Source: Aquilaria yunnanensis (Eukaryota; Streptophyta; Magnoliopsida; Malvales; Thymelaeaceae). Taken from it: a DNA stretch of 64,000 bases. The notes beneath the pieces were generated by a model. That model was not told the DNA's origin. It did not search any database and saw nothing but the letters and a program-made list of their open reading frames with translations. Positions 1 through 64,000 of this stretch are shown piece after piece. The position numbers were made by a program, and so were the translations under genes. The DNA is taken from NCBI GenBank assembly GCA_039654915.1, contig CM077599.1, positions 78,708,001 to 78,772,000 on the forward strand, given 5' to 3'. Numbering within the stretch: the first letter of the stretch is position 1; every line of letters begins with the position of its first letter.

Positions 1-265
1 TGACAAAATTGAGAAGTTTCGGAAAAAATTGACAAATTCTAAAAGTTCCAGGAGCATTTGGTAGTTTGTCACATAAAATTTTGAGCCTGCCGACGTTTTT
101 GGCTCAAATTGACAGAAAACGACAAAATTGTCAAAATCAGAAGCTTCAGGAACTTATCCAGAGGCTGAGAGACGTAAAGGACTAAAATTGTCATTTTACC
201 AATTTAATAGATAAGTTTGAAATTTTTTATTAATTTATCCATCAACAGTTCAGCTAAACTTCCTC

Positions 266-273
266 TATAAATA
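266..273 (+). promoter_or_regulatory. LTR core promoter (TATAAATA)
   Basis: TATAAATA follows CTTCCTC and is followed ~25-30 nt later by the likely transcription start near AACACAG (about 295-300), which would mark the U3/R border. The same box is in LTR2, LTR4 and the inverted LTR3. Sequence identity between LTR3 and the other LTRs stops shortly after this point. Confidence 0.7.
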
Positions 274-2047
274 GCCCCCCAAATTTTGTGCTGAACACAG
301 AAAAAAATAGAAAGAAAACTTAGAGCTCCGTTTCAAAAAAAAGATAAAATTACAGCCTTATTCCCTAGCTTATCCTTTCTCTGCCCAGAAAGTCCCAAAA
401 ATTCCTTTTCTTACGATTCGACCATCTTCTTCGTTTGTTTTTTTTCTTTTCTTCCGTTTTCTCTCTCTCTCTCCGTTCACCGTTTTTCTCTCCTCTGCCG
501 CCGTCGTCCGGCCCAGCCACGCCCGCCGTCGTCATCCCGCCGCCGCAGGTAGCTCCCACGCCGTCCCGCCACCGTCCGCTTCCCTTCCCGTCGTGTCCCG
601 TCTCTCCCTCCGCCGCGTCTCTCTCTCCTAGTTCGCCGGCCGCCGCCCCTCGCCTGGCCCGCCGTCACCCCGCCGTCCCTCGCCTGGCCCGCCATCGCCT
701 CGCCGCCCCATTCCTGGGCCACCGTTGCCTCGCCGTCCCTCGCCTGGCGTGCCGTCACCCAGCTCCGCCCCCTTTCCCCCTCGCGCGCGCGCGCGTCCCT
801 GTTTTCTTGTTCTCAGAATTCAAGTTTTAATTTCAAGGGTACAACTCTCATTTAATCCTTCATCTTTTCAATTTCTTTCACTTTGGTCACTAACTTTGTA
901 TTTTATTCTTGCAGAATTAATTACTAACCCTTTTAATTTTTACTTGTTTGTTTATTATTTGTTTATTACTAACCCCCTTTTTTATTGTTGTTATTAACTT
1001 ACTAACAACTAACTTTTAATACTATTATTGTTACTAACCTTTTAATTTTTGCATTATTACTAACTTTTATAATTGTTGTTAACAATTAATTAACTTTTAT
1101 TATTGTTGTTAATTAATTAATTTAATTAACTTGGCTAGCTTTTTATTATTTTTGTTAATTAATTAATTTAATTAATTTGGCTAACTTTTTATTTATTGTT
1201 GTTAATTAATTTAATTAATTTGGCTAACTTTTTATTTATTGTTGTTAATTAATTTAATTAATTTGGCTAACTTTTTATTATTGTTGTTAATTAATTAATT
1301 TAATTAACTTGGCTAACTTTTTACTGTTGTTAATTAATTAATTTAATTAACTTGGCTAACTTTTTATTATTGTTGTTAATTAATTAATTTAATTAACTTG
1401 ACTAACTTTTTATTATTATTGTTTAACAATTAATTTAATTAACTTTGCTAACATTTATTATTATTTTTAAAGTGGATGGCCAAAAAGCCCCACTTTATTA
1501 TTATTAATTTTTTTTTTCTTTATATAATTTTTTTATTTAATTCACCTTTACCCTTTACTAATTAATAAATAAATGAAAATTAAAAGAAGATTATTTTGTA
1601 ATTAATTATTAAGGCTAATAAAAATCATTTTTAAAAAAAGCCAATTATTTTTATTTTTATATACATGTTTTTAATTCTTTAAAGATAACAAAAAGTTAAA
1701 ATTAATTTTAATAGTTATTTTTATCCAGTAAAAATAATAAAAAATAAAAATAAAACCTGTTAAAAAAAATACATGAAAATTAAGACTTTATATTTTACTG
1801 ATTTATTTAAAATATAACTTTTAAATCCACTAAAATAATAAATATTTTTCATTAAACAAGAAAACAAAAAGAAAACTAAAACAAGATAAGAAAAAGATAA
1901 GAAAGACAAGAAAAAGAAAAGAAAAGAAAATAAAAAATAAAAATTTTTTATCTAAAAATTCTATAACAAAAAGAATTACGAATTAGTAATTAAACTAATA
2001 ATTAATTCCATAAAATTAATAATTATATAACTAACAATAAATTAAAT

Positions 2048-2240
2048 TTAATTTCCATATCCGGATGATCCGACAGGATCTACGGTTTGGAAAATATCAA
2101 ACTTTTTAAAATAAATAAATTAAATAAAATTGTTTAAAATTTCACCAAATTCCGTGTCCAAATGACTCGGCAGAGTCCATGGTTCGGAATCAAAATCTTC
2201 CGTGTCCAAATGACTCGGCAGAGTCCATGGTTCGGAAGTA
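2048..2240 (+). repeat. Three ~36-bp dyad-symmetric repeats in the LTR 3' part
   Basis: One unit (about 2058-2092, CCATATCCGGATGATCC...) and two near-identical units (about 2153-2188 and 2201-2237) share the pattern CC-TCC-GACTC-GGCA-GAGTC-GG, with a GACTC/GAGTC stem and outer CCG/CGG pairs. In RNA each would fold as a hairpin. They sit in the transcribed part of the LTR and recur in every LTR of the cluster, including the diverged inverted LTR3 (about 19386-19470 and 20324-20360). A role in 3'-end formation or packaging is possible but unproven. Confidence 0.6.
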
Positions 2241-2514
2241 TAAAATTTCATACAAATTAATTAATTTAAAAATCCACATTTCAACTAATCCAGTTAAAAT
2301 TTCTAATTTTGAAAATTAACTGAGAATTATTTAAAAGCAAAGCAAAACAAACTTAAAATCAACTAAGGTGCCAATTTTTGGGCGTTTTAACAAAGTTGTT
2401 TTAACGTAACCGTACTCCCGATCCCCGAACTCTCGCAGACCAATTTTAAGGTGACCAATCGACCTAAGAAAACTGATTGGTGGCGACTCCCGAAAACCCG
2501 ACGTTGCCACAGCT

Positions 2515-2532
2515 TGGCGACTCCGCTGGGGA
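2515..2532 (+). other. Primer binding site
   Basis: TGGCGACTCCGCTGGGGA begins three bases after the LTR terminal CA. A PBS starting TGG (the complement of tRNA CCA-3') of this form is typical of Tat/Ogre elements, which commonly prime from tRNA-Arg; I did not align it to a tRNA. Near-copies truncated after ACTCCACTGG occur next to LTR4 (35690) and, inverted, next to LTR3 (19097-19111). Confidence 0.85.
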
Positions 2533-3614
2533 CTCCACGTTAGTGAGTCGAGCCTAAAGTTGATTTGTTTTGATTTACTTTGCTTATTATGTGGATTTAT
2601 ATGTTATATTTACTTATTCTAAACATGCATAATGCATTCACAATATGAAGCTCTATACCCGAGCTTCCTTAAATTAAACACGATTCTTTCTAAGCGGAAT
2701 TGGTGTTGCTGTCCTTGTGAGGCCACGGTCTCCAAGCCTTCACCGGTTTCAAAGTAGCAAAGTAGTGTATTGCCTTCTGAGACGGTTAGTCTCTGCATGG
2801 GCCCACGAAAAGCTACGACTCGAATTAATCCATTCCTTACATTAACCCTAGAGGGTAAGGAATCGGGCCGTCACTATGATTTAGTGACGGGATTCGGGAA
2901 CTATCCCTTGCCTTTTTGGTAAGCTACCTTATGCATATAGAACTCCCCACTTAACCATAGAACTGACCATAGAATTTCTACCATTTTACCAACGCCATAA
3001 GCACGTCCTTGTTATGCTATGTTGTTGCTCTACACTTTTATTTTCTTCGTGTCTTATATTTATGGTTTTAATTCATTTTTCCATAATACTTCATGAGTTG
3101 TTAATTGCTATTTAACTTATTAATAACCTTATCTTTCTTGTGCAATTATTCTTCATGCATCAAAACCACGCATCAAATTATGCTAACTTTTTGGTCTTTA
3201 TAATGACAACTAAAAGTTTTGAAGTTCTACGATAATGGATAAGCAAACTCATTCATTGCATGCATTCCATTACATTAATCACGTGCATATAAAGTCTGAT
3301 AAAAATAATCTCATTGCATGCATTCCATTACATTAATCACGTGCATATAAAGTCTGATAAAAACATAATCTCACTTTATATTGCATGCATCCATTACATC
3401 AATCACACGCATATAAAATCTGATAAAAATAATCTCATTGCATGCATTCCATTACATCAATCACGTGCATATAAATTTTGATAAAAACATAATCTCATTG
3501 CATGCATCCATCACATCAATCATATACGCATAGAATCTAATAAAATAAATATTCCTTTAAAAAGGTAAAATTGGACCTTAACACCGATATTCAACTCGAC
3601 TCCAAACAAGATTA
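2533..3614 (+). other. Retrotransposon leader with stem-loops and ~60-bp tandem repeats
   Basis: There are two perfect stem-loops: a 9-bp stem ATTCCTTAC/GTAAGGAAT (2832-2840 with 2855-2863) and a 7-bp stem CCGTCAC/GTGACGG (2868-2874 with 2884-2890). From about 3240 to 3545, roughly five ~60-bp units contain CATTGCATGCAT, CATTACATTAATCA, CGTGCATATAAA and CTGATAAAAA. Leaders of retroelements commonly hold packaging or dimerisation structures; that role is inferred here. No ORF of note precedes gag. Confidence 0.6.
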
Positions 3615-5366
3615 ATGGCAGAACAAGCCGAAGGACGTCTCATGGAGATGGAGTCCAAGATTGAAAGTATGTTAGAACAGATGAGACAATTGATGGAATT
3701 AATCAAAGGGAAAGCAACTCAAGTCCCCATCAAAGAAGTACAAGATCCCACTTATCCCCCGGGATTCACCCCGCAACGAGTCTCAGTCCAAGAAAACCTG
3801 TTGCAAGAATCAGGACCGTCTGCTAGTGTTCACCTGAAACAAGATACTGTACATGAAGAGAAGAATATATTACCAAAAGAAGAAGCAGAATCTCAAAAGC
3901 TCGAAACAATAGAGAAGAGACTGCGAGCCATTGAAGGAGGTAATATATTCGGATCTCTCTCAGTGGATGACCTCTGCTTAGTGTCAGACGTCATAATCCC
4001 TTCGGACTTTAAAGTACCGGATTTCGTAAAATACGATGGAACGAGTGATCCCATCACTCACATCACACTGTTCCTAAGGAGACTACAACCACTCACAAAA
4101 GATGAAAAGGTGTGGATTGCACTTTTTCAGGAAAGTCTCACAAAATCAGCATTGCAGTGGTATCTAAGTCAAGGACCAAGAAACATCAAAACTTGGAATG
4201 ACCTTGCTCAGGCCTTCATCGGCAACTATAAACATGTTATGGACTTGGCTCCGGATCGCCAAACTCTCCAAAACATGGAGAAGAAAAAGCCAGAAACTTT
4301 CAAGGAATATGCCCAACGGTGGAGGGACTTAGCTGCACAAGTTCAGCCACCCATGACAGAAAAAGAAATGGTTACTTTGTTTGTCCAGACACTGAAATAC
4401 CCATATTATGACAAACTCATCGGCAATTCGGCAACTAATTTCTCCGATGTTGTCATGTCTGGAGAAAGGATCGAGCATGGGATTAGGACTGGGAAGATTG
4501 CTGAGTCCTTTAATGATCCTATGAAAAGAGGAGGACCATCCAGAACAAAAGATGAAGAAGTACAACAAATAGGACGCGAAAGAGGGATTCCCCTCGTAGG
4601 TACTGTGGCTACCGGTCTTCGCCTATCCTATTCTGCTAAAAGGCCCAATTATTATCCTACCAATAGGCCCAATGACTATCCTCCCAATATGCCCAATGAT
4701 TATCCTTCCAATAGGCCTAATGATTATCCTCCCAATAGGCCCAACAATTATCCTCTCAACAGGCCTAATCAGTTACGGCCACCTGTTCCGACTCCTCCAG
4801 TACCCACACGAAGACCAAAAGAAGTTTTTGCACCAATTCCCATGACTTACACTGAGTTGTATCCAAAACTCATAGAAAGTCAACTTATCCGTCCAATTCC
4901 TACAAATCCATTTGGACCCCCATATCCAACGTGGTATGACCCCAACATAACTTGCCCATATCATGATGGCGTTCCAGGCCATGGCTTGGAAAATTGCACA
5001 GCATTGAAACGTATAGTCCAACAATTAATCGAATCAAAGTGGTTGGACTTTTCCGATGAACCGAACGTCACTCACAATCCATTGCCGCCTCATCAAGAAA
5101 AACCAGTCAATATGATAGAAGAACACCGGCTGATGAAAAAGTCAGTCAATGATATCATAACCCCTCTTAAGCATGTATATTCATGCCTTGTGAAAGAAGG
5201 GATTATCATGGGAAAGCCTTCTTTTGGACATGAAGAAGTTGAAGATGAGGAATGGTGCAACTTTCATGACAGTAAGAGTCATTCTATCCAAGAATGCTCA
5301 GAATTCCGTAAGAATCTGCAAAGACTCATAGACTCATCCCAACTTATCGTTTTTATGATGATGTGA
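3615..5366 (+). CDS. gag: gag polyprotein (Tat/Ogre type), 3' end frameshifted
   Basis: The 583-aa frame starts at an ATG. Residues ~5-35 are a predicted coiled coil. The capsid-like Retrotrans_gag domain covers about 130-300 (PDFVKYDGTSDP, ALQWYLSQGP, FKEYAQRWRDLA). A repeated Asn/Pro/Tyr tract based on RPNDYPPN lies around 345-390. Two Cys-His clusters follow: CPYHDGVPGHGLENC (C-x2-H-x5-H-x4-C) near 450, and C-x2-H-x4-H-x4-C starting at WCNFHD near 545. The product would coat and package element RNA in virus-like particles. The last residues (QLIVFMMM) are an off-frame end: another frame continues across 5340-5508 (YDDVNVI...) to a stop, so a small indel near 5335-5345 has cut the normal gag C-terminus. 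Protease and pol do not follow. Confidence 0.9.
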   Translation: MAEQAEGRLMEMESKIESMLEQMRQLMELIKGKATQVPIKEVQDPTYPPGFTPQRVSVQENLLQESGPSASVHLKQDTVHEEKNILPKEEAESQKLETIEKRLRAIEGGNIFGSLSVDDLCLVSDVIIPSDFKVPDFVKYDGTSDPITHITLFLRRLQPLTKDEKVWIALFQESLTKSALQWYLSQGPRNIKTWNDLAQAFIGNYKHVMDLAPDRQTLQNMEKKKPETFKEYAQRWRDLAAQVQPPMTEKEMVTLFVQTLKYPYYDKLIGNSATNFSDVVMSGERIEHGIRTGKIAESFNDPMKRGGPSRTKDEEVQQIGRERGIPLVGTVATGLRLSYSAKRPNYYPTNRPNDYPPNMPNDYPSNRPNDYPPNRPNNYPLNRPNQLRPPVPTPPVPTRRPKEVFAPIPMTYTELYPKLIESQLIRPIPTNPFGPPYPTWYDPNITCPYHDGVPGHGLENCTALKRIVQQLIESKWLDFSDEPNVTHNPLPPHQEKPVNMIEEHRLMKKSVNDIITPLKHVYSCLVKEGIIMGKPSFGHEEVEDEEWCNFHDSKSHSIQECSEFRKNLQRLIDSSQLIVFMMM

Positions 5367-8300
5367 ATGTGATCATTAAAGAACAAGAAGTCAATGCTAT
5401 ACCAATCTCAAAACCTACTCTTAAGCCGTCAAGTCCCGAGGCCATTCCTCTACAAATCAAACAAAACCGAGGTCAAGCTGCTAGGCCCGACGTGATTGGT
5501 AATTGAAAGTGAAGATTTTGAGCTGGAATTACATTGATTTTGGAAGGGCTCCAAGTCAGATCTGACCTAACAGTCCGCATACATTTTCGAATGACAGGGA
5601 ATCCTTTGAATAAACTTGTATCTTTGAAAGCTTGCAAAAGTAATTTAATAGTAAAAATCTCCTAGATTTAGTCCAGAATCTAGGGTGTAGTCTTTGTTAA
5701 ATGGACACCTGCTATTCTTTTTCTGGTACAACAAAAAGATGTAATACGTGCATTCTACTACTTTCCATTTATACACAACCGGTAATTCTTTTTGTTCTCC
5801 AACAAAAAGATGTTATGTGTGCATTCTACCACTTTTTAATTCAATTATTACACCTACACATTCTACCACTTTTTACCAAAAATTTCATTTTTACCTCTAT
5901 CTCTCAATCTTTGCCATTGCACTAACTATTATTACCATCATACTTTGCTTTCTAAATGATACTACTCGTGGGTGAAAATAAAAAGTTAAGGGAGATTTGA
6001 TAATGGTGATCTGGAAAGTACTACTAAATCTAGCAAGAATGATTTCATATGTTGCACCCCAACTCTCAAAAAAAAGAATTCATAGTGGTTATCAACATCC
6101 TTGCAAGAAGTCTGGGGTTAGCTTCCAAACAAGGTAGCTCTCATATTAAATGACTTCAGTGGCTTCCCAATTCTCATAAATGCTCAAAAAAAAAAAAAAA
6201 GGTTCTCAGTTTTCCGCAACACAAACTCCGAAAAGAAAAAGTTCATCCCTTCCATCAAAAAGCCATTAAAGGGAAAATCCAAAAAAAAAAAATCCAAAAA
6301 AAAGAGAGACTGAGAAGCAAATAAAGCCACTTGAGTCATCTCACTTCAAGAAGGATACGATCTCGGTTCTCCATAACACAAACTCCAAAAAAAAAAAAGG
6401 GAAAAAGTTCATTCCTTCCATCAAAAAGCCAACAAGGGAAAATTCAAAACCAAAAAAAAAAAAAGAGAGACTGAGAGCAAATACAAGCAAGTAAGGCCAC
6501 TTGAATCATCTCATTTCAAGAAGGCTATGATCTCGGTTCTCTGTAACAAAAACTCCGAAAAGGAAAAAGTTCATCCCTTCCATCAAAAAGCCAACAAGGG
6601 AAAATTCAAAACCAAAAAGAACTGAGAACAAGCACGAGCAAGCAAGGCCACTTGAGTCATCTCACTTCAAGAAAGTTATCAAATATGTCATCACCATAGC
6701 TCACACAAAAAAAAAAAGGAACAAAAAAAAAATATATATATAAAAAAAAAACAAAACAAAAAAAAAAAAAAAAAAGGGAAACAAAAACAAAAACGAAAAA
6801 AGAGAAAGAAAAAAAAGGGCTCAAACTAGAGCAAAAAAAAAAAAAAAAAAAAAAAAGATAGAAAAAGTGAGCTATGAATTCTAGACTAAAAACCTGCAAA
6901 GGCGGTTTAGAAAACAAAAGTAACCCTCAAACCAAGTGTACATAAAGATTACGATAGTTGGGGGGCAACAGATGAGATCAAACTTTCTGGAAAAGGTGGC
7001 AAGTTTGAAGTCATCATTATTGAGTTTTTCACCATAATCAAATCTGCTCACGAGTAGTATTAAAAGACCCTTCTTTCACACCATTAAAACTTAACTTCCT
7101 TCAGACTTAATATCCTCATTCAGCTAAAAGACTATCATTGTGAATTATGTTTCTACCTTATTTAATACTGCTCACGAGTAGTATTAAAAGACCCTTCTTT
7201 CAAACCACTTAAACTTAACTTTCCTCAGACTTATCATCCTCATTCAGCTAAAAGACTATCATTGTGAAACATGTTTCTACCTTATTTAATACTGCTCACG
7301 AGTAGTATTAAAAGACCATTCTTTCACACCATTTAAACTTAACTTTCCTCAGACCTAACATCCTCATTCAGTCAAAAGACTATCATTGTGAATCATGTTT
7401 CTACCTTATTTAATGCTGCTCACGAGTAGTATTAAAAGACCCTTTTTTTCACACCACTCAAACTTAACTTTACTTAGACCTAATATTTACCTCTTAATAT
7501 TATTCTCATTCAACTAAAAGACTGCCACAAAAAAAAAAACATTCAAACTTAACTTTCCTCACACCTAACATTTACCTCTCGATATCATCCTCAGTCAGTT
7601 AAAAGGCTATTATTGTAAATCATGTTTCTACCTTATTGCCTTGCACAGTTTATGTCTTCGAGTTGGAAAGGGAAGAATGGCAGGATATTTTAATTAAAAA
7701 CAAAGACCGTAAATTACTTTGTCAAGCTTTGCAAATTGATGAAAGTTTTTCTTTAAGGCCAAACCATTATTCATTAATGTATGTAGACTTAAAAGTAAGG
7801 AGATAGCTTGAGTCTTTCTTTAATAAGATGTGGTTCTTGTAAGAGAAATTTACAATCAAGTGCCATCACAAAGGTCTAGAAATGCTCGACTTTCTGTTAA
7901 AGGCGAGGCGATACCTTTTATCCACATAAATACCATATTCAGGGGGGGCAAAGTAGTCTCTACGAAGCGTAAGAGGAGTACTGCCAACAAAGAAGTTCAA
8001 TAGACAAGGGGGCAAGTCTTATGGATCAAAACATGAGTTCAAGGAAGAGCAATCATTCAGATTATAACATGGGAATAAGTAAGTGTCGGCACGGTCACAA
8101 GAAAATGGGCAAAGCAGACATTGAAAGTAAAACCTTTGATGGTATCAAATCCATGACAATGGATGAGTACCCGAAAGAGATATAAATTATGAGGCGGGCC
8201 AACTTTAAAGAAATTGAGGCCAAAATTCAAGAACAAGTCAAAGAAAGAGGATTTTGAAAAGAGTTGGGCTTTTGAGGCAGCGAACAAAAGCTGGAAAGCA

Positions 8301-9091
8301 TAAAGAGATTCAATGATAGTCCAAGAAGGCCATCACAAAGAGGATCCAGTAAAACAAAGACATAAAGAACTAGATCCAAAAAAAAAAAAAAAAAGCCATT
8401 AGTTACACATGCTCTGCATTCATGCATTTCATATCATGCATACATAGCCTTTACATAACAAGGACCAAACGGGAAGCACATCTACGGCACAGCTACAGCA
8501 ATATAAGCTGAGATCTCAATGTCATCAGCTCTTACCAATCTATCACTGGATACACAGCTAATATGCGGGACCAACCCGCATCAGGAATTCAAGAATAAAG
8601 TAGACAATATTGTCAAAAGCTTGGCTACCGATTCAATAATCGAGGCTACACCTGGAAGGATCGGATTGACACCAGCTAGTAGTATCCAAGATAAGAGATA
8701 GCTATAGCCAAGGATAAGGCAGATATCAAAAAAAAATATAAAGTAGACAATATTGTCAAAAGCTTGGCAATTGATTCAATAATCGAGGCTACACCTGGAA
8801 GGACAGGATTGATGCCAGCTTAGCAGCATCCAAGATAAGAGATAGCTGTGGTCAAAGATAAGGCAGACATCAAGAAATATTGTCGTTGAAACTTTGTCAA
8901 AAGCGGACAATGGATTCAATAATCGAGGACTGGATCAACGGATAAAAAAAAAATATCTATCAAAATGAAGTAGGATCTACTTTTCCGGTTAAACGGCGGA
9001 TACGGTACTCCGTGACTCTCAAGTCGGTTCTCTCAGTTGCCCATAATAACTGATTCCTTCACCCCTTCTTTCTTTTACTTCCTCCTAGAAA
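5367..9091 (+). other. Non-coding region where pol is missing: repeats, A-rich tracts, upstream region of NABP1
   Basis: After the out-of-frame gag remnant (to ~5508) no protease, RT or integrase remains. Tandem repeats of ~170 bp lie at ~6180-6660 (units with CACAAACTCC, AAGTTCATCCCTTCC, GCCACTTGA). An almost pure A tract lies at ~6700-6860. Four to five ~145-bp units lie at ~7030-7640 (CTGCTCACGAGTAGTATTAA, AAAGACTATCATTGTGA). Three ~135-bp units lie at ~8595-8930 (AGACAATATTGTCAAAAGC, ATTCAATAATCGAGGCTACA). From ~7660 onward the sequence is collinear with 26310-27401 of copy B, the 3' flank of pol. The short open frames are not convincing genes. Confidence 0.65.
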
Positions 9092-9640
9092 ATGGATCCT
9101 ACTTTTTCCACCTTGCGAAAGTATTTCCCTTCTCTTCCAATGAACATCCTCAAAAAGATCTACCAAGTTCGCTGTGAACGATTAAGAGTTCTGATGCACA
9201 AAGGAATCCCTGAAGATGTGCGGTGGTTAATCGAAGCCAAGGTTCGTCTAGCAGGTGAAATCCCAGAGGCATTTGTGTCTCACATGCCTGGTATAGGCAA
9301 AAGCTCTTATGCCAAAAAGCGAAGAGCGAAAAGGTTACAAGTCTGCCATAAATGTGGACGGTGGACTTGTAATACTAAATGTCGTTCTTTAGGGATGATC
9401 TCTGATAATCGAGAAGATAAAATACGATTCATTAAGAATGGCTTGAGTAAAGACTCGTTGGATGATATCCAATTGACTCTTGAGACGCATTCTTGTGGAT
9501 CTGTGCAACGTGAACTACTTGGTTTGTAGAGCATTTTTCATGAAAAACGAGAACGATACAGTCCCGGGAATCTGACGTTAAACGACCCTATTTGTCAGCT
9601 TGTAAGAAAACTGGATGGGAAGCAAATCCTCGACTCATAG
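9092..9640 (+). pseudogene. NABP1-A: carlavirus-type nucleic-acid-binding protein homologue, truncated by a nonsense codon
   Basis: The frame starts at ATG 9092 (MDPTFSTLRKYFPSLP) and stops at TAG 9527-9529 after 145 aa. The orthologous copy-B gene has TGG at this position. The remaining frame then stays open to 9640 and ends LDGKQ-ILDS like its paralogues, so a single G-to-A change cuts off the last ~37 residues. The kept part has the family core: GKSSYAKKRRAKRL, then CHKCGRWTCNTKC (CX2CX4CX3C), then FIKNG. The core motif is intact, so a truncated protein could still bind nucleic acid. This is the first of three tandem paralogues ahead of LOG. No clear TATAAAT box precedes it, unlike the next two genes. 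Confidence 0.8.
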
Positions 9641-9799
9641 AAGCCATTAATCCCGTTACTGGACGTAAAACCAGTGGAAGATGTGAGCCACAGTCACAAT
9701 CACTGTACATACAATTTATCATATTTAAAATTTTCCATTTTTCTTTTAATAATGTATTTGCTCCCGTAAGTGTAATCGACACGTTATCCATTTCATCGC

Positions 9800-9806
9800 T
9801 ATAAAT
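9800..9806 (+). promoter_or_regulatory. TATAAAT box upstream of NABP2-A
   Basis: The context is TTTCATCGCTATAAATGCAT, 81 nt before the NABP2 ATG and followed by a pyrimidine-rich leader. The same block (TTCATC-n-CTATAAAT) recurs before NABP3 and LOG in both copies. Confidence 0.6.
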
Positions 9807-9886
9807 GCATGTTCTTCCAGTCGGTTATCTAAGTTTCCTTCAATAACTAATTCCTTTCCATCATCTCTCAAATTCTTCTCTCATCA

Positions 9887-10435
9887 ATGGATTCTACTCT
9901 TTCAGCACTGCGAAAATACTTTCCTTCCCTTCCAATAAAAGTCCTTAAAAAGATCTACCTTGCTAGATGTGAAAGAATCAGAGTTTTTACACGCAAAGGC
10001 ATTCCCGATAATGTGCAGTGGATAATTGAAGCTAAGGTCCGTCTGGCGGGTGAAGTTCCAGATGCATTTATGCCCCGCATGCCCGGTTTAGGTAAAAGCC
10101 GTTATGCCAAAAGGCGAAGAGCAAAGAGACTAGGCGTGTGTTATAAATGTGGGCGATGGAATTGTAATACTAAATGTCGCTCTTTAGGATACATCTCCAC
10201 AAATCGTGAAGATAAAAGAAAATTCATTAAGAATGGCCTGCGTAAGGAATCTCTGGAAGATATCCGAGAGACTCTTGAAACGCATTCTTGTGGAAAAGTG
10301 CAAGGTCAAATTGTCAAATTGTGGAGGACTTACCATAAAGAACGAGACCGTTACAGTCTTGGGAATGTGACTGTAAACGACCCTGTCTGCCAGCTTGTAA
10401 GAAAACTGGATAGGAAGCAAGTCCTCGACTCATAG
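9887..10435 (+). CDS. NABP2-A: virus-like cysteine-rich nucleic-acid-binding protein
   Basis: This is a complete 182-aa frame from ATG 9887. The N-terminal ~70 residues are helical and basic (LRKYFPSLP, VLKKIYLARCERIRVF, KGIPDNVQWIIEAKVRLAGEVP). Next are GLGKSRYAKRRRAKRLG (an Arg/Lys run like a nuclear localisation signal) and CYKCGRWNCNTKC (CX2CX4CX3C, a likely zinc site), then REDKRKFIKNGL, ETHSCG and a conserved tail ending NDPVCQLVRKLDRKQ. The order GxPxDV...G(S)xYAxxRRAKxxGxCxxC...FIxxG is the signature I recognise from carlavirus cysteine-rich NABPs (Pfam Carla_C4/viral NABP type). Those viral proteins bind RNA/DNA, enter the nucleus and can suppress silencing or act as transcription regulators. 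Function here is inferred from family. It could alternatively be a plant family from which the viral gene derives. Confidence 0.78.
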   Translation: MDSTLSALRKYFPSLPIKVLKKIYLARCERIRVFTRKGIPDNVQWIIEAKVRLAGEVPDAFMPRMPGLGKSRYAKRRRAKRLGVCYKCGRWNCNTKCRSLGYISTNREDKRKFIKNGLRKESLEDIRETLETHSCGKVQGQIVKLWRTYHKERDRYSLGNVTVNDPVCQLVRKLDRKQVLDS

Positions 10436-10585
10436 AAGGCATTGAAGCCATTACTAGATATAAATCAGTGGAAGATGAGAGCCACAGTCATGATTGCTGT
10501 ACATATAAGCTGTCATTTGTCTTTTCTTTTGACAATAATGTACTTGCTTCTGTAAGTGTAATTAACGCATTATCCCTTTCATCAC

Positions 10586-10592
10586 TATAAAT
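10586..10592 (+). promoter_or_regulatory. TATAAAT box upstream of NABP3-A
   Basis: The context is CCCTTTCATCACTATAAATA, 60 nt before the ATG. The flanking block is the same as before NABP2, showing that gene and promoter were duplicated together. Confidence 0.6.
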
Positions 10593-10651
10593 ATGTGTTA
10601 GTTATTTTCGTTTCCTACAATCACTAATTTCTTTCTTTGCCTCCTTCATCA

Positions 10652-11200
10652 ATGGAGTCTTCTCTTTCCGCCCTACGAAAGTATTTTCCTTCCTTCCCAA
10701 TAAATATTCTTAAAAAGATTTATCAAGCTAGATGTGAACGATTCAGAGTATTTATGCACAAAGGCATTCCTGATAATGTGCGGTGGCTAATTGAAGCTAA
10801 GGTTCGTTCAGCTGGTGAAGTTCCCGAAGCGTTCTTTCCCCGTATGCCCGGCTTTGGTAAAAGCGCTTATGCCAAAAAAAGAAGAGCAAAGAGGCTAGGC
10901 GTTTGTCATAATTGTGGATGGTGGATTTGCGGCAATAAATGTCGTGCTCCAGGAGTGATCACCAGAAATCGTAATGATAGAATAAGATTCATTAAGAATG
11001 GCTTGCGTAAGGAATCTCTAGAAGATATTCGAGAGGTTCTTGAAGCGCATTCTTGCGGAATAGTGCAATTTGAGGTTGTTGGATTATGGATAATTTTCCA
11101 AAAAGAACGAGATCGTTACAGTCTTGGGAATCTGACCCTAAACGACCCTGTTTGCCAGTTTGTGAGAAAGCTAGATGAGATGCAAATCACCGATTCATAG
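10652..11200 (+). CDS. NABP3-A: virus-like cysteine-rich nucleic-acid-binding protein
   Basis: The frame is 182 aa from ATG 10652 (MESSLSALRKYFPSFP). The five codons before it are open but contain no ATG in this copy (TTG at 10637). The domain order matches NABP2: basic helical N-terminus, GFGKSAYAKKRRAKRLG, then CHNCGWWICGNKC (CX2CX4CX3C), NDRIRFIKNGL, EAHSCG, and an NDPVCQFVRKLDEMQ tail. Compared with NABP1/2 the zinc loop has GWW in place of GRW, so the paralogues have diverged at the probable binding surface while keeping all four cysteines. A fragment of this gene, with copy-A bases, is fused in frame to pol at 23115-23308. Confidence 0.78.
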   Translation: MESSLSALRKYFPSFPINILKKIYQARCERFRVFMHKGIPDNVRWLIEAKVRSAGEVPEAFFPRMPGFGKSAYAKKRRAKRLGVCHNCGWWICGNKCRAPGVITRNRNDRIRFIKNGLRKESLEDIREVLEAHSCGIVQFEVVGLWIIFQKERDRYSLGNLTLNDPVCQFVRKLDEMQITDS

Positions 11201-11214
11201 AAAGCATTGAAGCC

Positions 11215-11700
11215 ATTACTGGACGCAAAGCCAGTGGAAGACGAGGATCAAAGTCACGATTACTGTACGTGCTAGCTGTCGCTTTTGAAATTTTCCTCCC
11301 CTTTTGGTAATAATGTATCCACTCCTGACGTGAACCAAAGTCACGATTACTGTACGTACTAGCTGTCGCTTTTGAAATTTTCCTCCCCTTTCAGCGATAA
11401 TGTATCCACTCCTGACATGAGCCATAGTTACGATTACTGTACGTGCTAGCTGTCGCTTTTGAAATTATCCTCCCAATAATGTACCCACTCCTGACACGGA
11501 CTACTGTATATAGCTGCCACTTTTGAAATTTTCCTTCACTTCCGGCAATCACGTACCTACTCCTGACATAAGTTACAATCGCGACTACTGTATATTTTAG
11601 TTGCTTTTGAAAATTTCCTCCTCTTTTAACGATAGTGTACCCATACCTGACCAGAGTCATACTCGTGACTACTATGAATAGCTGGCAATAATGTATCCAT
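11215..11700 (+). repeat. ~97-bp tandem repeats upstream of LOG-A
   Basis: About five degenerate units carry GATTACTGTACGTGCTAGCT, GTCGCTTTTGAAATTTTCCT, AATAATGTATCCACTCCTGA, then a variable trinucleotide. The unit is a duplicated form of the spacer that precedes NABP2 and NABP3 (compare about 10485-10560). Some units read CTGACGTGAAC and so contain a TGACG core, which bZIP/TGA factors bind in plant and viral promoters. They lie directly before the LOG TATA box, which suggests an amplified upstream activating region. The open frames running through them are repeat artefacts. Confidence 0.65.
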
Positions 11701-11738
11701 TCTTGAAAAATAAAATTATTGCCTTATCTCTTCATCTC

Positions 11739-11745
11739 TATAAAT
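11739..11745 (+). promoter_or_regulatory. TATAAAT box upstream of LOG-A
   Basis: The context is TCTTCATCTCTATAAATATA, 40 nt before ATG 11779. The TTCATC-n-CTATAAAT layout matches the boxes before NABP2 and NABP3. Its position argues for ATG 11779 as the true start, because the upstream in-frame extension (to 11719) would contain the TATA box. Confidence 0.62.
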
Positions 11746-11778
11746 ATATCCTCTTTTCTCACAAGGGTAAGGATAGGA

Positions 11779-12408
11779 ATGGAGAAAACCTCAACTCGTA
11801 AATCCCGAACTATTTGTGTATTTTCTGGGGCTTTTCCTGGAAAAGATGAAGAGTATTTAAAAGCAGCCAACCATTTGGGAAGAGTATTAGCTGAGCGAAA
11901 AATACATTTAGTTTATGGAGGAGGTAGTGTCGGATTAATGGGAGGTGTAGCATCAGCAGCATCTCTAGGAGGAAGTCAAGTTCTGGGTATTATCCCTGGA
12001 CCTCTGAAATTTATTTCTGGGGGCACGATTGGAGAAGAATTAGTGGTTAAAAATTTGCAAGAGCGTGTGTTACAAATGCTTTTAAATGCTGATGCTTTTA
12101 TCGCTCTACCAGGTGGTTTTGGCACATTGGGAGAAGTCTTTCAAATTGCTTCCATGGCCCAACTTAATTTGCATAAAAAACCCATTGGGCTTTTGAATGT
12201 TAACAATTTCTTTACAGGTCTGATAGCTTTTATGGATTATGCTATGCAGAAGAATTTCATATCAAGAGTGGCACGGCGAATCATAATATCCGCAACAACT
12301 GCTGAAGAATTGCTAGATAAAATACAAGCTTTTGTTCCTGAACCAGATCCAGCAATGATTCAGATAGACTGGACACGACAGTCTTTCCCGACCAGTTCAC
12401 TCCCATAA
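11779..12408 (+). CDS. LOG-like: LOG-type cytokinin riboside 5'-monophosphate phosphoribohydrolase (copy A)
   Basis: The protein is 209 aa from MEKTSTRKSR. LOG enzymes cleave cytokinin nucleotides to the active free base plus ribose 5-phosphate. Visible motifs in order: ICVFSGAFPGKDEEY (nucleotide-binding N-terminus), LVYGGGSVGLMGGVA, VLGIIPGPL, NLQERVLQM, ADAFIALPGGFGTLGE, KPIGLLNVNNFF, and FISRVARRIIISATTAEEL. PGGFGTLGE fits the family motif PGGxGTxxE with its catalytic Glu, and the Arg of the canonical MHxRK segment is kept (QER). The flanking residues differ from ordinary plant LOGs (MHxRK is replaced by LQERV; GGG-S-VGLMG is normal), so it is a divergent member. There is no intron, unlike plant LOG genes. 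It lies last in the cargo block with its own TATA box. Activity is likely but inferred. Confidence 0.85.
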   Translation: MEKTSTRKSRTICVFSGAFPGKDEEYLKAANHLGRVLAERKIHLVYGGGSVGLMGGVASAASLGGSQVLGIIPGPLKFISGGTIGEELVVKNLQERVLQMLLNADAFIALPGGFGTLGEVFQIASMAQLNLHKKPIGLLNVNNFFTGLIAFMDYAMQKNFISRVARRIIISATTAEELLDKIQAFVPEPDPAMIQIDWTRQSFPTSSLP

Positions 12409-12925
12409 TGGTCATCTACTCACCCTGTTGAAGTATTGTGGAAGAAAGAAGCGATCTGATCCGTTTTTCTTGTCCTTTAGTTTTAATTATCAGCATTTTC
12501 TTTCGTATTTCAGTTTTTATTTTCAGGGAATTTCGTTATCTTATAAGATAGTTTCATCCATGCTGATATTAAAATCATAGGACAACGCCTTTAGGATGGA
12601 ATGGCTGAGTAAAGAGTAATTTTTATTACTCTTGAGACGCATCCTATTAGGTCTACTAGGCATAACATTTTGGGGTAGTTAAGCTTTAACCTTATTCGGA
12701 TGACATATCTCACAAGGGAATCTATATTTACTGAAGAAAATATTAGATGAACCTTGAATATTGATTCCAAACATCCGTTCCCTTTACATAATTTGTCAGT
12801 GTTATTGTCATCATCAAGATTCACTCGTTTTATCGAAGCCTAATTCTTTGCGCTCGCCTATTATGAAAATTCACACTTTCGAAGAAAATTATTCCAATTT
12901 CAATTGCTTTCATATAAATTCGCTC
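12409..12925 (+). other. LOG 3' region with a strong stem-loop
   Basis: No gene is seen. An 8-bp perfect stem AAGAGTAA/TTACTCTT (12612-12619 with 12626-12633) lies inside an outer GGATG/CATCC pair (12594-12598 with 12640-12644). The segment is conserved in copy B (30738-31250) and in the duplicate at 17514-18030. Confidence 0.5.
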
Positions 12926-14640
12926 GAGGTCCTAAGGAAAGCTCCTTAGCCTCACAATCAATTTTCATCATCGGGGTTTTAAGGATGGAACCTTTGCCTC
13001 GAAAATAATCAATTTTCATCATCGGGGTTTTAAGGATGGAACCTTTGCCTCGAAAACAATCAATTTTCATCATCGGGGTTTTAAGGATGGAACCTTTGCC
13101 TCGAAAATAATCAATTTTCATCATCGGGGTTTTAAGGATGGAACCTTTGCCTCGAAAATAATCAATTTTCATCATCGGGGTTTTAAGGATGGAACCTTTG
13201 CCTCGAAAATAATCAATTTTCATCATCGGGGTTTTAAGGATGGAACCTTTGCCTCGAAAACAATCAATTTTCATCATCGGGGTTTTAAGGATGGAACCTT
13301 TGCCTCGAAAATAATCAATTTTCATCATCGGGGTTTTAAGGATGGAACCTTTGCCTCGAAAATAATCAATTTTCATCATCAGGGTTTTAAGGATGGAACC
13401 TTTGCCTCGAAAACAATCAATTTTCATCGGGGTTGTAAGGATGGAACCTTTGCCTCGAAAATAATCAATTTTCATCATCAGGGTTTTAAGGATGGAACCT
13501 TTGCCTTGAAAAGAATCAATTTTCATCATCGGGGTTTTAAGGATGGAACCTTTGCCTCGAAAACAATCAATTTTCATCATCGGGGTTTTAAGGATGGAAC
13601 CTTTGCCTCGAAAACAATCAATTTTCATCGGGGTTGTAAGGATGGAACCTTTGCCTCGAAAATAATCAATTTTCATCATCAGGGTTTTAAGGATGGAACC
13701 TTTGCCTTGAAAATAATCAATTTTCATCATCGGGGTTTTAAGGATGGAACCTTTGCCTCGAAAACAATCAATTTTCATCGGGGTTGTAAGGATGGAACCT
13801 TTGCCTCGAAAATAATCAATTTTCATCATCAGGGTTTTAAGGATGGAACCTTTGCCTTGAAAAGAATCAATTTTCATCATCGGGGTTTTAAGGATGGAAC
13901 CTTTGCCTCGAAAACAATCAATTATCAATCCGAGGTTTTAAGGATGGAACCTTTGCCTCGAGATCAATCAATCAATTCGAGGTTTTAAGGATGGAACCTT
14001 TGCCTCGAGATCAATCAATCAATCCGAGGTTTTAAGGATAGAACCTTTGCCTCGAGATCAATCAATCAATCCGGGGTTTTAAGGATGGAACCTTTGCCTC
14101 GAGATCAATCAATCAATCCGAGGTTTTAAGGATAGAACCTTTGCCTCGAGATCAATCAATCAATCCGGGGTTTTAAGGATGGAACCTTTGCCTCGAGATC
14201 AATTATCAATCCGAGGTTTTAAGGATGGAACCTTTGCCTCGACATCAATCAATCAATTCGAGGTTTTAAGGATAGAACCTTTGCCTCGACATCAATCAAT
14301 CAATCCGGGGTTTTAAGGATGGAACCTTTGCCTCGAGATCAATCAATCAATCCGAGGTTTTAAGGATGGAACCTTTGCCTCGAAAACAAATAATCAATCA
14401 ATCAGTCCATCTTACAACGATAGGAGCTTTCCTATCGTTAGAGGTTCTAAGGACATTTCCTTAACCTAAAACAAACAATCAATCCATCAGTCCATCTTAC
14501 AACGATAGGAGCTTTCCTATCGTTAGAGGTTCTAAGGACCTTTCCTTAACCTCAAACAAATAATCAATCAATCAGTCCATCTTACAACAATAGGAGCTTT
14601 CCTATCGTTAGAGGTTTTAAGGACCTTTCCTTAAACCTTA
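12926..14640 (+). repeat. Hairpin-repeat array A
   Basis: The array has three successive zones. First is a single strong hairpin, GAGG-tc-CTAAGG/CCTTAG-CCTC (12926-12953). Second are ~19 units of 51 (some 48) bp and ~10 units of ~47 bp, each containing CGAGG/CGGGG, AAGG, ATGGAA, CCTT and CCTCG. In RNA the two halves pair, and CGGGG keeps pairing with CCUCG by one G-U. Third, near 14410-14640, are three compound units with CGATAGGA-GCTT-TCCTATCG and AGGTT...AACCT stems. The array lies between LOG and the polypurine tract in both copies. Because 51 and 48 are multiples of 3, long frames (342 aa on -, 160 aa on +) stay open by chance; I do not call them genes. Confidence 0.85.
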
Positions 14641-14731
14641 CTGTTTGGGCGGCGAGAACATTCTCAATGCCTACCTAAGCCGGACGAAATTTGGTAACGA
14701 CTTTGCATACATCATGTCCCATGAAGCATGC

Positions 14732-14744
14732 AAAGGGGGGCAGC
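14732..14744 (+). other. Polypurine tract of copy A
   Basis: AAAGGGGGGCAGC lies directly before the LTR start TGTTGACACCC, in the position of the plus-strand primer. It is identical in copy B (32922-32934) and present inverted at 22071-22083. Confidence 0.8.
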
Positions 14745-17438
14745 TGTTGACACCCAATTTCGTCCGGGTGTTTTAAAATTTTGAAAAAAATTTTATTAAA
14801 AAAAATTAATTTAAAAAAAAAAATATATATATATTACTATTATTATTAAAAAAAATTTAATTAGTTTAAAATATATTTTTGTTTTGTGAAAATTTGATTT
14901 AAAATGATATATGTGTGAATATGTGTATGTTTGAAATAAAATAAAATTTCATGAAAAAAATGACAAAAAATTAAAAGTTTGAGGTAAAAATGACAAAATT
15001 GAGAAGTTTCGGAAAAAATTGACAAATTCTAAAAGTTCCAGGAGCATTTGGTAGTTTGTCACATAAAATTTTGAGCCTGCCGACGTTTTTGGCTCAAATT
15101 GACAGAAAACGACAAAATTGTCAAAATCAGAAGCTTCAGGAACTTATCCAGAGGCTGAGAGACGTAAAGGACTAAAATTGTCATTTTACCAATTTAATAG
15201 ATAAGTTTGAAATTTTTTATTAATTTATCCATCAACAGTTCAGCTAAACTTCCTCTATAAATAGCCCCCCAAATTTTGTGCTGAACACAGAAAAAAATAG
15301 AAAGAAAACTTAGAGCTCCGTTTCAAAAAAAAGATAAAATTACAGCCTTATTCCCTAGCTTATCCTTTCTCTGCCCAGAAAGTCCCAAAAATTCCTTTTC
15401 TTACGATTCGACCATCTTCTTCGTTTGTTTTTTTTCTTTTCTTCCGTTTTCTCTCTCTCTCTCCGTTCACCGTTTTTCTCTCCTCTGCCGCCGTCGTCCG
15501 GCCCAGCCACGCCCGCCGTCGTCATCCCGCCGCCGCAGGTAGCTCCCACGCCGTCCCGCCACCGTCCGCTTCCCTTCCCGTCGTGTCCCGTCTCTCCCTC
15601 CGCCGCGTCTCTCTCTCCTAGTTCGCCGGCCGCCGCCCCTCGCCTGGCCCGCCGTCACCCCGCCGTCCCTCGCCTGGCCCGCCATCGCCTCGCCGCCCCA
15701 TTCCTGGGCCACCGTTGCCTCGCCGTCCCTCGCCTGGCGTGCCGTCACCCAGCTCCGCCCCCTTTCCCCCTCGCGCGCGCGCGCGTCCCTGTTTTCTTGT
15801 TCTCAGAATTCAAGTTTTAATTTCAAGGGTACAACTCTCATTTAATCCTTCATCTTTTCAATTTCTTTCACTTTGGTCACTAACTTTGTATTTTATTCTT
15901 GCAGAATTAATTACTAACCCTTTTAATTTTTACTTGTTTGTTTATTATTTGTTTATTACTAACCCCCTTTTTTATTGTTGTTATTAACTTACTAACAACT
16001 AACTTTTAATACTATTATTGTTACTAACCTTTTAATTTTTGCATTATTACTAACTTTTATAATTGTTGTTAACAATTAATTAACTTTTATTATTGTTGTT
16101 AATTAATTAATTTAATTAACTTGGCTAGCTTTTTATTATTTTTGTTAATTAATTAATTTAATTAATTTGGCTAACTTTTTATTTATTGTTGTTAATTAAT
16201 TTAATTAATTTGGCTAACTTTTTATTTATTGTTGTTAATTAATTTAATTAATTTGGCTAACTTTTTATTATTGTTGTTAATTAATTAATTTAATTAACTT
16301 GGCTAACTTTTTACTGTTGTTAATTAATTAATTTAATTAACTTGGCTAACTTTTTATTATTGTTGTTAATTAATTAATTTAATTAACTTGACTAACTTTT
16401 TATTATTATTGTTTAACAATTAATTTAATTAACTTTGCTAACATTTATTATTATTTTTAAAGTGGATGGCCAAAAAGCCCCACTTTATTATTATTAATTT
16501 TTTTTTTCTTTATATAATTTTTTTATTTAATTCACCTTTACCCTTTACTAATTAATAAATAAATGAAAATTAAAAGAAGATTATTTTGTAATTAATTATT
16601 AAGGCTAATAAAAATCATTTTTAAAAAAAAGCCAATTATTTTTATTTTTATATACATGTTTTTAATTCTTTAAAGATAACAAAAAGTTAAAATTAATTTT
16701 AATAGTTATTTTTATCCAGTAAAAATAATAAAAAATAAAAATAAAACCTGTTAAAAAAAATACATGAAAATTAAGACTTTATATTTTACTGATTTATTTA
16801 AAATATAACTTTTAAATCCACTAAAATAATAAATATTTTTCATTAAACAAGAAAACAAAAAGAAAACTAAAACAAGATAAGAAAAAGATAAGAAAGACAA
16901 GAAAAAGAAAAGAAAAGAAAATAAAAAATAAAAATTTTTTATCTAAAAATTCTATAACAAAAAGAATTACGAATTAGTAATTAAACTAATAATTAATTCC
17001 ATAAAATTAATAATTATATAACTAACAATAAATTAAATTTAATTTCCATATCCGGATGATCCGACAGGATCTACGGTTTGGAAAATATCAAACTTTTTAA
17101 AATAAATAAATTAAATAAAATTGTTTAAAATTTCACCAAATTCCGTGTCCAAATGACTCGGCAGAGTCCATGGTTCGGAATCAAAATCTTCCGTGTCCAA
17201 ATGACTCGGCAGAGTCCATGGTTCGGAAGTATAAAATTTCATACAAATTAATTAATTTAAAAATCCACATTTCAACTAATCCAGTTAAAATTTCTAATTT
17301 TGAAAATTAACTGAGAATTATTTAAAAGCAAAGCAAAACAAACTTAAAATCAACTAAGGTGCCAATTTTTGGGCGTTTTAACAAAGTTGTTTTAACGTAA
17401 CCGTACTCCCGATCCCCGAACTCTCGCAGACCAATTTT
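14745..17438 (+). repeat. LTR2, 3' LTR of copy A, 3' truncated
   Basis: It begins TGTTGACACCC after the polypurine tract and matches LTR1 from 14991 onward. It lacks the last ~75 bases of the LTR (those after CAGACCAATTTT) and joins LOG sequence at a shared TTTT (17435-17438). No target-site duplication or PBS follows, so this is a rearrangement joint and not an insertion end. Confidence 0.9.
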
Positions 17439-19059
17439 GTTCCTGAACCAGATCCAGCAATGATTCAGATAGACTGGACACGACAGTCTTTCCCGACCAG
17501 TTCACTCCCATAATGGTCATCTACTCACCCTGTTGAAGTATTGTGGAAGAAAGAAGCGATCTGATCCGTTTTTCTTGTCCTTTAGTTTTAATTATCAGCA
17601 TTTTCTTTCGTATTTCAGTTTTTATTTTCAGGGAATTTCGTTATCTTATAAGATAGTTTCATCCATGCTGATATTAAAATCATAGGACAACGCCTTTAGG
17701 ATGGAATGGCTGAGTAAAGAGTAATTTTTATTACTCTTGAGACGCATCCTATTAGGTCTACTAGGCATAACATTTTGGGGTAGTTAAGCTTTAACCTTAT
17801 TCGGATGACATATCTCACAAGGGAATCTATATTTACTGAAGAAAATATTAGATGAACCTTGAATATTGATTCCAAACATCCGTTCCCTTTACATAATTTG
17901 TCAGTGTTATTGTCATCATCAAGATTCACTCGTTTTATCGAAGCCTAATTCTTTGCGCTCGCCTATTATGAAAATTCACACTTTCGAAGAAAATTATTCC
18001 AATTTCAATTGCTTTCATATAAATTCGCTCGAGGTCCTAAGGAAAGCTCCTTAGCCTCACAATCAATTTTCATCATCGGGGTTTTAAGGATGGAACCTTT
18101 GCCTCGAAAATAATCAATTTTCATCATCGGGGTTTTAAGGATGGAACCTTTGCCTCGAAAACAATCAATTTTCATCATCGGGGTTTTAAGGATGGAACCT
18201 TTGCCTCGAAAATAATCAATTTTCATCATCGGGGTTTTAAGGATGGAACCTTTGCCTCGAAAATAATCAATTTTCATCATCGGGGTTTTAAGGATGGAAC
18301 CTTTGCCTCGAAAATAATCAATTTTCATCATCGGGGTTTTAAGGATGGAACCTTTGCCTCGAAAACAATCAATTTTCATCATCGGGGTTTTAAGGATGGA
18401 ACCTTTGCCTCGAAAATAATCAATTTTCATCATCGGGGTTTTAAGGATGGAACCTTTGCCTCGAAAATAATCAATTTTCATCATCAGGGTTTTAAGGATG
18501 GAACCTTTGCCTCGAAAACAATCAATTTTCATCGGGGTTGTAAGGATGGAACCTTTGCCTCGAAAATAATCAATTTTCATCATCAGGGTTTTAAGGATGG
18601 AACCTTTGCCTTGAAAAGAATCAATTTTCATCATCGGGGTTTTAAGGATGGAACCTTTGCCTCGAAAACAATCAATTTTCATCATCGGGGTTTTAAGGAT
18701 GGAACCTTTGCCTCGAAAACAATCAATTTTCATCGGGGTTGTAAGGATGGAACCTTTGCCTCGAAAATAATCAATTTTCATCATCAGGGTTTTAAGGATG
18801 GAACCTTTGCCTTGAAAATAATCAATTTTCATCATCGGGGTTTTAAGGATGGAACCTTTGCCTCGAAAACAATCAATTTTCATCGGGGTTGTAAGGATGG
18901 AACCTTTGCCTCGAAAATAATCAATTTTCATCATCAGGGTTTTAAGGATGGAACCTTTGCCTTGAAAAGAATCAATTTTCATCATCGGGGTTTTAAGGAT
19001 GGAACCTTTGCCTCGAAAACAATCAATTATCAATCCGAGGTTTTAAGGATGGAACCTTT
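17439..19059 (+). repeat. 1.62-kb direct duplicate of copy A LOG tail + hairpin array
   Basis: This corresponds to 12334-13954 with no difference that I noticed: the last ~25 codons of LOG, the 3' stem-loop, the first strong hairpin and the 51/48-bp units in the same order of variants. The copy-B array at 31250 has a different order of unit variants, so the source is copy A. It ends inside a unit at GGAACCTTT and continues into RT sequence. Confidence 0.88.
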
Positions 19060-19114
19060 AGTGATGCCTTTCGGGTTAAAAAATGCTGTAAATATCCCAG
19101 TGGAGTCGCCAAGC
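19060..19114 (+). other. Chimeric joint: array / sense RT fragment / inverted PBS
   Basis: About 30 bases (GTGATGCCTTTCGGGTTAAA, AATGCTG) match RT codons for MPFGLKNA as at 23323. Next come TAAATATC and CCAGTGGAGTCGCCA, the reverse complement of the PBS, then the 3' end of inverted LTR3. The same PBS-(5-9 nt)-TTACAGCATTTTTT arrangement is found after LTR4 at 35690-35720. Confidence 0.7.
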
Positions 19115-22070
19115 TGTGGCAACGTCGGGTTTTCTGGAGTCGCCACCAATCTGTTTCACCTAGGTCGATTGGTCACCTTAAAATTAGTCTGCGAGAGTTC
19201 GGGGATCGGGAGTACGGTTACGCTAAAACAACTTTGTTATAGCGCCCAAAATTGGCACCTTAGTTGATTTTAATTTTGTTTTGCTTTGCTTTTAGAAAAT
19301 ATTCAGTTAATTTTCAAACTAGAAATTTTAACTGAATTAAATCGGATGTGGATTTTTAAATTAATTTATATAAAATTTGATACTTCCGAACCATGGACTC
19401 TGCCGAGTCATTTGGACACGGAAGATTTAATTCCGAACCATGGACTCTGCCGAGTCACCCGAACACGGAATTTGATAAAATTTTAAATAAATTAATCCAT
19501 ATCGTAAATATGGATTTTTATCTTTGTATTTATTTAATTTAATTAAAAAGTAGATGTTTTCCAAACCATAGATCCTGACGGATCATCCGGATATGAAAAT
19601 TATTTTTAAAAAAGGTGAGCCAAAAAATAATTATTTAATCAAAATTTCATTTATTTAATAATGAAACCAAAAATTTATGTATATTTCAAAAAAAATAAAA
19701 GAAAAGTCTTAATACTTTATTTGATAAAAGGTGAACAAAAAAATAATTATTTAATCAAAGTTTTATTTAATAAAGGAAACAAAAATTGATATGTATATTT
19801 CAAAAATAAAAGAAAAGTTTTAATATTTTTATTTGTTTTATTTTGTTTTAATGAAAGATTAACCAAAAGTAATTATTTAATTAAGAAACCAAAAGTAATT
19901 ATTTAATTAAGAAACCAAAAATTTATATGCATATTTTAAAAATAAATAAAAGTTTTTGATATTTATATATTTTATTTTTTCGTGTTCTTTTTTATTGATA
20001 AAATAATTTTCTAATTTATAAGTCTAAAAATACATCTAATTAATAAGTCTAAAATATTTAAAAAAAATTTAATTCTTTTTTTCTTGTTTATTTTTATTAC
20101 CTTTATTTGAAATTATTTGGGTAAAATTTTGTTTTGTTTAATAAAGGAAACAAAAAGTTATATCTTTTTATTATTTTGAAAGAAATAAGTAAAATATTAC
20201 TGGATAAAAAAATAAGTAAAATATTATCCCAAAGTTTTTATTTTTTTAATAATAAAAGAAAATTTATTTATATACTTTATGTAAAAAAAATATATTTTAT
20301 ATACTTTATTTAAAAAATATTTTCCAAGCCATGGATCCTGGCGGATCATTTGGACATGGAGTTTAATTTTTATTAATTATTTATTTAATTAATTATTAAT
20401 TAAATCATAATTTTTATTGGATTTTTATTATTGTTTTCCTTGAATTTTTAATTATTATTACTATAGAAATATATTTAAAAACAGAATTGATTTTTGTTGT
20501 ATTTTTAGAATTATTTAATTATGTTTGTTAAATAATTTTTAATAAAAAGAATAAAAAGTTTAACTTTGTTCTCTTTAAAGAAATAATTAAAACATATGTT
20601 TCAAAATAATAAAAGATAATTGTCTTTAAAAAAATGATTTTTTAAATAGAATAAAGTTAATTATTCACATAAAAGAATCTTCTTTTAATTAGTTACTGTT
20701 TACTTATTTATTTATTTTTTATTATTAAATAAGTAAAATAAATTTTATCATAAAATAAAGTTTTGGCATAAAGGAAAATTAAATAAAGTAAAGTAAAGGG
20801 GAGGTTTTATTTTAGTTTAGACATAAAAAAATGCATAAAATAACACATGTAAACATATAAAGGAATATTAAAAGATAATAAATAAATAAATACAGTGGGG
20901 CTTTTTGACCATCCACTTAAAAAATAAATAAATATAAGACATAACCTTCCATGAATTATAAAAGTTAGCAAGAGTTAGTAAAGTTAGATGTTAATATTAA
21001 TGACAATAATAATAAAAGTTAGTAAAGTTAGTAAATTAGTAACAATAATAATAATAAAAGGTTAGTAAAGTTAGTAAGTTAATAACAATAATAGCAATAA
21101 AAAAAAAGGTTAGTAAGGTTAGTAAGTTAGTGAGTTAATAACAATTATAACAATAATAAAAGGTTAGTAAGGTTAGTAAGTTAGTAAGTTAATAACAACA
21201 GTAATAAAAGTTAATAATGATAATAATAATAAACAAGTAAAATATAAAAGGAAAGTTAGTAATTAATTCTCTGCAAGAATAAAATAAAAGGTTAGTGACT
21301 CAATAGAAATAAATTGAAAAGATGAAGGGCGAAAGCTGAATTTTACCTAGGAACTAAAATTTCTAATCCTCCAGGAAACGCGGACGCGCGCGAGGAAAAA
21401 AAAAAAAAAAAAACAGTGAGAGAAGGTTTAGGTTTTCTGGAGAGGAAGAGAAGAGGGCCAGGGACCTAGACTAATTTTTTTCCTTTTTCTTAAACGGAGC
21501 TCTAAGCTTTCTCTCTATTTTTTTCTATGTTCAGCACAAAATTTGGGGGGCTATTTATAGAGGAAGTTTAGCTGAACTGTTGATGGATAAATTAATAAAA
21601 AATTTCAAACTTATCTATTAAATTGGTAAAATGACAATTTTAGTCCTTTACGTCTCTCAGCCTCTGGATAAGTTCCTGAAGCTTCTGATTTTGACAATTT
21701 TGTCGTTTTCTGTCAATTTGAGCCAAAAACGTCGGCAGGCTCAAAATTTTATGTGACAAACTACCAAATGCTCCTGGAACTTTTAGAATTTGTCAATTTT
21801 TTCCGAAACTTCTCAATTTTGTCATTTTTACCTCAAACTTTTAATTTTTTGTCATTTTTTTCATGAAATTTTATTTTATTTCAAACATACACATATTCAC
21901 ACATATATCATTTTAAATCAAATTTTCACAAAACAAAAATATATTTTAAACTAATTAAATTTTTTTTAATAATAATAGTAATATATATATATTTTTTTTT
22001 TTAAATTAATTTTTTTTAATAAAATTTTTTTCAAAATTTTAAAACACCCGGACGAAATTGGGTGTCAACA
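19115..22070 (-). repeat. LTR3, inverted and chimeric LTR
   Basis: Read on the - strand it starts TGTTGACACCC (22070) and ends CCACA (19115), 2956 bp long. From the start through U3, the TATA box and the first bases after the transcription start (to ~21491) it is nearly identical to LTR1/2/4. Beyond that point it diverges sharply: the ~400-bp GC-rich part is replaced by a ~130-bp sequence containing a CGCGCGCG stretch and a T18 run, and the AT-rich part has different repeats. Its downstream hairpin repeats are diverged versions of those in the other LTRs. Confidence 0.85.
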
Positions 22071-23104
22071 GCTGCCCCCCTTTGCATGCTTCATGGGACA
22101 TGATGTATGCAAAGTCGTTACCAAATTTCGTCCGGCTTAGGTAGGCATTGAGAATGTTCTCGCCGCCCAAACAGTAAGGTTTAAGGAAAGGTCCTTAAAA
22201 CCTCTAACGATAGGAAAGCTCCTATTGTTGTAAGATGGACTGATTGATTGATTATTTGTTTGAGGTTAAGGAAAGGTCCTTAGAACCTCTAACGATAGGA
22301 AAGCTCCTATCGTTGTAAGATGGACTGATGGATTGATTGTTTGTTTTAGGTTAAGGAAATGTCCTTAGAACCTCTAACGATAGGAAAGCTCCTATCGTTG
22401 TAAGATGGACTGATTGATTGATTATTTGTTTTCGAGGCAAAGGTTCCATCCTTAAAACCTCGGATTGATTGATTGATGTCGAGGCAAAGGTTCCATCCTT
22501 AAAACCCCGGATTGATTGATTGATGTCGAGGCAAAGGTTCCATCCTTAAAACCTTGAATTGATTGATTGATGTCGAGGCAAAGGTTCCATCCTTAAAACC
22601 TCGGATTGATAATTGATCTCGAGGCAAAGGTTCCATCCTTAAAACCCCGGATTGATTGATTGATCTCGAGGCAAAGGTTCTATCCTTAAAACCTCGGATT
22701 GATTGCTTGATCTCGAGGCAAAGGTTCCATCCTTAAAACCCCGGATTGATTGATTGATCTCGAGGCAAAGGTTCTATCCTTAAAACCTCGGATTGATTGA
22801 TTGATCTCGAGGCAAAGGTTCCATCCTTAAAACCTCGAATTGATTGATTGATGTCGAGGCAAAGGTTCCATCCTTAAAACCTCGGATTGATAATTGATCT
22901 CGAGGCAAAGGTTCCATCCTTAAAACCCCGGATTGATTGATTGATCTCGAGGCAAAGGTTCTATCCTTAAAACCTCGGATTGATTGATTGATCTCGAGGC
23001 AAAGGTTCCATCCTTAAAACCCCGGATTGATTGATTGATCTCGAGGCAAAGGTTCTATCCTTAAAACCTCGGATTGATTGATTGATCTCGAGGCAAAGGT
23101 TCCA
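22071..23104 (-). repeat. Inverted polypurine tract and inverted hairpin array
   Basis: GCTGCCCCCCTTT (22071-22083) is the inverted polypurine tract. The three compound hairpins and then ~15 units of ~47 bp follow in inverted order, ending at GGCAAAGGTTCCA (23104). Together with LTR3 this forms a ~4 kb inverted repeat of 32000-35686. Confidence 0.85.
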
Positions 23105-23114
23105 CAACTGGTTT

Positions 23115-23308
23115 ATTGTGGATGGTGGATTTGCGGCAATAAATGTCGTGCTCCAGGAGTGATCACCAGAAATCGTAATGATAGAATAAGATTCATTAAG
23201 AATGGCTTGCGTAAGGAATCTCTAGAAGATATTCGAGAGGTTCTTGAAGCGCATTCTTGCGGAATAGTGCAATTTGAGGTTGCTGTATTATGGATAATTT
23301 TTCAAAAA
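23115..23308 (+). pseudogene. NABP3 fragment fused in frame to RT
   Basis: It covers the zinc-loop to the tryptophan-rich tail of NABP3 (10914-11100 in copy A). Variant bases (GTGCTCC, TTGCGTAAGG) match copy A and not copy B. The first of the four cysteines is lost (LVYCGWWICGNKC). The fragment is open and in frame with the pol sequence that follows, joining at an A-rich stretch (TTTTTCAAAAAATC), but there is no ATG upstream in frame. Confidence 0.8.
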
Positions 23309-26035
23309 ATCTTCTACTATAAGGTGATGCCTTTCGGGTTAAAGAATGCTGGTGCTACATATCAAAGAGCCATGGTCACGTTGTTCCATGACATGATGCA
23401 TAAAGAAATTGAAGTATATGTGGATGACATGATTGCCAAAACTTTCACTGCTGGGGGGCATCTAAAAGTGCTAAGAAAACTATTCGATAGACTTCGCAAA
23501 TATCAATTGAAGTTGAATCCTGCCAAATGTACTTTTGGAGCCTCTTCAGGAAAGTTATTGGGTTTCATAGTCAGCAAGGACGGGATTCGAGTTGACCCGA
23601 GTAAAGTCAAAGCGATACAAGAAATGCAACCCCCGAAGACTCCAAAACAAGTAAGAAGTTTTCTGGGTAGAATCAACTTCATAGCAAGGTTCATATCACA
23701 ATTGACGTCCAAGTGTGAACCGCTTTTCAAATCACTAAAGAAGAACAATCCGATTGAGTGGAATAACGAATGCCAAGAAGCGTTCGAGAAAATCAAACGA
23801 TATCTATCAAATCCACCAGTCTTGATACCACCTCGATCCGGAGAACCGTTGATTCTATATTTATCCATACAGGATTCTTCATTAGGATCCGTATTGGGTC
23901 AACGTGATGAGACAAGCAAGAAGGAGCATGCAATTTACTATTTGAGCAAAAAGCTTACCACATATGAAGCTAAATACTCAATAGTAGAAAAGTCCTGTTG
24001 TGCCCTTGCATGGGTAGCACATCGACTACGACACTACATGCTCAACAACACAACATTACTGATCTCCAAGACTGACCCCATTAAGTACATTTTCGAGAAA
24101 CCCGCTTTATCAGGCAGGATTGCAAAATGGCAAATGCTGTTATCTGAATACGACATACAGTATGTCACCCAAAAGGCCGTAAAAGGAAGTGTGATCGCTG
24201 AATATCTGGCTGATAGAGCATTAGAGGATTATGAGCCCATGAGAATGGACTTTCCTGATGGAGATATAATGACGATAGAACAGGAAGTCGATGAAGAAAA
24301 TGAAACATGGAAAATGGCATTCGATGGAGCATCTAATGCTTTGGGACAAGGGATCGGAGCTATACTCATCTCTCCAAGCGGAGAGCAGTTTCCCCTCACA
24401 GCAAAAATTACATTTCCTTGTACCAACAATATAGTAGAGTATGAAGCATGTGCTATGGGACTCCAAATGGCATTGGATTTGAAAGTGCGAGATCTCCGAG
24501 TCTATGGGGATTCCGCATTAGTCATATATCAAATCAATGGAGAATGGGAGACAAGAGATTCAAAATTGATCCCTTACCAAAAGCTCATACTAAACTTGGC
24601 TCGAAAATTCAACAGTATAAGCTTCCATCATCTTCCAAGGGAAGATAATCAAATACCGGATGCTTTAGCTACTTTGGCTGTTATGTACAAGATCAGTGAC
24701 CCCGAGCATACTCCTATATTCGAGATGAGAATAATAGATTCTCCAGCTTATTGCATGAGCATCGAAGAAGAATTGGATGGAAAGCCTTGGTATCACGATA
24801 TCAAGAAATACCTCCAAGAAAGAGTATATCCACCAGAAGTATCAGAAAATGACAAGAAATTTCTACGAAGATTGTCAATGGGTTTTCTTTTAAACCTAGA
24901 CATACTTTACAAGAAAACCCCAGACTCGATGCTACTTCGCTGTGTAGATACTCATGAAGCACGAAAGATCATGGAAGAAGTTCATTCTGGAATATGTGGA
25001 GCACACACTAGTGGTCATACTATGGCAAGACAAATAATGAGGGCTGGTTACTATTGGCTCACATTGGAAAGTGATTGCGTCAATCACGTAAGAAAATGTC
25101 ACAAATGCCAAATATATGCCAACAAGATCCAAGCTCCACCTGTTCCTCTTAATGTAACAGCAATACCTTGGCCTTTTGCCATGTGGGGAATCGATGTTAT
25201 TGGAGCGATTACCCCTAAAGCTTCCAATGGTCACAAATTCATCCTAGTTGCAATTGACTACTTTACTAAATGGGTAGAAGCTGTGTCTTATGCAAGCGTA
25301 ACTCAAAAGGTGGTATGCCGGTTCATTAAGAAAGAAATCATTTGTCGCTATGGACCGCCAGAGTGTATCATCTCAGACAATGCCACGAACCTGAATAATG
25401 CAATGATGCAGACTTTGTGCCGGCAATTCAAAATCAAGCATCTCAATTCAGCACCTTATCGACCGATGATGAATGGTGCAGTAGAAGCGGCCAATAAAAA
25501 TATCAAGAGAATTGTTGAAAAGATGATCGTCACTTACAAGGACTGGCATGAGATGTTACCTTTTGCACTGCATGCTTATAGAACTTCTACCCGTACTTCT
25601 ACTGGAGCAACACCTTTTTCTCTGGTATACGGTATGGAGGCTGTATTGCCTATCGAAGTTGAAATTCCTTCATTAAGGGTACTAATGGATACTCAATTAG
25701 GAGAAGCAGAATGGGTCAAAGCTAGATACGAGCAATTAAATCTAATTGATGAAAGAAGAATGATAGCCCTCTGCCATGGGCAACTTTATCAAAGAAGGAT
25801 GATTCGTGCTTACAACAAAAAGGTTCGCCCACGACAATTTCACGAAGGTGACATAGTGCTCAAGAAAATTTTACCCATGCAACATGATTCAAGAGGAAAA
25901 TGGACACCAAATTATGACGGGCCATATGTCGTGAAGAAAGCATTTTCAGGAGGGGCACTAATTCTGACAGAAATGGATGGACGAGAATTACCGAAGCCAG
26001 TAAATTCGGATGCAGTAAAGAAATACTTTGCATAA
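23309..26035 (+). CDS. pol: pol: RT (5' truncated) - RNase H - archaeal-like RNase H - integrase
   Basis: About 908 pol residues lie in an open frame that begins upstream inside repeat and NABP3 sequence. RT enters at FYYKVMPFGLKNAGATYQ and keeps VYVDDMIAK with its two catalytic Asp residues; protease and the RT N-terminus are missing. RT-linked RNase H follows (LILYLSIQDSSLGSVL, YEAKYSIVEKSCCALAW). A second RNase H has MAFDGASNALGQGIGAIL, NNIVEYEACAMGL, VYGDSALVIYQ and HLPREDNQIPDALA, the extra archaeal-like domain typical of Tat elements. Integrase has an HHCC zinc site (HSG...H...CHKCQ), WGIDVIG, IISDNATN and GAVEAANK as the D-D-E triad, and a C-terminal chromatin-proximal part ending ELPKPVNSDAVKKYF. 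There are no internal stops in this stretch, so the gene was active recently. The usual initiating gag-pro part is absent. Confidence 0.9.
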   Translation: MFYYKVMPFGLKNAGATYQRAMVTLFHDMMHKEIEVYVDDMIAKTFTAGGHLKVLRKLFDRLRKYQLKLNPAKCTFGASSGKLLGFIVSKDGIRVDPSKVKAIQEMQPPKTPKQVRSFLGRINFIARFISQLTSKCEPLFKSLKKNNPIEWNNECQEAFEKIKRYLSNPPVLIPPRSGEPLILYLSIQDSSLGSVLGQRDETSKKEHAIYYLSKKLTTYEAKYSIVEKSCCALAWVAHRLRHYMLNNTTLLISKTDPIKYIFEKPALSGRIAKWQMLLSEYDIQYVTQKAVKGSVIAEYLADRALEDYEPMRMDFPDGDIMTIEQEVDEENETWKMAFDGASNALGQGIGAILISPSGEQFPLTAKITFPCTNNIVEYEACAMGLQMALDLKVRDLRVYGDSALVIYQINGEWETRDSKLIPYQKLILNLARKFNSISFHHLPREDNQIPDALATLAVMYKISDPEHTPIFEMRIIDSPAYCMSIEEELDGKPWYHDIKKYLQERVYPPEVSENDKKFLRRLSMGFLLNLDILYKKTPDSMLLRCVDTHEARKIMEEVHSGICGAHTSGHTMARQIMRAGYYWLTLESDCVNHVRKCHKCQIYANKIQAPPVPLNVTAIPWPFAMWGIDVIGAITPKASNGHKFILVAIDYFTKWVEAVSYASVTQKVVCRFIKKEIICRYGPPECIISDNATNLNNAMMQTLCRQFKIKHLNSAPYRPMMNGAVEAANKNIKRIVEKMIVTYKDWHEMLPFALHAYRTSTRTSTGATPFSLVYGMEAVLPIEVEIPSLRVLMDTQLGEAEWVKARYEQLNLIDERRMIALCHGQLYQRRMIRAYNKKVRPRQFHEGDIVLKKILPMQHDSRGKWTPNYDGPYVVKKAFSGGALILTEMDGRELPKPVNSDAVKKYFA

Positions 26036-27401
26036 TGAAGAAATTTTCGAACAGAAGGGGAGAAGTGGATACAGGGTTACCAAAGTTTATTTGATCAAAG
26101 TTATCAAAGAGAGCTTTCTTCCCTTACACTTTCATTATCTATCTGTACCCAAGATTTTCATATTCTTTTACCCATAAATAAAAGCCAATTCTCTTTAACT
26201 TACCTTAGATTCTCACGTTCAAAATGCTAAAGTCGCTTCTATCCAGTTCTTTTCCTTCGAATCTCACATTCCTACTAGCCTTAAGTGTGCAATAAATTGT
26301 GACTTTTGAAGGAAGAATAGTAATAATTAAAACTTAGAAAAAACAAAGACCGTAGATTACTTTGATAAGCTTTATGAATTAAAACAGGTAAGATTGAGGT
26401 CCTGCTTTGCGAGCGGCACAGAACATAGGCTAACAAAGAAGAAGGAGTAACAAATCTTTGGGAGATAGCCTTGGTGGTAGCCTGAATGATCGCTTCAGAA
26501 GTCTTAACACGTCCATGTCAGCAAGAAAGAATCATACTCACGAATATCTCAACAGGGACAATTATCCAGGGAGGCATAAAGTACGAGGCGGACATTAAGG
26601 AAATTGAAGCCAAAATTTAAGAATAAATCAAGGAAAGAAGATTTTTGAAAAGAGTTAGGCTTTTGAGACAATGGACAATAGCTGGAAAGCGAGACAATGA
26701 ACAACAGCTGGAAAGCAAGACAATGAACAACAGCTGGAAAGTGAAACAATGGACAACAGTTGGAAAGCATAAAGAGATTCAACGATAGAAGGCAATTACA
26801 AAGAGGATCCAGTAAAGCAAAGATATAAAAAATAAATCCATCAGTTACACATGCTCTGCATTCATGCATTTCACATCATGCATGCATGGCATACAGAACA
26901 AGGATCAAATGGGAAGCGTATCCACCGCACAGTCACAGCAGTATAAGCTGACGTCTCAGTGACATCCGTTTTTACCAATCTACCGCTGGATGCACAGCTG
27001 ATATAGTGGACCCAGCCCCATCAGCAATTCAAGGATAAAGTAGACAATATTGTCAAAATCCTGGTAATCAATTCAATAATCGAGGCTACACCGGGATGGA
27101 CAGAATTGACGCCAGCTTAGCGGTATCCAAGATAAGAAATAACTATGGTCAAAGATAAGTGCGGATATCGAGAAATATTGTCGTCCAAAGCAGACAATGG
27201 ATTCAATAATCAAGGACTGGATCAATGTCATGCCTGATGAGATATCAAAGATAAGAAATATCTATGATACTAAAATAAAGCAGAATCCACTTTTCCGGTT
27301 AAACGGCGGATACGGTACTCCGTGACTCTCAAGTCGGTTCTCTCAGTTGCCCATAATAACTGATACCTTCACCCCTTCTTTCTTTTACTTCCTCCTAGAA
27401 A
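26036..27401 (+). other. pol 3' flank / NABP1 upstream region, copy B
   Basis: No gene is seen. There are three ~29-bp units with GACAATGAACAACAGCTGGA (about 26680-26770). From ~26310 the sequence is collinear with 7660-9091 of copy A but is shorter and lacks the A-rich arrays. The last 120 bp (GGTTAAACGGCGGATACGGT...) are almost identical to those before NABP1-A. Confidence 0.6.
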
Positions 27402-27950
27402 ATGGATCCTACTTTTTCTGCCTTGCGAAAGTATTTCCCTTCTCTCCCAATGAACATCCTAAAAAAGATCTACCGAGTTCGCTGTGAACGATTAAGAGCT
27501 CTGATGCATAAAGGAATCCCTGAAGATGTGCGGTGGTTAATTGAAGCTAAGGTTCGTCTGGCAGGCGAAATCCCAGAGGCATTTGTGTCTTACATGCCTG
27601 GTGTTGGCAAAAGTTCTTATGCCAGAAAAAGAAGAGCGAAAAGATTACAAGTCTGCCATAAATGTGGTAGGTGGACTTGTAAGACTAGGTGTCGTTCTTT
27701 AGGAATGATCTCCAATAATCGAGAAGATAAAATACGGTTCATCAAGAATGGCTTGAGTAAGGACTCATTGGATGATATCCAATTGACTCTTGAGACGCAT
27801 TCTTGTGGATCTGTGCAACGTGAAATTCTTGATTTATGGAGTATTTTTCATGAAGAACGAGACCGTTACAGTCCCGGGAATCTGACTTTAAACGACCCTG
27901 TTTGCCGGTTTGTAAGAAAGCTGGATGGGAAGCAGATCCTCGACTCATAG
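27402..27950 (+). CDS. NABP1-B: virus-like cysteine-rich nucleic-acid-binding protein (intact)
   Basis: The full frame is 182 aa from ATG 27402. The core is GVGKSSYARKRRAKRLQ, CHKCGRWTCKTRC (CX2CX4CX3C), REDKIRFIKNGL, ETHSCG and a NDPVCRFVRKLDGKQ tail. It is the orthologue of the truncated NABP1-A and keeps the Trp codon that is a stop there (LDLWSIFHEERDRY). Compared with copy A it has several amino-acid differences, many conservative (K/R), which leaves open whether selection has acted. Family assignment is as for NABP2. Confidence 0.78.
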   Translation: MDPTFSALRKYFPSLPMNILKKIYRVRCERLRALMHKGIPEDVRWLIEAKVRLAGEIPEAFVSYMPGVGKSSYARKRRAKRLQVCHKCGRWTCKTRCRSLGMISNNREDKIRFIKNGLSKDSLDDIQLTLETHSCGSVQREILDLWSIFHEERDRYSPGNLTLNDPVCRFVRKLDGKQILDS

Positions 27951-28112
27951 AAGCCGTTAATGCCGTTACTGGACGTAAAACCAGTGGAAGATGTAAGCCA
28001 CAGTCACAATTACTATACATACAGTTTGTTATATTTGGAAAAATTTGCATTTTCTTTTGACAGATGTACATGCTCCCCTAAGTGTAATCGACACGTTATC
28101 CCTTTTCATCAC

Positions 28113-28119
28113 TATAAAT
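28113..28119 (+). promoter_or_regulatory. TATAAAT box upstream of NABP2-B
   Basis: The context is TTTTCATCACTATAAATGCG, 127 nt before the ATG. The longer spacer than in copy A contains GATACCCCGTGACT, a block also found before NABP1 and NABP3-B. Confidence 0.58.
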
Positions 28120-28239
28120 GCGTGTTCTTCCTTCTGATTAAACAACAGATAAGATACCCCGTGACTTCTAAAGTCGATTATTCCAGTTTCCTGCAATAAC
28201 TGATTCATTTCCCTCTTCTCTCAAATTCTTCTCTCATCA

Positions 28240-28788
28240 ATGGATTCTACTCTTTCTGTACTGCGAAAATACTTTCCTTCCCTCCCACTAAAAGTCCTTA
28301 AAAAGATCTACCTTGCTAGATGTGAAAGAATCAGAGTTTTTACACGCAAAGGCATTCCCGATAATGTGCAGTGGATAATTGAAGCTAAGGTCCGTTTGGC
28401 GGGTGAAGTTCCAGATGCATTTATGCCCCGCATGCCCGGTTTAGGTAAAAGCCGTTATGCCAAAAGGCGAAGAGCAAAGAGACTAGGCGTGTGTTATAAA
28501 TGTGGGCGATGGAATTGTAATACTAAATGTCGCTCTTTAGGATACGTCTCCATAAATCGTGAAGATAAAAGAAAATTCATTAAGAATGGCCTGCGTAAGG
28601 AGTCTCTGAAAGATATCCGAGAGACTCTTGAAACGCATTCTTGTGGAAAAGTGCAAGGTGAAATTATCGGTTTATGGAGGACTTACCATAAAGAACGAAA
28701 CCGTTACAGTCTTGGGAATGTGATTTTAAACGACCCCGTTTGTCAGTTTGTAAGAAAACTAGATGGGAAGCAAATCCCCGACTTATAG
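28240..28788 (+). CDS. NABP2-B: virus-like cysteine-rich nucleic-acid-binding protein
   Basis: 182 aa from ATG 28240, nearly the same as NABP2-A: GLGKSRYAKRRRAKRLG, CYKCGRWNCNTKC, REDKRKFIKNGL and the conserved tail. All four cysteines and the basic run are intact. It sits between NABP1-B and NABP3-B in the same order and orientation as copy A, about 290 bp after NABP1-B. Confidence 0.78.
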   Translation: MDSTLSVLRKYFPSLPLKVLKKIYLARCERIRVFTRKGIPDNVQWIIEAKVRLAGEVPDAFMPRMPGLGKSRYAKRRRAKRLGVCYKCGRWNCNTKCRSLGYVSINREDKRKFIKNGLRKESLKDIRETLETHSCGKVQGEIIGLWRTYHKERNRYSLGNVILNDPVCQFVRKLDGKQIPDL

Positions 28789-28937
28789 AAGGCATTGAAG
28801 CCATTACTGGACATGAATTAGTGGAAGATGAGAGCCACAGTCATGATTGCTGTACATATAAGCTGTCATTTGTCTTTTCTTTTGGCAATAATGTACTTAC
28901 TTCCGTAAGTGTAATAAACGCATTATCCTTTCATCAC

Positions 28938-28944
28938 TATAAAT
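28938..28944 (+). promoter_or_regulatory. TATAAAT box upstream of NABP3-B
   Basis: The context is CCTTTCATCACTATAAATGC, followed by GTTCTTCCTTCTGGATACGG, a leader block shared with NABP2-B. Confidence 0.58.
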
Positions 28945-29052
28945 GCGTGTTCTTCCTTCTGGATACGGTACTCCATAACTCCCAAATTCAGTTATTTCCA
29001 TTTCCTACAATCACTAATTTCTTTCTTTTTCTCTTAAATGCCTCATTCATCA

Positions 29053-29601
29053 ATGGAGCCTTCTCTTTCCGCTCTACGAAAATATTTCCCTTCCTTCCCA
29101 ATAAATGTTCTTAAAAAGATTTATCAAGCTAGATGTGAACGATTCAGAATATTTATGCACAAAGGCATTCCTGATAATGTGCGGTGGCTAATTGAAGCTA
29201 AGGTTCGTTCAGCTGGTGAAGTTCCAGAAGCGTTCTTTCCCCGTATGCCCGGCTTTGGTAAAAGCGCTTATGCCAAAAAAAGAAGAGCAAAGAGGCTAGG
29301 CGTTTGTCATAATTGTGGATGGTGGATTTGCGGCAATAAATGTCGTTCTCCAGGAGTGATCACCAGAAATCGTAATGATAGAATAAGATTCATTAAGAAT
29401 GGCTTGTGTAAGGAATCTCTAGAAGATATTCGAGAGGTTCTTGAAGCGCATTCTTGCGGAATAGTGCAATTTGAGGTTGTTGGATTATGGATAATTTTCC
29501 AAAAAGAACGAGATCGTTACAGTCTTGGGAATCTGACCCTAAACGACCCTGTTTGCCAGTTTGTGAGAAAGCTAGATGAGATGCAAATCACCGATTCATA
29601 G
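29053..29601 (+). CDS. NABP3-B: virus-like cysteine-rich nucleic-acid-binding protein
   Basis: 182 aa from ATG 29053 (MEPSLSALRKYFPSFP). An in-frame ATG lies 15 nt upstream (29038), but copy A lacks it and paralogues start at the equivalent of 29053. The motif set is GFGKSAYAKKRRAKRLG, CHNCGWWICGNKC and RIRFIKNGL. One change, Arg to Cys in NGLCKESLED, distinguishes it from copy A. The tail NDPVCQFVRKLDEMQITDS is identical to copy A. Confidence 0.78.
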   Translation: MEPSLSALRKYFPSFPINVLKKIYQARCERFRIFMHKGIPDNVRWLIEAKVRSAGEVPEAFFPRMPGFGKSAYAKKRRAKRLGVCHNCGWWICGNKCRSPGVITRNRNDRIRFIKNGLCKESLEDIREVLEAHSCGIVQFEVVGLWIIFQKERDRYSLGNLTLNDPVCQFVRKLDEMQITDS

Positions 29602-29619
29602 AAAGCATTAAAGCCATTA

Positions 29620-30010
29620 CTGGACGCAAAGCCAGTGGAAGACGAGGATCAAAGTCACGATTACTGTACGTGCTAGCTGTCGCTTTTGAAATTTTCCTCC
29701 CCTTTTGGTAATAATGTATTCACTCCTGACGTGAACCAAAGTCACGATTACTGTACATGCTAGCTGTCGCTTTTGAAATTATCCTCCCAATAATGTACCC
29801 ACTCCTGACATGAGATACAGTTATGATTACTGTATCTAGCTGCCACTTTTTAAAATTTTCCTTCTCTTCCAACAATCACGTACCTACTCCTGACGTAAGC
29901 TACAGTAGTGACTACTGTACATGCTAGCAGCTATTTTGAAAATTTTCCTCCTCTTTTAACGATAGTGTACCCATACCTGACCAGAGTCATACTCGTGACT
30001 ACTGTGAATA
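29620..30010 (+). repeat. ~97-bp tandem repeats upstream of LOG-B
   Basis: About four units homologous to 11215-11700, with one unit fewer than copy A. The unit includes TCACGATTACTGTACGTGCT and CTGTCGCTTTTGAAATTTTC. The TGACGTGAACC version is present at ~29728. Confidence 0.62.
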
Positions 30011-30067
30011 GCTGGCAATAATGTATCCATTCTTGAAAATAAAATTATTGCCTTATCTCTTCATCTC

Positions 30068-30074
30068 TATAAAT
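30068..30074 (+). promoter_or_regulatory. TATAAAT box upstream of LOG-B
   Basis: The context is TCTTCATCTCTATAAATATA, 34 nt before ATG 30108 by direct count of the B sequence. The context is identical to LOG-A. Confidence 0.6.
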
Positions 30075-30107
30075 ATATCCTCTTTTCTCACAAGGGTAAG
30101 GATAGGA

Positions 30108-30737
30108 ATGGAGAAAAGCCCAACTCGTAAATCCCGAAGTATTTGTGTATTTTCTGGGGCTTTTCCTGGAAAAGATGAAGAGTATTTAAAAGCAGCCAAC
30201 CATTTGGGTAGAGTATTAGCTGAGCGAAAAATACATTTAGTTTATGGAGGAGGTAGTGTCGGATTAATGGGAGGTGTAGCATCAGCAGCATCTCTAGGAG
30301 GAAGTCAAGTTTTGGGCATTATCCCTGGACCTCTGAAATTTATTTCTGGGGGCACGATTGGAGAAGAATTAGTGGTTAAAAATTTGCAAGAGCGTGTGTT
30401 ACAAATGCTTTTAAATGCTGATGCTTTTATCGCTCTACCAGGTGGTTTTGGCACATTGGGAGAAGTCTTTCAAATTGCTTCCATGGCCCAACTTAATTTG
30501 CATAAGAAACCCATTGGGCTTTTAAATGTTAACAATTTCTTTACAGGTCTGATAGCTTTTATGGATTATGCTATGCAGAAGAATTTCATATCAAGAGTGG
30601 CACGACGAATCATAATATCCGCAACAACTGCTGAAGAATTGCTAGATAAAATACAAGCTTTTGTTCCTGAACCAGATCCAGCAATGATTCAGATAGACTG
30701 GACACGACAGTCTTTCCCGACCAGTTCACTCCCATAA
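30108..30737 (+). CDS. LOG-like: LOG-type cytokinin riboside 5'-monophosphate phosphoribohydrolase (copy B)
   Basis: 209 aa from ATG 30108 (MEKSPTRKSRSICVFSG). An upstream ATG at 30021 is in frame but lies before the TATA box, so it is unlikely to be used. The protein is almost identical to copy A, with visible differences confined to the first ~15 residues, while several third-position changes occur along the gene. YGGGSVGLMGG, the Arg of LQERV and PGGFGTLGE are all present. It lies ~500 bp after NABP3-B, behind the 97-bp repeats, and just before the hairpin array. The conserved intact frame in both copies suggests retained function; substitution-rate testing would be decisive. Confidence 0.85.
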   Translation: MEKSPTRKSRSICVFSGAFPGKDEEYLKAANHLGRVLAERKIHLVYGGGSVGLMGGVASAASLGGSQVLGIIPGPLKFISGGTIGEELVVKNLQERVLQMLLNADAFIALPGGFGTLGEVFQIASMAQLNLHKKPIGLLNVNNFFTGLIAFMDYAMQKNFISRVARRIIISATTAEELLDKIQAFVPEPDPAMIQIDWTRQSFPTSSLP

Positions 30738-31252
30738 TGGTCATCTACTCACCCTGTTGAAGTATTGGGGAAGAAAGAAGCGATCTGATCCGTTTTTCTT
30801 GTCCTTTAGTTTTATTATCAGCATTTTCTTTCACGTTTCAGTTTTTATTTTCAGGGAATTTCTTTTTTTATAATATAGCTTCGTCCATGCTGATATTAAA
30901 ATCATAGGACAACGCCTTTAGGATGGAATGGCTGAGTAAAGAGTAATTTTTATTACTCTTGAGACGCATCCTATTAGGTCTACTAGGCATAACATTTTGG
31001 GGTAGTTAAGCTTTAACCTTATTCGGATGACATATCTCACAAGGGAATCTATATTTACTGAAGAAAATATTAGATGAACCTTGAATATTGATTCCAAACA
31101 TCCGTTCCCTTTACATAATTTGTCAGTGTTATTGTCATCATCAAGATTCACTCGTTTTATCGAAGCCTAATTCTTTGCGCTCGCCTATTATGAAAATTCA
31201 CACTTTCGAAGAAAATTATTCCAATTTCAATTGCTTTCATATAAATTCGCTC

Positions 31253-32830
31253 GAGGTCCTAAGGAAAGCTCCTTAGCCTCACAATCAATTTTCATCATCG
31301 GGGTTTTAAGGATGGAACCTTTGCCTCGAAAAGAATCAATTTTCATCATCGGGGTTTTTAGGATGGAACCTTTGCCTCGAAAATAATCAATTTTCATCAT
31401 CGGGGTTTTAAGGATGGAACCTTTGCCTCGAAAACAATCAATTTTCATCATCAGGGTTTTAAGGATGGAACCTTTGCCTCGAAAAGAATCAATTTTCATC
31501 ATCGGGGTTTTAAGGATGGAACCTTTGCCTCGAAAACAATCAATTTTCATCATCAGGGTTTTAAGGATGGAACCTTTGCCTCGAAAAGAATCAATTTTCA
31601 TCATCGGGGTTTTAAGGATGGAACCTTTGCCTCGAAAACAATCAATTTTCATCATCGGGGTTTTAAGGATGGAACCTTTGCCTCGAAAACAATCAATTTT
31701 CATCATCGGGGTTTTAAGGATGGAACCTTTGCCTCGAAAAGAATCAATTTTCATCATCGGGGTTCTAAGGATGGAACCTTTGCCTCGAAAATAATCAATT
31801 TTCATCATCGGGGTTTTAAGGATGGAACCTTTGCCTCGAAAACAATCAATTTTCATCATTGGGGTTTTAAGGATGGAACCTTTGCCTCGAAAACAATCAA
31901 TTTTCATCATCGGGGTTGTAAGGATGGAACATTTGCCTCGAAAATAATCAATTTTCATCATCAGGGTTTTAAGGATGGAACCTTTGCCTTGAAAAGAATC
32001 AATTTTCATCATCGGGGTTTTAAGGATGGAACCTTTGCCTCGAAAACAATCAATTTTCATCAATTCGGGGTTTTAAGGATGGAACCTTTGCCTCGAAAAC
32101 AATCAATTTTCATCATCGGGGTTTTAAGGATGGAACCTTTGCCTCGAAAATAATCAATTTTCATCTTCAAGGTTTTAAGGATGGAACCTTTGCCTCGAGA
32201 TCAATCAATCAATCCGAGGTTTTAAGGATGGAACCTTTGCCTCGACATCAATCAATCAATCCGGGGTTTTAAGGATGGAACCTTTGCCTCGAGATCAATC
32301 AATCAATCCGAGGTTTTAAGGATAGAACCTTTGCCTCGAGATCAATCAATCAATCCGGGGTTTTAAGGATGGAACCTTTGCCTCGAGATCAATTATCAAT
32401 CCGAGGTTTTAAGGATGGAACCTTTGCCTCGACATCAATCAATCAATTCGAGGTTTTAAGGATGGAACCTTTGCCTCGACATCAATCAATCAATCCGGGG
32501 TTTTAAGGATGAAACCTTTGCCTCGAGATCAATCAATCAATCCGAGGTTTTAAGGATGGAACCTTTGCCTCGAAAACAAATAATCAATCAATCAGTCCAT
32601 CTTACAACGATAGGAGCTTTCCTATCGTTAGAGGTTCTAAGGACATTTCCTTAACCTAAAACAAACAATCAATCCATCAGTCCATCTTACAACGATAGGA
32701 GCTTTCCTATCGTTAGAGGTTCTAAGGACCTTTCCTTAACCTCAAACAAATAATCAATCAATCAGTCCATCTTACAACAATAGGAGCTTTCCTATCGTTA
32801 GAGGTTTTAAGGACCTTTCCTTAAACCTTA
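31253..32830 (+). repeat. Hairpin-repeat array B
   Basis: It has the same three zones as array A: the strong GAGG...CCTC hairpin, ~17 units of 51 bp, ~9 units of ~47 bp, and three compound CGATAGGA...TCCTATCG units at ~32605-32825. Unit variants are in a different order from array A and there are fewer 48-bp units, so the array expands and contracts while the hairpin halves are kept. Confidence 0.84.
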
Positions 32831-32921
32831 CTGTTTGGGCGGCGAGAACATTCTCAATGCCTACCTAAGCCGGATGAAATTTGGTAACGACTTTGCATAC
32901 ATCATGTCCCATGAAGCATGC

Positions 32922-32934
32922 AAAGGGGGGCAGC
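32922..32934 (+). other. Polypurine tract of copy B
   Basis: AAAGGGGGGCAGC is directly followed by TGTTGACACCC of LTR4. Confidence 0.8.
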
Positions 32935-35686
32935 TGTTGACACCCAATTTCGTCCGGGTGTTTTAAAATTTTGAAAAAAATTTTATTAAAAAAAATTAAT
33001 TTAAAAAAAAAAAATATATTACTATTATTATTAAAAAAAATTTAATTAGTTTAAAATATATTTTTTTTTTGTGAAAATTTGATTTAAAATGATATATGTG
33101 TGAATATGTGTATGTTTGAAATAAAATAAAATTTCATGAAAAAAATGACAAAAAATTAAAAGTTTGAGGTAAAAATGACAAAATTGAGAAGTTTCGGAAA
33201 AAATTGACAAATTCTAAAAGTTCCAGGAGCATTTGGTAGTTTGTCACATAAAATTTTGAGCCTGCCGACGTTTTTGGCTCCAATTGACAGAAAACGACAA
33301 AATTGTCAAAATCAGAAGCTTCAGGAACTTATCCAGAGGCTGAGAGACGTAAAGGACTAAAATTGTCATTTTACCAATTTAAAAGATAAGTTTGAAATTT
33401 TTTATTAATTTATCCATCAACAGTTCAGCTAAACTTCCTCTATAAATAGCCCCCCAAATTTTGTGCTGAACACAGAAAAAAATAGAAAGAAAACTTAGAG
33501 CTCCGTTTCAAAAAAAAGATAAAATTACAGCCTTATTCCCTAGCTTATCCTTTCTCTGCCCAGAAAGTCCCAAAAATTCCTTTTCTTACGATTCGACCAT
33601 CTTCTTCGTTTGTTTTTTTTCTTTTCTTCCGTTTTCTCTCTCTCTCTCCGTTCACCGTTTTTCTCTCCTCTGCCGCCGTCGTCCGGCCCAGCCACGCCCG
33701 CCGTCGTCATCCCGCCGCCGCAGGTAGCTCCCACGCCGTCCCGCCACCGTCCGCTTCCCTTCCCGTCGTGTCCCGTCTCTCCCTCCGCCGCGTCTCTCTC
33801 TCCTAGTTCGCCGGCCGCCGCCCCTCGCCTGGCCCGCCGTCACCCCGCCGTCCCTCGCCTGGCCCGCCATCGCCTCGCCGCCCCATTCCTGGGCCACCGT
33901 TGCCTCGCCGTCCCTCGCCTGGCGTGCCGTCACCCAGCTCCGCCCCCTTTCCCCCTCGCGCGCGCGCGCGTCCCTGTTTTCTTGTTCTCAGAATTCAAGT
34001 TTTAATTTCAAGGGTACAACTCTCATTTAATCCTTCATCTTTTCAATTTCTTTCACTTTGGTCACTAACTTTGTATTTTATTCTTGCAGAATTAATTACT
34101 AACCCTTTTAATTTTTACTTGTTTGTTTATTATTTGTTTATTACTAACCCCCTTTTTTATTGTTGTTATTAACTTACTAACAACTAACTTTTAATACTAT
34201 TATTGTTACTAACCTTTTAATTTTTGCATTATTACTAACTTTTATAATTGTTGTTAACAATTAATTAACTTTTATTATTGTTGTTAATTAATTAATTTAA
34301 TTAACTTGGCTAGCTTTTTATTATTTTTGTTAATTAATTAATTTAATTAATTTGGCTAACTTTTTATTTATTGTTGTTAATTAATTTAATTAATTTGGCT
34401 AACTTTTTATTTATTGTTGTTAATTAATTTAATTAATTTGGCTAACTTTTTATTATTGTTGTTAATTAATTAATTTAATTAACTTGGCTAACTTTTTACT
34501 GTTGTTAATTAATTAATTTAATTAACTTGGCTAACTTTTTATTATTGTTGTTAATTAATTAATTTAATTAACTTGACTAACTTTTTATTATTATTGTTTA
34601 ACAATTAATTTAATTAACTTTGCTAACATTTATTATTATTTTTAAAGTGGATGGCCAAAAAGCCCCACTTTATTATTATTAATTTTTTTTTTCTTTATAT
34701 AATTTTTTTATTTAATTCACCTTTACCCTTTACTAATTAATAAATAAATGAAAATTAAAAGAAGATTATTTTGTAATTAATTATTAAGGCTAATAAAAAT
34801 CATTTTTAAAAAAAGCCAATTATTTTTATTTTTATATACATGTTTTTAATTCTTTAAAGATAACAAAAAGTTAAAATTAATTTTAATAGTTATTTTTATC
34901 CAGTAAAAATAATAAAAAATAAAAATAAAACCTGTTAAAAAAAATACATGAAAATTAAGACTTTATATTTTACTGATTTATTTAAAATATAACTTTTAAA
35001 TCCACTAAAATAATAAATATTTTTCATTAAACAAGAAAACAAAAAGAAAACTAAAACAAGATAAGAAAAAGATAAGAAAGACAAGAAAAAGAAAAGAAAA
35101 GAAAATAAAAAATAAAAATTTTTTATCTAAAAATTCTATAACAAAAAGAATTACGAATTAGTAATTAAACTAATAATTAATTCCATAAAATTAATAATTA
35201 TATAACTAACAATAAATTAAATTTAATTTCCATATCCGGATGATCCGACAGGATCTACGGTTTGGAAAATATCAAACTTTTTAAAATAAATAAATTAAAT
35301 AAAATTGTTTAAAATTTCACCAAATTCCGTGTCCAAATGACTCGGCAGAGTCCATGGTTCGGAATCAAAATCTTCCGTGTCCAAATGACTCGGCAGAGTC
35401 CATGGTTCGGAAGTATAAAATTTCATACAAATTAATTAATTTAAAAATCCACATTTCAACTAATCCAGTTAAAATTTCTAATTTTGAAAATTAACTGAGA
35501 ATTATTTAAAAGCAAAGCAAAACAAACTTAAAATCAACTAAGGTGCCAATTTTTGGGCGTTTTAACAAAGTTGTTTTAACGTAACCGTACTCCCGATCCC
35601 CGAACTCTCGCAGACCAATTTTAAGGTGACCAATCGACCTAAGAAAACTGATTGGTGGCGACTCCCGAAAACCCGACGTTGCCACA
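32935..35686 (+). repeat. LTR4, + strand LTR of copy B
   Basis: 2752 bp, TG...CA, nearly identical to LTR1 and LTR2 with scattered single-base differences (for example CCAATTGACAG where LTR1 has CAAATTGACAG, and AAAAGATAAG where LTR1 has AATAGATAAG). It contains the same TATA box, GC-rich segment, AT repeats and three dyad repeats. Confidence 0.92.
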
Positions 35687-35793
35687 GCTTGGCGACTCCA
35701 CTGGCGACGTTACAGCATTTTTTTTAAATTAATTTTTTTTAATAAAATTTTTTTCAAAATTTTAAAACACCCGGACGAAATTGGGTGTCAACA
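35687..35793. other. Rearranged right border: PBS + antisense RT bases + 76-bp inverted LTR start
   Basis: GCT and TGGCGACTCCACTGG (35690-35704) are followed by CGACGTTACAGCATTTTTTT and then, at a poly-T, by the reverse complement of the first ~76 bases of the LTR, ending GGGTGTCAACA at 35793. Copia sequence begins at 35794. TTACAGCATTTTTT is the reverse complement of the joint at 19083-19096. Confidence 0.7.
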
Positions 35794-36713
35794 CCAAGTT
35801 AAAAGAAGTGTTGTCTAAGTCCTTTGATATGAAGGATTTAGGACCAACAAAATAAATTCTTGGTATGAGAATTATTCATGGTAGGGAAGCCAGTAAGCTG
35901 TGGTTATCACAAGAGAATTGTGTTGAACAAGTTCTTGAAGGGTTCGACATGATAAATGTTAAGCCAGTTAGCACACCCCTTGCAAACCACTTCAAGTTGA
36001 GTAAGAAGTTGTGTCCAACTTTAGCAAAAGAAAAAGAAGAGATGTTTGTTATTCCTTACTCTTCAGCGGTTAGTTCTTTTATGTACGCCATGGTTCGTAC
36101 ATGGCTGGATATTGCTTATGCTGTTGGGTTGGTTAATCGGTTTTTATCTAATCCAGAAAAGTCTCACTAGGAAGCTATGAAGTGGATTTTCAGATATTTA
36201 AGGAGTACTTCAAAATTGTGTTTATGTTTTGGTAGTGCTAAACCTATTTTGAAAGGCTTTATTGATGCAGATATGGCAGGTGACCTTGATGGGAGAAAAT
36301 CTACATCAGGTTACATTTTCACTTTTGCTGAAGTAGTTGTCTCATGGCAGTCAAAGTTGCAGAAGTGTGTTGTTTTGTTTACAACCGAGGCAAAGTATAT
36401 AGCGGCCAATGAAGCACGTAAAAAGATGCTTTGGATGAAGCGGTTCTTTTATGAGTTGGGTTTGAAACAAGAGGAGTATGTAATACATTGTGACAGTCAG
36501 AGTGTTATTGATTTGAGTAAGAACTCAATGTATCATACTTGTTCTAAACACATTGAGGTGAGCTATCATTGGTTATGTTTAGTGACAGAAAAAAAGCTTC
36601 TGAAGCTTAAGAAAATTCACATAAACGATAATGCAGCTAACATGTTAACAAAGGTGATTCCCAAGAAAAAGCTTAAAGCAAATGGCCTAATAACCGGCAT
36701 GCGTTCCGTGTAA
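35794..36713 (+). pseudogene. Ty1/copia pol 3' fragment: RT C-terminus and RNase H
   Basis: It carries copia hallmarks: FDMKDLGPTK, ILGMRIIHGR, KPVSTPLANHFKLS, then RNase H with GFIDADMAGDLDGRKSTSGY, VSWQSKLQKC, TTEAKYIAANEA, and HCDSQSVIDLSKNSMYH. The frame is broken by at least two stop codons: TAA after GPTK (~35852) and TAG at ~36168 in place of Trp in the usual HWEA motif. The 5' part of the element is missing because the Tat cluster abuts it at 35793/35794. Confidence 0.9.
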
Positions 36714-36746
36714 AGAACAATGATGGTATCTTCTCCTAATGAGATT

Positions 36747-36758
36747 AGAGGGGGAGAT
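36747..36758 (+). other. Copia polypurine tract
   Basis: AGAGGGGGAGAT lies directly before the LTR terminus TGTTGGGA. Confidence 0.8.
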
Positions 36759-37405
36759 TGTTGGGATTTAATCTCATTAAAAAAAATTATATTATGTTTG
36801 GGCTTAAAAGCGACGTGATGTGGCTTGGGGAAATAAAAGCCTACTTGGTTTAGGCTTTAAAGTCCACTTTGGACTTGGGACTCAAGAAAGGCTGTAATAG
36901 CCTATATCGGCCAAAATATTAATATGTGCCAGGGAGGGACAGAAGAGAACGCAAGACAAAGAAGAAAGAGGAGTAGAGACGCTTCAAAGCAGAAGTGACT
37001 TTGTCGTCATCTTGTTAAGGCAGCGATTTTATTCAGTGATCTTGTAATTTTTTGATGTCATTCTCTTGGGTTTGTAAGCATTAATCGAGGAATATTAGTG
37101 TATTTGAATTTCTGTGGTACGAGATTTTTCTAAAAATTTTAGGGCATTGAATTTCAGATTTTTTCTAAATTATTGTGATGGGGTTTAAATTTGGATAATA
37201 ATTTAAACTGTAAACGTTGTATTATTTTTCTTAATCGTAAATTTTGCTGCCGGTCTGCCCAATAATTTTTTCCTCTACATTCAAAGATTTTTTATATATA
37301 TTGTGTGTCTCAATTTATTTCTACTTGATTGTAATTTATTAACTTAAGCATTTATTAATTTTATCCTTTGGGTTTAACGGTAATTTTTCTGGTTCCATCC
37401 CAACA
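36759..37405 (+). repeat. Ty1/copia 3' LTR
   Basis: 647 bp beginning TGTTGGGA and ending TCCCAACA, a perfect 8-bp inverted terminus, directly after the polypurine tract of the copia pol fragment. The partner 5' LTR is not in the window. Confidence 0.87.
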
Positions 37406-37923
37406 CCCCATTTGTATTGCTGAAGCCTCCTCGTCACCTTCAAAATGATGCATTTTCACCTAAATAGTCATTACAGAACCTCGGAATCAACCAGGAAATG
37501 CAAAAACAGGAAACGCAATCTGCACAGAGGAATAAGGCAAACATTTTACAGGGAGCTCTTCTCACAGGAAAAATGCAATCATTTTCATTCCTATGCTGTA
37601 AAGTTGGTTTGTTACCGGCACCCTTAGAAAGGACAAACATTTTGAAGTAAAAAATACAAATCAATAGAAAAAAAAAAAAAAAAAACATCCCGCACAGCCA
37701 ACGAACCTCTAGAGAAAAAGCAAAAAGAGCCTACAATTCAAAGCTCAACAAGGAAAGCAACAACATGACCTCAGCATTCATGTTCATTAGTAGATAAGCG
37801 AAACCCACATCATGAAAATCCACACCAATCCAGAAATTTCATGAACTAAAAAAAAACCTTTGTTTAAGAAAAGAGAGCAGCCACATAAATGTCAAAATGG
37901 AAAAAGAGAAAAAAAAAAAAAAA

Positions 37924-38083
37924 CTTGGTGACGATTAGAAAGAAAATCGTCGGCGTCGCCGGCATCATGGTCGATAAACTCATAATCGGCGACATCGCAA
38001 CGCAGCCGCTATAGAAGTCATCATCTCTGGATTCGTTGTTGGTGTTCATCAATCATCAGATCGACATCGTCCTCCGACACCAT
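37924..38083 (-). pseudogene. ARIADNE-like RBR E3 ubiquitin ligase, N-terminal fragment
   Basis: Read on the - strand from 38083: MVSEDDVDLM, then DDDFYSG, then DVADYEFIDHDAGDADDFLS and NRHQ, in that order but in different frames. This matches the acidic N-terminus of plant ARI proteins (which attach ubiquitin through RING-IBR-RING). At least two single-base frameshifts separate the pieces, and the similarity stops at a T-rich tract at 37923. No RING or IBR motif is seen nearby, so this is a relic. Confidence 0.72.
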
Positions 38084-39290
38084 GGAACCAATAGATCAAC
38101 AGGTAGAAATAATTCAAATCCAAATAAAATAAGTGACTTTGGGGAATGAGGAAGGTGTAGACCTAACTAGAGGGTTGAAATGGAGGGTTGAAAAACAAAA
38201 CACAAATATGAAATGAGAAGTCAGTGCACTCATTTCAGGGCTTGGTGGGGATGATGGTCATGGTAATAGAAAAATGCTTATTTTGTTAAATTCAAAAGGT
38301 CTGGGTGTTTGAGATCAGAAAAATACAAAGATAGAAGAACGCATGAGCTCATGGAGTTAGCAAAAGAGGAGGGTAAATGTTAGTTTCCGAATATACAAGA
38401 GCTAAATATAGGTTAGGGCAAATCCCAAGCTTATGTAAATTTACCATATCGAGAATGCATTTAACTGATGTTGTTGTGTTGTCTGTATTCATGTAGGGAA
38501 TGGCAGATATCAATATATTTATTGAATCAGATCCTGAAGCAAGTGAGGCTATTGTGAAATCATATCGTTGACATTGTTGCGTTGTTATTTTTTATGTGGG
38601 GACTGGCCGATTTTAATACGCGTGGCACGGGGCGTTTTAGGGAGACAATTAAGGCTGCAATGTATCATGATACTGATTTGACCATTGAAATCTATCTAAG
38701 GTTATCACTATTAGATTAAAATTAAAAAATTAAAATAATTTAAAATTTTAGTTTGGTTAATTGGTTTTTTGGCTCGGTCTAAATTGACTAAATGAAAAAA
38801 ATGTCAATTTTGGTTTGATTTTGGTTATGAATGTTGATTTTTTTGTATTACTGTATTGATTATGGCTTTTCTTAGGTTTGGCCAAATCCAACTAATGGCC
38901 ACTGCTTCGGCTTGCGGCCGATGGAGATTTAGCATTTAGACTCTAGTTCTGCCAAGTTGTTAAAAGCAAATCATGGAAAAGCTGCTACAATGTATCAGTT
39001 TTATTTGACTGTGGTGAGCAGATTCCTATTAGTCTAAAAGCTAGAGGTGACCTGATCAGAGAGTAACCACTTGCATTAGGTCATAGGTTTCCCTATTTCA
39101 GCCCAAAGTCTACAACGTTTTCTGCTAGCCGTGGCAAAAGCTTCAACCATAAGTTTGTGAACAGGGTAGATGTCGGTTTCCTAATAGTCAATTAGAACCA
39201 GCAGCCGGCTTACCACGAATGTGACAATACGGCAAGATGAGTCCCAGATTCAGACGATCTCAACTGCTTGAGAGCACCTCTGAAATTGGG
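38084..39290. other. No gene recognised
   Basis: AT-rich sequence with short broken frames and no motif I recognise. It is the left flank of the LTR element that starts at 39291. Confidence 0.4.
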
Positions 39291-40348
39291 TGTAGGCACA
39301 AATTTTATATGTAAAAATTATATTTTAAAATTAATTATAGTATAAATTATAAAATTGAAATTTAAAATTGAGATTTTGGAAAATTGACTTATTAGTGTGC
39401 TTATCAAATGCACAATCCTTTGATTAATACTTCGAACTTTTAGTGGAGCCGCAATCGGCATCTTCACAAACACAAACTTCGGAGTTTGTCTTGTACAAAT
39501 ATGGACTGATGTTCTTTGCTGCTTCTTTTGTTTCGTCGTACTCTTTGGACTTAGAGGCTTCCGACAATGTTTGCCACTTTCTCGTAGGTTTTCATTAGAA
39601 TTTAAATTGATGCAGCACAAAAAAACGAAGCCTTCATGTTCCCCATCATTTTTGCCGATCTGAATTTGAACTTAATACAGCACCGTCCTACATTCTTCGT
39701 ATTCCTCGTCGCATTCTTCAAATCTAACCTTGAAACTAAGATTTGATCTCTCTTGGCTTGATTTCTCCTCTTGCGGGATGTTTATACTTGATTAGCTTAA
39801 AAAGCTGAAGAGAGAGCTTTTATAGAGAAATTTTCTTTCTCTCTGGTTTTGCTTCTTCTCTAATTTTGTTTCTCCTCCTGTTCTTTAACCCAATGGGGCC
39901 AATTTATGGGTGTAGAAAAGATGTGGTTTAGTTCAAGAAAACTACATGTGATAATTATTACATATTTATCTCTATATTTATCTCAAGAGAAAATAAATAT
40001 GATAATTATCTTCTTTAATTATCCTAATTATTAATTTAAAAAGATAATTAATGTAACATTCTAGAATATTCTAAAATATTTGAGCTAAATGATGAGTATA
40101 CATGAACTTTAATCAATTTGAATTTTGAGGCCCAATTTATCAAAAATGGACTTTAACTAAAATAGCATAATGAATTTTCATTCGAGACCTCCGATTACGT
40201 GCTTTTTGGCTCTTAAAATTAGGTTTTTTGAACTTGTAGTTTTCAAAATTGATAAACTTTTGAATTTTAGATATTATTTTTTTAATGGGTTAGACAATTC
40301 AAGTTGGGTTTAATTTATTTCCAACTCAATTAAATTTCAAAATCTACA
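39291..40348 (-). repeat. Element C 3' LTR
   Basis: It pairs with 49124-50206. On the - strand it contains CTATAAAAGCTCTC, a likely promoter, and a pyrimidine-rich downstream part. The short frames inside are LTR shadows. Confidence 0.78.
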
Positions 40349-41532
40349 AATGTCCCCTCAAGATTATTTATTTATACACCTTTTTTTGTAGTGTAATAAA
40401 TAAAACAATCTTGATTTTTTTTTTAGAAAAAAACTTGAGGTTAGACTATTTGACGTGTTTGTTTTCAACTTTTGCATCCCTTATCTGCTTGGCTTTAATT
40501 AATCCCCAATTTACACGGGAATTAATTGCTCCATAAATATTTTAGGATCAAAGATATAGTGGGATCGTAGTAGGATCATGACTAGGATTATAGGATTGAA
40601 AGTCTCCTCCCAAATGACCGATTCTACCTAAGTATTAATTTTTGTTGGGGGCAAATTGAATGGGTGCTCCCTAACATTATATTTTCATCTCTAGTCTATT
40701 AAATATTCTGTTTAGATTCTAAACCTATTAAAAACGTCCTATTTTGGTTATAAATCCATTAAAAATATTACATTTTGATCCCTAATTGGATGAAATTTAT
40801 TAACTTAAGGTAATTGTCTAATAACAACTTTATAAAAAATAATTTAAATTATTCGGTAATTGTCTTGCTATAAATTTAATATATATAATAATATTTTTTA
40901 CAATTAATGGACATTCAAATTACTAGTTTTTTCTCTCTGTAAGTTGAACTTATTTCATTCAGGAAAAAAAAAGCTACTAATTTTAGATTGTTTACTTAGT
41001 GTAAAAAAATCATTATACATTTTGAATTTATTGGAAGTCAATTATTGAATATTTAAATTATGGACATTGTACTCTTTTTTATTTGTCAATAATGTATTTG
41101 TTCATGGATTTCTTTCAGACTTGTGTTGATTATTTTATTGATTATGTTGATGTATATTCTATTAAAATTTGAATTTTACTTGTATTTTAACAATAATTAT
41201 GTTGTACCATTGCTATAACACTTAAATTTTAATTGAGTTTCTAATATAATTAGTCTTTTACATAAATTATATTATTTAGACAAGAAATTTTAAGCTTTTG
41301 GTAAGACCTTACAATCAACAATCTGATCTTATGATCTCAATCTTGCATGGTAAAAAATCATTCTGAGTAGGATCCCAATCTTAACAACCATGTTCTTACC
41401 ATTTTCCTTTTTTTGTTTTCAACTTTATGAGCAAAAATTTTGGGCCCACTTGAGCATTAAACAAGCCTCCTCCCAAGAGTTTCCTTATCTTCCGAGATGG
41501 ATTTTAGGCATGCAATAATATATATATATATA

Positions 41533-44500
41533 CTAGTTGAGCAACCGTATGATGCACAAGAATTATTCCTTCAATTGAAATTGTGTTAATATGTTAGAAT
41601 GCAAGTTGTGTTTTCATTTGTTTATATATGTAGTCTAATTGTGTGATAAAATCCTTATCAAAACTCTTATTTTCTATTAGGAGTATTTTATTTGATGTGG
41701 GGCATTACCCTCCGTAGAACCTATATTTGTAATAAATTAGATCTTAGAAACTAAAATTATAAATCTTTCATAATTTCATCTACAAATCTTCCATAATTTC
41801 AACTACATAAATTATGTGCTAACATAATTGAGTTTGAAGAGAAGACAATGAATAACAATATAATCTTATACCTCAGCTTTGGGTAATTAACAGGTGCATT
41901 GCATTTCTCACAAAATAATCTAGCTCGTAGAGGAATTAGTCTTCATCGATGCCATGATAATCGATATGATAAATAGTACTAGCTCGATCTCATAATTATT
42001 TTAAAAATGGTTCCAATCAAGTAGTAAACAGTTTCCTAAAGTAGGTTGAAGAAGGCTTATTTAGTTAAAAAAACAAAATAGGCTAAATGTAAAATAGTTT
42101 TATAGGATATAAAAATTTACCTAGTCTTGTGTGCAGTCACCTAATTTGAAATTTTCACAAATTTTGTTGTTTTCAATTTCTTTTTTTCTTCATTGCTATT
42201 ATTCTTCCCATCAATAAACAAACTTTATCTTACGAATTCCTAATTTTTGGCACTATATTTGAATATATAATATAACATCATGGGTGGTAAGTTATTAATT
42301 AATATAAGACATGTACTGTAAACTAACAAATTGGTTTTAAAAACCTATATAAAATCACCCCTCATAGTGTCAACCTCAGGAATTTGAAGATTTAGGTAAA
42401 TCTTGCTCAATCTTGAAGTTCCTAATCTTGGCCAACCTATACATGAAAACAATATACTTAATATGTTTAGATTATAGTAGAAGGAGAAACAAAGGTAAAT
42501 GTAGATGAGAGAATGTACAATATGTTAGAAACCTTGAAAAGTCTTCATGACCAAAGAAGTAAAAACTCCTACAACACAAGTTGATTCATTTTGTCCATTC
42601 TTCACCAAAAAAATTTAGGAGAACTTTGACCATAGTGCAAGTAAAATTTTATTCTCACAGTTTGAAAAAGATGGGAATTAGTAGAGAAATATACACAAAT
42701 GATTGAAGGGCAGACATTAAGCATCATTTTGTAAAAAATACCTCAAATCCTGTAATTTGATGGTTATGGTGTCAACTAAATCATCCTTAACAATTTTTGG
42801 CTCAATTGAACCAACTTCTACAACAATTCCCACAACATCCGGCATAGAAAAACAAATGGTAATTATGGCATATAAATAATATATGCAACATCTTATTCTA
42901 TTTTGGAAAACTTATAGAGAAACCTGTAAAGAGTTTTTCTTGGTTAATGCGTGTGCTAAGTTGATCAAAAGTAACAAACTCAAATTTGTGCATACGAAAA
43001 TCATCATGCTTGTGATTCACATCATAGATTTGCGTAGTATGAGTAATGTGTATCATATATGGGTATGTATCTATGATTCGATATATCTTTTTCTTTGGAA
43101 GAATTGTGAAATTCTTGAATATATACATACTTCTTTTATGAAGCTTCTCTTTAAATTTGAATGCCAAAAAACTTTTGATAAACCCATGAATTGCTATGCC
43201 TTTTATATGTAAACAAAAAACATAATAGCCAATAATAGATCATGAATGCATATTTATAGTAGGGAGAAAAAAATAAATTATAAAATTTAGTAGAATAGAG
43301 AAAAAGAAGAATACTTTCTCATCCACAATAAAAAAATTGGTACTAATAAATTGATCACCTTTTCAAGAATTAAAAACATCCTATAAATTCCACACTTTTA
43401 CTTGAATAACTTAGTTGGTCCTTTCAAGAGACAATTTTTGCAATGTAATATGTTTTGTCGGGAGACTATAAAAATAAGAAAAGATTCATAAAAGAAAATA
43501 TTCATCGATTGTAAGGATTCAAAGATAAAGAAATTAAAAGATAATAAAATCTATCAGTCTTTTTAGGTGACTACCTCATCTTTGGCATCAGTGAAAACCT
43601 GAAAATATAAATTAATAAAGAGACGACGATATGTAGCAAAGGAAGACAGAAATAAATGGAAGGAAAGATTGATAATATTGAATGTGCAATGAAAGCAAAT
43701 GTTAGAACCTACACATATATATAGGAGGGAATACGTGAATGAATGAATTTTGGAGGGAGGGCTATATAAAGAGTTTAAGTATTTATTATTGAAAATGAAT
43801 TCTTCAATTAATGCTACAAATGTTTAATTCGAAAAAAAATATTCTTGGAGGAAGTTGGATGGATAAGATTAATACCATTAAAGAAAGTTAAATTGTAATG
43901 AGAACACTCTAATAGAAATTAAAGCTACTAAATTGCTAAAAGAGATGAGGAAGTTGAATGGACAATATTAATACTATTAAAGAAAATAAAATTGTAATGA
44001 GAACATTCTAAGAAAAATTAAAGCTACTAAATTACTAAGAGATATATAATTTATTTAAAACAATTGATCAGGGACAATAACATTAATGACCCATTAAGAA
44101 GAAAACAAAAGCTAATGGCGTTTTAATATACTAAGAGGATAGGAATTTAAATACAATCACTAAAATGTATAAAACTTAGAATTTTAAGGGAAGTTGTATG
44201 GACAATAGTAATACCATTAAGGCAAATAAGTTTGTAATGAGAACACTCTAATATAAATTAAAGCTACTAAATTGCTAAAGGGGATAGGGAAGTTGGATTG
44301 ACAATATTAATACTATTAAAGCAAATAAAATTGTAAAAAAACACTCTAATACGTTACTAAATTACTAAGAGAGATGAAATTTATTTAAATTAATTGATTA
44401 AGGGATAATAATATGAATGACCCATTAAGAAGGAAGCAAAACATAATGGTGTTCTAATACACTAAGAGGGGAGGAATTTTAATTCAATCACTAACATGTA

Positions 44501-44900
44501 CAAAAAATAAAATTTTAAGGGTTCTCTACTATGGCATAAAGAGCCATCCAAGAATTACAATGCAAAATATAAATTTTGAAGCTATGACTATGTAGGAGCC
44601 TAAGATATTAAACAATACAAAAAATATAAATTTTAGTATTCCGAAATGAATGAAATTCTCCTTTATATTATGAAGTAAATGCTAAAGGAATTAGTTTTGA
44701 GGAATGGGTAGGTTTCTTATTTATAAAATTAATGCTACAGACGTGTATTATGAAATAAACACTAAAAGAATTAGTCTTGATAAATGAGTAGAATTTTCCT
44801 TTATATTATGAATTAAATGTGAAAAGAATTAGTTTTGGAGAATGGGTGGGTTTCTCTTATATATATATTCATGCTATTTGGTTTCCTGTTGCTTTCATGT
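41533..44900 (-). mobile_element. Probable degenerate Helitron (3' end at 41533)
   Basis: On the - strand the sequence ends with a weak hairpin (TTGTGCATCATACGG) followed by TTGCTCAACTAG, then T. This fits the Helitron 3' rule of a hairpin, CTRR and insertion before T, and the decayed hairpin resembles the GTGCATCGCAC type common in plants. The interior includes an RPA-like pseudogene, often carried by plant Helitrons. I could not fix the 5' TC end; 44900 is only an outer guess. From ~43830 to 44870 there are repeated AT-rich blocks (AAATTAAAGCTACTAAATTG, GACCCATTAAGAAG, AAAGAATTAGTTTTG). Confidence 0.5.
42340..43170 (-). pseudogene. Replication protein A-like (Helitron-type) pseudogene
   Basis: Fragments in order on the - strand: HKHDDFRMHKFEFVTFDQLS and TRINQEKLF (43040-42930 region), MPDVVGIVVEVGSIEPKIVK plus DDLVDTITIKLQDL (about 42846-42740), and SKIYLNLQIPEVDTM (about 42420-42360). 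These correspond to successive OB-fold motifs of plant RPA1-like proteins (FEFVPF.., DV(I/V)GVVV.., SKIYINLDIPEV). RPA binds single-stranded DNA in replication and repair. Stops and frame changes separate the pieces; no intact protein is possible. Confidence 0.68.
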
Positions 44901-45240
44901 TCACTTGTGCAATTTGTTTCAAGCTTTTGGCCTCCTACTTGTTTTTTTTTCATTTTCATGAGCACAAAAGTGCTTGCGATTTGTTCCAAACTTTTTCTCA
45001 TTTTGTTTTGCTCTATTTTTTTGGAATGAACAGACACTTGGTGCCGTTGTATCTAATTAATGGTTGCCGATCACATTTCTTGTTAACCTTCAGATTGGTA
45101 ATTACAAGCATCCTTAAGCTGATGTTTTTTTTTTTTGGATTTTGTTGTAGAATCATGCCCATTAATTATTTCTTGCTTTTCTTTTGAAGCAGGCTAAAGC
45201 AATATGCAACTTTTTTTGCAGGACTTCTTGGTTTGCTTAT

Positions 45241-45651
45241 GTAACACCCCTATATCCTACATGGGTGAATTGTGAAAAGCCTTATGTAGATATATAGGCT
45301 CCAATTCTATAACATAAGCACTTAGCGTTTGTTCTTTTCATAAAGGATAGGGTGTTCCGTTATCAGTTCTGGATTTTGGTTGTTACAGCTTAAGTTCGCG
45401 ATTTCCGAGTGTGGTGGGGAACTACGGGCTTATGTATAAATCGTCTCCAAACTTTGATTTTGGAATTTTCAATCTTTTCAGATCCCGATGGCATAGACAA
45501 ACCTTTTAGATTTTAAGGCGAATCTTTTCAACCTTGTCTTTGTGCCTCTTTTTGGATCATGGACTACCTAAGTCCTTTTGCTATAGGGTGATCATCATTA
45601 TTTCTACTACTATATCAAGTTTCTTTTCTGAGTAGGATATTTTATTACAAG
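45241..45651 (+). other. Flank upstream of the plant-mobile-domain pseudogene
   Basis: No gene is seen. The segment opens with GTAACACCCCTATATCCTAC, a start reminiscent of some plant transposon ends, but I found no matching far end or duplication. Confidence 0.3.
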
Positions 45652-48600
45652 ATGGTTGCCCCAAAGGTGCCCTCAAAAGTTGTACTAGCTTTCAGGCTTG
45701 TGAAGATTAACTGGATTATTGAGTTTAGAAATGACAAGTATTTGATACTTCCGAAGGCCATCATGAAGACACGTTTTGGAGGAGATGCTAGTCCACTTAA
45801 GCTCGTCGTTTGCTATTCTTCTGTTGGTTCCTATGCCATAGAGCTTCTAGACTAAGTTGATGAATCAAACATATCGAGGCTTAGTGAATATCCCTTGAAG
45901 AATGATATGGTTCTTAGAGATATTGTCTTGCCCGATCATTAACCGCCTTTATGTTTCCCCCTATCCTATATGAATGTTCATGACGTTCCAAGGCTACAAG
46001 TTACAGAGCTTATTTCCTATTGTCAACTGCAGTAGGCCTCTTCCCTTGATCTAAAAGGTGAAATTCAATATTTGCATGGCTTCAGGGAACAAACTATCGA
46101 CACTTGTGGTTTGTTACAGGTGAACAAGTTCAACAACTTAGCTTCTACCGTCAAAGCGTTTTGACTACCATCGACCGAATAAGATGTATCGTGTTTTGGT
46201 TTAGGCTTAGTCTCCTAACATGAATACTTTTATCACTTTAGAACATGAAATTGGCATATCGCTTAAGGAGTTACATGAGATCAGTGGTATTTCCATCCAT
46301 GGAGAGTATTATGAAAAGGTTGTGCCAAGCTATGCAAAGCTCATGAATCGTACTGTAGATGGTTTTCCAAAGACATATATGTACCTATTCAAGGCCTTCT
46401 CAGAGATTGCTTCTAGCAAGAAGAAAGACAAGTTTTTTCATGCTGATTGGATTAATTTTCAAGTTTAAAGTGAAAGATCCTATGTCTAATCCTCATGCTT
46501 TTAAACAATATCAAGTAGTAACTCAAGTTAAGTATGATTGTGGTAGTCAATGTATTAAAAGTTTACAAATCAAAAAACCATTTATGATGGCTTCCCAGAA
46601 TTCTAATTTTCCATCTGATTTGCCGGTTTTCCCCAAGTTGGGTGTTCTATTTATCCAAAATTTTGTGATGAGCTCAAAGTTGCCACTTACTTGGCTTTAT
46701 GGCTTTGCCGCTATGTTCTTCCTTTCAATGATGGCTAATGACCCAAAACTTTCAAAACTGCATCAAAGATGGCACAATGAGTCATTTTTAGCTTGGTACC
46801 TTCCATCCTGTCATGCATTTATAAAGCACTTTTTGAGATTGGGCAACTTGAGGGAGAGTCTCATCCTCTTGGAAGGGTGAAAGCAGCCTTTCTTGGTCAT
46901 TTCCTTTATGCTTAGGCCAACTTACATTTTCCATAAGAAGTTTATGCCACTATGAACAAAGATTTTCCTTGTCCTTTGATCCAGTAAATTTGTGGAATCT
47001 TAAATGCTCATTAACATTGGGAACATTCATCTAGTGATTTCTCATGAAATCCTATGTCGGCTATAGTTAATCTAGTGGAGTGTGCTGATGATGGGAAAAG
47101 ATAGCAAAATACAGCAAAGTTCATGATAAGCCTCTGTCCTAGGTACTTGACATATCATTGTAATAATACCTTCATCTCATAGCACTATAATCCTCATCGG
47201 TTTACTTGGTAGCATAGTTTTCTTCAGAGGCTTCCTGGTAAACCAAACTTTACTACTCTCCATTCTTGACTTAACTCCCTGTATGATGTGTGGTTGTCTT
47301 TAACTTGGACTGGCACAGGTGTTAAGTTTCACATTCCCAAGTTTTCTTCTACCAATGGTTTACAAGTTGACCTGAACTATACAAATTGGTGGGAAAATGA
47401 GGTACTTTCTGCTTTGGAAAAAATTTTAGTTTCTACATTGTCAAAGAGCAATAAACTAAGCTTGGGATTATCTATTAAAGTTCCACTAATTTTGGTTAAT
47501 GGGAAAAGCCTAGATTCGAAGAACCATCTAGCGATGGGAGTATCAACGACCCCCTACAGGAAAAAAGAACAAGTTGAAACCTCGTCAGTAGTTTTTGCCA
47601 GAACCTAGTGTGCAAGCTTTAAGCAACAAATGCTCTTCTTCTTGTTGAAGCTTAGGGAACAGCCTTGGCATGTCTCTAAAGTCTCTTAATGCAGGTAAAT
47701 ATTTCCCTTCTATTTTAATCCAAAATCTTTTTCATTCATTTATTTTAGTCTGTTTAATCTTCTTCTGGTTACAGTGTTCCCTGATGTACCAAAATGACAA
47801 CATCTTCTTTTTGGAAAAGACTTGGCACATTGAATTGGAAATATTGGAGCTCTAGATGGTTTATCTGATCATCCCATCAAAAATAATTCAAATGACAAAG
47901 ATGAAGTGGAACTTATGTCGAGTGGCTAGGCCATTGCTTCCCCATGCAAGACACTTATTGTTGATATAGTCTTGATGCCTCATCCTTTGAAGAAAAACTC
48001 ACAAATTGCATCAATAATCTCTTGTGCTTCCGGTATGCCAAATAAGTCTTTTGCTTCAATAGATATTGTTAAGGAGATTCTTTATTGTCGTCTCATATAC
48101 TACTTGAAAAAGGAAGGTGATGGTGCTTTGAAAAATGGGTTTTCTTCATTACAAGATTGGTGGCATTGCAATAAGGATGAAATTTTGAAAGCTTCTAACC
48201 AAATGTTTCCTTGTGGATTGCTCCCCTTTATTTGAAAGATGAATTCTCTACTAAAAGAAAGTGAGATGTACATTTCATAACAGTAGGAAGCCATGCAGTC
48301 GTTGGATCCAAAGGTGAATCAGAGGGAGTTTACTTCTATTGAGGCAGAATTTGGCATTCATACTTCATAGGTAACAACTTTTGTTGAGAAGATAGATTCG
48401 CATGCTAACACCATGGAGAATGTTAACGCCTAGATAGAGAAGATACAATAGCAAATAGCTGATTTATCAACTACAATTGATATATTTCGAGATGAGCGTC
48501 AGACATCTCTCAAAGCACTTAATTCATTGGATGTAAGGCATAAAGAAATCAAAGATTGCTTAGGTGCAAGAGAATCTAGGATTGAAGCAATAAATTGGTG
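45652..48600 (+). pseudogene. Plant mobile domain (PMD-like) transposon-derived pseudogene
   Basis: The pieces lie in several frames. They are MVAPKVPSKVVLAFRLVKIN (45652), ISLKELHEISGISIHGEYYE...FPKTYMYLFKAF...FHADWINFQV (46220-46468), then after a frameshift FPKLGVLFIQNFVMSSKLPL and a Trp-rich stretch (46359-46880), LSLTWTGTGVKFHIPKFSS...YTNWWENEV (47288-47608), and a tail with coiled-coil character (to ~48600) containing stops. The order matches plant-mobile-domain proteins, known as MAIN/MAIL-type host genes and as passengers of plant transposons. It runs antisense to element C. Multiple stops mean it is dead. Confidence 0.6.
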
Positions 48601-48861
48601 AAGGTAAGAACTTGAAAAGACACTTTTAGACAATTTTTTCTAGAGGTTAGGTCATCATTTCCATGTAACTTTATTTTCCTTTCCTTTTTTAGATTAGGTA
48701 GGCTGTGGTAGGATTCTAGAATAGAATTAAGGCTTTTCTTTTTTGTTGAATTTTATCATTTTACATAATTCCAACCTTTGAATAACACTATCAACAAAGA
48801 TGTACTTGAACTAAGTGACAAGCAAAGCATAGCTCAAAAAGAAAACTTTCATTTGGTTTAG

Positions 48862-49090
48862 TCATTCACTGTTTATACTCTTATGGGCTAGGAATATTAC
48901 TTTTTTTTTTTTGAAGAATTTGCCATACGCAATTTATACTCATGCGGGCCAGGATTTACATTTGTTTTAAGGTTTTGCCATAAATAGTTTACACTCAGGC
49001 AGGCTAGGAGTACTACATTTTTATTTTTAATGATTTCACCATACACAGTTTACACTCGTGTGGGTCAGGAGTATTACATTTTTTTTTGTT
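48862..49090 (+). repeat. ~68-bp tandem repeat
   Basis: Four degenerate units with CAGTTTACACTCATGCGGGC, CAGGAGTATTACATTTTTTT and a variable T tract. It is adjacent to the right LTR of element C, in its leader position when read on the - strand. Confidence 0.65.
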
Positions 49091-49123
49091 TTGATAATGA
49101 GTCTTCATTCAGGCCTTCAGTTG

Positions 49124-50206
49124 TGTAGTTGGGGTCCAAAAAATTATGTTTCATGTGTAAAAATTACACTTTGAAATTAATTATAGTAAAAATTACAAGA
49201 TTGAAAATTTAAAATAGAGATTTTGGGGGATCGACTCTCTAGTGTGCTTCTCACATGCACAATCTTTTGATTAATGCTTGGAGCTTTTGGTGGAAACATG
49301 AATAACTTCTTCACGGACATGAACTCCGAAGTTTATTTTGGCAAACACAAACCAATGTTCCTACCGCTTCATTCGGTTTAGGACTTTCTGTTATACTCCT
49401 TAGATTTGAGGGTTTTTGACAATGTCCGCCACTTTCTTGCCACTTTTCCTTAGAGTCTAACTTGATATAGTGTAGAAATGAATCCTTCACATTTTCTGCC
49501 ACTTCCGCCATATATGAATTTGAACTTAATGTAGCACCGTCCCGCATTCTTCGTGTTCTTTGCCATGTTCTTCAAATCTAGCCTTGAAACTAGGATTTGA
49601 TCTTTCTTGAATTTGATTTCTCCTCCCACCAGGTGTTTGTGCTTGATCAACTTCAAGAGCTGATGAGACAGCTTTTTGTAGAGAAATTTTCTTTCTCCTT
49701 AGTTTTGGTTCTTTTCTAATTTTGTTCCTCTCCCCCTATTCTTTAGCCTAGAAGGCCTATTTATAGGTGTAGATAAAATGTGGTTTAATTCAAGAAAACC
49801 ACATATGATAATTATCACATATTTATTTCTGTATTTATTTTAAGAGAAAATAAATATGATAATTATCTCCCTTTAATTATTCTAATTATTTAATTTAAAA
49901 AGATAATTAATGGAACATTATAGAATATTTTAGCATATTTGAGCCAAATGATAGGAATGCATGGACTTTAATCATTTAGACTTTGAGGCCCAATTTGTAA
50001 AAAATGAACTTTGGCTAAAATAGTATAATGAGTCTTCTTTCAGGGTCTCCGATTACTTACTTTTTGGCTCAAAAAATTGGGTTTCTTAAACTTATAGTTT
50101 TCAAAATTGATGAATTTTTGAAGTTTGGACATCATTTTTTAAATGGGCCAAACAATTTAAGTTAGGTTTATTTCATTTTTGACCCAATTAAATTTTAATG
50201 TCTATA
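49124..50206 (-). repeat. Element C 5' LTR (in - orientation)
   Basis: Direct repeat of 39291-40348 with visible divergence throughout, followed by TTGGG. On the - strand it precedes CAACTGAAGG, which is not a recognisable tRNA primer site. Confidence 0.75.
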
Positions 50207-50211
50207 TTGGG

Positions 50212-50692
50212 TTCTAAAAAAAACAAGAGATTCAACTGATCGGGTCAAGATCAGACAAACCCAAGAACATGCACGTATGTGAGGCCGGACCAAAAGAACA
50301 TTTAATAAAAATGGATTGGAATTCAATTTGACTAAACCTGGAATTAGCCCTCTATTTTTTATTAACTGGTTAATGAAGGTGCCCATGTCCTTAGTTTTAC
50401 ATTTAGTCATTGATTATTTCGGTTTATTATGACTAAAAATTAAAAATTCTAATTTAGTTTTAACTGAATGATCACCCTAAATTTCTATGATACAAATTAC
50501 AATTGTTGAATAAGGCGATCGTGGTGGTTGACTAGTTTTGAAAAGTTGCTATGACAGGCGTTGTTCTCTGGTTTGGTGGTCCTAACTCCTAATGTGCCCT
50601 TGGCTCTTATTGTAATGTGTTGTGACTACTGGCCATTCTTATTTTGTTGGTTGGTCTATGAGCCTATAGTTTCCTGCTCGCTGATGTATATG
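50212..50692. other. No gene recognised
   Basis: Unremarkable AT-rich spacer between element C and the hAT element; only short frames. Confidence 0.4.
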
Positions 50693-50700
50693 ATTGTACC

Positions 50701-52013
50701 TAGAGGTGGCGGTGGACTGATCTGGCGGAGTTTGGGTTGGGAAATCTGGACCTGAGCTCAGCCTGTCTCGAGTCAGGTTGAGCCAAAGTTGGTCAAGGTA
50801 GGTTCGTGCTGAGCCGAGTTTTTTTTTATTTCAATAAAAAAGTGTTGAAATATATTTTAAAATATTATTTGAGTATAATTTGATTAAATAAGTTTTTATT
50901 TGAGAAAAAATACCATCATCAGTGTAAATTTTATTAATAAAAAAGCCAAATGACACTTAATCATTTGGAATGTGCTTTACATTTAAAAATAATGAAATAT
51001 TCTAGAAAAAAAACTAAAAAGTAAAATCTAAGTTCTTATAATTTTTCAAGTAAACATATTTTATTTTCCTTACAATTTTTTAATTTTTATTTGAGTAGGT
51101 TTTTGTTAATAATTTTTAATGTTTTTCAAATTTAGAAAATTAGAAAGCTAAAAAATATATGTTTTTTTAAAAAAATTAAAAATATTTTTGAACATCTTAA
51201 AGAATGATTAAAAGTTTCAAAGAATAAAAAATATCTCAAAATAAATATTTTAGTCATTAAAAAGTAATCTCCACTGAACTCATACAGAATAAAAAGATTA
51301 TTAATGAGTTTGAAAATTTTTCAAAATAATAAATAAAACAATAGTTTCCCTAAACTATAAAAGAATAATATTGATAGGACTTATTGAACAATAACCAATT
51401 TTACATGTCAGGTATGCTCTAGGCTAGGCAAGTATGGCATTAATTTAAATGACGACAACAAAGATATCATCAACAAAGTATAAATTTTTATCATTCGATG
51501 CATAACTAGAAAAAAATATTGTATCTCTCTTGGAAAAATTGAACAAAAAAGAAGATTTGTTCTTTTAAATGTAAGAGAATAGATGATCATTTTTGTAAAG
51601 TATTTGAAAGAAAATACAGTGAAAGACAAATTAATATTTTTCCAAAAGATTTAGAAATGCGAACGTAGGAAAAGTCAAGAAAAAGACCACTTTTAGTCTT
51701 AAATTTTTTACAACTTTTTTATCTAAGTCTTAAAATTTTTCTTTTTTTGAATATTTGAACATTGCCACAATCACTTGGAAATGGACGACCTAGCCTGGCT
51801 TAGCTAGTTCAGATCTAGGTCTAGGTTGTGTGGATTGGTGGGCCAGGCTGAGCTCACTTGTGCTTCTCTCATTTTCCTGGCCCATATTCACCCTGCCTTC
51901 TCTTGAGTCTATTTCGTGTTGGGTTGAGTTCAAGTTTAATCGAGTTGGGTCAAGTTTGACCCGAGCTGAGTCCGAGACAGGCTCATGTTAACCCGGCATT
52001 CTGGCCGGCTCCA
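50701..52013. mobile_element. Non-autonomous hAT element, 1313 bp
   Basis: ATTGTACC occurs directly before (50693-50700) and directly after (52014-52021), a perfect 8-bp target duplication. The ends are short imperfect inverted repeats (TAGAGGTGGCGG at left; the right end reads TGGAGCCGGCC on the - strand). Subterminal parts are rich in GGTTGAGCC/GGGTTGAGT-type motifs on both sides; the middle is AT-rich. No transposase frame is present. Confidence 0.82.
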
Positions 52014-52483
52014 ATTGTACCGGTGGTCTTTTCTTTCTTGCTCTGGTTTTAATAATAATAATAATAATAATTACCAAATCGTACGATTTGATTCCCGATT
52101 CTATTAGTATTTTCCATTTACGTTTTCTATCGTCCACTAAAGTTTTATCAATACACGTTGTTTTCCCTTGTTGCTCAATGGAGGATTCATCTACTCAGAA
52201 ACCCCAAGGAAAAAAAATTATATTCATCCATCATAAACGTAATAAGTTACGATAAACAATTATAAATTACTACTGCAAACGGTTTAATAGCTATTAGTTG
52301 TGTTTCATTTATTGAAAATGATTTTTGAAAATTAGTATCGCCAACATAATTTTGATATATAAAAATTTTACATTTGTTTCTCAAAAAATAACTTCCTGTA
52401 TTAAAGATAATCAAGATCCTATTTGGCATTAGTGTTATCGTATATATCAGAATTTTGAAAAAAATATTTAAGAGTAATTTTTA

Positions 52484-52714
52484 CTTCTTTTGTCCCAAAA
52501 ATTTTGATTTATTTATTTTTTACAATTAATCTAGAATTTTTTATTTTTAATATTTTAATATATAAATAAAAAATCTTTATATATGAATGATAATTCAATA
52601 TATATAGTTTCTAAATATATATTTTTTATTTTTTTAACAAATAATAATATAAATAAAATTAAGTCAAAATACAACAAAAAGTTAAATACATTAAAACTTC
52701 TGGGACGGATGGAG
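52484..52714. mobile_element. Stowaway-like MITE, 231 bp
   Basis: The ends CTTCTTTTGTCCCAAAAATT and (reverse complement of right end) CTCCATCCGTCCCAGAAGTT match the CTCCCTCCGT-CCC type of Stowaway terminal repeats. The interior is related to the nested MITE at 60042-60278 (shared AATTAATCTAGAATTTTTTA and ATATATAGTTTCTAAATATA). Confidence 0.7.
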
Positions 52715-52951
52715 CAACTTTTAACTTTTAACTTTTAACTCCACAAATTTTACTATAACTATTAAATAAATTATCCAAAATTATGACGTTAATCATAAAA
52801 GCCGTTCATGGTTCAGGTGCAAATTAGGAGCGCTAATGTGAATGGAGTGGGGTGGCATAACGAAAGGGTAGTATTGCCTTTCAAGTAGCAGGAGCGATGG
52901 AGAAAAAATCTCGTTAAGTCGATTTACATTACCGGCCGGGAATAGGGAGAG

Positions 52952-52957
52952 TATAAA
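52952..52957 (+). promoter_or_regulatory. TATA box of the DUF493 gene
   Basis: TATAAA in AGAGTATAAATTCTTGAGAA, 61 nt before the ATG at 53013. Confidence 0.55.
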
Positions 52958-53012
52958 TTCTTGAGAACACACAATAAACGGAAAATCAAAAATCAAGAGC
53001 TAAAATCCGGAA

Positions 53013-56000
53013 ATGGCTTGCAGGAGCGTGTTGCGATCGGTGATGGCATCGGAGCCATGGAGACCTCTGCATCAGAGTGGGAGCTTCCGTTCATTTCCGT
53101 CCAGAAATTTTGGGGTCTATTCTTCCGGAAGAGCCAACTGCGGATACCCGGCAACTGCCGAAGCTCGGAATGTTCGCGCCATTAGACCCGCTCGATTCTA
53201 TTCTTCTCGCCACGGAGCCCCGGATGCCGACCATGATCAAGCCCCGCCTCATGAAGCTGTGCTCAAAGCTATTTCTGGTTCGTCTTCGTTCTCAATTTTC
53301 GAATATTTGTTCATTGGCTTTCTGTTGTGAAAGATGGTTGTATTGCGTATATTGAAATGAAACTGGTTTTGTAGCATTCTTCAGTTCGATTCTTTTGGGA
53401 CTTACTGGGGGGAGGGGGCCAGGGCGGGTTTGTCCTTAATATCATAGCACTTTAGACTTTAGAGGATGTCCATCGGTTCCTTTTTTTCTTTTTTTCTTTT
53501 TGTTGCTCTTTCCAACCGGAGAAACTTTTTGAATTCCTTGAACCTAGTTCCTGGTTGCATGTTAATTTGGATAATTATATGTATTTCGGAGGTAGATGAT
53601 GCCAATTGGTTGGGCTTTTACTTAAGTTAGCTTCCTGGAATAGCGTCTGAGTGAATGCTTTATGCAGGTGAAGACATAACATGGTAATGCATGGCAGTTG
53701 CCTAGTCAAGATGCCAATTTTAGAGCATTTTGTACCACTTCCATGTCTAGCGATTTTGGCTACAAATATTATTTTCAATTTCTGGGGACCATTGTTACTC
53801 TTGCTTCCTTTGTTGATCTTTTTATGTATCATTGTTGTTGTCGTATTCTGCTTGGGGCTGGGGAAGCAGTTGAACTGATTGTCATGCTTGCTAAATGTAG
53901 CAATCAGAAACTTTGTTAATTGCTATTTGCTTTTGTAGCATGACAGTAATGGTCACTCAGAATAATGACCATAGTGGCTTCAGTCGTGGTCTTTCTGAGG
54001 GAAATAAATATTTTTTTTACCTGGGGTTTTCCACAGCTGCCTGCCATTCTAACTATAGCTGCCTCTATATGCTCTATCCACTGTTGCTTATTATTCACTT
54101 GTGAAAGAAGCGACAAATTTATACATTGCAATGTCTGGTTGGTAATTGATCCAGAGGTATCAAAAACAGAAGGTAGAGTTGGGCAAACAACAAATGTTAT
54201 CATTGGAAGTACTGGCACAGATGATGCTATTGATGAGTGGTTTGCTTTGGACAAGAAGGTGCTCCCGCTTTTTAGTTCTGGCGTTCTTAGCACATCTGAT
54301 AAAATTGAATGTATAAGACGATTTTATGGCATGTTTAATTGTACATTAAGTTTTTTAGTAAATTCCTCTTGTCATATGGTACTAGAGGGTCATAGATTGG
54401 CCACTTAGAAAGTTGGCTCAATATTTTGAATCATGCTATCTTGTGACCTAGTAGGTCAACTCATACCCCACTGTCAGAGGGTTTATAGCAATTGGAACTG
54501 GAGGGGATGACTTTGTGCAGTCTATGGTTGTTGCTGTTGAATCTGTGATACGGCAGTCCATTCCTCAGGTACGTGCCTATCTGTTATGCTAGTGGAGTCT
54601 AGGTGATTTAACTTTTTCCCCCTCATAAATTCACATAATTGGCAATTTGACACAGAGAGTAAGTTACTGATGATTAGTATGCAATACTGCTGTGAACACG
54701 TTGCTATCTTGTGTTATTGTTCCCTTGGTCTCCCTTTCTTTTTCATTGTTTCTTAGGATTCCAAATAAGTTCCAACGATTTTCTTGACAGCTGATATAGA
54801 TGAGCTTGTCAATGAGAGTGGCGTGGTAGTAGAAATGAAATCTGTTTACAAACTGACAAGAGTTATATATAATAACGGTTAGTTTTCTGTTTCTAATGTA
54901 GCTGTAATGAGAAGATCCAGAACGCATGTTATTTTACAACATCAAATACCTTCAAGGTTGAAATTGAAACATCATAGTAATATAATCATTAACTCGTAAT
55001 TCACAAGGTTAAATGTTTGAATTATAAAAAAAAACCTGAATGACTTACGCCAAATTTCTGGGTGCTGGATTTTGCAAATTACTTAGAGACTGTAAATTAA
55101 AGAAAATTATGCTTAGAGCTTGTGCAGATGTTATTTTGTTATCTCAGAATATTCCCTTGTCAATTTGGCACCATACTGAAGTTTGATAAGTTCTATACAA
55201 GGGATGATGGAATTTTCTCATATATGCCAAGTTCAGTTTATCATGAGAGGAAGATCTGTATAGAATATAGAGGAGGATGGTTATCCTCTCCTCTTACATG
55301 CTGCTGGCTGCTGCCAGATTGGGGGACCAAATCTTCTTTTCACTGGCTTTAGAATTTCTCTTTATGTTAGCTGATGAGCACTTGTAGGATTCTGGAGTGA
55401 TTGATTGTTTTATTTTATCCATTTACACCTACTGCTCAGTGAACTCGTTTTATACCCATTAGGCCACTCTAGAAATTTGTGTTACATGTAGATAATCAGA
55501 CACATAGGCAAATTAGTCACTGCATTTAGGAATTTCATAGCAGTAGAAGTACAAGTGTGGCTACATATATTATAAAATTGTACCTTTTGTCCTTTTATTG
55601 GTTCAGCTGGATTTGAACAAGATAGACACGAGATGGTGGCTATCATTTGTGTGTGTATTTAAGTGAGGGAAGAAGTAGAAGTGAGAGAAAGAAAGAGCGA
55701 ATAGTTTTTAGTTGTGATGCCTGTAGAATTTTAAGAGTGGCTCCAAGACCTTAAGAAGATCTGACTGCATCAGATTTATGATGCCTAGGCTAACAATAGA
55801 TGGATGGTGTCCTCCTCCTTGGTCTCAATCATTAATTGGTTGAAAATGTCCAGTGACAGGAGCTCTAAGGCTAATTTGAGGAAGACTATTTTCTCCCGTA
55901 CCATCTTCTTCATTTGTGAAGAAAAGTTGAAGATTTGGCTACTCAGATCATGTACTCTGTGGAAATGAGACATGCTCCTTTTCCTTGCTTTGAAAAAAAC

Positions 56001-56893
56001 TTGGAAACCTAGATGGATGGTGCCAAGTTATGTCAATGAAGATGTCAGTAGAGACTTTGTTTCAGCATGATTTGGACCCTTGCACACGCAGCAAAGTTCA
56101 AAAAATCTTTGAAATTCCTTCTAACTCATCTTGCTAATGATGGTAGGCAAACAAGAGAAATGCAGTTTAATCGTTAATGCTTTGTTGTTTATGTTTAGAG
56201 TTTTGTTCACACTTGTCCTTTAGGAGGCTTGAAAGGTAGCAGAAATCCTGTAATCTCAACAAAAAAACATCTGCCTAAGGCCTTCCTAGTGTATATTTAG
56301 GATATATGATTATAGTATTAGAATAGAGTCTATTGGTGGACGCTAAATATTAGTCAACACTCTGTTGAAAAGGAAGGCAACTTCAGAAATGGTCATAAAT
56401 AAATAAAAAAAGCTGGAATCCTGCTGTCATAAGTGGCTTCACGACTGAGCAAGCAGCTTAGAAACTCACAGTTTGGAATGGATTAGAGTTGCATTAATCG
56501 CACGATTGAGCAACTATTGAGTTATTCCTGTATTTGATACAACAAAATAAGTCTGTTTCCCGTATCATTGTTTTTCTTTGAGATGCGTTAAATTTATGCC
56601 TTGAGATGCATTACTATTCAGATATGCATTGCTGCTGAGTTTTTCAAAGACTGAATTTAAGTGACTAATGCCCAAAATTGTGGCTGCATATAATAACTTG
56701 CATCATATTGAGACTCTTCCTCCTCCTCATTCTGCTTTTGACCATTTGGTTTCACCATGTCATAATTGTAGAAAAGAGAATGATATCTAATGTAAGTTTA
56801 TCATGGCAGGAGCGAGTGAGGCAGAAGTTATCATCAAGGGGCAAGTATGTATCTGTCAACATTGGACCTGTTCGTGTTGTTTCCAGTGAACAG

Positions 56894-56941
<48 letters not shown>

Positions 56942-57137
56942 ACTTATGCAACTATATATTTCAGAACACAGACAGAATTATTATTACCTGTATATAGACC
57001 TCCATCTTACGTAAATACTGCCAAAATACTGGGATAAAGGTAAATGCATCCTCAGGGAAATGTTTTTGTTTGCTTCCCAGGTTCAAGCTGTATACAATGC
57101 CATGAGGAGGGATGATCGGATGAAGTACTTTCTGTAA
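53013..57137 (+). CDS. DUF493-family organelle-targeted protein, five exons
   Basis: Exons: 53013-53277, 54155-54258, 54455-54568, 56810-56893, 57081-57137. All introns are GT-AG and phases join cleanly into 207 aa. The first ~65 residues (MACRSVLRSV, RSFPSRNFGVYSSGR, ARFYSSRH) are Arg/Ser-rich with few acids, like a mitochondrial or plastid transit peptide. Exon 2 gives EVSKTEGRVGQTTNVIIGST. Exons 3-5 form the DUF493 (YbeD-like ferredoxin-fold) domain: VNSYPTVRGFIAIGTGGDDF, VQSMVVAVESVI, SSRGKYVSVNIGPVRVVSSE, and QVQAVYNAMRRDDRMKYFL at the end. Plants encode such proteins with no firm biochemical role. It is the only intact host gene I can support here. The reading frame is complete with normal splice sites. 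Confidence 0.9.
56894..56939 (+). repeat. CT microsatellite in intron 4
   Basis: A (CT)n run with one TTT interruption begins right at the 5' splice site of intron 4 (CAG/GTCTCTCTC), so the donor sits inside the repeat edge. Length changes here could influence donor strength. Confidence 0.9.
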
Positions 57138-58680
57138 ATAGATTATTTTAGTTGTAGATTTTGCTGATTATGTGATGGAATGGGGCTCTGGTGTGTCTTT
57201 TCTTTGCCTTTTTATCTCTATTTGCAAGCCATTTAGCTGCTTCAGATTTTTCTTTTTCATTAACCCCAGAGCCCCATCATCCGGAAGGAACTCATTGTCC
57301 TAGAAATTTGTTTCTTGACTTCTGTGTTAAAGTCACTAAATTTCAACCCAAAGCATAATATTATCGTGTGGTATTTTTATCTATCACCAATTGGTTTTTT
57401 GTTGAATTTTAAACCTTGGTGTTGGAGCAAAAGTTAATGCCCGCATAAGTGGAAAATCTTAGCTGGTTAAATAACGGGTCACCATATTGAATTGATGCAT
57501 CTCAACAGGTTGTCAACTCATTTTCAGTTGAATGCTTTGACCTTTTACTCTGGCAAGCTTTAGTTAATATTGGATGATCATGGATTCTCAGATAAGGGGA
57601 ATTACTTGGGAATTCTGGAATTTGTGACTGAACAATAGGGAAACTAATCTGGTTTCCAGGAATCAGCAAGCAATAGGGGGAGCAGTCTCTAGCTAGGACA
57701 CTAAATTGCATGGTCATTCTGTTCTAAAACCCCCAGATTGAGCTCATTGTATTGGATTGCTTGCTGATTTGGTTATTGACTGGCCCAAGTGAATTGTTCT
57801 GATTGTTGTTTCTGTCAGTCTATTAGTTTCTGTATTCTTCTGCATTCATGCATCATGTTCTGCCTTGTTATTTCTGTTCTTTCTTATGCTTACTTGGACT
57901 ATGTAGCTTCTGATTGCTGATGTGTTGTTGTTCTGCTGATCATTGTTTGTTTGCTTTGTTGAAGTTGCATTACGAATTATATTGTCAGTAGTTTCCTGCT
58001 GTCTATTTTGCAGGTTCTAGCTAAAGATGCTAGGTTGCATGTTTAGTGATGTGCTTACTGAGTTTTCGATTTCTATAAAAATTCATTCCCTTGCTGTACT
58101 GTCTCGCAGGTTGAATTTGAAGCTACAATGCTTTACTTAATTACTGGTTTTATTACTGTTTTACTGATTGACCTGTAGTTGTGGCTGGATAGATAAATGA
58201 ATGGTGATCTGGACTCTTTTCTGGTTTTGTGTCTCTGGAAATCCTAGTCCTGGAGGCTCTTCAGCCTTAGGTCCTTCCTGTGTTAGCGTTGAAGTAAATT
58301 GTAGACTATAATTCAAGACTTCTGTCTGTGCACTCAAATGTGTAGTCCTCTTCCTCCCCTCTCCGTCTTTTCTTCCAATCTTAGCCCCCCCAACCCAACA
58401 TATATGTTTTCTTTTCAAACTTGAATAGAATATAGACACAAATCTCAGATCCCAAACTGACCGAATACCAAATCTTTAAAATGTCTGGCTCTTCTTCTCT
58501 TCTCCATCCGTCAATCTTTCTCTTTATAATTTTCTAATTCTCCTTCCCCGTAGTTGTTGCCACTACCGCCGGACTCCCAAAGGCTAGGTTTTATCGTCAC
58601 TAGAGTCCGAGGATTATGCACCTCTCAGTAAGGCTACCACCTCTCTCATTTGACCGTGTCATGACTCTTATCTGACTTGT
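57138..58680. other. Gene-flanking spacer
   Basis: 3' flank of the DUF493 gene and AT-rich spacer. No further exon is convincing. A short ATG frame at 58481 (MSGSSSLLHPS) is followed by a pyrimidine-rich stretch and could be a relic first exon. Confidence 0.4.
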
Positions 58681-58683
58681 GAT

Positions 58684-58902
58684 GTGTCCCATAGGTTTTG
58701 GGGCAGGGACGCAGAGGCGTGGCCGAGGATGGTGCTGCAGGGATCCATGGAGGACAAAATGGCCGGTTCGATAGCTGCGGAACAGTACAGGTCAGGGTTG
58801 ATGTTGTTGGAATCAACAACAAGGTACAACTATGAAGATGCTTTCGTTGAGCAAATCTTCGGCAAGCCGATCTCGCTCTCATCGCCGACAGAAGATTTGA
58901 GG
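58684..58902 (+). pseudogene. Exon-like open frame with a possible armadillo-protein N-terminal motif
   Basis: It is preceded by an acceptor-like CCCATAG and ends at a donor-like GTATGA. The frame includes SMEDKMAGSIAAEQYRSGLM and AFVEQIFGKPISLSS. The latter resembles the VKQILAKPIQLA start of plant armadillo proteins, and the next segment is clearly from such a protein, so it may be the remnant of its first exon. The upstream part is unrecognised. Confidence 0.35.
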
Positions 58903-58935
58903 GTATGAGTACTTGGGTTTGCCTTTGATCACCTG

Positions 58936-59159
58936 AACAAGCCAATTCTGTGTCTAATTTGGGAGCAGGTTGCAGTTTTGTACACTAGATCGGTGGAGGA
59001 TCAGGCTGAAGCAGTGGCGTTGCTTATTTCCTTGGCGAGGAACAACGATCGCTACAGGAAGTCGATCATCGAAGAGGGAAGAGTAGGGCCGCTGCTAAAG
59101 TGGTGAAGGAAGGGGAAATGGAGGGCCAAGAGAACGCGGCGAGGCAATTGGATTACTAG
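58936..59159 (+). pseudogene. Armadillo-repeat protein fragment with 1-bp deletion
   Basis: NKPILCLIWEQVAVLYTRS then AEAVALLISLARNNDRYRKS and IIEEGRVGPLLK match the start of the ARM-repeat region of plant armadillo proteins. The frame then ends (TGG TGA), while the +1 frame continues VVKEGEMEGQENAARQL. A single missing base at ~59101 explains this (family GPLLKLVKEGxMEGQENAAR). The fragment stops ~60 bp later; the rest of the ~10-repeat protein is absent. Confidence 0.75.
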
Positions 59160-59461
59160 GTCACAACTGGTGTTGGTTGATGGAAAAAGTTAGGGTGTAA
59201 AAGTATTAGGTATATAATTATTGATTGAAAAAGTTTGTGTTCAAAATTGTTATTTTAAATTTATTTTTACTTTAATAAATGTCATGTTAAAATTTTTTAT
59301 CTGATTTAATAGTAAAATTGACCGAAAGTATCTTAAGGTCAAATAACTATGTTTTATTTAATGATAAAATTGATTAAAAGTACCTTTGGGTCAAGTACCT
59401 ATTTAGTGCATGAAAACAAACTAGATAACTCCTGTAGATTTTATACCAAAATATAACTTTA
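59160..59461. other. No gene recognised
   Basis: AT-rich spacer with two related ~65-bp blocks (TGATTTAATAGTAAAATTGA and TTATTTAATGATAAAATTGA, each followed by AAAGTAYCTT). Confidence 0.4.
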
Positions 59462-59866
59462 ATTTTCTCATACATGAGACCATGATATATCTTAGTAGGA
59501 AGAAAAGGGTCAGAACTCAACATGGGGTGAAGGAATGTGCTAGTAATTACAACTTAAGTGTTTATCATTGCTTCACTTGTATTAAATTGAGGTGACATTA
59601 TAATGGTAGAAACTTCCTTAGAGATTATGGAGTATTGTAAACACCAAGATAACTTTGAATTTCTTCCATGTGGGACCAGGGTGTATGTCACACTACTAAG
59701 GAGGGGGAAAGTGCACAACATGGCATGGAATCGAATATATGCTAGTAATCAAAATATCAATGCTTATTATTGCTTCACTCGATAGGGGTGCGGACATATT
59801 GATTATAGTTTCCTTAGAGATGACTTTAATTTTCTCTCATGCTGGACCAAAGTGTATGTCACACTA

Positions 59867-60698
59867 AAGGCGGATCCATGTATAAATTATTGGGTCTATG
59901 AATCCACCTTTACATGAAAAATATTGGTAAAAGATATATAGTTAAGTAATTGGACTCCTTTAAATTTTTTAATGGACCCCTATAATTTTTATAATATCTA
60001 TAAGAAAAAAATAATATGTCCCTATTACTTTAAGAAATATACTCTCCCCGTTCCATATTTTTTGCACTATTTACTTTTCAATAATTAATCTATAATTTTT
60101 TATTTTCAACATTTCAGTATATAAATCAAGAATTTTTATATAAAAATGATAAATCAAGATATATAGTTTCTAAATATATTTTTTAAAATTTTTTTTCTAA
60201 CAAATACTAATATGAATAAATTCAAGTCAAACTATATGAAAAAATCAAATAGTGCAAAGAATACAGGATAGAGGTAGTAGAAAATAACTCAATCTCTTCT
60301 TTCTGCTGATAATTAGAATAATAGAAACTTTCAAACTTTTTCCTATTTAGGCCTGAAACTTGTTTTGCAACTCTTTTTCTCTAATTCAAAGAAAAAATTG
60401 TGAAACTAATTCAACACAAGATAAAGCTAATAAATTAAGTAATGGCTTTTTTTCTCTAACATTATATACAACATAGATATTTCACTCATCTTCTTTATAC
60501 TTTATACATTTTTTTAGCCATCGACCAATAATAGGAAAAAAAAATAAATTAGAACATTTTTCAAATTTTTTTTCAAATTTTTTTTATCATTACATTGTAG
60601 TATATGCAAACTTATAAGTTTTATCATTTAATGTTAAGGTTTAATAATTATATATATATTTAGACCCCATTTGTAAAAATCTTAGATCCGCTACTTTA
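59867..60698. mobile_element. Non-autonomous hAT-like element, 832 bp
   Basis: TCACACTA flanks both ends (59859-59866 and 60699-60706), a perfect 8-bp duplication of a block that is intact in other repeat units. The ends are imperfect inverted repeats: GGCGGATCCATGTATAAATT, GGGTCT at left, and AGCGGATCTAAGATTTTTAC, GGGGTCT at right (reverse complement). No transposase is present. It carries a nested MITE at 60042-60278. Confidence 0.8.
60042..60278. mobile_element. Stowaway-like MITE nested in the hAT element
   Basis: TA target duplications at 60040-60041 and 60279-60280. Terminal repeats CTCTCCCCGTTCCATATTTT and, from the right end, CTACCTCTATCCTGTATTCT, both continuing TTTGCACTATTT. Confidence 0.78.
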
Positions 60699-61060
60699 TC
60701 ACACTACTGATAAGTAAAAAAACAAGGCATAACATGAAATGCGTTGTAATCAGAATTTCAAAGCTCATCACTGCTTCACTAGATATGGAGCCGAGATGCA
60801 ACCATAATTGTCACAATTTGTCCTTGAAGATTATGGAGTATTATAAACACCAAGATAACTTTGAATTTCTCCCATGTAGGACCAAGGCACATGTCGCACT
60901 TCTAAAAAGGGGGAAAAAACAATGCACAACTCGACAGAATCAAGAACATATTAGCAATTACAATTTCAATTCTCATTTTTGCTTTGCTAAATATAAAATG
61001 AAGGTGCAACCATAAGGGTCACAATTTTCTTAATGATTATGGAGTGTCAAAAACACCAAG

Positions 61061-63139
61061 TGTGATGACCATGCCCATGGGAGACCCGGATTACTAAGGT
61101 AACAAGATTACTTTAGTAATTATTATACTTAGAATACTATTTGGAAGCTAGAGTCTCTATTTAGTAAAGTGTAGTAGCTAAAAGAATAAGTAAAATTGAT
61201 CATTTAAGTAAGCTAATCTAAAAGGGACATTTTGGTCATTTCACATAGTGACCCATTTTTATTATACAGTTGGATAAAACATAAAAAAATATTGAATTTG
61301 AGATATTATATTTTTTTCATGATTTTTGCTCTATCATCATGAATTTGTGATTGACTAGATTGTTCATAGGTGATTTAAAATTTAAATGTGATCCTTAAAG
61401 ATTTGAGGATTAAATTGCACGTTATTGAAGCTTGGGATTGGACATGTAATTAAAGCTGATTCATGAGCGGCTAAACGCTGTTTATGGTTGTAATGTTTTC
61501 AGCGTGTTCCATACTGGTGCCACAGTTTCTGGAATAGACAATTAAGTCACTAGCTGCGTGTCAAAAATGAGCAAGGCGGTGGTGTTGACATGCCACTTCC
61601 CTTTCTCCCAGCTCCAGCCCAATCCCTCATTCCTAACCAGAAACCCTTCTTTCTCAGCTAAGAAACTGCCATGAATGAAACTCTCAAGCTTATCCTAGCT
61701 AAATTTAACCACAAAATCAAAGGAGAAATGAAAGAGAAAACAACATGATGCATGAGGAAGGGAGGCACGAAGTAATTAGCTTGGTAAATGTTTTAATTCT
61801 ATTTTCCATAATTTCTGGTTCGGTTCCAACTAGGAGGGGACGGGCTAATATTAGTCTTGTTCTTGATTAATTGTTAAAGAAAATATAGGTGGGACAAGCA
61901 AGGAAAGCATGGAACAAGCTTGGTTTATAAAGGAACCTAAGCTACGGTTTAGGGGAGAGGTAAGACATGGTTCATTTTTTGTTTCTAAGTTATGATTGGA
62001 CGGAAAGAGTTGGAAAATAATTGGGTACATGGTTTCCATGACTTATATCCTAAGGTATAGTGGAAACCAATATATGGAAACACATTTGGCGTGTAAGAAA
62101 CAAGTAAAAAAGTTGTCAAATTTTTTTATTGGTTTCTTGATTAATTTCCTAGTTTATTGTGGCTAGAATTATGGTCAATGTCACCAGATTTAATGATCTT
62201 TAGTTACTTGTAAAACAAATAATAGAAACCAAGTTTTTAGTGATTTTAACAAAACTTGGGTTATAAATAACTTAAGGGCCTAATATGTAAAGTCCAAGAA
62301 AAGGGCTAGGTTTTGATCACTTAAACCACGTGAGAAATTGTTTAATCTTGGCCCAGGAATGATTTATTATATTGTTAAATGATCAATTATAGGTAATTAC
62401 AAGCTACTATAGGAAGACTGGAGAAGAGACTTAAAACCAAGATAGTCGAACATTGGCTAGAACATGGAATACTTGCATTTAATACTGCTAAGATAAGGGT
62501 TCAATTCAGTATCACTTGCTTATTTATGCTATTGTTAGCTAGGAAATTAGTACATGGGTACAAATGGCAACATTGTCCATGAAATAAGCATAAGAAGAGT
62601 AAATATAGGTAAGATAGCTCAAGGTTGGAATTAGTGTAAAATACATCTAGACCGTGGAGCAATTGTGTAGATAAAGGGTGATATGGCCTGAAGACCTTGG
62701 AAGACCTAAGGGATCCTCAGAAGAGTTTATGGCATGGGAAACCTGGGTGAAGAAACTGGCATGTACTAGTCCACATGGCATGGGACATGTACAAAGGACA
62801 GTTGCTTAAATGTGGTTAATGGATATATGTTTTATACTTTGGTACTATTTTAATATTTGTTTTTAAGTGCTAACTAGCCATGTCTTCTTTTGTATGTTTT
62901 GTGTTTAAAATTGAATGCTGAAGCTACTCATGCATGATTATTGTTAAAACTAAGCTAGAAAGCTTAAGAGCATGTGCATCTTTTATTGAACCGCTGAGCA
63001 ACAAAATGGTAATGCAAGTAATAAACTAAGCTTTCGCATTGTAATGGCTTAACAAGGAGCCATAAGATCCCGGGAGGCATCACTCCAAACATAAGTGAGG
63101 TGGGTTTTATAATACCCGGGTAGGGTTGTGGACACATCA
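61061..63139 (+). mobile_element. Solo LTR, 2079 bp
   Basis: It starts TGTGATGACCATGCCCATGG, GAGACCCGG and ends GGACACATCA. CCAAG before and TCAAG after differ by one base, and the block CACCAAGATAACT of the host repeat is split exactly here. TG...CA ends, a 5-bp duplication and no coding content indicate an LTR left by unequal recombination of a Ty3/gypsy-type element. Confidence 0.75.
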
Positions 63140-63663
63140 TCAAGATAACTTTAAATTACTCCCATGTGGGACAAAGCATATGCCACACTACTAAAGACAA
63201 GAAAAAAAGGCATAACCCACATGGAATCGAGGATATACTAGTATCACAATTTCAATGCTCATTATTGCTTTGCTCTATATGAAATTAAGGAGCAACTGTA
63301 TTGGTTTTAGTTTCCATGGAGATAATGGAAACCCAAAGTATATGTCACACTACTGAAAAGAAAAAAAAAAGCCCAACTCAACATAGGATTAAAAATATGC
63401 TAGTAATCACTATTTCAATGCCCATTACTGCTTCACTTAATATAAAATTGAGGTACAGCCATAGTGGTCACAATTTTCCTAGGGATTATATAGTGTTAAA
63501 AACATCAAGATAACTTTGAATTTCTCCCACGTGGAACCAAGGCATATGCCACACTACTAAAAAGAAAAAAATAAGGCAAAACTCAATATAGAATTGAAGA
63601 GATGCTAATAATCATAATATAAAAGCTTATTATTGCTTCGCTCAATATGAAATCGTGGTAGGG

Positions 63664-64000
63664 CTGTAGATTTCGGGTTTAGGGTCAAGGCTGGGTTCGG
63701 GTCAGAACCCAAAAATTTTCAGGAACTTCTCTATCTAAAAAATATAACCCAACCCAATCCAATTGATTGGCTTAACACAAATTGACCCTAATAAAAAAAT
63801 ATAAGGTTAGGGTCGGGTTTACCTGACATAAACCCAACACCCCACCATCAGCGAGGGACGACGACGAATAATGAACTAAAGAACAATGGCAAACGGTAAA
63901 CCAAAGGCTGACAAGGAACCCTTTGGCAGAGCTACAGGTGAGGGGTGTTGAGAAAGAAATCAACCGCTAGGCAACAGTGACTATCTTGTGTGGTTTTTAG
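63664..64000. other. Possible left end of another hAT-like element
   Basis: TAGGGCTGTAGATTTCGGGT with repeated GGGTTCGGGTC/AACCCAACCC motifs resembles hAT-type subterminal sequence seen at 50701. The far end is not visible within the window, so the call is tentative. Confidence 0.3.

What the first reader, a model, noticed from the sequence alone, without database searches (positions are those of the whole stretch)
9092..12408. Retrotransposon cargo block: three virus-like NABP genes plus a cytokinin-activating LOG gene
Seen: the same four genes in the same order and strand occur twice (9092-12408 and 27402-30737), inside elements with gag or pol, PPT and LTRs. Family knowledge: LOG releases active cytokinin, and carlavirus-type NABPs bind nucleic acids, with some members acting as silencing suppressors or as transcription regulators that promote cell enlargement or division. 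Inference: the element may carry a module that counters silencing and pushes host cells toward division, which would favour its own amplification. I know of no LTR retrotransposon described with this cargo.
Basis: partly seen in the sequence, partly recalled or inferred. Interest (0 to 1): 0.96.

Follow-up and report, generated by a model that had tools for sequence, protein, structure and literature searches.

The report
Jumping genes carrying virus-like and hormone-enzyme genes
A high-copy family of plant retrotransposons with very young copies carries one to three virus-type nucleic-acid-binding genes and a LOG-type enzyme gene that evolve under selection; they likely help the element evade host silencing, and the enzyme, whose pocket is altered, likely no longer makes ordinary cytokinin.

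Summary
Two blocks of three NABP genes plus LOG lie inside rearranged LTR elements. In the window's own 842 Mb genome, 20 of 20 sampled LOG loci have 1-3 NABP genes upstream on the same strand. Of 5 copies examined, both outer LTR ends were located in 4; all 4 have a perfect 5-bp target duplication and no LTR mismatch where compared. One also has gag, G-patch, RT, two RNases H and integrase; 16 of 20 sampled copies lack pol. All four cargo genes show purifying selection (median omega 0.22-0.33). NABP-LOG adjacency recurs in Citrus and Rhamnella gene models. LOG-type domains in Gypsy elements were already in print (PMC9289625); my paper searches did not find the NABP-LOG block. The cytokinin step is weakened: LOG keeps its catalytic Arg and Glu but differs at adenine- and prenyl-pocket residues. 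Best reading: NABPs likely blunt silencing of element RNA, LOG likely acts on another nucleotide. Anatomy is near certain; mechanism is inferred.

The parts
1..2511 (+). 5' LTR of copy A (first 246 bp lie outside the window; full length 2757 bp by comparison with the 3' LTR)
   Evidence: 2447 of 2448 columns identical to 14991-17438; LTR end GTTGCCACA at 2511
2515..2533 (+). primer-binding-site-like sequence, 3 bases after the LTR; tRNA not identified
   Evidence: sequence; same or one-base-variant motif after LTR ends in L009, L013, L027, L037, L038
3582..5366 (+). gag of copy A, one open frame of 594 codons
   Evidence: PF03732 46 bits
9092..9529 (+). NABP1 copy A, cut short by a stop (145 aa)
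   Evidence: PF05515 32.1 bits, PF01623 27 bits
9887..10435 (+). NABP2 copy A (182 aa)
   Evidence: PF05515 34.2 bits; 113 homologues
10652..11200 (+). NABP3 copy A (182 aa)
   Evidence: PF05515 27.3 bits
11779..12408 (+). LOG-type gene copy A (209 aa), no intron
   Evidence: PF03641 106 bits; model pLDDT 84.6, best match Arabidopsis 2a33
12941..14400 (+). 51-bp and 47-bp tandem repeats between LOG and 3' LTR (approximate ends)
14732..14740 (+). polypurine tract before the 3' LTR
   Evidence: sequence
14745..17438 (+). 3' LTR of copy A (TGTTGACACCC start), cut at a junction to a second LOG 3' end
23318..26035 (+). pol of copy B: RT (partial), RNase H, second RNase H (RVT_3), integrase; fused upstream to an NABP3 fragment (23115-23308)
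   Evidence: PF00078, PF17917, PF13456, PF17921, PF00665
27402..27950 (+). NABP1 copy B (182 aa)
28240..28788 (+). NABP2 copy B
29053..29601 (+). NABP3 copy B
30108..30737 (+). LOG-type gene copy B, 98.6% identical to copy A
32935..35686 (+). LTR after copy B
10585..10593 (+). TATA-like CTATAAATA upstream of NABP3 A; CTATAAAT also upstream of NABP2 and LOG in both copies and of NABP3 B, and inside the LTRs; no clear box before NABP1
   Evidence: CTATAAATA 9 times in the window against 1.5 expected, a count raised by the duplicated LTRs and blocks

Best explanation
This is a high-copy family of Ty3/gypsy LTR retrotransposons (Tat-type by its second RNase H) that carries, between pol and the 3' LTR, one to three virus-type NABP genes and an intronless LOG-type gene, and the proteins are predicted to work as an accessory module in which the NABPs would bind element-derived RNA and blunt host silencing while LOG would act on a nucleotide other than the usual cytokinin precursor. 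Shown: dispersed copies, LTR pairs, 5-bp target duplications, conserved gene order, purifying selection on all four genes, a conserved basic-plus-Cys motif in NABP, and a LOG with catalytic Arg and Glu kept and base-pocket residues replaced (fold from a confident predicted model). Inferred: a separate promoter for NABP2, NABP3 and LOG (from TATA-like boxes), the silencing step (from kinship with carlavirus and vitivirus NABPs), and the changed LOG substrate (from pocket residues). 16 of 20 sampled copies lack pol yet keep the cargo, which suggests that the cargo matters in cis or in the cell where the element is expressed, whereas pol can be borrowed.
For: Linkage: 20 of 20 sampled LOG loci on seven contigs have NABP upstream on the same strand (15 with three, 4 with two, 1 with one). 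Element ends: 5-bp duplications ATTAC, TCTTT, CATAT, CAACC at 4 of 4 copies whose two ends were located, of 5 examined. LTR pairs: 398/398, 467/467, 273/273 and 1235/1235 compared bases identical there (parts of each LTR), 2447/2448 columns in the window. Copy number: PF03641 gives 150 of 150 scored matches over cut-off from 3310 loose first-look candidates; PF01623 gives 134 matches among 150 scored from 8935 candidates. Selection: median omega N1 0.22, N2 0.33, N3 0.31, LOG 0.27, all 434 pairs below 1. Polyprotein: G-patch, RT, RNase H, RVT_3, integrase. Kinship of NABP: Pfam; basic-plus-Cys pattern in 137 of 160 homologues; of the 20 best viral fold matches 16 are named nucleic-acid- or RNA-binding protein or silencing suppressor, though none is significant. 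Other plants: NABP-LOG gene models in Citrus and Rhamnella, and NABP and LOG rows with equal contig length and source (4511 and 8723 bases). LOG pocket.
Against: No expression, small-RNA or biochemical data. The NABP model is poor (pLDDT 57.7), and its best viral match has E = 0.16. The NABPs are about 180 aa, while most viral matches have 90-140, so viral descent, direction of transfer and function are not shown. The omega pairs are not independent and use gapless copies only; internal stops occur in 6 of 16 N1, 3 of 18 N2, 1 of 16 N3 and 4 of 19 LOG rows. The A-B pair for NABP2 alone gives 0.51. The sampled loci were among the best-scoring LOG hits, which favours intact copies. Loss of cytokinin activity is only predicted: I know of no mutagenesis in this LOG subfamily, and conserved residues did not predict activity among wheat LOGs (PMC11593424, passages).
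Confidence: 0.45

Rival explanations
1. NABPs serve the element's own replication as RNA chaperones, packaging factors or transcription activators of the LTR, with no role in silencing.
For: Basic-plus-Cys pattern; cargo kept in copies without pol; NABPs duplicated and diverged within this lineage.
Against: gag is matched in 15 of 20 stretches, some only as short fragments; several viral fold matches are named silencing suppressors, without significance.
Confidence: 0.3
2. One reading: LOG makes active cytokinin, pushing host cells towards division and raising element amplification.
For: PF03641 match and LOG fold; catalytic Arg99 and Glu122 equivalents kept in 20 of 20 copies; purifying selection.
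Against: Lys100 is absent in 118 of 124 rows of the LOG set, the 6 exceptions including the two Arabidopsis references. Both window copies read as M96L, H97Q, K100V, E121G, E125Q, W129M against the Corynebacterium enzyme.
Confidence: 0.15
3. Passive passengers: captured genes carried along without benefit.
For: Capture of genes by LTR elements is described in rice and sorghum (PMC3726574, search listing only); some copies have stops.
Against: All 434 pairwise omega values below 1; the NABP-LOG pair recurs in other plants.
Confidence: 0.08
4. Host genes beside unrelated LTRs, or an assembly artefact.
For: The window region is rearranged, with a 1625-bp stretch repeated at 100% identity.
Against: 20 of 20 dispersed loci keep the linkage; target duplications at 4 of 4.
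Confidence: 0.01

Closest known systems
Ty3/gypsy Tat-type elements (Ogre/Retand) with extra ORFs (PMC6317226, PMC11963269)
   Same: Second RNase H between RNase H and integrase, long pol-to-3'LTR region, tandem repeats there
   Different: Domain-bearing extra ORFs of recent Retand elements are antisense, mainly TRP28; these are sense-strand NABP and LOG, and the LTR (2757 bp) is longer than the 315-1194 bp reported there
Gypsy elements with a YgdH (LOG-family) domain in Citrus sinensis, C. clementina and Populus trichocarpa (PMC9289625 section 12), which cites Steinbauerova 2011 (not held; recalled as Athila-like elements with a LOGL4-like ORF)
   Same: LOG-family ORF inside a Gypsy element; Citrus and Populus also give hits here
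   Different: No NABP genes reported with it in the text read; pocket changes and selection not described there
Orchid Gypsy elements with AlkB (PMC9289625)
   Same: Retrotransposon with an RNA-directed accessory domain also found in flexiviruses
   Different: Different domain and host; activity was shown there
Carlavirus, vitivirus and allexivirus NABP (PF01623, PF05515)
   Same: Basic stretch followed by a Cys motif; Pfam matches over cut-off
   Different: Longer protein, chromosomal, one to three copies per element, gag and pol rather than viral genes beside it
Plant LOG cytokinin-activating enzymes
   Same: Predicted fold; PGGxGTxxE motif; catalytic Arg and Glu
   Different: Adenine and prenyl pocket residues replaced; no introns

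Membership tests
LTR retrotransposon | Two LTRs, TG...CA, with 5-bp target duplication | tested here: met
   4 of 4 copies with both ends located, 5 examined
LTR retrotransposon | PBS after the 5' LTR and polypurine tract before the 3' LTR | tested here: met
   tRNA not identified
Ty3/gypsy Tat lineage | Second RNase H between RNase H and integrase (criterion of PMC6317226) | tested here: met
   RVT_3 between RT_RNaseH and integrase domains in both pol copies scanned
Ty3/gypsy Tat lineage | Place in an RT-RH-INT tree | not tested
   no reference set at hand
Retand subclade | Antisense ORF with TRP28 between pol and 3' LTR | tested here: inconclusive
   In 7000-14000 the only antisense ORF over 100 aa lies in tandem repeats; no TRP28 scan was run
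Viral NABP / Carla_C4 | Pfam score above gathering cut-off | tested here: met
   three of three copy-A proteins
Viral NABP / Carla_C4 | Same fold as viral NABP | tested here: inconclusive
   low-confidence model; best hits are viral NABPs but E >= 0.16
Viral NABP / Carla_C4 | Nucleic-acid binding or silencing suppression | not testable with these tools
   needs assay
LOG protein family (PF03641) | Profile score, predicted fold and PGGxGTxxE motif | tested here: met
Cytokinin-activating LOG enzyme | Catalytic Arg and Glu | tested here: met
   kept in 20 of 20 copies and in both window copies
Cytokinin-activating LOG enzyme | Adenine and prenyl pocket (Met96, His97, Lys100, Glu121, Glu125, Trp129 of CgLOG) | tested here: not met
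   all six differ in the window LOG; K100, E125 and W129 equivalents replaced in 20 of 20 copies, E121 in 19 of 20

The most novel reading that the evidence does not exclude
A lineage of plant retrotransposons permanently took over an RNA-virus silencing suppressor and a repurposed LOG enzyme as a counter-defence module, duplicated the suppressor, gave the genes their own promoters, and has kept the pair through the divergence of several eudicot families: a virus-to-transposon transfer of counter-defence.
Probability: 0.35. Interest if true: 0.9.

Novelty: new variant of a known kind. Interest (0 to 1): 0.75.

Why it matters
Extra ORFs in plant Gypsy elements most often lack known domains (PMC9289625, passage), and why elements keep them is open. 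Here two recognisable genes, one virus-type and one enzyme, are kept together in sense orientation, under selection, in a family with very young copies, even in copies that lack pol. That makes a direct test possible of whether retrotransposons carry counter-defence genes as viruses do, and of what a LOG with a remodelled pocket does. It also warns genome annotators: many 'LOG' gene models in plants may be transposon genes (40 of the 120 best hits listed are from Reevesia pubescens alone; their transposon origin is inferred).

Tried and rejected
Viral contigs: 28 stretches matched a pattern, none encodes a relative of NABP. Solved structures by NABP profile: two hits at E 0.69 and 0.88. A search for host LOG genes with an Arabidopsis LOG3 query returned 150 matches that each cover nearly the whole query in one frame (45-48% identity, a few with one stop), so multi-exon host genes did not rank and no host control was obtained. 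An alternative open frame over the NABP 3' end was considered because P0106 and P0112 read it; my frame pick hit the main frame and its stop instead, so this was not tested. A counting search for the PPT-LTR junction did not complete. Ends of a fifth copy (L013) were not found. Assembly collapse and chance neighbourhood were rejected.

Limits: loci were 20 of the first 21 plus-strand LOG hits by score (one near neighbour skipped). The NABP tree used 10 of the 20 loci and part of the homologues (98 rows); the LOG tree used the 120 listed of 7769 hits (126 rows). Omega rows with gaps were dropped and codons with stops skipped. Same-contig pairs in other species rest on equal contig length and source in the protein tables, not on fetched DNA. 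A gag match was counted even when short (30-52 aa in L009, L018, L027).
Full report
Observation. The window holds two blocks of three NABP genes and one LOG gene in the same order and strand. All four copy-A proteins pass Pfam cut-offs. Copies A and B share non-coding DNA upstream of NABP1 (matches within 7696-9100 and 26339-27410), the tandem repeats and the LTR, so they belong to one family. Copy A has gag and no pol match; copy B has pol and no gag match. The 5' and 3' LTRs of copy A agree in 2447 of 2448 columns. The stretch between the blocks is rearranged: an inverted LTR (22070 to 19115), a 1625-bp repeat at 100% identity, and an NABP3 fragment fused to pol.

Genome-wide test. The window lies at G000:C7:78708001-78772000 of an 842 Mb assembly. 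PF03641 gave 3310 loose first-look candidates; 150 were scored and all 150 passed the cut-off. PF01623 gave 8935 candidates, 150 scored, 134 matches. I fetched 10-kb stretches at 20 of the first 21 plus-strand LOG hits. In 20 of 20, NABP genes lie upstream of LOG on the same strand: three in 15, two in 4, one in 1. A gag match lies in 15 of the 20 stretches (only 30-52 aa in three of them), pol in 2, neither in 3. No pol match lies between gag and NABP in the 15, nor between the 5' LTR end and NABP in the 5 stretches that show one (L009, L013, L016, L018, L027). So 16 of 20 copies lack pol and keep the cargo; 2 have pol; for L017 and L021 the stretch does not tell.

Are they real insertions? 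I looked for both outer ends at five copies. Four gave both: duplications ATTAC, TCTTT, CATAT and CAACC, each perfect. The parts of their LTRs that I compared show no mismatch: 398, 467, 273 and 1235 bases, so these insertions are young. Three are 16,782, 17,421 and 18,050 bp long. The fourth spans 23,301 bp (C4:50044699-50067999) and carries gag (its frame interrupted by a stop), a G-patch domain, RT, RNase H, a second RNase H, integrase, three NABPs and LOG. The fifth copy's (L013) ends were not found.

Lineage. A second RNase H between RNase H and integrase marks the angiosperm Tat clades Ogre and Retand (PMC6317226, section 13 and passages read). Both pol copies scanned have it. I could not place them in a reference tree. 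The LTR of 2757 bp is longer than the 315-1194 bp of recent Retand elements, whose domain-bearing extra ORFs are antisense (PMC11963269, abstract, part 1 of section 11 and passages read).

Selection. Copies A and B give omega 0.13 (NABP1), 0.51 (NABP2), 0.35 (NABP3), 0.15 (LOG); the three NABPs against each other give 0.18-0.32 at dS 0.52-1.02. Across gapless copies from the 20 loci plus one window copy, medians are 0.22, 0.33, 0.31 and 0.27, and all 434 pairs with dS between 0.05 and 1 lie below 1. Internal stops occur in 6 of 16, 3 of 18, 1 of 16 and 4 of 19 rows. The pairs are not independent. I infer that the genes worked for most of the family's history, while single copies decay.

NABP. 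A single-sequence search gave 113 hits, named ones from plants (Xanthoceras, Acer, Rhamnella, Orobanche, Parasponia, Citrus), most from unnamed contigs; a profile search gave 331, best 120 shown. A basic run followed by a Cys pattern is present in 137 of 160. In a quick tree of 98 rows the genome's own NABPs group with P0001 and P0002 (SH-aLRT 93), so the triplication happened within this lineage; NABP1 splits from NABP2/3. The structure model is weak (pLDDT 57.7). Its viral fold matches are not significant (best E 0.16), yet of the best 20, 16 are named nucleic-acid- or RNA-binding proteins or silencing suppressors, one a 15-kDa protein and three have no name. That agrees with the Pfam result but does not prove descent.

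LOG. The model is good (pLDDT 84.6) and closest to Arabidopsis 2a33. Against the Corynebacterium enzyme (PMC4979012, section 6 and passages read) both window copies keep catalytic Arg99 and Glu122 but differ at Met96, His97, Lys100, Glu121, Glu125 and Trp129. In the 20 genome copies Arg99 and Glu122 are kept in all, while Lys100, Glu125 and Trp129 are replaced in all and Glu121 in 19. In 124 rows of relatives Lys100 is present in 6: two Arabidopsis proteins, three Xanthoceras models and P0181 (the six by residue pair, P0181 and P0188 named from notes). A tree puts the two Arabidopsis and three Xanthoceras rows apart from the other 121, with P0181 branching first among those; the NABP-linked LOGs of Citrus and Rhamnella (long branches, place unsure) and of the two shared-length contigs lie among the rest, as does the window's. 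101 of 120 hits end in an LxLxL tail, a pattern I recall as the EAR repression motif; the LOGs of the window and the 20 loci lack it. Against my reading: wheat LOGs that share the critical residues differ in activity (PMC11593424, passages), so residues alone do not settle function.

Spread. Gene models P0078 (Rhamnella rubrinervis) and P0106 (Citrus) join NABP to LOG in the same order; P0064 joins an integrase end to NABP and P0092 a protease to NABP, the last two labels being my reading of the sequence. NABP P0011 and LOG P0168 share a contig length of 4511 and source; NABP P0012 and LOG P0135 share 8723. So the pairing is not private to this genome. Whether it goes back to one old capture is open.

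Control of expression. CTATAAAT lies upstream of NABP2, NABP3 and LOG in both copies. CTATAAATA occurs 9 times in the window against 1.5 expected, a count raised by the duplicated LTRs and blocks, and also sits in the LTRs. NABP1 lacks a clear box. I infer separate promoters; no transcript data were available.

Prior art. A YgdH (LOG-family) domain in Gypsy consensus sequences of two Citrus species and Populus is in print (PMC9289625, section 12 and passages read), citing Steinbauerova 2011, which is not held and which I recall as reporting LOGL4-like ORFs in Athila-like elements. A review and a survey of extra ORFs mention no NABP or LOG cargo in the passages searched (PMC7264820; PMC11963269). 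Paper searches for the NABP Pfam names and for combinations with LOG or endogenous viral elements listed no report of the NABP-LOG block (PMC13308828 by term). Subscription papers are mostly not covered, and capped listings were read only as far as shown.

Verdict. Anatomy and element nature are firm. The novelty is the conserved NABP-LOG module, not the presence of a LOG alone. The mechanism is inferred: NABPs as RNA binders that blunt silencing, LOG as a nucleotide-handling protein with a changed pocket.

Noticed in passing
window 17435-23104: Junctions typical of template switching or of misassembly: a 1625-bp stretch identical to 12330-13954, an inverted LTR (19115-22070), an NABP3 fragment joined to pol near a shared MPFGLKNA motif.
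   Followed up: partly
NABP stop codons, e.g. 10433-10435, and loci L009-L028: In the examples printed, in-frame sequence after NABP1 and NABP3 stops still looks protein-like (KPLxPLLDVKPVEDVSHSHNHC); Orobanche P0103 reads Trp at this place and continues similarly. Possible readthrough or a lost C-terminus.
   Followed up: partly
LOG homologues P0114-P0233: 101 of 120 end in an LxLxL tail, often after basic residues; absent in the window's LOGs and the 20 sampled ones.
   Followed up: partly
Reevesia pubescens LOG hits: 40 of the 120 best LOG hits are Reevesia gene models on many scaffolds, forming one clade of 40 rows: an amplified, probably transposon-borne set; no Reevesia NABP was among the rows listed.
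   Followed up: no
window 35793-36713: A Ty1/copia-like pol remnant is interrupted by the start of an inverted LTR of this family (my reading of the sequence).
   Followed up: no
L040:1561-4188: G-patch domain in the polyprotein upstream of RT, a domain reported before in Gypsy elements of several plants (PMC9289625).
   Followed up: no
window 7026-7448: A 124-bp tandem repeat between gag and the cargo of copy A.
   Followed up: no
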